From the IMG/VR virus record IMGVR_UViG_3300032087_005431, positions 1-30,952 of that record: a stretch of DNA of 30,952 nucleotides, one strand, 5' to 3'. The DNA is from a virus. The notes below the pieces were generated by a model. It made no database searches. It worked only from the letters and a program-made list of their open reading frames with translations, and was not told the origin of the DNA. The translations under genes and the position numbers were made by a program. The first letter of the stretch is position 1. Each line of letters begins with the position of its first letter. Positions 1-30,952 of the stretch are shown piece by piece.

Positions 1-29
1 TAATAATATCCTTTTTTGCAGGATTTCAT
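1..29 (-). CDS. Possible 5' end of terminase large subunit (partial, frame uncertain)
   Basis: Gene 17, the packaging ATPase-nuclease, follows gene 16 in T4-like phages, so its start is expected here. The only ATG after the gp16 stop lies at 27-29 and gives just nine codons (MKSCKKGYY) before the window ends. A second open reading in another frame begins at a TTG within the gp16 stop region and reads as an amphipathic helix-like stretch (SSTINEILQKRILL), which looks more protein-like. Nothing diagnostic of a terminase (Walker A, nuclease acidic residues) is inside the window, so the identity rests only on gene order, and the start cannot be settled. Confidence 0.25.
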
Positions 30-37
30 TTATAGTA

Positions 38-469
38 CTACTCAATACTATTATTATTTAGAAAACCTTTCTTTAATAGTTTTGATAAATCAGAAGTTGA
101 TCCGACAAACAATGCATTGTTAGTAACATTAGTTGTTTGCTTGACTGTATCTTCCTCAAGATCCTTAATCTTTTTCTGAAGATCTGCTAATTTATCGGTA
201 GTATCTGCAACACTCTTGATCAATTGACCAGCAACTTCATATGCGCGAGGACTATCACTTTCTCCCGCAAGTTCCATAATACCATTAATTGCTTCTTGAC
301 CTTTTTCAATCAATGAATACAAGTTTGCTCTAGTATATTCATAATCTTTTTTTATGTCACCAGGTTGCATTGCCTCAGGTTTTACTTCCTGAGGTTTGAT
401 AATGGAGGTATTATCTTCCTCCATAGAAGTGTTAAAGGTATCATTCAAACCATCAAAATTTTTAGTCAT
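38..469 (-). CDS. 16: Terminase small subunit gp16
   Basis: Small terminase subunit that recognises concatemeric phage DNA and stimulates the gp17 packaging motor. The 143-residue product has an acidic, disordered N-terminus, a central helical region (about residues 45-110, with long Leu/Ile/Lys heptad-like stretches such as KLADLQKKIKDLEED) expected to form the oligomeric coiled coil, and a short basic C-terminal tail ending near KLLKKGF. Length and architecture fit cyanophage gp16 proteins, which are shorter than T4 gp16. The position directly after gp15 supports the call. The reading frame also has a TTG at 476-478 that overlaps the gp15 stop; I chose the ATG at 467-469 because the product then starts MTKNFDGLN, as I recall for cyanophage relatives. 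No clear Shine-Dalgarno is visible for either start. Confidence 0.8.
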   Translation of the reverse strand: MTKNFDGLNDTFNTSMEEDNTSIIKPQEVKPEAMQPGDIKKDYEYTRANLYSLIEKGQEAINGIMELAGESDSPRAYEVAGQLIKSVADTTDKLADLQKKIKDLEEDTVKQTTNVTNNALFVGSTSDLSKLLKKGFLNNNSIE

Positions 470-474
470 ACGAA

Positions 475-1275
475 TCAAACATCAGATTGTTGAACGGGAC
501 TATATGTTTTTGAGTCTCCTAAGAATTGCCAATCTTCATCGAATGACCAATCATCTCCAGGTTCTGCAGTTATAGGATCTGGTTGAACTGTATATCTCAT
601 TTCACGTTTAGCGGTTTGAGTATTTGTATCGGCATACATATCGACCTGAACCTTACGGATGAGAGAGTCTGTACTGTCGCTGATAGGACCGAATAGGTAA
701 GTCTTTGCTGTAAACTGTAGTGTATATAAAATCAATCTTCTAGAAGAGAAGTCTCCTTCATAGTCATCTCTAAAAGAAACAGAATCTAAGACAATAGGAA
801 CATCTTTCTTTTCATCAATAACATCAGTCATATCGACTGTAACTGTAAATGATGGTTGAAAAAATGGCAAAATTTGCTCTACAATTTGAAGAACTTCATC
901 ATTAAACTTTGTCATGATGTTTAGTTCAAAACCAATGTTGTAAGGAATTGGCATGTAGACTTTTCTGGTCTTATCATCAGAACCAACACTCTTAAAAGTT
1001 TGGGTAATACCAGTTTTTCTTGATGGATCATACTTAAGAGAGTTCATCTCAAAAGAAATTCTTGGCAATGTAATTGCAACAGGTTTGTTAAGATCTGCCT
1101 GCTGTTCTAATCTTGCAAGAAACTTTTGAGTTGGCCCATATGATAAAGGAACTCTAATTTGACTAAATGTATCACCATCAGCATCTTTCGACTTAACTGT
1201 GATATTATTAAATAAGTTGCCAAAAGCAATAATTGTTTTTCTTATGTTTTGGTGATAAAAATAGGTTCCTAACAT
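475..1275 (-). CDS. 15: Tail sheath stabilizer and completion protein gp15
   Basis: gp15 caps the finished tail, holding the last sheath ring and tail terminator and providing the surface that joins the neck. The 266-residue product begins MLGTYFYHQNIRKTI, followed by FGNLFNNI and an IRVPLSYGP segment. This matches the start of T4 gp15 (short hydrophobic N-terminus, then a G-[DN]-LF-x-NI motif and an R-V-P-[IL]-[ST]-Y motif). A LPRISFEM motif near residues 70-77 and the conserved MPIPYNIGFEL segment near 108-118 complete the family pattern. Its length is close to the T4 protein. The ATG overlaps the gp14 stop as TAATG, so the two genes are translationally coupled. The C-terminal 40 residues are acidic and rich in Asp, Trp and Gln. 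Confidence 0.93.
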   Translation of the reverse strand: MLGTYFYHQNIRKTIIAFGNLFNNITVKSKDADGDTFSQIRVPLSYGPTQKFLARLEQQADLNKPVAITLPRISFEMNSLKYDPSRKTGITQTFKSVGSDDKTRKVYMPIPYNIGFELNIMTKFNDEVLQIVEQILPFFQPSFTVTVDMTDVIDEKKDVPIVLDSVSFRDDYEGDFSSRRLILYTLQFTAKTYLFGPISDSTDSLIRKVQVDMYADTNTQTAKREMRYTVQPDPITAEPGDDWSFDEDWQFLGDSKTYSPVQQSDV

Positions 1276-2675
1276 TAGTAATTACCAAATAGATTTGTTT
1301 CTGTAAAGTCTATAATAGAACTAGATTCAGTTTGAATTTCATCGTTTTGTTCGTATTTATCCTCATTGATTGGATTTTCTCCAAGATCTGCAATGGAGTA
1401 TCTTGCATTAGAAGTAGATCCAACAACAACTTCTCCATCTAAGAATGTTCCTGTAATATTTCCAATCTTAAGAGTATCTGTAGTAGTATCCCAAGATTTC
1501 ACATATGCTGTTGCTCCAGATGTTTCTCCAGTTATGACTTCATTAAATATGTATGTTCCAACCCCAGTAATAGTTGCAGGTGCTGCAATTGTAACTGTTG
1601 GTGCAGAAGTATATCCAACACCAGCATGTGTCAAGTAAACTGAAGTAACAATTCCTGCCGAGGATATATTTGCAATTCCTGTAGCAACTGTAGTTCCAAC
1701 ACCAACAGAATTTGGAGCAGAAAATGTAACTAATGGAGAATAATTATATCCAGATCCACCATTAGTTATATCTATAGATATGATTCCATTATATGTAGTA
1801 TCAATTTCTGCAGTTGCAGTTGCCCCTACACCAATGGTACTATTAATATAAACTTTTGGAATAGTAGTATATCCAGCACCAGCATTTGTTAAATATAATT
1901 CTCTAACAGAACAATAATTTCCAGTACAAGAACTAATTGCTACTGCCTCCGCAGTTGTTCCTCCCGATGGAGGTGAATCTATTGTTATTGTTGGTGTTGT
2001 AGTGTAATTGTATCCATCATCTATTAATGTTAATTTTTTAACATAACCAACACTACTACCTAAAGAAACAGTTGCAGTTGCTTGTGTACCAGAAGCAAAC
2101 AATGTGAGAGACTTAATGTATCCATAATCCTCAAGAGAATCATCAATTCTTTGATCTGATGTTGCAAGAATCGCTCTATCACTATACTCAAATAGTTCAC
2201 ATTTTAGTTCATAAACATAAGTCTTCCCTAATTGATAAAAAGGTTGTTCATGCTCTACAAACTTAATTTCAAATAATCTTTCTCCAAGAGGAAAATATAT
2301 CAAATCTCCTTCTCTTGGTCTTAATGATGTAGTATTTTCTGCATTTGGTATGGATGATAAAAATGGAGAAATAAAATCTTCAAATCTTTCTTTAGAAATG
2401 ATTAGAGTAACTTCATCCTTTAACTGCATTCCAAATTTACTTAAAATATCGCCACTACCACTGTAACCATCAAAATTACTCAAATATGCTTCTATCATAT
2501 ATTGTTCTGTAAATTTAGAAGAACTAACCTCTTCTATTACAGTTTCTCTTCTCACTATCCTTTGAGGTAAATAAGCAACTTCCAATCCATACATAGAAAG
2601 TTGTTCATTAATTAATGATTGTATAAGTCTTTGCTCAGACTCAGAACCATGCAGAAAAAAAGGATTTAGTGCCAT
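1275..2675 (-). CDS. 14: Neck protein gp14 with an inserted beta-repeat region
   Basis: gp14 forms, with gp13, the neck complex that joins the filled head to the tail. The N-terminal half is typical: MALNPFFLHGSESEQRLIQ, an IEAYLSNFDGYSGSGDILSKFG-type region near residues 62-83, and an EGDLIYFPLGERLFEIKFVEHE-type region near 122-143. The protein is 466 residues, far longer than T4 gp14 (about 256). The excess lies in roughly residues 188-410. That part holds four beta-repeats of the form LTxxGxGYxxxPxVxI, each followed by Ala/Thr/Gly-rich strands, then one module starting GETSGATAYVKSW. The last 40 residues return to an acidic gp14-like tail. The ATG follows gp13 by two bases, with a weak AGG nine bases upstream. 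The repeats also occur in the DUF4815 protein, gp8 and the 4362-residue protein. Confidence 0.92.
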   Translation of the reverse strand: MALNPFFLHGSESEQRLIQSLINEQLSMYGLEVAYLPQRIVRRETVIEEVSSSKFTEQYMIEAYLSNFDGYSGSGDILSKFGMQLKDEVTLIISKERFEDFISPFLSSIPNAENTTSLRPREGDLIYFPLGERLFEIKFVEHEQPFYQLGKTYVYELKCELFEYSDRAILATSDQRIDDSLEDYGYIKSLTLFASGTQATATVSLGSSVGYVKKLTLIDDGYNYTTTPTITIDSPPSGGTTAEAVAISSCTGNYCSVRELYLTNAGAGYTTIPKVYINSTIGVGATATAEIDTTYNGIISIDITNGGSGYNYSPLVTFSAPNSVGVGTTVATGIANISSAGIVTSVYLTHAGVGYTSAPTVTIAAPATITGVGTYIFNEVITGETSGATAYVKSWDTTTDTLKIGNITGTFLDGEVVVGSTSNARYSIADLGENPINEDKYEQNDEIQTESSSIIDFTETNLFGNY

Positions 2676-2677
2676 AA

Positions 2678-3550
2678 TTAACCTATAAAGTCATATGGTG
2701 GTAGTTCATACTCTGATGCCATTCTTTGTTGTAAATTTGTTAACTCTTTTTCAGCATCGTCGTATATTTCTCTTCCATTCAATTCAACGCCACCAGGAAG
2801 TTTTACTCCTCTAAACTTCAGTAGGTTTTGTCCCCATTGTCTTTTAATTAGAGCAGTCAAATATTTTTTAATAAAACTATCATTATATATTTGCGTAAAT
2901 GATGCAGGATCTAGTGCTCTATAACAATCTAAAACAATAAAATCGTCTACCTCTTGTGATCCCCAATCAATATCTAGATACAATCTGTCTTGCCTCTTAT
3001 TAAATCTCACTTGCTTATCAGTAGTTAGCATGTGATCGATATCTTCAAGATATCTCTTTGTCATAGAATACTGAAGCAACTCTACAGAGTTAAAATAATA
3101 CAAATCATTTAAAAATAGTTGATATTTGATACTAAACATTCCACCTGAAATAGAACTTGTATCAAATTTGAATATTCTTTCAATGCCAACAACAGAATCT
3201 GGAACTTGAATGAAATTAGAATTTTCGTAAAAATTTGATGTTACGGTTCCAAGTCCACTTACATTTGTGGAAGTTCCTGTAGTAGTTACAATTCCAACAC
3301 CTGTTGTTCCATTTACTGAGGTGGATCCTGCAACTTCTACACCCCTTCCCCTATCAATATCATCCTGCGTTATCTTGTACTTAAGATACATTCTTTCGAC
3401 ACCATCAAAATGTCGCTCATTAAAAAATTGAATGGCATCATCAACTAAATCATCTAATTGATCATCATCTACATTTATTTCTAAAACAGGATATCCAAGT
3501 CTTCGTAAACAATAATCTATTAATCCTTGTCTTGTTGACGGTTTTGCCAT
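2678..3550 (-). CDS. 13: Neck protein gp13
   Basis: gp13 forms the neck collar with gp14 after DNA packaging. The 290-residue product opens with the family pattern STRQGLIDYCLRRLGYP, then DDQLDDLVDDAIQFFNERHFDG, where helices carry many acidic residues. The C-terminal half keeps the conserved LYLDIDWGSQEVDDFIV and KYLTALIKRQWGQNL segments and ends in an EYELPPYDFIG-type tail. A Gly/Ser/Thr/Val-rich insertion occupies about residues 72-108, of the type common in cyanophage structural proteins. An AAGGT lies about ten bases before the ATG, inside the stop region of the preceding 113-residue gene. The close packing suggests co-transcription with gp14-gp16 from the late promoter at 3924-3931. Confidence 0.93.
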   Translation of the reverse strand: MAKPSTRQGLIDYCLRRLGYPVLEINVDDDQLDDLVDDAIQFFNERHFDGVERMYLKYKITQDDIDRGRGVEVAGSTSVNGTTGVGIVTTTGTSTNVSGLGTVTSNFYENSNFIQVPDSVVGIERIFKFDTSSISGGMFSIKYQLFLNDLYYFNSVELLQYSMTKRYLEDIDHMLTTDKQVRFNKRQDRLYLDIDWGSQEVDDFIVLDCYRALDPASFTQIYNDSFIKKYLTALIKRQWGQNLLKFRGVKLPGGVELNGREIYDDAEKELTNLQQRMASEYELPPYDFIG

Positions 3551-3556
3551 AGTTTA

Positions 3557-3898
3557 CTACCTTGTTATTGTCTTAGATACTATTACAGACCCCTGCAAAA
3601 CCCTAGTCTTTGTACTATCAGATATTTTTGTCAGAACAATATCATAAACATATCTTCCAGGTTTTAAATCTGCAGTATCTGATGGACCTAATGATATAAT
3701 AAGATCTCCGGTTGAAGGAGTTGGAGCAGTAGTAGCAAAACTTACTGCAGTACTACTATTAGGGTGCTTTCTTATTTGCGAATCATAAGTATATAAAGAT
3801 AAATCAAGAGCACCTCCTTCATCATCAGTTAAACTAAATGTCTGTGAGAAATTAGTTGATGTATTAATTGACAAATTCAGTGCAAAAGGTGCCGTCAT
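3557..3898 (-). CDS. Small beta-rich (Ig-like) virion-associated protein, 113 aa
   Basis: The product is a short, Ser/Thr-rich, predicted all-beta protein. It resembles the small Ig-like domains in phage baseplate or fibre proteins (BppU N-terminal type). The visible pattern is an N-terminal strand (ALNLSINTSTNFSQTF), a LDLSLYTYDSQIRK strand pair, then ISLGPSDTADLKPGRYVYDI, where the L-x-P-G-x-Y-x-Y-D motif is typical of such folds. It ends with an RVLQGSVIVS edge strand. It lies between the baseplate/fibre giant and the neck genes and has its own late promoter (CATAAATA, 3924-3931), so expression late with the virion genes is likely. No Shine-Dalgarno is visible. Its exact role is unknown; I infer a virion structural or decoration function from context only. 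Confidence 0.75.
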   Translation of the reverse strand: MTAPFALNLSINTSTNFSQTFSLTDDEGGALDLSLYTYDSQIRKHPNSSTAVSFATTAPTPSTGDLIISLGPSDTADLKPGRYVYDIVLTKISDSTKTRVLQGSVIVSKTITR

Positions 3899-3923
3899 TT
3901 AAGTTTATTTTAAGTTCTCTATC

Positions 3924-3931
3924 TATTTATG
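3924..3931 (-). promoter_or_regulatory. Late promoter CATAAATA upstream of the 113-aa gene
   Basis: The minus strand reads CATAAATA, matching the T4-type late promoter motif as NATAAATA, the form described for T4-like cyanophages. It ends 25 bases before the ATG at 3898. The upstream 56-aa gene's stop codon TAA (3927-3929) lies inside the motif, so one sequence serves both purposes. Confidence 0.6.
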
Positions 3932-4097
3932 GATTTATTAATGATAATACTTCTTGCTGTTTAAGATATAGTTTATAGTAAGATTTTGCAATATTTTTTA
4001 AAGTTTCCACACACTCTATATTATCAATTTCACTGGATACTTTATGGTACTCAAACTCTTTCGATAATTTTTCAAGTTTTATTTTGTCTGGATTCAT
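3927..4097 (-). CDS. Conserved cyanophage small helical protein, 56 aa
   Basis: A 56-codon frame begins MNPDKIKLEKLSKEFEYHK and ends QQEVLSLINP. It is predicted to be almost entirely alpha-helical, with charged heptads and a C-terminal KSYYKLYLKQQE segment. I recall similar short proteins beginning MNPDR/K in T4-like cyanophages at this place, but no function is known. The start is well supported: AAAGGAG lies eight bases upstream of the ATG. The gene overlaps the end of the 72-aa gene by 26 bases and its stop codon lies inside the late promoter at 3924-3931. Possibly a small assembly or host-interaction factor; that is a guess. Confidence 0.75.
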   Translation of the reverse strand: MNPDKIKLEKLSKEFEYHKVSSEIDNIECVETLKNIAKSYYKLYLKQQEVLSLINP

Positions 4098-4290
4098 TAA
4101 TTAACTCCTTTAATAGTGATTTAATTTCACTTACATCATCTTTTAATTGTTCTACCTCTTTTTTCATTTTCATTCTATTTGATGAACTATTAACATATTG
4201 TTGATATCCAGAGGTATCTTTATTGATTATTGCGCCAGTATTCATATCCCTATAAAGATATGAGGACCCCTCAACTCTTACTAATTTCAT
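4072..4290 (-). CDS. Conserved cyanophage protein with C-terminal coiled coil, 72 aa
   Basis: The product has two parts. Residues 1-35 hold MKLVRVEGSSYLYRDMNTGAI, a small beta-rich segment of the type L-[YH]-R-D-x-x-T-G-A-[IV]-[IV]. Residues 40-68 are a charged heptad helix (EVEQLKDDVSEIKSLLKEL) that should form a coiled coil. I recall homologues in T4-like cyanophages, all of unknown function. The ATG overlaps the stop of the DUF4815 gene as TAATG, so translation is probably coupled to that very long gene. It could be a small structural partner or chaperone of the preceding fibre/baseplate protein, but this is inferred only from coupling and the coiled coil. Confidence 0.75.
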   Translation of the reverse strand: MKLVRVEGSSYLYRDMNTGAIINKDTSGYQQYVNSSSNRMKMKKEVEQLKDDVSEIKSLLKELINESRQNKT

Positions 4291-7200
4291 TATGCTAATG
4301 CAATTGCACGTATATCTTTGAATCTTGGATATTTATCCATCCTAGATGAGGACATGACTATTTTTATTGAGAATCCAACAAAAGGTCCAACATCTGGTGC
4401 TGTGTATTCATATTCAATAAATTGATTTTCTGAAACATTTGAAACAAAAATATCTGGGAGACCACTATTTTTAGATGTATCCACTACATCTAAAAATCCA
4501 TCATTATCATTATCAATGGTCAAATTGTCATATCCTGGGAACATCTCAAATCCAGATGAATTTGAACTTGGTTTTACTAAAGAATACATAACTCTAAAAT
4601 CAGAAATTTCATCTTTGCTTGCAGATAGTAAAACTTTAAGACTATTTGATGGTTTAGAAAGTCTGATAGTTTTAGAAACATATATTGCATGATGAGGATC
4701 TGTTTGAGAAGAGGAAGTTCTATTGTCAATTATATAGTCTGAAATTGGTTTATTGATCCTATATTTCAAAAACTCGCAAGATGGTTCATCTAAGAATATC
4801 ATCGGAGATAAGTTATAATTACTAGTGGTCATAGTAATTGCAAGAGTATTTGATCTTTTTCTTGGTATAGAAGTTAAATATTCATCTGCATTTGCCTTAG
4901 ATGCTACCATTCTTAAAGAATCCATTTTGTTGGCAGCATTAAGAGATACATCAACATATGGTTGATCTTGGAAAGAAATTTCAGATCCACTTATACTAGT
5001 AGCACTAACAGTTTTTGCTTGCGCCCTAATATTTGTTGCAGATCCTGGAATAATAGCACTAATCATAGGAGTCATTGTATCATATAAAATATTTTCGCTA
5101 GCATAAACATTATTTCCACCAGATACACCATCTTTGTTAAATGAGAGTAAAGGAGTACTATTAGAATTAGAGTCCACACTTCTATCTTTACCAACAATTA
5201 TTGAATCTACGACATCATTGCGGGGAATAGAAACATAATAAGTATCTAAATCAATGCCATTATCTACAATATTATGATTTTTGTTAATTCTTCGTAAAGA
5301 AACTCCGGACAACTCATATTTTCTCATCGGAGTTCCTGAAAGATGTTCTGCCGGAATCGTACCATCAACCCCTCTTGTTATACCACTTATTTGACTTCCC
5401 GAAGCAGAATCATAAGATAAAATTTCTGCACCTATTTTAATATGTCCTTTATTGGTGTTACTGACTGCCAAACCTTCAAATGTACTGAATTTTGAAATAT
5501 CTGAGGAATCAATATTAATAGTTTCAGAAACTTTAGTCATGTCTGAAGTAATTTTTACCACCGCAGTATCTGGTTCAATGCCAGATAGATTTAAGATATT
5601 ATTAGGTGCATACATACCATGATCGAAATGAGACACCTCAACATTACTTCCATCATAAAGTGTTGAATATGTATTGCTTGATGTGATGGTAGTATCTCCC
5701 ATTGCCACTGCTGTTCCAGAATCAAAATAACTCAATTCTCCATTTACAGTAAAACTATCACCCTGAACATTTGTCAAGTATAAAGTGTCAATTGTATTCT
5801 TTCTATCTGTGATTGATATAATTGCGCCATTTCCAAATTTGTTAGTCAAATTTGCCGTTACAATACCAACAGTGTCACCTACAACGTACCCAGAACCAGT
5901 GCTATTAGTACTAATACCAGTTATAATTCCATCTGATACTGAAGTAATGTCTAAAGTCAATCCAGATCCATTTCCAGTAATAGTAAATGTTGGGATATTG
6001 TTTTGAGTTGTATATCCACTACCACCAGTTACAATTCCAACATCACCAGCATTTCCACCAACATTCTCAATTATTCCTGAAATGTAGGTTTTTGTTGCCT
6101 CACTAACTTTTCTTCCTTCAGACAGTATGGTTTCCATACTAGAAGTTCTTGTGGTTGTTATACCGACTTTCAGTTTTCTTGGTAATGTTCTTATTGGATT
6201 TGATGTCAATTTCTTCACATAGGTGTTTGATTTTGACAAATCACTATTTCCAAAATAAAGAACACCACTACTTTCAGTAAATTCTGCCTTATACAGATTA
6301 AATTTAAGGTCTGCAAATTGATCTGGAGTCCATGTAGATCCATTTTGAGATTTGAAAAGACTTCCGATAGCAAATTGAGTTGAATATTTAACTGACTCTG
6401 CATTGGGTAAAGAATCAATAGATAAACTATTTTCAGTCATTCTTGCAGCAAACACTTCATACTTATTACTCTGTGGTGCCATCAAAACAATAGCATATTC
6501 TAATCCAGGAGGTAAGAATATTGGATATGGGAATTTTACATGTGTTGCAACTGAACCATCTGTGGAAATATTGTCTCTTAATATAGTCTCACCATTAACT
6601 TTATCTGTTGGTCTTAATGTAACAGGATCTCCAATAACCATAAGTGTTGGAATTCCAAATTCTACAGTTCTTACTTGAATTGTAATGGGAGCATTTCCAG
6701 GATCGACAGAAGCAAAGAAAATATCAACAGCAGTTAAAAATGCTCCATTATCATCATCGGTCCATCCACTATTAAGACCTCTTGCACTACCAACTAAAAA
6801 TGTTTGTGCTAATGGATCTGCATGTTCCTGTCGTCGTAAAATTTGTGTGATATTATTAGTAACTTCAGTAACGTTAGTGACATTAGTAACTTCAGTAACG
6901 TTAGTAACTTCTGTTATTTCATTTGTAATATTGGTAATAAAGTTTTGTACAGGTTCCTGTATCTGCATCGTAGAAATTGATTCTTGTCTGATTGCAGAAA
7001 GAGTCTGAGTTCTTATATTATTAATAGTGGATAAACTAGCACTTAGTTCTGTACTTCTTATCGTATTTCTTACTCTATTTACAGTTCCCACAGAAAGATA
7101 ATTTGCTTCTGCGGATGAGATGTCGGTAGAACCAGTAATCCCATTTGAGTTTGTAGGAGAAGATGATAACTTAAATGTTTTATTTCCTGTAGGTACCCTT

Positions 7201-10200
7201 ACTAATGGGGGTGGATTAGAATTAGGTTCTCTTATAAAGAAAGATCCAATTAGATCACCATATCCATCCGTAATTAATCTAATTGTTTTTACATAACAAG
7301 TAGCACCACTAGTCTGACCAATCAACTGAGCTTGAGGAACTAAATAACCACCATAAAGTTCTCCACTTGGTTCATCAGATAATGCTAAAGTATCTACATT
7401 CAAAACAGAACTTGATTGACTATAATTAGACTGTAGTAATACTGTTTTATTATATGGATTATAATCAAAAAATCTTTGTGGATTATTAAAAGGACCTGAC
7501 TTGTGATTAGAAGTGCAAAGTCTAAATGACATTATTTGTTGATTATCTACAATTGCAATTACAGTTTCTCCAGGTTGAAAAACGCCATTTGTCCCATCAA
7601 CACTTAAGTTACTATTTTTTGTAACCTCAAGTAATTTTGGTATTACATCAATCTTTCCGAATCCATCAATAAATGGATAGTATCTAGTGAAAGCTGCTAA
7701 GTTTGATGATGAAAACTCAGTATTTCTAGATCTCATGAAAGAGTCTCGAATACTATCTACAAATGTCCTTTCAGTTGTAGTACTGGTGTCAGAATCCGTT
7801 GATTCGAAAGTTCTTTGTCCTCCGCTTTCTGATGTAAGATTTAAATTTAAAAATGTATCTCTAAATTCATTTTCACCCAATCCAGCATTTCCCGCAGTTA
7901 CATTGTTTTGATTATTAATCAAATTAAATCTTTCAGTTGCTATTTGACTATCAAGATTTATGTTTAAGGAATTTCTGATGACATTATCATCTAATTTTAT
8001 AGTTCTAGTCCATATATCCTCAAATGGATTTAATCTAATATCTCCAACATATTGCTTTACATGATATGGATTTACATTCACTACTTCTGTAGCAAAAGTT
8101 TGTTTAATCCATTCTTTACTCTCATATTTTAATGTCACCACTCTTCCAGTTTTTTGTACATTATTATCCAGAAGTTCATAATCTACAACACTATCGAATT
8201 GATTTGACGCAACCTCTGTTTTTGTTAACGCTTTATATGGTACTACATTTCTACTTATCAATGGAGTTAATTCATTTACTTCAGTGTCAATTTCACAAAA
8301 AGAAATATCTGAATTTATTAGAGCGCGATTTTTGAAAGAATCTGCAAAAAATCCAGTTTTGAATCTATTTAAACCATCACCATCTACAACCTGTAAAGTT
8401 TGTGTATTTAGTTCTAGTAGAGATAGTGATGTAACTTCCTCTAAATTTTCTACTCTAGTTTCAAGATTGCCAATGTCTCTCATGGTATATCTTCTATTAT
8501 CAATCAGATCAATTCTTGCATCAGAAGTATCAAAAAGATATGGTGGGAGAATTATAGATGCAATTTCAAGAAAATCGTCCGATTTTTTGGGTTGTTTTGG
8601 TTCGAATGAAGAAGTGCCTTTTTCTACCTTAAATTCGCCAAAAGAATCTAGATAAAGTTTATCTATTCTTGGTAAATATGTGTCATAACTAACAACAATA
8701 GATTCATTTGAAGTTAAATTTACAGATGGAGAGGTTCCAAAACTTCTAGATCCTTCTCTTGAAAATGGTGAAGACGTTGATGAACTAAAATATTCTACTC
8801 TTGGTCTAAAATCTAAAATATCTGAAGCACGTAATCCAAATCTACCGACCTTTGGAATTGATGTTGCGTAGTCACCATTATCGTAACTGGATACAGTGTA
8901 AATATCTCCACTTTCTGAAGAAATATCAAATCTATCAAAAACAATTTTTAATGCTTTGGAAGGTTCGGGAGTATTTGGTTGTCTTATTAATCTAGAAAAA
9001 TCATAATATTCATCTCTTTGTCCTTTATCAAGTTTAAAATTATTTGTTAGATCTTTATATGAACCTGGAGTAATCGATTCTATTATCGATTTGATGTTTG
9101 CACGTTTAAAGAAAACATCTTCACTTACATTAAAACGATTCTGATTTAAATAAACAATTTCAATGCTATTTTCTAAAACTGTAACTACACTAGCAAGAGC
9201 ATTTGAAGTTTGACCTACTATTTTATCTCCTATAGAAACATTGTCATTAATTTCATATAATGCTGAAAAATTTAATTTATCAAAGATTACACTAGTATTT
9301 TCGGTGGATTCATATACAGCAATTACTTTAACTACATCTGGATATCTCAAACAAATTTCTCTATCCTGAACTCTCAATCCATAATAACGATTATATGTTA
9401 AACCGTCATTTGCAGATGTGTTTGCATCTGTTCCAGATATCTCATACTTAGATAAATTTATATCTAAAATTTGGTTTTCTTTATATAATTTTACCTTATT
9501 TTGTACATCAGTTTTTATAAAAGATGCATTTATACAACTTATCTCTTTATCTTCGATACCATTAAAAGTTACACTAGTAAAATTATCAGTAAATACAACT
9601 TTACTTGATGTTAAATCTTCAATCGTTCCATCACTATAATGTATCGAATACTTATCAGGGTCGAAAGTATCAAATTTGATATTGCTAGAATTGCCTGGCA
9701 AATTTACAAAACTTGAAATATCAACATCCAAAGTATTGCCACTTGGGGTTACGGTAGTATACAGTTGAGATTTCAGTTTTAATGTAGATCCCTTTAAATC
9801 AATATTTGCAATATTTCTGTGTCCGAGAGGAGAATATAGATAACTATTTTGGGTGTTTAAAATCTCACCAACACCAATAAAGAAAGGAATAGTGCCATTT
9901 GTAACATCACCCTCAATTACTCCAGAAACTGTTGTAGTTGCAGCTAATGTCAAAGTAGTAGCTCCCACTGCCGTTACACGGTTAAATGTCTCAAGAGTGT
10001 CTCCTGGTACAGTATATCTTACTATCGTACCAATTGGTATATTAGTAAATCCTTTGTTTGACGTTAAAGTATTTGTACCACTTATTTGAACTCGATCACT
10101 TAAATTATAACCCGGTGCCAATCTTTTTGCTAAAACTGCATCTCCATAAAATTTCTTACTACCATTACTAGTATTAACTTGATATACTGTTTTTATGCTT

Positions 10201-11831
10201 TTTTCATCAAAAGTTGTAACTTCTTTTATTGATCTTCTGTTTTTAGATAATTCATCAATCAAGATATCTTCATTTGCAATAAATTTGCCGGATGTTACGC
10301 AAACTGTTAAAGTAGTACTACCGCTACCATCCAATATTGCATATCCAACGGCACCACTAGATTGTCCAACAATTCTTGAAGATTGTTTGACCTCATCGGA
10401 TGATAATGCAGAACTTAGTATTAATTCTGTATAAAAACAAATATCATATAGATATAAATCCCAAGAAGAAGAATCATTAGTGTATGGAGAGTCTGTCAGA
10501 TTAAAAGAATAAACTTTAGCCAAACCAATTACCTTTCCACCATTAGGAGGTGAAGTGGAAGTATCATCGTCTCTTCTTGTACTCCAAAGTTGTATATCCT
10601 TATTTAAATCTGGTGTGTTGAAAACATGATTAACTCTCAAAATATTGCCCATGTTGAATGGGATAACAATATCATCTATAGTTTTTTTATCTCTTGGTTT
10701 TTCTACATCAATAACTGTGCTTGTAGTTTTATCAATATCATATCCTTTTACATATGCTTTACCAGGACCAATATTAACACACATCAAATCATCAGATGGT
10801 GTATTGCCTTGTGATGTTATATCATTTTCAAAATATTTGCCGTTATTTCCAGACAGATCATTTAAAGAATTTGTTAAAGAGATTGTGAATGGATCTACAG
10901 CGTAATTTCCAGACTCCTCATGAGTTCTTCTTGCAATGTAATCCTTTATTAAATTATAATCTTCTTCAACTACCTTTTTCTTTAAAATACCAGATTCAAC
11001 TCTAAGTAATTCTATAAAATTAACATCATTAAAATCATTTAAAGGTTTTTTAGTTAAAACTAAGGATATTTTAAATCTATCTGCTCCAGGTGAAGAAAAA
11101 TTATTAAATCCCTTTGCATTATCATATAATGTACTATCATTCTTTGGTGTTATGATTTCCTCAATAACATCTAATCCTACTCTATAAGATGGATATTGTG
11201 AATAATAGTCTAGAATTAAAGTTTGTTTTTCTACCCTAGCAAATGTACCTCTAACAAAATAAATTCCAGATTCGATTGATGCTGCACTTCCAATATTTGT
11301 CGAGTTTGTAGATTGTAAAGATGCAAATGAAGATCCTTCAGATATAACTATATTGTTTATACCATAAGATATGGTTTCTGTAGATATGAGTTGTTCTCCA
11401 TCTAAAAATGTACCACCAGAAAAATCTTCGCCAGATTCTAAGTACTTTACATATAATGTAATATCACTAATATCATTATTTGGCAAAACAACTTGCATTA
11501 CAAGAGCATTTATTCCAGAAACTTGCCCTCTTATTTTTTTCCCTTGATATTTTTGAATATACTGCTCTACATCAACTCCAGATGATTTTGGATTTATTTT
11601 TACAGAATTAAATGCTCCATCATAATGAATTCCACCAGGAATTACTACAGACCCCTCTTTAAAAATGTGACTACCAAATGATTTAATTTGGTTTTGAAGG
11701 ATGGACTGAATATTATTTAATTCTCTAGATTGAATTGGTTTTCCAGGATTAAAAAGAACTTTATAAAAATTCTTATTAGCATCAAAATCATCAAAGTATG
11801 GATTTATGTTTAAATTTGTTCCTTGTGCCAT
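4290..11831 (-). CDS. Giant virion structural protein with DUF4815 N-terminus (peripheral baseplate/fibre), 2513 aa
   Basis: The N-terminus (NINPYFDDFDANKNFYKVLF, then a PGKPIQSRELNNIQ segment and GSVVIPGG) is the DUF4815 signature found in large cyanophage virion proteins. Beyond it I see: GQ[ST]S-G-A-type beta modules near residues 490, 870 and 1505; a V-T-[NE] triplet repeat tract near 1628-1664; the conserved DPLAQTFLV domain just after it, with FLTAVDIFFAS and PITIQVRTVE strands; a G-S-G-Y repeat region near 1931-2010; and an EILSYDS...RGVDGT...H module near 2114-2170. The gene occupies the place of T4 genes 9-12 and wac, so it probably supplies the outer baseplate and fibre parts that contact the cell; this is inference. 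Three bases separate it from gp8, and the downstream 72-aa gene overlaps its stop. Confidence 0.85.
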   Translation of the reverse strand: MAQGTNLNINPYFDDFDANKNFYKVLFNPGKPIQSRELNNIQSILQNQIKSFGSHIFKEGSVVIPGGIHYDGAFNSVKINPKSSGVDVEQYIQKYQGKKIRGQVSGINALVMQVVLPNNDISDITLYVKYLESGEDFSGGTFLDGEQLISTETISYGINNIVISEGSSFASLQSTNSTNIGSAASIESGIYFVRGTFARVEKQTLILDYYSQYPSYRVGLDVIEEIITPKNDSTLYDNAKGFNNFSSPGADRFKISLVLTKKPLNDFNDVNFIELLRVESGILKKKVVEEDYNLIKDYIARRTHEESGNYAVDPFTISLTNSLNDLSGNNGKYFENDITSQGNTPSDDLMCVNIGPGKAYVKGYDIDKTTSTVIDVEKPRDKKTIDDIVIPFNMGNILRVNHVFNTPDLNKDIQLWSTRRDDDTSTSPPNGGKVIGLAKVYSFNLTDSPYTNDSSSWDLYLYDICFYTELILSSALSSDEVKQSSRIVGQSSGAVGYAILDGSGSTTLTVCVTSGKFIANEDILIDELSKNRRSIKEVTTFDEKSIKTVYQVNTSNGSKKFYGDAVLAKRLAPGYNLSDRVQISGTNTLTSNKGFTNIPIGTIVRYTVPGDTLETFNRVTAVGATTLTLAATTTVSGVIEGDVTNGTIPFFIGVGEILNTQNSYLYSPLGHRNIANIDLKGSTLKLKSQLYTTVTPSGNTLDVDISSFVNLPGNSSNIKFDTFDPDKYSIHYSDGTIEDLTSSKVVFTDNFTSVTFNGIEDKEISCINASFIKTDVQNKVKLYKENQILDINLSKYEISGTDANTSANDGLTYNRYYGLRVQDREICLRYPDVVKVIAVYESTENTSVIFDKLNFSALYEINDNVSIGDKIVGQTSNALASVVTVLENSIEIVYLNQNRFNVSEDVFFKRANIKSIIESITPGSYKDLTNNFKLDKGQRDEYYDFSRLIRQPNTPEPSKALKIVFDRFDISSESGDIYTVSSYDNGDYATSIPKVGRFGLRASDILDFRPRVEYFSSSTSSPFSREGSRSFGTSPSVNLTSNESIVVSYDTYLPRIDKLYLDSFGEFKVEKGTSSFEPKQPKKSDDFLEIASIILPPYLFDTSDARIDLIDNRRYTMRDIGNLETRVENLEEVTSLSLLELNTQTLQVVDGDGLNRFKTGFFADSFKNRALINSDISFCEIDTEVNELTPLISRNVVPYKALTKTEVASNQFDSVVDYELLDNNVQKTGRVVTLKYESKEWIKQTFATEVVNVNPYHVKQYVGDIRLNPFEDIWTRTIKLDDNVIRNSLNINLDSQIATERFNLINNQNNVTAGNAGLGENEFRDTFLNLNLTSESGGQRTFESTDSDTSTTTERTFVDSIRDSFMRSRNTEFSSSNLAAFTRYYPFIDGFGKIDVIPKLLEVTKNSNLSVDGTNGVFQPGETVIAIVDNQQIMSFRLCTSNHKSGPFNNPQRFFDYNPYNKTVLLQSNYSQSSSVLNVDTLALSDEPSGELYGGYLVPQAQLIGQTSGATCYVKTIRLITDGYGDLIGSFFIREPNSNPPPLVRVPTGNKTFKLSSSPTNSNGITGSTDISSAEANYLSVGTVNRVRNTIRSTELSASLSTINNIRTQTLSAIRQESISTMQIQEPVQNFITNITNEITEVTNVTEVTNVTNVTEVTNNITQILRRQEHADPLAQTFLVGSARGLNSGWTDDDNGAFLTAVDIFFASVDPGNAPITIQVRTVEFGIPTLMVIGDPVTLRPTDKVNGETILRDNISTDGSVATHVKFPYPIFLPPGLEYAIVLMAPQSNKYEVFAARMTENSLSIDSLPNAESVKYSTQFAIGSLFKSQNGSTWTPDQFADLKFNLYKAEFTESSGVLYFGNSDLSKSNTYVKKLTSNPIRTLPRKLKVGITTTRTSSMETILSEGRKVSEATKTYISGIIENVGGNAGDVGIVTGGSGYTTQNNIPTFTITGNGSGLTLDITSVSDGIITGISTNSTGSGYVVGDTVGIVTANLTNKFGNGAIISITDRKNTIDTLYLTNVQGDSFTVNGELSYFDSGTAVAMGDTTITSSNTYSTLYDGSNVEVSHFDHGMYAPNNILNLSGIEPDTAVVKITSDMTKVSETINIDSSDISKFSTFEGLAVSNTNKGHIKIGAEILSYDSASGSQISGITRGVDGTIPAEHLSGTPMRKYELSGVSLRRINKNHNIVDNGIDLDTYYVSIPRNDVVDSIIVGKDRSVDSNSNSTPLLSFNKDGVSGGNNVYASENILYDTMTPMISAIIPGSATNIRAQAKTVSATSISGSEISFQDQPYVDVSLNAANKMDSLRMVASKANADEYLTSIPRKRSNTLAITMTTSNYNLSPMIFLDEPSCEFLKYRINKPISDYIIDNRTSSSQTDPHHAIYVSKTIRLSKPSNSLKVLLSASKDEISDFRVMYSLVKPSSNSSGFEMFPGYDNLTIDNDNDGFLDVVDTSKNSGLPDIFVSNVSENQFIEYEYTAPDVGPFVGFSIKIVMSSSRMDKYPRFKDIRAIALA
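6839..6944 (-). repeat. V-T-N / V-T-E triplet repeat tract inside the DUF4815 gene
   Basis: On the plus strand the units gtaacttcagtaac and gttagtgacattagtaac recur almost perfectly. They encode a run of three-residue units (VTN, VTE) in the 2513-aa protein near residues 1628-1664. The tract sits just before the DPLAQTF domain and looks like a spacer or trimeric stalk. Confidence 0.75.
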
Positions 11832-11834
11832 TTT

Positions 11835-13421
11835 TTAAAATTCTAGAATAATTTTTACATCTTCTTTTTGTCTAGAGTTCCTTGTTACCAAGGGTCTGTT
11901 ATCAATAAATATAATATCTCCAGATGTTTTATTTATTTCAGGACTTGCTAAACCATTATTAATATTCACATCCAAATCTATTGTTTTATTATTTACTGTA
12001 ACCGAAGATCCTGTAAATGTGGTATCTATTGATGCACTCCATCCACTATCACCAGTTAATGCGTTAGAACCATTAAAGTCCAAAGTTGCAGATACTGCCG
12101 TTGTAGATACATTAATGTGATCTTTATGATAATCTGAACTTGTTGGGTGATAGTATAGTGATCTGTCTTTATAATACTTTAAAATTTTGGTTTCAGCATT
12201 GTAAGAACCAACATAACCCTTTGCTATTCCTCCAGTAACATTTTGTTCAAATTTCTCTCCAATAACTGGACTTCCATCCATATTTGTCACTCTTATTGAG
12301 TAAAGTCCGGAAAATGTTGATGCTATATAATTGGTAGATGAAGAAAATTCTGTTGGATTTTTTAACACTCCAATTTGGGCAAATTTCGTATCAGTTGGAA
12401 AATCTTGAACAGAATCATCAAATCTGTTATATATCAAAACTTTGTCTGCACCCAATTCAGCATATAAATCATATCCATGCCCTTTGGATGGAGGTATTAT
12501 TGGAATAAGTTCTGCTGGAGGATTTTGTTCTGGATAACTAGATAGGGTTTGTAAAGGTCCAAGATCTACAATGCCATATGTATATCCTGATCCTCCAGAA
12601 GTCACCGAAGTTTTAACAATTTTCCCATCATTATCTGTCTCAATATAAACTTTTGCTCCAGTTCCATCACCATAAATATCAACTTCTCCAGATGTGTATC
12701 CAGAATTGCCACCACTTTCAATATATACAAACTTAATTTGATTGTTATTTGTGGAACTATCACCATTATTCCTAACATTTGATATTTGAGTATTTGATGA
12801 GGTACTCCAATTGTTTGGTAAAGGTATAAATTCTGTAGAATCAAATTTTATAATGTCGGATGGAGGAACTGTGAATAGATATTTCCAAAGATATCCATCG
12901 GATCCATCACCTGCAAAAGAAGGTTCTAAATCTGTAAAAGTTGGTTCAGATCTTGATGTGTTTCCTGATGGACTATCACCATTAGACCCATTACTTATAC
13001 AAATATACACTTGATACTGACTATTAATTACATAATAATCACCATCATATAATCTAGATCTGTCTGTTTCGGAAGTTGTGTTGTTTATGCTGTAATCATG
13101 TCTATACATATCATATGCAACACCATTCTTCCACTCAACTTTACGAATACATCTCCTAACATTTTCCGGAATTACTCTTTTTCCAAATATTATAGTATCC
13201 TTATAGTGATTAAGATAATGGAAATTATCTGTTGGATCTGGAACTATAGAGTTCGCAGTAGATCCATCGTCCCAATTCAATACTCTACCAAATTTGGTAC
13301 TAGATCCACCAGGATTAGATAATCCGAAAAAAACATAGTAATAATCAGAATTATCTGAAATTGCACTTATAAAACTATTTGTGTTTAAAATTCTAAATTG
13401 ATCTGTAACAAAAGCAGACAT
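11835..13421 (-). CDS. 8: Baseplate wedge subunit gp8, expanded
   Basis: gp8 is a wedge component that joins gp7, gp6 and gp10 in the T4 baseplate. The 528-residue product begins MSAFVTDQFRILNTNSFI and YYYVFFGLSNP, comparable to the T4 start (VTSKFRTEKMLNF, then ITFGRSEPW). It continues with VIPENVRRCIRKVEWKNG, where T4 has the VIPRRDW segment, and DGSDGYLWKYLFTVPPSD, where T4 has DGYVWEYLFEIPPD. That conserved block near residues 175-192 is the strongest evidence. It is longer than T4 gp8 (334 aa); part of the excess is two G-S-G-Y repeats near residues 231-290. A GGIAKGYVGSYNAETKILKY module lies near 395-415. The late promoter TATAAATA lies 18 bases upstream, so gp8 can be expressed independently of the long upstream message. 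No good Shine-Dalgarno is seen. Confidence 0.9.
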   Translation of the reverse strand: MSAFVTDQFRILNTNSFISAISDNSDYYYVFFGLSNPGGSSTKFGRVLNWDDGSTANSIVPDPTDNFHYLNHYKDTIIFGKRVIPENVRRCIRKVEWKNGVAYDMYRHDYSINNTTSETDRSRLYDGDYYVINSQYQVYICISNGSNGDSPSGNTSRSEPTFTDLEPSFAGDGSDGYLWKYLFTVPPSDIIKFDSTEFIPLPNNWSTSSNTQISNVRNNGDSSTNNNQIKFVYIESGGNSGYTSGEVDIYGDGTGAKVYIETDNDGKIVKTSVTSGGSGYTYGIVDLGPLQTLSSYPEQNPPAELIPIIPPSKGHGYDLYAELGADKVLIYNRFDDSVQDFPTDTKFAQIGVLKNPTEFSSSTNYIASTFSGLYSIRVTNMDGSPVIGEKFEQNVTGGIAKGYVGSYNAETKILKYYKDRSLYYHPTSSDYHKDHINVSTTAVSATLDFNGSNALTGDSGWSASIDTTFTGSSVTVNNKTIDLDVNINNGLASPEINKTSGDIIFIDNRPLVTRNSRQKEDVKIILEF

Positions 13422-13439
13422 CTTAAACCATTTTTTTAT

Positions 13440-13447
13440 TATTTATA
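13440..13447 (-). promoter_or_regulatory. Late promoter TATAAATA upstream of gp8
   Basis: The minus strand carries TATAAATA, an exact match to the T4 late promoter consensus recognised by the phage gp55 sigma factor. It lies 18 bases before the gp8 ATG and 10 bases after the stop of the 4362-aa gene, in one of the few intergenic gaps. The predicted leader is only about a dozen bases. Confidence 0.7.
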
Positions 13448-13457
13448 AGTGTTTTTG

Positions 13458-16400
13458 TCAAGTTGATTTTTTAGTTAGGGCACCAGTATTTCTGAGTCCA
13501 GAAGTTGTTCCAGATCTTCTTATTGTGGGATAACTAGAAAGACCTGAAACAGTGTATGAGGTTACTGCCATAGAAACTTTTCCAGAAGCTGCTCTACTAA
13601 ATCCAGATATTTTGCCCCAAGAAAATCTTCCCACAGGATTTTCTAATGTACCAGTAGTACCAATTCCAACTTGTCCTGATATATCAGTATCACTTGCTAT
13701 ATTGCAGGTGATTATACCAGTGGAATCTGATCCATCTATATCAACAAATTGAACTTTATAGACATTATCTAAGAACTGAGTGGATATTCCTATAGTATCA
13801 TTATTATTTGTATCAATTGATGTAACTCCTGTTCCTATTGTAGTATTAAAAATATAAATTGGAATTCCTTGAGAAATAGAACTGTAATCTGCTTCAGATG
13901 TTTTTAGTGTGAATGATAATGCTAGATCTGCCCCATTTATTCCATCGGTAGTCCCAATTCCAACAACAGCACCGGAAAGACCTACCACTGTCGTAACTTT
14001 TGATATTTCTTCAAACTCAGTATCAGGACTTGAAATTACTACTTGAGGAATACTTGTATCTGTGTATCCAGATCCAGGTCTAACTACAGTAATATCGGAA
14101 ACAGAACCATTTTCAATCGTAACCGTAGCGGTTGCTGTACTTCCTATACCAACATCTCCTACTGATAAATCTCCAAATTTAAAGGTAGTTGTAACTGTAG
14201 TTGTTATACCTATAATTGGTTTGGTGATAGTAACTATTCCTGAAGAAGAAACATGTTGTACAGTTGTTCCTTCAGATACTATACTTCTAATATCATTTCC
14301 AGTTCCATTAACACCATCAAAATCTTTAGTTACGATCGAGGTAACAGCTGCGCCAGAAACAATATTAGATATATCAGAAACTATTATATGAGTTGTATCT
14401 ACACCAACTGTTCCCACTCTTGATACTGAATAACTAGGAGTTGACCCTATTCCAACAGTTCCCCATAATCTGTTTTCACCAATTCCAATTATTGGATTGG
14501 ATATTTTTATTACTGGTGTACTAGAATATCCAAATCCACTTTCATCAATATTAAATGAAGATATAGTTCCGATGGAAGAAACATTTGCAGTAGCAATCGC
14601 TATTTTATTTTTGCTTTGATCAGGAATAATGAAACAATCAATAGTTTTTAAATCAATCAATTTTTCTTCATAATCAAACAATTCTATATTGTCAACATAT
14701 ATTTCAGTAGCATTATCGTCAAAATCAGAAATTACTTTAGCAATAGGATAAACTTGGCCCTCGATAGAATCTCTAGATTTGGAATATACTACCCCATTAA
14801 TAAAGAAATCTTGTTTTTGTTTTATCCAATTTACGGGGCGATTTTTTTCTTGATCAATACCTTCTCCTGCATATAGATCTGTATTTAGAGTATCTACAGA
14901 ATTTATTGAAAATACTGTTCTTTGTTTTTGTTCTATATCAGTATTATCAAATCTCTTTACTTGTAAAGTATCACCGACTTGTATTGTCTCTATAATATCT
15001 GTTTGAAAAGAATCTTCTCCCCTGCTTCCAACATAAAAATATATTTCAATTTCATCTTCCTTTTTAGGTGGCTCTAAAAATGTGACAACAGCGCCTCCAT
15101 TAAAATCATAAGATAATTCAGGTTCTTGGAGAATACCATTAATAAACACAACTAAGAGACTATTAAAATCAATAAATGAAGAGTCCACATCGTTCTTATC
15201 TTTTTGGAAAGATAATAACTCACCTTCATAAAATAATGGGAATGCACTTCTTATACCATTTTGATAACTTTTTATACTATCAATTAAATTCATTTCTCCA
15301 AGTTGCCAAGAAGCAACACTATCTTGGTAAGTATCAAGAACAAATAATTTAAATTCTTCTAGAGGTTCCGTCAATTCTTTTGCGGTTACCAATCCAACGG
15401 CAGTGATAACATCACCTCGTTTGAATCCATATCCTTGCCTTGCAATTGAAAATGATTTTATTCCAAACAAAGTTGATCCAATGCCAATATTTCCACCAGA
15501 ATACCCATCTGTTCCTATAGCTGCTGGACCTACCTCAAGATCTACAAGAAGATTCACACCCGTATCTGTGGTAGTCCCTATACCCAATCTGGATATTCCA
15601 GTAACTGGCAAATTGCTGTATGATGGTTGTGGTAAATTTAAAACTGGAGTAACATATCCGGAACCTGGTTGATCTATATTAAATCCTAATGTTCCGCCAG
15701 CACCAACTGTAATACCAATCTCTGCTCCAGAACCAAGAGTTCCAGAACCAATATCACTTACAATTCCAACTATAGGTCCAGATGTATAACCAGAACCAAC
15801 AGTTAAATTTTGATACCAAGAAAATACCGTTCCATATCCGACATAATTATGTCTTAGCGTACTAACACCAACATTTACAGTAACCGTGCTTTTTCCTAAT
15901 CCAATAATATTTTTTGGATTTTCGTCGGATGGAAAATATACTACTGTTGTTGGGTCAGAAGAAGAATCACATGTAAATCCTAAACCAACTAGTTTCAAGA
16001 AATTAATATTTCTATTAACAATATTATTAGTTACATCATCTTCAGTTGATACTATTTCTAATATTCCTCTTATATTATCATATTTTGCAGTAACGATACC
16101 AATAGTTTGATTTGGTGCAGTTGATGCAATAGAGACCACATCAATAATCTCACCACTTTCATTTGTATCCAATCTTACAACTGCAGGAACTAATGGAGCA
16201 TATCCCATTCCGGAACTAGATCCTAAAGATACGATTAATCCACCTCTCGGTAATTGGTTTTGATTTACATCATCTTCGGATAACTCTAAAGGAAGATTAT
16301 CCTCATCTCTTATCCCAGTAAATACTACGTTAGTTTTGTTGGACGTACTGACAATTCTAAAGTTAGAATTTGTAGAATTTTGAGTATCTGGAACTTGGAA

Positions 16401-19400
16401 TATTCCATTAATAAATAGGAATCCATTTCCAGAAGTAGTGCCAAAACCTACTGTACTTAAACCAGATTGAGTTAGTTCAAATGTGGTGTTAATTCCATCA
16501 AATTCATTAGAAAAATCATCAAAAATTTCATTTGTAGAATAATTTTTTCTTAAGAAAGTTCTTCCAGAGAATTCTGCTCTGGCTCTCAAAAGATTACTTT
16601 CATCTCTAGTATTTAAGTCGCCAATGTTTCCTCTTGGGGAATTAACGAAATGAATTTCATCTCCAACAATATTGTATGAACCACGGTAAACATCAACATT
16701 AGTACCATCAGTATGCTCTGATGCAGCAGATCCAACAAAACCTCTTTTCACTTCTACAATATTTAAATCTCCCGAAGTAAATTGTATTGGACCATAAGAA
16801 GATGTTCCTATTCCAACATTTACCACCTTCATATATTCATCATCAATTTTTAAGATATCTTCCAATCGTATCGACGATATTCCAGATAATGCAAAAAATG
16901 TGTCTGCTATACCAATGTTTCCTTGATTATGTCCAGTCAATTGGAAATTGAGATTTGTATCTAATAGTGGATACTGGACAATGTCATTGACCATGATTAA
17001 TGTTTTTTCATTTTTCTTATACATTTCAAGTTGATGTGCGTTACCCTCTCCAAGATAAGAATCAAAAGTTATTGCGATACCATTATATGCATTTTCTTCT
17101 GATTCTGCTAATTGGAAAGAGTTATTATTAACTTTTATTGCATAAACCTCTGTAGACAATCCAACATTTGAACTTGTGTGCATAGCACTAATACCATATC
17201 CAACAAAAGTTGCATTTGGAGTATAAATTAACCTTTCACCAGTGCTAAAGAAATGATTTGAAATATTAAAGGTTCCGGTTGATGGAGTTAATATATTATC
17301 ATCATAAGGATTAAACGTTTTTGCATAAATTGGGATACCATTATATTTTAATTTAAAATTGGTTCTATCTCTATTGTCAGAATTAATACTAAAATATTTT
17401 GATACTATTTGATTTTCTTGGAGGTTTTCTACACTCAATTGGTTTGGTACATTACTTTCATCTAAAAATGAGTAAAATGCATAATTTAAATGAGTTATTG
17501 ATACATCTGATCCTGAATACTCTGAAGATTTTTTGAATTTCAATTCAAGATTGTCCCCATTTATATCAGACTCAAAGTAACCCACAGAATTGCCTATAGA
17601 AACTAATGGTCCTTCAGTAGTATAAGAATTTTCTATATCACATAAGGTAACAATCTGATGTAATGATATTGTTGATCCTAAACTTACTCTAGCATATGTT
17701 TTTACAGAAGAAAATAAATTTTTATTAAAAGATATTAAAGTTTTAGATGCAGAACTAGTTCCAGTGTTGGTATGATCACCAACAATTTTTATAGTTCTTA
17801 CACTCTCATTATCTTGAAGATTTGATTTGAAGTAATATGTAGATATTCCTATAGATGTATCACCAAATCCATAAGTTTTTGTTCTCACAGATATGTTAGA
17901 AGTTTCATTGGGTTCAAATTGCAGAATTATATTACCACCAGATAGATTAGAGGTAAATATTCCTACAGATTCATCAGAATTTTGTTGTTTATTTGAATTA
18001 AACTCAAATTGTGATGTTTGTACGTCATTTCCATCATAAAGAGTAACGATCTCATGGTATGATGCTATATTTTTAACCCTATCATATACATGGGCTTCTG
18101 TTAAAAATGCCGTATATGTAACAGAATCCAATTCCTCAACATTTACTATATTCGACGATGTTGTATTAGTGTTTTTTGCAAATATACTAATTGGACCAAC
18201 ATCAAAAGAACCAGAATTTACATTGTAAGATTCATAGTTCGTTTTTAAAAGTTTTACATCATAATCAACATCAAAAACATCATTAGGATAAAAATATAAA
18301 TCAATGTTACCATTATTATTTGCAATTGGTTCTACATAACCATAATGAGAAGGAACTATGTCAGAAGATACCCACTCATTTAAATCTTTATTTGAATATG
18401 AAGACTTATCAAGATATGAGATAAAATTAATACCATCATATAAAACTATCATTTCTACAAATTGTAGATGATTATATCCATTAAGAATGCTAATTGGAGA
18501 ACTTTTTATTTGAATTAAAAATTTATAATAGTTTTTTCTTGCAGATAATGAATCTATCACCAAAGAATCATCTTGATATTCATCATCACTACTGGAAAAT
18601 AATCCACTTATATTATCAATTTTTAATACTCTATTAGTCTTAGCAATAAAAGAATCTGTTAATTCGACATTTTTAAATAATAAAGATTGAGATCTGTTGT
18701 TTATAACATCAAAATCCTTAACAAAATCAAAGTTTTTAATTATATCAGATCGAGATTGAGATATGAATGATTGTGATCTAGTAACAATAGAATCTAAAGC
18801 AGTTTTAGAACCAGAAATATTTGTAGTTATGCCTGTAATTTGAGTGTCTGAGAAATTTTTAGTTCCTAGAGGGTGAATTATTGAATTTACTGATGATTCT
18901 ATTTCTGACCAAAGTTTTGGACTTTTTATTGTATATGCCATGTTCTGATAATAATCATTATCGGAAATAAATTGCACATCAGAATTTAACTTTCCGGACT
19001 CACTAGACCATCCCATTTCTTTGACAACTGATCCACTAATAGTGTATTCTCCATCCAATGAAAGTGTTTCATATATTGTACTTTTAATATTTGTTTCTTT
19101 GCCAATAATTACATCATCTTTATTGAGAACGTAATTTCCTAAAAGTTTTACTTTATTTGATGTTGATCTAACAACTGTTAAATCTGTTTCAAAATAAGTA
19201 CCATCTTTATTATCTAATATAACTCTCTCGCCAATTTTCATAACACCAGGTTCTTGTATTACTTCAAAAGTTGGATAAGCATCTTCTCTAATTGCAGTTG
19301 CAAAAGTATCAGTTTGAAAAGTTATCGCAATTCCTGGAGAACCCTTTGATTTTGTTGCTGGCAATCTAAATACCACTGTTCCTGGATTTGAACCTGAAGT

Positions 19401-22400
19401 ATAACTAATTACCTCATAAAATTCGTATCCATGAACTTCAGAATTGAATCCAATTCCACTATTGGGAACAATATCAATATTTTCTAAAAATACTTTATCT
19501 CCAGATTTAAATGGATCAGTACTAAAACCTAAAATTGGTGTTGCCAAATTGCATGTTAAAGAATTATCAGATTCGGTAACTATTTTATCTATTCTTATTC
19601 CGTTAGAATTATCTATAGACTTTACAGTTACTTTTGTTTTTGGTAATCCGGATGGAGTAATTAATATATTTACATTTGATATGTTGCCAGAAGCACCACC
19701 TAAATCTGCAACAATCAATCCACCATGATTTATTTTTTCTCCAGTTTCGGTATTCACTAACACTAAATTTGGTGCAGAAGGGTATCCTTTTCCTCTATTA
19801 ATAACATTTATATTTGACAGTATATTATTATTTGTAACCGTAATATTTTGTGGAAAACTTAAAGTGGGTCTGATGGTATTATCTATAGAATATTCAAATC
19901 CACTATTTGTATCTTCTTTTTCTAGTATTCTTCCTATATCTTTAGAGAGTAATTCTATATCTAAACCAACACCAGATGTAGATCCAATACTGGTAAGATA
20001 TGGTTTCGAATAATATCGTTTTTGTTGATCTAAAATTTGTATTTTATTAACACTACCCTTGGCATTCTTCGATGTTGTGGTGTATTTTAAAGTATCACAT
20101 TCTTCTTGAGTATATGATGATCTTTCTGGAAGTTCATTGAGATATATTTCAAAAGTAGTATCACCTACACCCGTAACACGGTATTTTGAATTATACTTGC
20201 TATCTACAAAAACAATTTTCGCATTGTTTTCTGATAGAGGTATTGTATTGATATTTTTATTAGTAGAATCGACCAATGAATAATATAAAACACTTGGATT
20301 ATTATCTCTCGATTCTAAAGTATAGGTAGTAAATCCAACATTAGTAAAGTTAAATGTACTAGAACCTGCTCCAGATATAAATTCATTTTGTAAATTTTTA
20401 TCGTAGTATAACTTCAATTTATATCCTTGTATTGAAGAATCTGAAAGATTTAAAACAAGATTATTATTTGAAGTTACATCAATACTCTTATTAATTAATG
20501 TTAGGTAATCTAATGATCCTAAGGAGTTTTGATAATACCTTATTAAGATTGGTGGTTTGCTAGTAGAATCGAGATGTGTGAGTGCTAGATTAATATTATT
20601 TTCATCAACTCGATAAACATAGAATTGTTTACTTGTAAACTCCAGATAGGAAGATCCATCCAAATACTCAAGTGGAGTAGACTCAACACTATTATAACGT
20701 ACCCTATCCCCAGTTTTAAATGGATGTCCTGTTATAGTAAGTTGTAATGGGTATCCGGATCCTCCAGATATGCTTTCAATATAAGTAGGATGTATTCCAA
20801 TAAATCCTTCATCATGCTTTATAAATTTTACATACTCTGTAGTTCCAATACCAACAGAAAGATTTGGTTTCACCTGTAGATCAATGACATCATTATTTTT
20901 CAAGTAATGATCTGTAGATACTGATACCTTAGCAGTGTTTTGTTTTACAACACAGGTCTCCTCATCCACAATCGGTTCAATTGAATATTCAAAATTGTTC
21001 CCTGCAGTCATTTTATTGGTAAAAAATGCACCACTGGATGAAGTTACGAATCCAACATTAGTTGTAATACCAATAAGATCTTCAGTTTTTTTGATTATGT
21101 AAACTTCTGTAGATAACCCTGCCGTTGGGAACAGAGAAAAATCTCTTTCAAATTCTGTAAGTGAAAAATTATCAGATGAGGCATTTGGTCTTGATATTGT
21201 AACTTTTTGTCCAGTGATAAGATTGTGATTTGGTAAGTATATTGATTGTGTTGGAATATTTCGTGTAAACTGATTTGTTCCAACACTAAATTTTATCTCT
21301 GTACTTATTCCTACAGTATCACCAACACCTACAGATTCTAAGGGATTGAAATATCTTTTATATTTTGGAAGTTTAATACCATCATTTAAAATATCATCAA
21401 GTTTAATATAGTGTGGTAAAAAACTAACATTCGAATATTCACTTATAAAACCAACTACATTAGTTTTCTTAACTCTCAACACATTTTCATTTCTAAAAAC
21501 ATTTAAAACTGAAAAATAATGATCCGTGTTACCAGAATTACTATTATGTGTAATTTTAACTGAACTTCCTATTGATACAATATTAGGCAAATTTTCCACT
21601 TGTATATCAGTAACAATTCCAGATACTGCAGAATGATACCTACCGGAAGCTTCTAAATCATCAAATTCTGGAACTTCATTTAATATTCGCGAACCAAATC
21701 TATCAACAGAAACTGTTTTATTCCCTTCAAGATTTGCAAAATTAGTTGATACGCCAGTTATGTCAACTTTTGTGTTATTTTTTATGTCATGAGAAGGTAA
21801 AATATACAATATACTTCCAGAGTTACCTACAGAATATATCTTAACATTTTCATATTTTTTTGTTGTATTTACTATTGAAGTTACTTTTTTCCCTTCTAAA
21901 GAAGTGACACGTACTGTTGACTTAGATTTTGATTCATCTTCAATGTTTATTGTATCACCTACATTATAATCTTTACCAGCATTAATTATTTCTACACTAG
22001 TAACAATTCCAGAACTTATTTTAGAAACTTTTGAAGTTTGCTTTTCATTTGACAGATTAATTGGAAAAAAGTCATATGAAGCAAATTCATCATTGGTTTT
22101 GTATGGAGAAGTATTTCTTTTTAAAGATGTATTATTGAAATCTAATGATTGATCTAAAATTTTGTTGATATTTTCCTCTATTAATTTGGATTTATACTTA
22201 GGTCCTATAAAATATGGAAATCTTCCAACTTTATTACCTTTATTTTCTCTAATTGTTGCAAAATAAGCATAAACTCCATTAGGATACTCTGGAGTTACGC
22301 ACCACCTACCATTATATTCGTCTAAATCTCCAGAATTATTAAATTTATAATCTTCTATAAAAAATGAAGAGTTAGAATCATTATTGACAGAAAACTTATT

Positions 22401-25400
22401 GTCTGTTGGTCTATTAATGACATTGGAAATATCTTTGACATATCCAGAACTTAACTCTTGTACGCTTCCACTTTTCTCTGGGTTGGAGTATCCATATGGA
22501 CCATAAATTGGATTTCCATCATAAGCCCAACCAATTATTGGAGAGTGTTGTAATCCACTATCAGAAAAATAATTTATAAGTTTTTGAGAATATGAATTTA
22601 CAACATATTGCAACTTATTCTGACTATTTTTATATAAAATTTCATTTGCAGGATCTCTATAATCAGAATATTCTGTCCCATAAGAGTATGCTGAATCGAC
22701 AGTTAAATCTCTAACTCTACACTTAGATACTAACCCCTGTCCTGTAAAAATAGGTTCTATTTTTATATCATTATAAGAATACCCAGATCCCTGATTAATT
22801 ACTTTTGCTGATACTATTTTTCCATTTGAAATTGATACTCTAACTACAGCACCTATACCTTTTGAACTAATAATTTTTATTTCTGGAACAGAATTGTAAT
22901 CATAACCACCATAAGTTACAATAACATTCGTTATTTTTCCATCCGTAATTATTGGTTTCAAAGAGGCTTCTTTTCCTTGAATTACCGAAATATTTGGAGA
23001 TACTTCTAAATTTAATATAGAAGATCCATAATCAACCCCCTCCTCATACAAATATATTTGATCTATACTTCCTTTTACTACAGGAGTACAATTAATTGTA
23101 TTCAATCCAGTTGTTCCGGAAATAGTATATTCAACATTTACCTTTATGTCTGGATAATTAAAATATTGATATCCTGTACCTGAAGATGCTATAGAAACAT
23201 ATTTTTTTCTATTAAACAGTGTTACGTCTGTACCTCCAATACCAGCATCACACAATCTAAAAGAATTTTTGTCATTAGTTAAAATATAATATTGTTTATC
23301 TGAAGAAAGACCAGATATTGAAGTAGTTTGATAGTTATATGTTACCAATTCTCCATCAGAAAATCCGTGATTTTTGAAAGTTATTAGGTCATTTACTGTT
23401 GATATTCCAGATTGTTTGACTATTAGTTTTCTATTCGAATAACCCTCTCCAGGATTCTCTACATTAATGGAGGATATTGTTTTAACTGGTAGTGTCTTAA
23501 ACTTATGCAATCCAAAAAGTCCCTCAGTAGAAAATCCTACCGTGTTTATTCCACTCGTATAAGAATCTAAGTCTGGATATAATCTTACAGTTTTGGAATT
23601 TACTACTTCAACATAATATGAAGAATTGTTTGCCAAATAAGAAGTTGCTCTATTAAAACCTTTGAATGTGGAAAGACCTATAGATGGATTATTTGGATTA
23701 TTTTTATCATAAATTATTTTTTCTCCATCTAAGAAATTATGATCTGTAATGAATGTGAGTGTATCTAAATCATTATCAATCCCACCATTATCGCTCAATA
23801 ATTTCGCATTAAAAAATACTTCTCTTGAAAATAAATTTATTTGTGGACTTAATACTGCATTTTTTCCATTACCTCCAGTTATAGTAATCGAAATTGGTTC
23901 TTCAACTTCAAAATTAAATGGATCAACATGAACTTTTTCAACTGATCCTGTGAGTACTGGTTGTAGTTTTGCATTACCATCTACACTCAATTTTGGTGGA
24001 TTTATTACATCATATCCAAAACCACCATTCAATACATCAACTGACTTTAATGGTCCGTAGTAGATTTTATCATTTGATTTTGGACTTAATATTTCTACAC
24101 CATTAACTAAAATTCCAACTGTTCCAAAATTAACATCTTGATTATTTTCATTATATTCTGTAGGATAGGTTATTTTTTTTAGTATTTTTGCTGGGAATAT
24201 CTTGTTCTCATCAGTTTTTTGATTGTACAATGTAAAATTGTGTACCCCGGTTGGGATATCTTTTGATTTAAAATAAATTTGGTCATCAGATTGTAATGAA
24301 GAAATTGTATAGTATAATTTTATAAAAAACTCACTATCTTTTCTTCTAGTAGTTACATAATATACACCTTCTTCAAGACCTCCTATTCCTTCATCTCCGG
24401 TATATGAATAATATACTTTTTGACCGTCTAAAAATGGTGGTAATGTGCCATTTTTAGAAGACATTTTAATTTCAGTATAAGAATCCTGTATCGGATCAAA
24501 AGTAGAATCTTCTATTCCAGATGCACTATAAACAGCAATATCAGAATTAATTAAGTATGATGGTAATGAATTTGAAGCGATGTAAAAATTTGTATCTTCT
24601 TCATCATAAAAATTAATGATATTTGGAAATAATTTATCATATTTTAATTCTACGACAGAACTATTCGCATATTCTAATTTTCTTCTTATATCATACTCAT
24701 AATTAATTTTTCTTTTAAAAGTAAAGTTTCCATTTATAGTAGTTGTATTTAATGATTCTTTAGATATAGTAACAATTCCACCATTTCCATTTTGAGAAAT
24801 TGCAACAACTGATGCCCCCAAATCTTCAGTTAAGGTATTATTATCAGAATCAAATGTAACAAGATCTCCGATATCAATACCTGTTGTATCTGATAGTAAG
24901 ATAGTTCTGGCAGTTCCTACTAGTGTACCAGAATGGACATCTATTGATTCTAAATTCAATGAATTTGAGTTTTGATTTACATCACCAAAAGATCTATTAA
25001 AAGATATTGTACTTTCTGTTATTTCATTTACAATAGCAGTATTAAATTCTGAAGATGGTATTTCCGTATTTCTTCTTAAAAATTCTACTGTGTCGCCTAC
25101 TTTTAGAACATTAGAATTTATTGTAGTATCAATTTGTGCATCAGATCCTTTAAAATTTGTAATTCTAATTGGAATTCTTACGCTAGTATTGTAAATTAAT
25201 GAATCTGCAATTTTATTTTCACCTTTTTTGAAATTTTTCCCTAAAGAAGATACATTAACATTATCTCCAATATCACTAACATAATTTATGGTCTCATTTG
25301 TATAGTTTAAAATTAATTTATTTGCAGAACCCAGTACTCTAAATTCTATTTTTTTAGTAATATCTCCATTTTCATATGAATAATAAGTGTCATCAGAGTG

Positions 25401-26546
25401 AATATTTGATGCTTTAGGAATATCAAGATTTATATAAGTGTCATTTTCTGTATAGCACCCAAAGAATTGATTTACACTTTTTTCGGTGTAAAATATTTTA
25501 TTTTGATTATAATATAATATTCCAGAATCACCAAATCCGATAGTTGAATCTACAGTTAAAACATTTGAATTGTCTGAAGATTTGATATTTTCTACTAATT
25601 TTGTTGATGGTGTAACACCTAGTTTGTCTTCATTGCCAATTGTAATTTCATCATAACCAATATATAGAAATAGTTTATAGAATTTTTTACCAAATCTAAC
25701 TATAGATTCAACTTCTGATACTGAGGCAAATATATTTTCATCATTAGTTTTAGTTATTTGCTGCCCTCTTATGTTTCCAGGATTACCATTAGCAGTTAGT
25801 AACTCTACAAGTACTTCTCTTCTCCTCATAAAATCGGAGTGAGATGATTTTATTACATATTCTTCTAAATCAATGACTTTTGGATCTACTCCAAAAAGGG
25901 CATTGAATAAAATTCTTATAGATTCTCTATTTCCTTTTGTTTGATATAATGATGTAGTACTTTTTAAAAAATTGTTTATGTTTAAATTTGCATCTAAATC
26001 CTTTGATTCTAACTCAACAAGTAAAGAATTTTTTATTTTCTTATAAAATTCGTGTAAAAATAAGACACTAAGATTCAATACTTCATCACCACTCTTATGA
26101 GAGGAAATATTTGTAGATTTAAATGTTAAATTTTTACCATATTTGTCTATTCCACTAAAATTACGCACACAATCATTAAAACTAGTGCTAGTTTTTGATT
26201 TATATGTGATAATTTCGTCATTTATTTGAATTAATCCATACTCTTTTGGAAATCCCTTTGTACTGCTGACAAAAATTTGACTTGTAATCCCATTTTCAAC
26301 ATCAGTGCTCACATTTTGAGTAAGATTTGTTGTATTATTTAAAATTTCTGGTGTAAAATTGTCTAATTTTAAGTAATAAGGTAAATTTTCGACAATATCA
26401 ATATTTCCACCTTGCGATTCTTGAGAAATATAGTACTGTTTTAAAAATTCTAAGAATTTTGGACTCTCAGAAACTACAAATTCAGGTATTTGATTGTTTA
26501 AAATGTCCTGAATCTGAACTTTATTTTCAAAACTTGTTTGTATCAT
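13458..26546 (-). CDS. Giant baseplate wedge protein at the gp7 position, with YHYH domain, 4362 aa
   Basis: This single frame lies between gp6 and gp8, where T4 has gene 7 (1032 aa), so it is probably the gp7 counterpart. The N-terminal 270 residues are helical and non-repetitive (PEFVVSESPKFLEFLKQYY; a helix ending in RESIRILFNALFGVDP) and probably hold the wedge interface. Other visible parts: two STxGF...I-N-x-[EK]-I-x-Y modules (about 86-155 and 329-369); G-x-G-Y repeats near 840, 1120-1265, 1520, 2250, 3580-3640, 4000 and 4160; a YHYH-type domain near 1335-1430 (GWAYDGNPIYGPYGY, then GRWCVTPEYPNGVYAYF); three similar modules of about 130 residues near 2650-3040; an RGFVGSAASEHTDGT module near 3265-3290; and two F-I-N-G-I-[FL]-Q-x-P modules near 3374 and 3797. 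[VI]GIG[ST]T motifs are dense in the last third. AAGGA lies seven bases before the ATG, one base after the gp6 stop. Confidence 0.85.
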   Translation of the reverse strand: MIQTSFENKVQIQDILNNQIPEFVVSESPKFLEFLKQYYISQESQGGNIDIVENLPYYLKLDNFTPEILNNTTNLTQNVSTDVENGITSQIFVSSTKGFPKEYGLIQINDEIITYKSKTSTSFNDCVRNFSGIDKYGKNLTFKSTNISSHKSGDEVLNLSVLFLHEFYKKIKNSLLVELESKDLDANLNINNFLKSTTSLYQTKGNRESIRILFNALFGVDPKVIDLEEYVIKSSHSDFMRRREVLVELLTANGNPGNIRGQQITKTNDENIFASVSEVESIVRFGKKFYKLFLYIGYDEITIGNEDKLGVTPSTKLVENIKSSDNSNVLTVDSTIGFGDSGILYYNQNKIFYTEKSVNQFFGCYTENDTYINLDIPKASNIHSDDTYYSYENGDITKKIEFRVLGSANKLILNYTNETINYVSDIGDNVNVSSLGKNFKKGENKIADSLIYNTSVRIPIRITNFKGSDAQIDTTINSNVLKVGDTVEFLRRNTEIPSSEFNTAIVNEITESTISFNRSFGDVNQNSNSLNLESIDVHSGTLVGTARTILLSDTTGIDIGDLVTFDSDNNTLTEDLGASVVAISQNGNGGIVTISKESLNTTTINGNFTFKRKINYEYDIRRKLEYANSSVVELKYDKLFPNIINFYDEEDTNFYIASNSLPSYLINSDIAVYSASGIEDSTFDPIQDSYTEIKMSSKNGTLPPFLDGQKVYYSYTGDEGIGGLEEGVYYVTTRRKDSEFFIKLYYTISSLQSDDQIYFKSKDIPTGVHNFTLYNQKTDENKIFPAKILKKITYPTEYNENNQDVNFGTVGILVNGVEILSPKSNDKIYYGPLKSVDVLNGGFGYDVINPPKLSVDGNAKLQPVLTGSVEKVHVDPFNFEVEEPISITITGGNGKNAVLSPQINLFSREVFFNAKLLSDNGGIDNDLDTLTFITDHNFLDGEKIIYDKNNPNNPSIGLSTFKGFNRATSYLANNSSYYVEVVNSKTVRLYPDLDSYTSGINTVGFSTEGLFGLHKFKTLPVKTISSINVENPGEGYSNRKLIVKQSGISTVNDLITFKNHGFSDGELVTYNYQTTSISGLSSDKQYYILTNDKNSFRLCDAGIGGTDVTLFNRKKYVSIASSGTGYQYFNYPDIKVNVEYTISGTTGLNTINCTPVVKGSIDQIYLYEEGVDYGSSILNLEVSPNISVIQGKEASLKPIITDGKITNVIVTYGGYDYNSVPEIKIISSKGIGAVVRVSISNGKIVSAKVINQGSGYSYNDIKIEPIFTGQGLVSKCRVRDLTVDSAYSYGTEYSDYRDPANEILYKNSQNKLQYVVNSYSQKLINYFSDSGLQHSPIIGWAYDGNPIYGPYGYSNPEKSGSVQELSSGYVKDISNVINRPTDNKFSVNNDSNSSFFIEDYKFNNSGDLDEYNGRWCVTPEYPNGVYAYFATIRENKGNKVGRFPYFIGPKYKSKLIEENINKILDQSLDFNNTSLKRNTSPYKTNDEFASYDFFPINLSNEKQTSKVSKISSGIVTSVEIINAGKDYNVGDTINIEDESKSKSTVRVTSLEGKKVTSIVNTTKKYENVKIYSVGNSGSILYILPSHDIKNNTKVDITGVSTNFANLEGNKTVSVDRFGSRILNEVPEFDDLEASGRYHSAVSGIVTDIQVENLPNIVSIGSSVKITHNSNSGNTDHYFSVLNVFRNENVLRVKKTNVVGFISEYSNVSFLPHYIKLDDILNDGIKLPKYKRYFNPLESVGVGDTVGISTEIKFSVGTNQFTRNIPTQSIYLPNHNLITGQKVTISRPNASSDNFSLTEFERDFSLFPTAGLSTEVYIIKKTEDLIGITTNVGFVTSSSGAFFTNKMTAGNNFEYSIEPIVDEETCVVKQNTAKVSVSTDHYLKNNDVIDLQVKPNLSVGIGTTEYVKFIKHDEGFIGIHPTYIESISGGSGYPLQLTITGHPFKTGDRVRYNSVESTPLEYLDGSSYLEFTSKQFYVYRVDENNINLALTHLDSTSKPPILIRYYQNSLGSLDYLTLINKSIDVTSNNNLVLNLSDSSIQGYKLKLYYDKNLQNEFISGAGSSTFNFTNVGFTTYTLESRDNNPSVLYYSLVDSTNKNINTIPLSENNAKIVFVDSKYNSKYRVTGVGDTTFEIYLNELPERSSYTQEECDTLKYTTTSKNAKGSVNKIQILDQQKRYYSKPYLTSIGSTSGVGLDIELLSKDIGRILEKEDTNSGFEYSIDNTIRPTLSFPQNITVTNNNILSNINVINRGKGYPSAPNLVLVNTETGEKINHGGLIVADLGGASGNISNVNILITPSGLPKTKVTVKSIDNSNGIRIDKIVTESDNSLTCNLATPILGFSTDPFKSGDKVFLENIDIVPNSGIGFNSEVHGYEFYEVISYTSGSNPGTVVFRLPATKSKGSPGIAITFQTDTFATAIREDAYPTFEVIQEPGVMKIGERVILDNKDGTYFETDLTVVRSTSNKVKLLGNYVLNKDDVIIGKETNIKSTIYETLSLDGEYTISGSVVKEMGWSSESGKLNSDVQFISDNDYYQNMAYTIKSPKLWSEIESSVNSIIHPLGTKNFSDTQITGITTNISGSKTALDSIVTRSQSFISQSRSDIIKNFDFVKDFDVINNRSQSLLFKNVELTDSFIAKTNRVLKIDNISGLFSSSDDEYQDDSLVIDSLSARKNYYKFLIQIKSSPISILNGYNHLQFVEMIVLYDGINFISYLDKSSYSNKDLNEWVSSDIVPSHYGYVEPIANNNGNIDLYFYPNDVFDVDYDVKLLKTNYESYNVNSGSFDVGPISIFAKNTNTTSSNIVNVEELDSVTYTAFLTEAHVYDRVKNIASYHEIVTLYDGNDVQTSQFEFNSNKQQNSDESVGIFTSNLSGGNIILQFEPNETSNISVRTKTYGFGDTSIGISTYYFKSNLQDNESVRTIKIVGDHTNTGTSSASKTLISFNKNLFSSVKTYARVSLGSTISLHQIVTLCDIENSYTTEGPLVSIGNSVGYFESDINGDNLELKFKKSSEYSGSDVSITHLNYAFYSFLDESNVPNQLSVENLQENQIVSKYFSINSDNRDRTNFKLKYNGIPIYAKTFNPYDDNILTPSTGTFNISNHFFSTGERLIYTPNATFVGYGISAMHTSSNVGLSTEVYAIKVNNNSFQLAESEENAYNGIAITFDSYLGEGNAHQLEMYKKNEKTLIMVNDIVQYPLLDTNLNFQLTGHNQGNIGIADTFFALSGISSIRLEDILKIDDEYMKVVNVGIGTSSYGPIQFTSGDLNIVEVKRGFVGSAASEHTDGTNVDVYRGSYNIVGDEIHFVNSPRGNIGDLNTRDESNLLRARAEFSGRTFLRKNYSTNEIFDDFSNEFDGINTTFELTQSGLSTVGFGTTSGNGFLFINGIFQVPDTQNSTNSNFRIVSTSNKTNVVFTGIRDEDNLPLELSEDDVNQNQLPRGGLIVSLGSSSGMGYAPLVPAVVRLDTNESGEIIDVVSIASTAPNQTIGIVTAKYDNIRGILEIVSTEDDVTNNIVNRNINFLKLVGLGFTCDSSSDPTTVVYFPSDENPKNIIGLGKSTVTVNVGVSTLRHNYVGYGTVFSWYQNLTVGSGYTSGPIVGIVSDIGSGTLGSGAEIGITVGAGGTLGFNIDQPGSGYVTPVLNLPQPSYSNLPVTGISRLGIGTTTDTGVNLLVDLEVGPAAIGTDGYSGGNIGIGSTLFGIKSFSIARQGYGFKRGDVITAVGLVTAKELTEPLEEFKLFVLDTYQDSVASWQLGEMNLIDSIKSYQNGIRSAFPLFYEGELLSFQKDKNDVDSSFIDFNSLLVVFINGILQEPELSYDFNGGAVVTFLEPPKKEDEIEIYFYVGSRGEDSFQTDIIETIQVGDTLQVKRFDNTDIEQKQRTVFSINSVDTLNTDLYAGEGIDQEKNRPVNWIKQKQDFFINGVVYSKSRDSIEGQVYPIAKVISDFDDNATEIYVDNIELFDYEEKLIDLKTIDCFIIPDQSKNKIAIATANVSSIGTISSFNIDESGFGYSSTPVIKISNPIIGIGENRLWGTVGIGSTPSYSVSRVGTVGVDTTHIIVSDISNIVSGAAVTSIVTKDFDGVNGTGNDIRSIVSEGTTVQHVSSSGIVTITKPIIGITTTVTTTFKFGDLSVGDVGIGSTATATVTIENGSVSDITVVRPGSGYTDTSIPQVVISSPDTEFEEISKVTTVVGLSGAVVGIGTTDGINGADLALSFTLKTSEADYSSISQGIPIYIFNTTIGTGVTSIDTNNNDTIGISTQFLDNVYKVQFVDIDGSDSTGIITCNIASDTDISGQVGIGTTGTLENPVGRFSWGKISGFSRAASGKVSMAVTSYTVSGLSSYPTIRRSGTTSGLRNTGALTKKST
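22260..22545 (-). other. YHYH-type domain inside the 4362-aa protein
   Basis: Within the giant frame, residues about 1335-1430 carry GWAYDGNPIYGPYGY followed, after a linker, by SGDLDEYNGRWCVTPEYPNG and VYAYF. The G-[WY]-x-x-D-G-x-P-I-Y-G-P core and the later Y-x-Y-F are hallmarks of the YHYH family, found in secreted bacterial proteins and in several cyanophage structural proteins. Its biochemical role is not established. Here it is embedded between beta-repeat segments, which suggests an exposed domain. Confidence 0.75.
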
Positions 26547-26547
26547 C

Positions 26548-28458
26548 TTAATTCCTTATTAAACTTCCATTAGAATAACTTGATTTATAATAATCAGAGG
26601 TAGAAAATAGCACACCAGATGTATTTTCACCCGAAGAAATAACATCCTTAATCATATTTATTTTACTTTTTGAGATATCTAATGACAGATACAAGTCCTT
26701 CAGTCCAATAATATCATTAGATTCTGGAAAAGCTTGTATTTCGATAATATTATTTGGTTTTTCTGTTGAAATTATATTAATTGGATTGATCCTTATTTCT
26801 CCCGTTTCATAATCTACGATGCCTGCAGATTTTAAAATTGTCAAGGGAGGAGTTATTTGAGATGGTTTGACAACTGCTATAACTCCAGTCTTTTTATCTG
26901 GATTTGGAATGTCTGTAAAATAAACAAACTCATTTGGGTTAAGGTCTGTTGCAAAGACTTTAAATCCTGTCGATTTTATATTTTTTCCTTCAGGATTGAC
27001 ATGAAATTTATTTCCAAAACAAAGTTCATATTCTGTAAATTGTTCTACAACTACATTCAGATTTCTTCTAATTATAACCTTTGTGATATTAGAGGTAATT
27101 GATCTATCAACTTCATCAATTATATTGACTGCTTTACTATACTTAAATCTTCCACCATACTTTGTAGAGTATAAAGAATTTCCAAATGTAGTTAGAGCAC
27201 TTTGTATATTTGATTTAATTGTGAGTGGAGTTATTGATTTTGAAGTATCATAATATACAGATGAATCTAATTCAATATACAATACTTTAACATCTACCAA
27301 TCTTTGATTGATACCAATAACTGAGTATTTTTTAAGTTCTGATAATATTTTTTGCTTATCAAAATCAGAAATATATAATCCATTTTTTGGTTTAATTGAT
27401 ATGATTACAGTTCCATATTCTGGAGGATTTAATTCTTCACCACCAACAACTGATACAACTTCAGCATTTGGATAAATTTTTGTTTTGATAATTGCCTCAT
27501 AATCATTTGACGTTACTGCACGGTTCTGTGACGAAAATAATCTTGGAGAATAATATTTAATGGAATCTACACGTTCAATTTCAGATCCATTTCTTGATGG
27601 CGATACTACAGTAATTGTAACTTCATTTGTTGGTGCTATTGATGCGCCATTACTATTTGTTAAAGATCCGGAAAAAGAAAACTCTCTTGATCCATTTCCC
27701 TCAAAACCATCTGTAACGATATATTCAACTAATATTTGAGATCCAGTTTCTAATTTTTTACCAAATATTCCATCTCCAAATAATAATTCATATCTCTCAT
27801 CCTTAACTTCTTGAATTAAGAAAATCTCAGAGTCTTTATTGACATTGATGATATTATCCACTAAATTATATTTTCTACCCTTTCCAGTAGATTCTGGTGA
27901 CTTTACATAGACTCTTATCGTACTTGTATCAACATTTGGATTTTGTAGTATAAATCTTTGATCCAAAGATGCATCTACATTGAATGTTTTATTGAGATAT
28001 CTTCCTTGATATACTGTTATATTTGAAAATTCTGCAATTCCATTATTTACATTAGAGACTATTTCTTCACTGATTGAAAAAATATATGATGTATTATCTA
28101 TAGATCCAACACAAACTAGTTCGGGTTCAAGTGTTACTGTTGGTGTATCAGAATCTGTTTGAATTTGAAATGATATAATTGCTTCTGCTGCTTTTTTTGA
28201 TCTTGGAACATACCCAATGTTCCTTGCAAGAGAAACAACATTTTCTCTTAGTGTAGCAGATTCCAAAAATACTTCATTAACTGCCAAATTCGAGTTAAAT
28301 GCATTGATATAGGTATTATATGCTAATGTATCAATTAAGATTGAAAAGTTTGATCCTTCAAAATCATAATCGGTAAAGTTTGAATTTGCTCTCAGATAAT
28401 CCTTAATAGAAGTTTTTATCTGATTAAAATCTAAATTTGCGTAATTTGTAAAAGGCAT
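26548..28458 (-). CDS. 6: Baseplate wedge subunit gp6 (baseplate J-like)
   Basis: gp6 forms the inner iris ring of the baseplate together with gp25 and gp53. The 636-residue product starts MPFTNYANLDFNQIKTSIKDYLRANSNF, the standard start for T4-like gp6. It continues with FSILIDTLAYNTYINAFNSNLAVNE, then LESATLRENVVSLARNIGYVPRSKKAA, the most conserved block of the family and shared with the baseplate J proteins. Further support is LLFGDGIFGKKLETGSQI (about 228-245) and SPRLFSSQNRAVTSNDYEAII (about 308-328), the J-like domain core. Length agrees with T4 gp6 (660 aa). One base separates its ATG from the gp25 stop. An AGAGG lies further upstream than usual, so coupling to gp25 translation is likely. 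Confidence 0.95.
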   Translation of the reverse strand: MPFTNYANLDFNQIKTSIKDYLRANSNFTDYDFEGSNFSILIDTLAYNTYINAFNSNLAVNEVFLESATLRENVVSLARNIGYVPRSKKAAEAIISFQIQTDSDTPTVTLEPELVCVGSIDNTSYIFSISEEIVSNVNNGIAEFSNITVYQGRYLNKTFNVDASLDQRFILQNPNVDTSTIRVYVKSPESTGKGRKYNLVDNIINVNKDSEIFLIQEVKDERYELLFGDGIFGKKLETGSQILVEYIVTDGFEGNGSREFSFSGSLTNSNGASIAPTNEVTITVVSPSRNGSEIERVDSIKYYSPRLFSSQNRAVTSNDYEAIIKTKIYPNAEVVSVVGGEELNPPEYGTVIISIKPKNGLYISDFDKQKILSELKKYSVIGINQRLVDVKVLYIELDSSVYYDTSKSITPLTIKSNIQSALTTFGNSLYSTKYGGRFKYSKAVNIIDEVDRSITSNITKVIIRRNLNVVVEQFTEYELCFGNKFHVNPEGKNIKSTGFKVFATDLNPNEFVYFTDIPNPDKKTGVIAVVKPSQITPPLTILKSAGIVDYETGEIRINPINIISTEKPNNIIEIQAFPESNDIIGLKDLYLSLDISKSKINMIKDVISSGENTSGVLFSTSDYYKSSYSNGSLIRN

Positions 28459-28459
28459 T

Positions 28460-28861
28460 TTATCTCGTTGCCTCTAGAATAAATGTAAACTCTTGTGTTG
28501 GAAAGTCTTGCCCTATAATATCAAATACTACGGTGACTTCAAGAGAATTATTATCAAATTCTGGATTGACACTCACATTCAAATTTTCCACTCTTGGTTC
28601 AAAATTTTGGACCGATCTTTTAATTTGATCTTCAATTATACTTATAGATGCAAAATCTATATTATCAAATAATGATGATGTCACATCACTACCAAATGTT
28701 GAATTGAAAAATTTTTCATTTGGTATTGTTTGAACAATATTTTGAATCGATCTTATAATTGCTCTTTCATTTTTTAAGACCGCAAGATCTTTTGTTATCG
28801 GATGTGGTTCAAATGATAAACTTATATCCTTAAATGATCTTGATATCCTCTTGATTGGCAT
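28460..28861 (-). CDS. 25: Baseplate wedge subunit gp25
   Basis: gp25 is the small wedge protein with a lysozyme-like name but a purely structural role. It binds the gp6 core bundle near the tail tube. The 133-residue product closely matches the family length (T4: 132 aa). Residues 10-45 show the key pattern FKDISLSFEPHPITKDLAVLKNERAI. This is followed by IRSIQNIVQTIPNEKFFNSTFGSDVTSSLF, with the conserved P-x-E-[KR]-x-F and F-G-S segments. Strands near 90-130 end with EFTFILEATR. It begins the gp25-gp6-gp7 wedge operon and has its own NATAAATA late promoter 24 bases upstream. I see no Shine-Dalgarno; a 14-base palindrome occupies the leader instead. Confidence 0.95.
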   Translation of the reverse strand: MPIKRISRSFKDISLSFEPHPITKDLAVLKNERAIIRSIQNIVQTIPNEKFFNSTFGSDVTSSLFDNIDFASISIIEDQIKRSVQNFEPRVENLNVSVNPEFDNNSLEVTVVFDIIGQDFPTQEFTFILEATR

Positions 28862-28867
28862 TTGGGC

Positions 28868-28881
28868 AAGACTATAGTCTT
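28868..28881. repeat. 14-bp perfect palindrome in the gp25 leader
   Basis: The sequence aagactatagtctt equals its own reverse complement and lies 6 bases upstream of the gp25 ATG, between that codon and the late promoter (28886-28893). As RNA it can form only a five-base-pair stem with a TATA loop; as DNA it could be a dimer-binding site. It takes the place where a Shine-Dalgarno would be expected. Confidence 0.6.
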
Positions 28882-28885
28882 CAGT

Positions 28886-28893
28886 TATTTATG
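28886..28893 (-). promoter_or_regulatory. Late promoter CATAAATA upstream of gp25
   Basis: The minus strand reads CATAAATA (NATAAATA motif), ending 24 bases before the gp25 ATG. The stop codon TAA of the 60-aa gene (28889-28891) lies inside the motif, the same arrangement as at 3924-3931. Confidence 0.6.
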
Positions 28894-29071
28894 ACTCATT
28901 ATCAATCTTTTTTGCACTGTCACGAAAAACTTCTTGAATACAATGCTGACCATGTTCTTCTGCACAATCACTGACTTTATTTGGTAGTGACCAATAATCA
29001 GTGATTAAATTTGTAGTTCCCCACATATTGTGCATGTACTTCTTGTCTCTATCGACTGGTAAATTGCCCAT
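28889..29071 (-). CDS. Small protein with conserved-looking Cys/His/Trp residues, 60 aa
   Basis: The 60-residue product begins MGNLPVDRDKKYMHNMWGTT and contains YWSLPNKVSDCAEEHGQHCI. Two Cys and two or more His residues in about 15 positions (C36, H40, H43, C44) could bind a metal, but the spacing does not match a motif I know. I recall similar short proteins in T4-like cyanophages and no known function. The start is secure: AGGAG lies five bases before the ATG, just after a seven-base-pair hairpin. It is the first gene after the terminator at 29144-29165 and the first transcribed from the late promoter at 29128-29135, so it probably belongs to the late regulon with gp25. Confidence 0.75.
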   Translation of the reverse strand: MGNLPVDRDKKYMHNMWGTTNLITDYWSLPNKVSDCAEEHGQHCIQEVFRDSAKKIDNES

Positions 29072-29079
29072 TGTAACTC

Positions 29080-29097
29080 CTGTTTTGTAAAAAACAG
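29080..29097 (-). promoter_or_regulatory. Leader hairpin adjoining the ribosome binding site of the 60-aa gene
   Basis: In the minus-strand transcript CTGTTTT pairs with AAAACAG around a TTAC loop (seven perfect pairs). The last two bases of the stem (AG) are the first bases of the AGGAG ribosome binding site (29077-29081), so folding would compete slightly with ribosome access. Confidence 0.5.
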
Positions 29098-29127
29098 AAC
29101 TTTTTGAGGGGTTCTATCCCTATCTGA

Positions 29128-29135
29128 TATTTATT
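29128..29135 (-). promoter_or_regulatory. Late promoter AATAAATA heading the structural block
   Basis: The minus strand reads AATAAATA, fitting NATAAATA. It lies eight bases downstream of the intrinsic terminator (29144-29165) and 56 bases before the ATG of the 60-aa gene, longer than the other three late leaders. This stretch is AT-rich, so a chance match is more likely than at the other sites. Confidence 0.5.
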
Positions 29136-29143
29136 TTTATATT

Positions 29144-29165
29144 AAAAAAAGGGGTCAATGCCCCT
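29144..29165 (-). terminator. Intrinsic (rho-independent) terminator after the 44-aa gene
   Basis: The minus-strand RNA reads AGGGG-CATTGA-CCCCT followed by a run of U (seven plus-strand A at 29144-29150). The hairpin starts 13 bases after the stop codon at 29178. It separates the upstream block of small genes and glycosyltransferase from the late structural block. Confidence 0.85.
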
Positions 29166-29177
29166 CCATAGATTCAT

Positions 29178-29312
29178 TTATTTTCCTTGCCCACGATACC
29201 TTTTACGTGCTTTATTGCGAGAAGACGCAGCGTACTTAGTATGCTGCCCGCTTCCCTGACGAGACTTTTTCGGTGCCCCAACAACATAACCACCACCTTT
29301 ACGCATTGCCAT
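29178..29312 (-). CDS. Very basic, Gly-rich small protein, 44 aa
   Basis: The frame encodes MAMRKGGGYVVGAPKKSRQ and ends NKARKRYRGQGK. It has about a dozen Lys/Arg and few acidic residues. Such a product could bind nucleic acid or the surface of acidic proteins. I recall nearly identical short proteins in many T4-like cyanophages near this place, all without known function. A second Met codon at 29304-29306 is an alternative start. GAGG lies about 12 bases before the first ATG and further from the second, which favours the first. The intrinsic terminator follows directly, so this is the last gene of the upstream transcription unit. Confidence 0.75.
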   Translation of the reverse strand: MAMRKGGGYVVGAPKKSRQGSGQHTKYAASSRNKARKRYRGQGK

Positions 29313-29318
29313 AAGACT

Positions 29319-29480
29319 TTAATCCTCTAAAATAATTTTGAATGTAATTGAACTTGGATTGGGTTCTCCTTTTGTATAAAACCCTTCGGCATAATCTTCC
29401 ATAAGATCAAAGTACTCGTCTTCTGAAAGACCTTTTTTCTCTAATTTGCCGTCAATGTAAACGTCGTACTTCTCTCTCAT
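29319..29480 (-). CDS. Small acidic protein, 53 aa
   Basis: The frame encodes MREKYDVYIDGKLEKKGLSE, then DEYFDLMEDYAEGFYTKGEP, then NPSSITFKIILED. The pattern is one beta hairpin (YDVYIDGK), an acidic helix (SEDEYFDLMEDYAEGFY) and a final strand, a compact beta-alpha-beta fold. I recall similar short proteins in cyanophages; no function is known. The ATG lies four bases after the stop of the glycosyltransferase, and seven bases separate its end from the 44-aa gene's ATG. All three are therefore probably on one transcript from the sigma70-like promoter at 30267-30295. Confidence 0.75.
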   Translation of the reverse strand: MREKYDVYIDGKLEKKGLSEDEYFDLMEDYAEGFYTKGEPNPSSITFKIILED

Positions 29481-29484
29481 GATA

Positions 29485-30243
29485 TCAGATTATCCGAGTC
29501 TTTTCGTGACCAACTCTGACGCGAGGATCACACCAAATCTCATAACCTGCTGAAATTGCATCGAGACAAAACGAAACATCCTCACCACACATGTCTTGTA
29601 CTTCACCAGACTCAAATTCTTGCATCTTTGGTGCAAACCATGGATACTTCATCTCAGAATTCTCAAAAACTCCTTTCTTAATTAGTAACCACCCGAATCC
29701 TGTGTAATCAACGGTAAATGGTTTACGACGCTTTGAAATACTTTCAATCGTTTCGTGATTCATTACACCACCATTATTGCGGAAGTCTTCCTCCTCTAAC
29801 CAGTGTGCTACGGAAGTTGTTTGACCATCCTCTGTTGCATACCAACCAGCAGCAATATCTTTGTCCATTAAAAGTACTTGCCAAAATTTTTGTGTGTTGA
29901 ACACAATGTCACTATCAATCCATAACTGATAATCGTAGTTTAACTTTCCATCCCATGGTAGTTGATCAGGACCTCGAAGTACATTTGCACCTAAACACTT
30001 ACATCGTGCAAAGTTTACCATGGAACTGTAGTCCTGTGAAATCTGAATACTTGCACCTGCTTGTACAAGATCAAAACACAATTGTACAAAATTCTTCAAG
30101 TACGTATATGAAACTCCTCTTCCAGGTAGACAGAATACTACTGTCTTTCCTCGAATCATTTGTTTTGCCAAATCATAATCCCACTCCTCTGTAGATTTTT
30201 TAGGTGCGGGTGCCTTTGCTTTTACAGTGAATCCTTTTGCCAT
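29485..30243 (-). CDS. GT-A type glycosyltransferase-like protein, 252 aa
   Basis: The product has the layout of a GT-A (family 2-like) glycosyltransferase. After a Lys/Ala/Pro-rich tail (residues 1-20) there is a first strand and loop VVFCLPGRGVSYTY (35-48), then a segment NFARCKCLGANVLRG (77-91). The YQLWIDSDIVF block (105-115) contains the D-x-D-like DSD at 110-112, expected to bind a metal and a nucleotide sugar. Later come VDYTGFGWLLIKK (178-190), GEDVSFC (220-226), where the acidic pair is typical of the acceptor or base site, and H246 near the end as a possible third metal ligand. Related proteins occur in many cyanophages. The donor and acceptor are unknown; virion proteins or host surface sugars are possible. 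A consensus sigma70 promoter lies directly upstream. Confidence 0.75.
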   Translation of the reverse strand: MAKGFTVKAKAPAPKKSTEEWDYDLAKQMIRGKTVVFCLPGRGVSYTYLKNFVQLCFDLVQAGASIQISQDYSSMVNFARCKCLGANVLRGPDQLPWDGKLNYDYQLWIDSDIVFNTQKFWQVLLMDKDIAAGWYATEDGQTTSVAHWLEEEDFRNNGGVMNHETIESISKRRKPFTVDYTGFGWLLIKKGVFENSEMKYPWFAPKMQEFESGEVQDMCGEDVSFCLDAISAGYEIWCDPRVRVGHEKTRII

Positions 30244-30266
30244 AATCGAATGATTTTTACTTCAGT

Positions 30267-30295
30267 ATCATACCACTTATATAGTGATTCGTCAA
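30267..30295 (-). promoter_or_regulatory. Sigma70-type promoter for the glycosyltransferase gene
   Basis: On the minus strand TTGACG (30290-30295) and TATGAT (30267-30272) are separated by exactly 17 bases, each one mismatch from consensus. The predicted start is about 18 bases before the ATG at 30243. The -35 box ends one base past the stop codon of the 64-aa gene. This points to use of the host sigma factor, unlike the late promoters further down. Confidence 0.6.
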
Positions 30296-30490
30296 TTAGT
30301 GTGATGAGTCGAGTATTGCCGTCCTTGAGTAGTTGAGTTCCTCATAACTCAGATCATCAATGGTGTACTCAGTTTTCATCAGACCTACCATCCCTCTTAC
30401 ATTACTCCAGGTCTTCTCAAACTCTTCCTTGTCCAATCCAGAGTATAAACATACATCCTTTGCATATATGTGATACATGACATCATTCAT
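30296..30490 (-). CDS. Conserved cyanophage small protein, 64 aa
   Basis: The product reads MNDVMYHIYAKDVCLYSGLD, then EEFEKTWSNVRGMVGLMKTEY, then DDLSYEELNYSRTAILDSSH. I recall similar proteins of about 65 residues (YHIYAK-x-x-C-[IL]-Y at the start, LSYEEL near the end) in T4-like cyanophages, none with known function. The pattern is a strand, a helix, then an acidic turn and a strand. The start is firm: GGAGGT lies five bases upstream, within AGGGAGGTAGAGA. It overlaps the stop of the 58-aa gene by eight bases, so the two are co-translated. Confidence 0.78.
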   Translation of the reverse strand: MNDVMYHIYAKDVCLYSGLDKEEFEKTWSNVRGMVGLMKTEYTIDDLSYEELNYSRTAILDSSH

Positions 30491-30659
30491 TCTCTACCTC
30501 CCTCAAAAATACTTCGTCACCATCAACAATCCATTTAATCTCTGTACCCTCATACCATTCCATTTCATTGATAATCCACTCGGGTATTGTAACATAATAT
30601 TCGTCACTTGCTGGATCGACCTCTACAGTCGTAAAATTTTTGTCCGGATTTTTTTCCAT
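30483..30659 (-). CDS. AbrB/MazE-like small DNA-binding-type protein, 58 aa
   Basis: The 58-residue product MEKNPDKNFTTVEVDPASDE continues with YYVTIPEWIINEMEWYEGTEI and KWIVDGDEVFLREVEN. The pattern strand, [IV]-P-x-[WE]-[IL]-I-x-x-[ML], a [GD]-x-x-[IV] turn and two short strands fits the SpoVT/AbrB swapped-hairpin fold of transcription regulators and MazE antitoxins. No toxin-like neighbour is seen, so a phage regulator is more likely than an antitoxin. The frame stays open further upstream to 30866, but that part runs through the 22-bp tandem repeats and a C-rich tract. AAGGG sits ten bases before the ATG at 30657-30659, so I chose this start. The fold assignment is by pattern only. Confidence 0.65.
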   Translation of the reverse strand: MEKNPDKNFTTVEVDPASDEYYVTIPEWIINEMEWYEGTEIKWIVDGDEVFLREVENE

Positions 30660-30680
30660 ATCATGTAAATCCCTTTTTGA

Positions 30681-30686
30681 ATTATA
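30681..30686 (-). promoter_or_regulatory. Candidate -10 box TATAAT next to the 22-bp repeats
   Basis: The minus strand reads TATAAT within GATATATAATTC, 21 bases before the 58-aa ATG. There is no recognisable -35 box at 16-18 bases; that position falls inside the 22-bp repeat array. An activator-dependent promoter would look like this, but in AT-rich DNA the box could be chance. Confidence 0.35.
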
Positions 30687-30693
30687 TATCAAC

Positions 30694-30771
30694 TTTGAGT
30701 CTTGTGGGAGAATCCTTTGAGTCTTGTGGGAGAATCCTTTGAGTCTTGTGGGAGAATCCTTTGAGTCTTGT
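30694..30771. repeat. 22-bp tandem direct repeats (3 full copies plus a 12-bp partial copy)
   Basis: The plus-strand unit is tttgagtcttgtgggagaat followed by cc. Copies lie at 30694-30715, 30716-30737 and 30738-30759, identical to each other, and a partial copy lies at 30760-30771. The period of 22 is not a multiple of three, and the array lies in non-coding DNA. Each unit contains one GAGTC and one GAATC, giving seven GANTC sites in 78 bases. Confidence 0.95.
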
Positions 30772-30915
30772 ATCTTATGGGCGTCCGTAACACTTTGTAG
30801 ACTAGAGGGACCCATCGATTTTAACATAGGGGGGGTAGGGGGACATAAGGACTGCTTATCACGCATAAGGGACTGATCAGCACTGCTAATGTTACGAAAT
30901 TGAAATAGTATCAGA

Positions 30916-30938
30916 TAAGGGCGGGATTGCCGCCCTTA
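30916..30938 (-). terminator. Strong hairpin, possible terminator of the gene beyond the window
   Basis: TAAGGGCGG and CCGCCCTTA pair over nine bases around a five-base loop. On the minus strand it would follow whatever gene lies beyond 30952. The tail after the stem (TCTGATACTATTT) is not a good U-run, so termination may be weak, or the hairpin may be a processing or stability element. Confidence 0.45.
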
Positions 30939-30952
30939 AATGTAACTTAGTT

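Follow-up and report, generated by a model that had tools for sequence, protein, structure and literature searches.

A giant gp7 with a proposed split wedge core in an uncultured marine T4-like cyanomyophage

Cyanomyophages are among the ocean's commonest viruses. The virus contig analyzed here (the window, 30,952 bases) carries a single unbroken open reading frame of 4,362 codons, running from ATG to stop on the minus strand, with a predicted product of 479.9 kDa. Its size and position raise the question of which baseplate protein it encodes, and how a chain of this length could belong to a wedge.

The giant frame and its relatives

Searches with PHROGs and Pfam gave the order gp25-gp6-giant frame-gp8, with gp25 and gp6 upstream and gp8 downstream, and the gene of the giant frame lies directly between gp6 and gp8, the T4-type gp7 position (Table 1). 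One uninterrupted frame of 4362 residues at this place had been described in a sequence-only reading of the window, and the ORF and its neighbors confirm it, on the minus strand. Beyond gp8 come the VrlC/DUF4815 gene and then the neck and tail genes gp13, gp14 and gp15 and the small terminase. Just upstream of gp25, positions 29485-30243 code for a glycosyltransferase-like protein (weak match to phrog_34859, strong match to phrog_1574, a family of unknown function) in a stretch richer in G+C than its surroundings (0.39 vs about 0.30).

An assembly artefact as the origin of the frame is excluded by six metagenome relatives (L006, L008, L010, L012, L013 and L017), in which the frame stays open for 3,737-3,781 codons, to the end of the available stretch, and by a colinear protein of 3,895 aa in the isolate S-SRM01. 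Conservation is highest at codon position 2 and lowest at position 3 in what we define below as core, insertion and tail. As the pattern is alike in all three, protein-coding selection acts on the protein over its whole length.

Table 1. Location of the genes in the window and of the predicted parts of the giant gp7
Feature	Residues	Positions	Strand	Evidence
VrlC/DUF4815 protein, 2,513 aa, past gp8		4290-11831		VrlC-type profile match (phrog_358 / DUF4815)
gp8, baseplate wedge		11835..13421	-	Pfam Phage-Gp8 E 6e-9; phrog_438 E 2e-149
Giant gp7, baseplate wedge protein, 4362 aa		13458..26546	-	ORF; phrog_2885; tblastn with N-terminus
Core segment A	14-61	26364..26507	-	HMM E 4e-11
Module M2a, between A and B	about 65-160	26067..26354	-	HMM 89-147 E 2e-26
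Core segment B	181-244	25815..26006	-	HMM without cyanophages or T4, E 4e-5
Core barrel, broken by module M2b (311-387)	about 233-412	25311..25850	-	VIA-align, hhalign
Insertion arm	about 413-2518	18993..25310	-	Segment map; repeat analysis
YHYH domain (PF14240)	1321-1434	22245..22586	-	Pfam 79 bits, E 5e-22
Core segment C	2519-2575	18822..18992	-	HMM without cyanophages, E 3e-4
C-terminal tail	2576-4362	13461..18821	-	Repeat analysis; S-SSM7 gp7b match
gp6, baseplate wedge		26548..28458	-	phrog_219 647 bits
gp25, baseplate wedge / sheath initiator		28460..28861	-	phrog_261 E 1e-51

The N-terminus of the giant protein matched 462 phage records by tblastn, nearly all of them Synechococcus or Prochlorococcus myoviruses, and many of these records are annotated as 'baseplate wedge initiator' or gp7. 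The match to phrog_2885, 'baseplate wedge subunit', reached 2,894 bits. Three other families, phrog_4406, phrog_701 and phrog_19630, also match the giant gp7 strongly and, although filed under 'head and packaging', seem to consist of wedge proteins. By gp7 and gp6, the closest isolates are the cyanomyophages S-SRM01, S-SKS1 and P-SSM2, and the gp7 proteins of S-SRM01, P-SSM2 and ACG-2014f are colinear with that of the window. In S-SKS1 (20001-33000) the gp7 frame ends in a stop at locus 22122, and only pieces beyond it carry an annotation, which may reflect a true break in the isolate or a sequencing error.

The gene after gp6 varies widely in length, from 284 aa in Salmonella phage SE14, 335 in Vibrio phage D532 and 874 in pelagiphage Mosig, through 881 in Rhizobium phage IC12, 1,032 in T4 and 1,937 in S-CREM2, to 3,494 in S-CAM4, 3,895 in S-SRM01, 4,225 in ACG-2014f and 4,446 in P-HM1, the largest being those of P-SSM2 (5,195), Syn9 (6,076) and S-SZBM1 (6,619). 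The giant size, taken in the sequence-only reading as unusual for a wedge core protein, is so in comparison with T4, whereas among marine cyanomyophages it is the norm, and the window protein is a new, uncultured member of the giant gp7 of the Kyanoviridae.

Identity as gp7 and the split core

With hhalign, the profile built on residues 1-460 aligned with the T4 gp7 family (window 190-293 with T4 723-812, E 6e-6), and the pelagiphage family aligned with the N-terminal window profile over window residues 11-311 (E 3e-19). An HMM of segment B built without T4, from pelagiphage, Ackermannvirus-type and cyanophage proteins, matched T4 gp7 at 733-758 (E 2e-9). When the AF2 model of window residues 1-500 was used in a structure search, gp7 of Klebsiella phage KP1 and gp7 of T4 were the best two of 350,542 PDB chains, both identified as gp7 from entry look-up and chain length, and the same two proteins were likewise the top chains for the AF2 model of the pelagiphage gp7 (874 aa). 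VIA-align superposed window 236-408 on T4 gp7 761-842 (5hx2_A; Z 7.0, rmsd 2.7, 81 aa), where a Z below 8 is no proof by itself and the Foldseek E of about 1e-3 is a modest fold match. On a second T4 chain (5iv5_BJ), the core barrel fell on gp7 760-846, and VIA-align and hhalign independently gave the same barrel register. The AF2 models themselves are weak (mean pLDDT 56 for window 1-500, from 12 sequences, and 47 for the pelagiphage gp7, from 42), too poor to reveal a packing of segments A, B and C against one another.

A phmmer search against PDB sequences gave no meaningful match for the window, pelagiphage or SE14 proteins; therefore, the homology to T4 is visible only by profiles or folds. 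The SE14 profile compared by hhalign directly with T4 and with the window found the correct stretches at weak scores, and the pelagiphage family was for this reason required as a bridge. Considering that position, profile and fold agree, it is highly probable that the giant frame encodes the gp7 of a T4-like marine cyanomyophage and that window residues 14-61, 181-412 and 2519-2575 together make up its conserved, split wedge core. The identity first claimed from gene position alone has thus gained further support from hhalign, the T4-free HMM and the PDB matches.

The most distant piece of this core is segment C, about 2,100 residues downstream of the N-terminal part. With cyanophages left out of its training, the segment C HMM scored E 3e-4 in the window against 0.5 or worse for reversed decoys. 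Seven other giants scored between E 1e-18 and 5e-5; individual values were 1e-18 for S-CAM4, 1.5e-13 for Syn9, 9e-12 for S-CREM2 and 4e-8 for P-HM1. Segment C was located in every gp7 examined. In the T4 family it matches around 865-892 (T4 numbering) with E 0.0007-0.013 and in the same order, the match to T4 gp7 alone being weak (E 0.004). The earlier view that only the N-terminal ~270 residues form a unique core is therefore wrong, as it misses this second core segment. A regular-expression scan overlooked segment C in several proteins, and HMMs were used in its place; for proteins in the HMM training sets the E-values are circular and serve only to locate the segments. In the held-out gp7 of S-SZBM1 (6,619 aa), segment A was found at 11-57, B at 691-749 (E 2e-22) and C at 3531-3582 (E 1e-20).

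The segment A HMM was trained on pelagiphage and Ackermannvirus-type gp7 only. The segment is expected to be a helix-turn-helix joining the gp6/gp7 core bundle, and in the low-confidence AF2 model this region has helices at 12-44. The HMM of segment A had no match in T4 gp7, where hhalign gave only a weak stretch (T4 645-676, E 0.11).

The protein after gp6 in SE14 (QEI23407, 2848-3702, annotated as 'hypothetical protein') looks like a minimal gp7. Its segment A is helical ('PLFIEFMDTFFNWL'), and segments B ('IYKIRGTKKAIELFF') and C ('DDYYYDEYTYVI ... HFHPAGF') are adjacent. The spacing between B and C is accordingly about 0 in SE14, as in D532, and amounts to 107 residues in T4, 364 in Mosig, 419 in IC12, 1,554 in S-CAM4, 1,633 in S-CREM2, 2,138-2,340 in S-SRM01, ACG-2014f, S-SSM7, P-SSM2, the window and P-HM1, and 2,711 in Syn9. 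The tail past C ranges from 0-12 residues (SE14, S-CREM2) up to 2,667 (P-SSM2), and in T4 and IC12 long stretches sit ahead of the core instead. Conservation is higher in the core than in the appendages (codon position 2 identity to L006 of 0.84 and 0.88 vs 0.69 and 0.71).

We found no description of a split gp7 core in a search of part of the literature, largely outside subscription journals. The giant gp7 as an object is largely known; the split core is a new, testable correction of its anatomy.

Insertion arm, tail and rival readings

The modular mass of the protein forms two appendages, an insertion of ~2,100 residues anchored at both ends and a tail of ~1,800 residues. The insertion contains recurring beta modules at 679-1285, 1734-2023 and 2164-2328 together with a YHYH domain, and the tail contains a three-copy module at 2671-3009, further modules and a conserved C-terminal end. 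Copies were detected by profile self-comparison, used in place of a regex-seeded module search that gave few of them. At E<1e-3 the self-comparison gave 56 off-diagonal hits that cover 1,823 residues of gp7, whereas reversed tiles gave 1; this bears out the recurring beta modules described in the sequence-only reading. One family lies near 690-770, 920-1000, 1046-1130, 1771-1867, 1927-2014 and 3086-3184, and a GGSGY family near 831-904, 1125-1265, 2164-2309, 3589-3653 and 4108-4186; a third has three members (2671-2765, 2786-2890 and 2919-3009), and the M2 modules form a pair (69-126 and 311-364). M2a is confidently folded in the AF2 model (block pLDDT up to 88) and resembles residues 479-559 of a JBD30 baseplate chain (Z 10.8, rmsd 1.9). 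The very long arm proposed for this protein has to be qualified accordingly: most of it is an insertion held at both ends and not free, and a free end is possible only for residues 2576-4362.

Related modules occur elsewhere in the window. The neck protein gp14 (1275-2675) ends, over residues 200-388, in four GGSGY beta modules like those of gp7, and this module is thus common to neck and baseplate proteins of one virus. The VrlC-like protein (4290-11831) has one M2-type module at residues 2124-2175, similar to gp7 89-147 and 328-367.

The gp7 of S-SSM7 is divided, gp7a corresponding to window residues 9-3245 and a separate gp7b to 3249-4344. In that genome (19986-39080), a 340-aa gene separates the two, and the division falls at about window residue 3247. 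A separate protein is likewise encoded in Syn9, where it follows a gp10-like gene.

Peptides of giant homologs have been recovered from virions: 71 peptides covering 13.5% of the 6,619 aa of S-SZBM1 gp7 in CsCl-purified particles (PMC9146016), and 91 unique peptides covering 27.2% of the 1,937 aa of S-CREM2 gp7 in purified particles (PMC10665884). From these values we computed about 893 covered residues in S-SZBM1 and about 527 in S-CREM2, where the core has about 435. Because this coverage exceeds what the core could supply, appendage residues are present in the particles of both phages. The same figures bear on a reading in which proteolysis during assembly leaves just the core of gp7 in the wedge, with the appendages discarded or working as separate proteins. 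The C-terminal part being a separate gene in S-SSM7, the covalent link is dispensable, and the published peptides, which come from the homologs S-SZBM1 and S-CREM2, leave room for partial cleavage. However, virion coverage extends beyond the core in both (PMC10665884, PMC9146016), and a cut inside the insertion would part segments A and B from C; we consider such processing unlikely.

Less probable still is an enzymatic role of the insertion, in which its YHYH domain would open the cell envelope as a metal-dependent hydrolase. A histidine triad and a tail-associated, metal-dependent hydrolase activity have been predicted for the YHYH domain (PMC7824862), the match to PF14240 in the window is well above the cut-off (79 bits vs 25), and the domain is found in the insertion of all ten giant gp7 examined (nine and S-SZBM1). 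However, the YHYH motif itself is absent from the window domain, where residues 1426-1429 read YAYF, and Y-(A/C)-Y-F replaces it in 10/10 giants, both name-giving histidines being absent. A structural or ligand-binding role for the domain would fit this sequence pattern better than a hydrolase.

It has been stated that cyano- and pelagimyophages lack gp7 and have VrlC in its place (PMC7029224), which would make the giant an unrelated structural or fiber protein located after gp6 by chance; the annotation of the Syn9 copy as 'putative fiber' and the filing of three related PHROGs families under 'head and packaging' point the same way, but this is very improbable given the sequence and fold match to T4 gp7, the fact that VrlC has its own gene, located downstream of gp8, in these genomes, and the presence of both VrlC and the 284-aa gp7-type protein in Salmonella phage SE14. 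The VrlC profile (phrog_358 / DUF4815) had no match in the gp7 frame of the window and matches the separate gene at 4290-11831. Since a gp7-type core and VrlC co-occur in the same genomes, the view of a baseplate lacking gp7 is unsupported.

A proposed wedge and comparison with known systems

Published structures show wedge cores of the (gp6)2-gp7 type with a core bundle and a trifurcation; in Vibrio phage XM1 gp17 and in TssG two peripheral loops of the gp7 homolog hold receptor-binding proteins (PMC10457771, PMC6300606). Judging from the T4, XM1 and T6SS structures, segment A, segment B with the barrel, and segment C of the split gp7 would pack with two gp6 chains and gp25. The insertion arm would leave the wedge at the core barrel and re-enter it at segment C, as an enlarged version of a peripheral loop (XM1 gp17 80-106 and 201-242; TssG loops 1 and 2), and the tail would form a second lobe. 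Six large lobes at the periphery of the baseplate could then carry the tail-fiber attachment parts or take their place. Most likely, we infer, the appendages hold or extend receptor-binding parts. By analogy with XM1 and TssG, we tentatively suggest, at somewhat less than even chances, that the insertion enlarges the very loops that hold receptor-binding proteins and so gives rise to such lobes. A broader version, which we regard as rather doubtful, is that gp7 of marine T4-like phages in general is a split-core protein in which a receptor-handling loop of a small ancestral gp7 became one arm of several thousand residues per wedge, held at both ends, the six arms forming a large peripheral layer in the role of peripheral baseplate and fiber-attachment proteins of the T4 gp10-gp12 type.

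Placing the split gp7 core would correct the gp7-less cyanomyophage baseplate of one comparative study, and would explain why gp7 has been filed under such unrelated names as wedge initiator, fiber and head protein. It would also point structural biologists to the distant pieces that should be modeled jointly, and suggests that a small core protein can grow in several ways, ahead of the core in T4, and inside and after it in the window gp7.

The Kyanoviridae giants are the closest known system. Those with a tail (3,494-6,619 aa) share with the window gp7 the gene position, the A-B-insert-C-tail order and near full-length colinearity, at about 32-47% identity over most of the length, and differ from it in module number and tail length. 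T4 gp7 (PDB 5IV5, 5HX2) is alike in the order of segments B and C, in the register of the core barrel and in its gene lying between gp6 and gp8. However, of its 1,032 aa about 640 precede the core, 107 separate B from C and 140 follow C, whereas the window gp7 has nothing ahead of the core, about 2,275 residues between B and C and 1,787 after C. The 284-aa protein of SE14 (Ackermannviridae) has A, B and C as in the window, without insertion or tail. The small gp7 homologs XM1 gp17 (242 aa) and TssG of the T6SS (about 366 aa), compared here by their literature description, likewise form a 2:1 heterotrimer with the gp6/TssF homolog, but where their loops amount to tens of residues, the window gp7 has thousands at this place.
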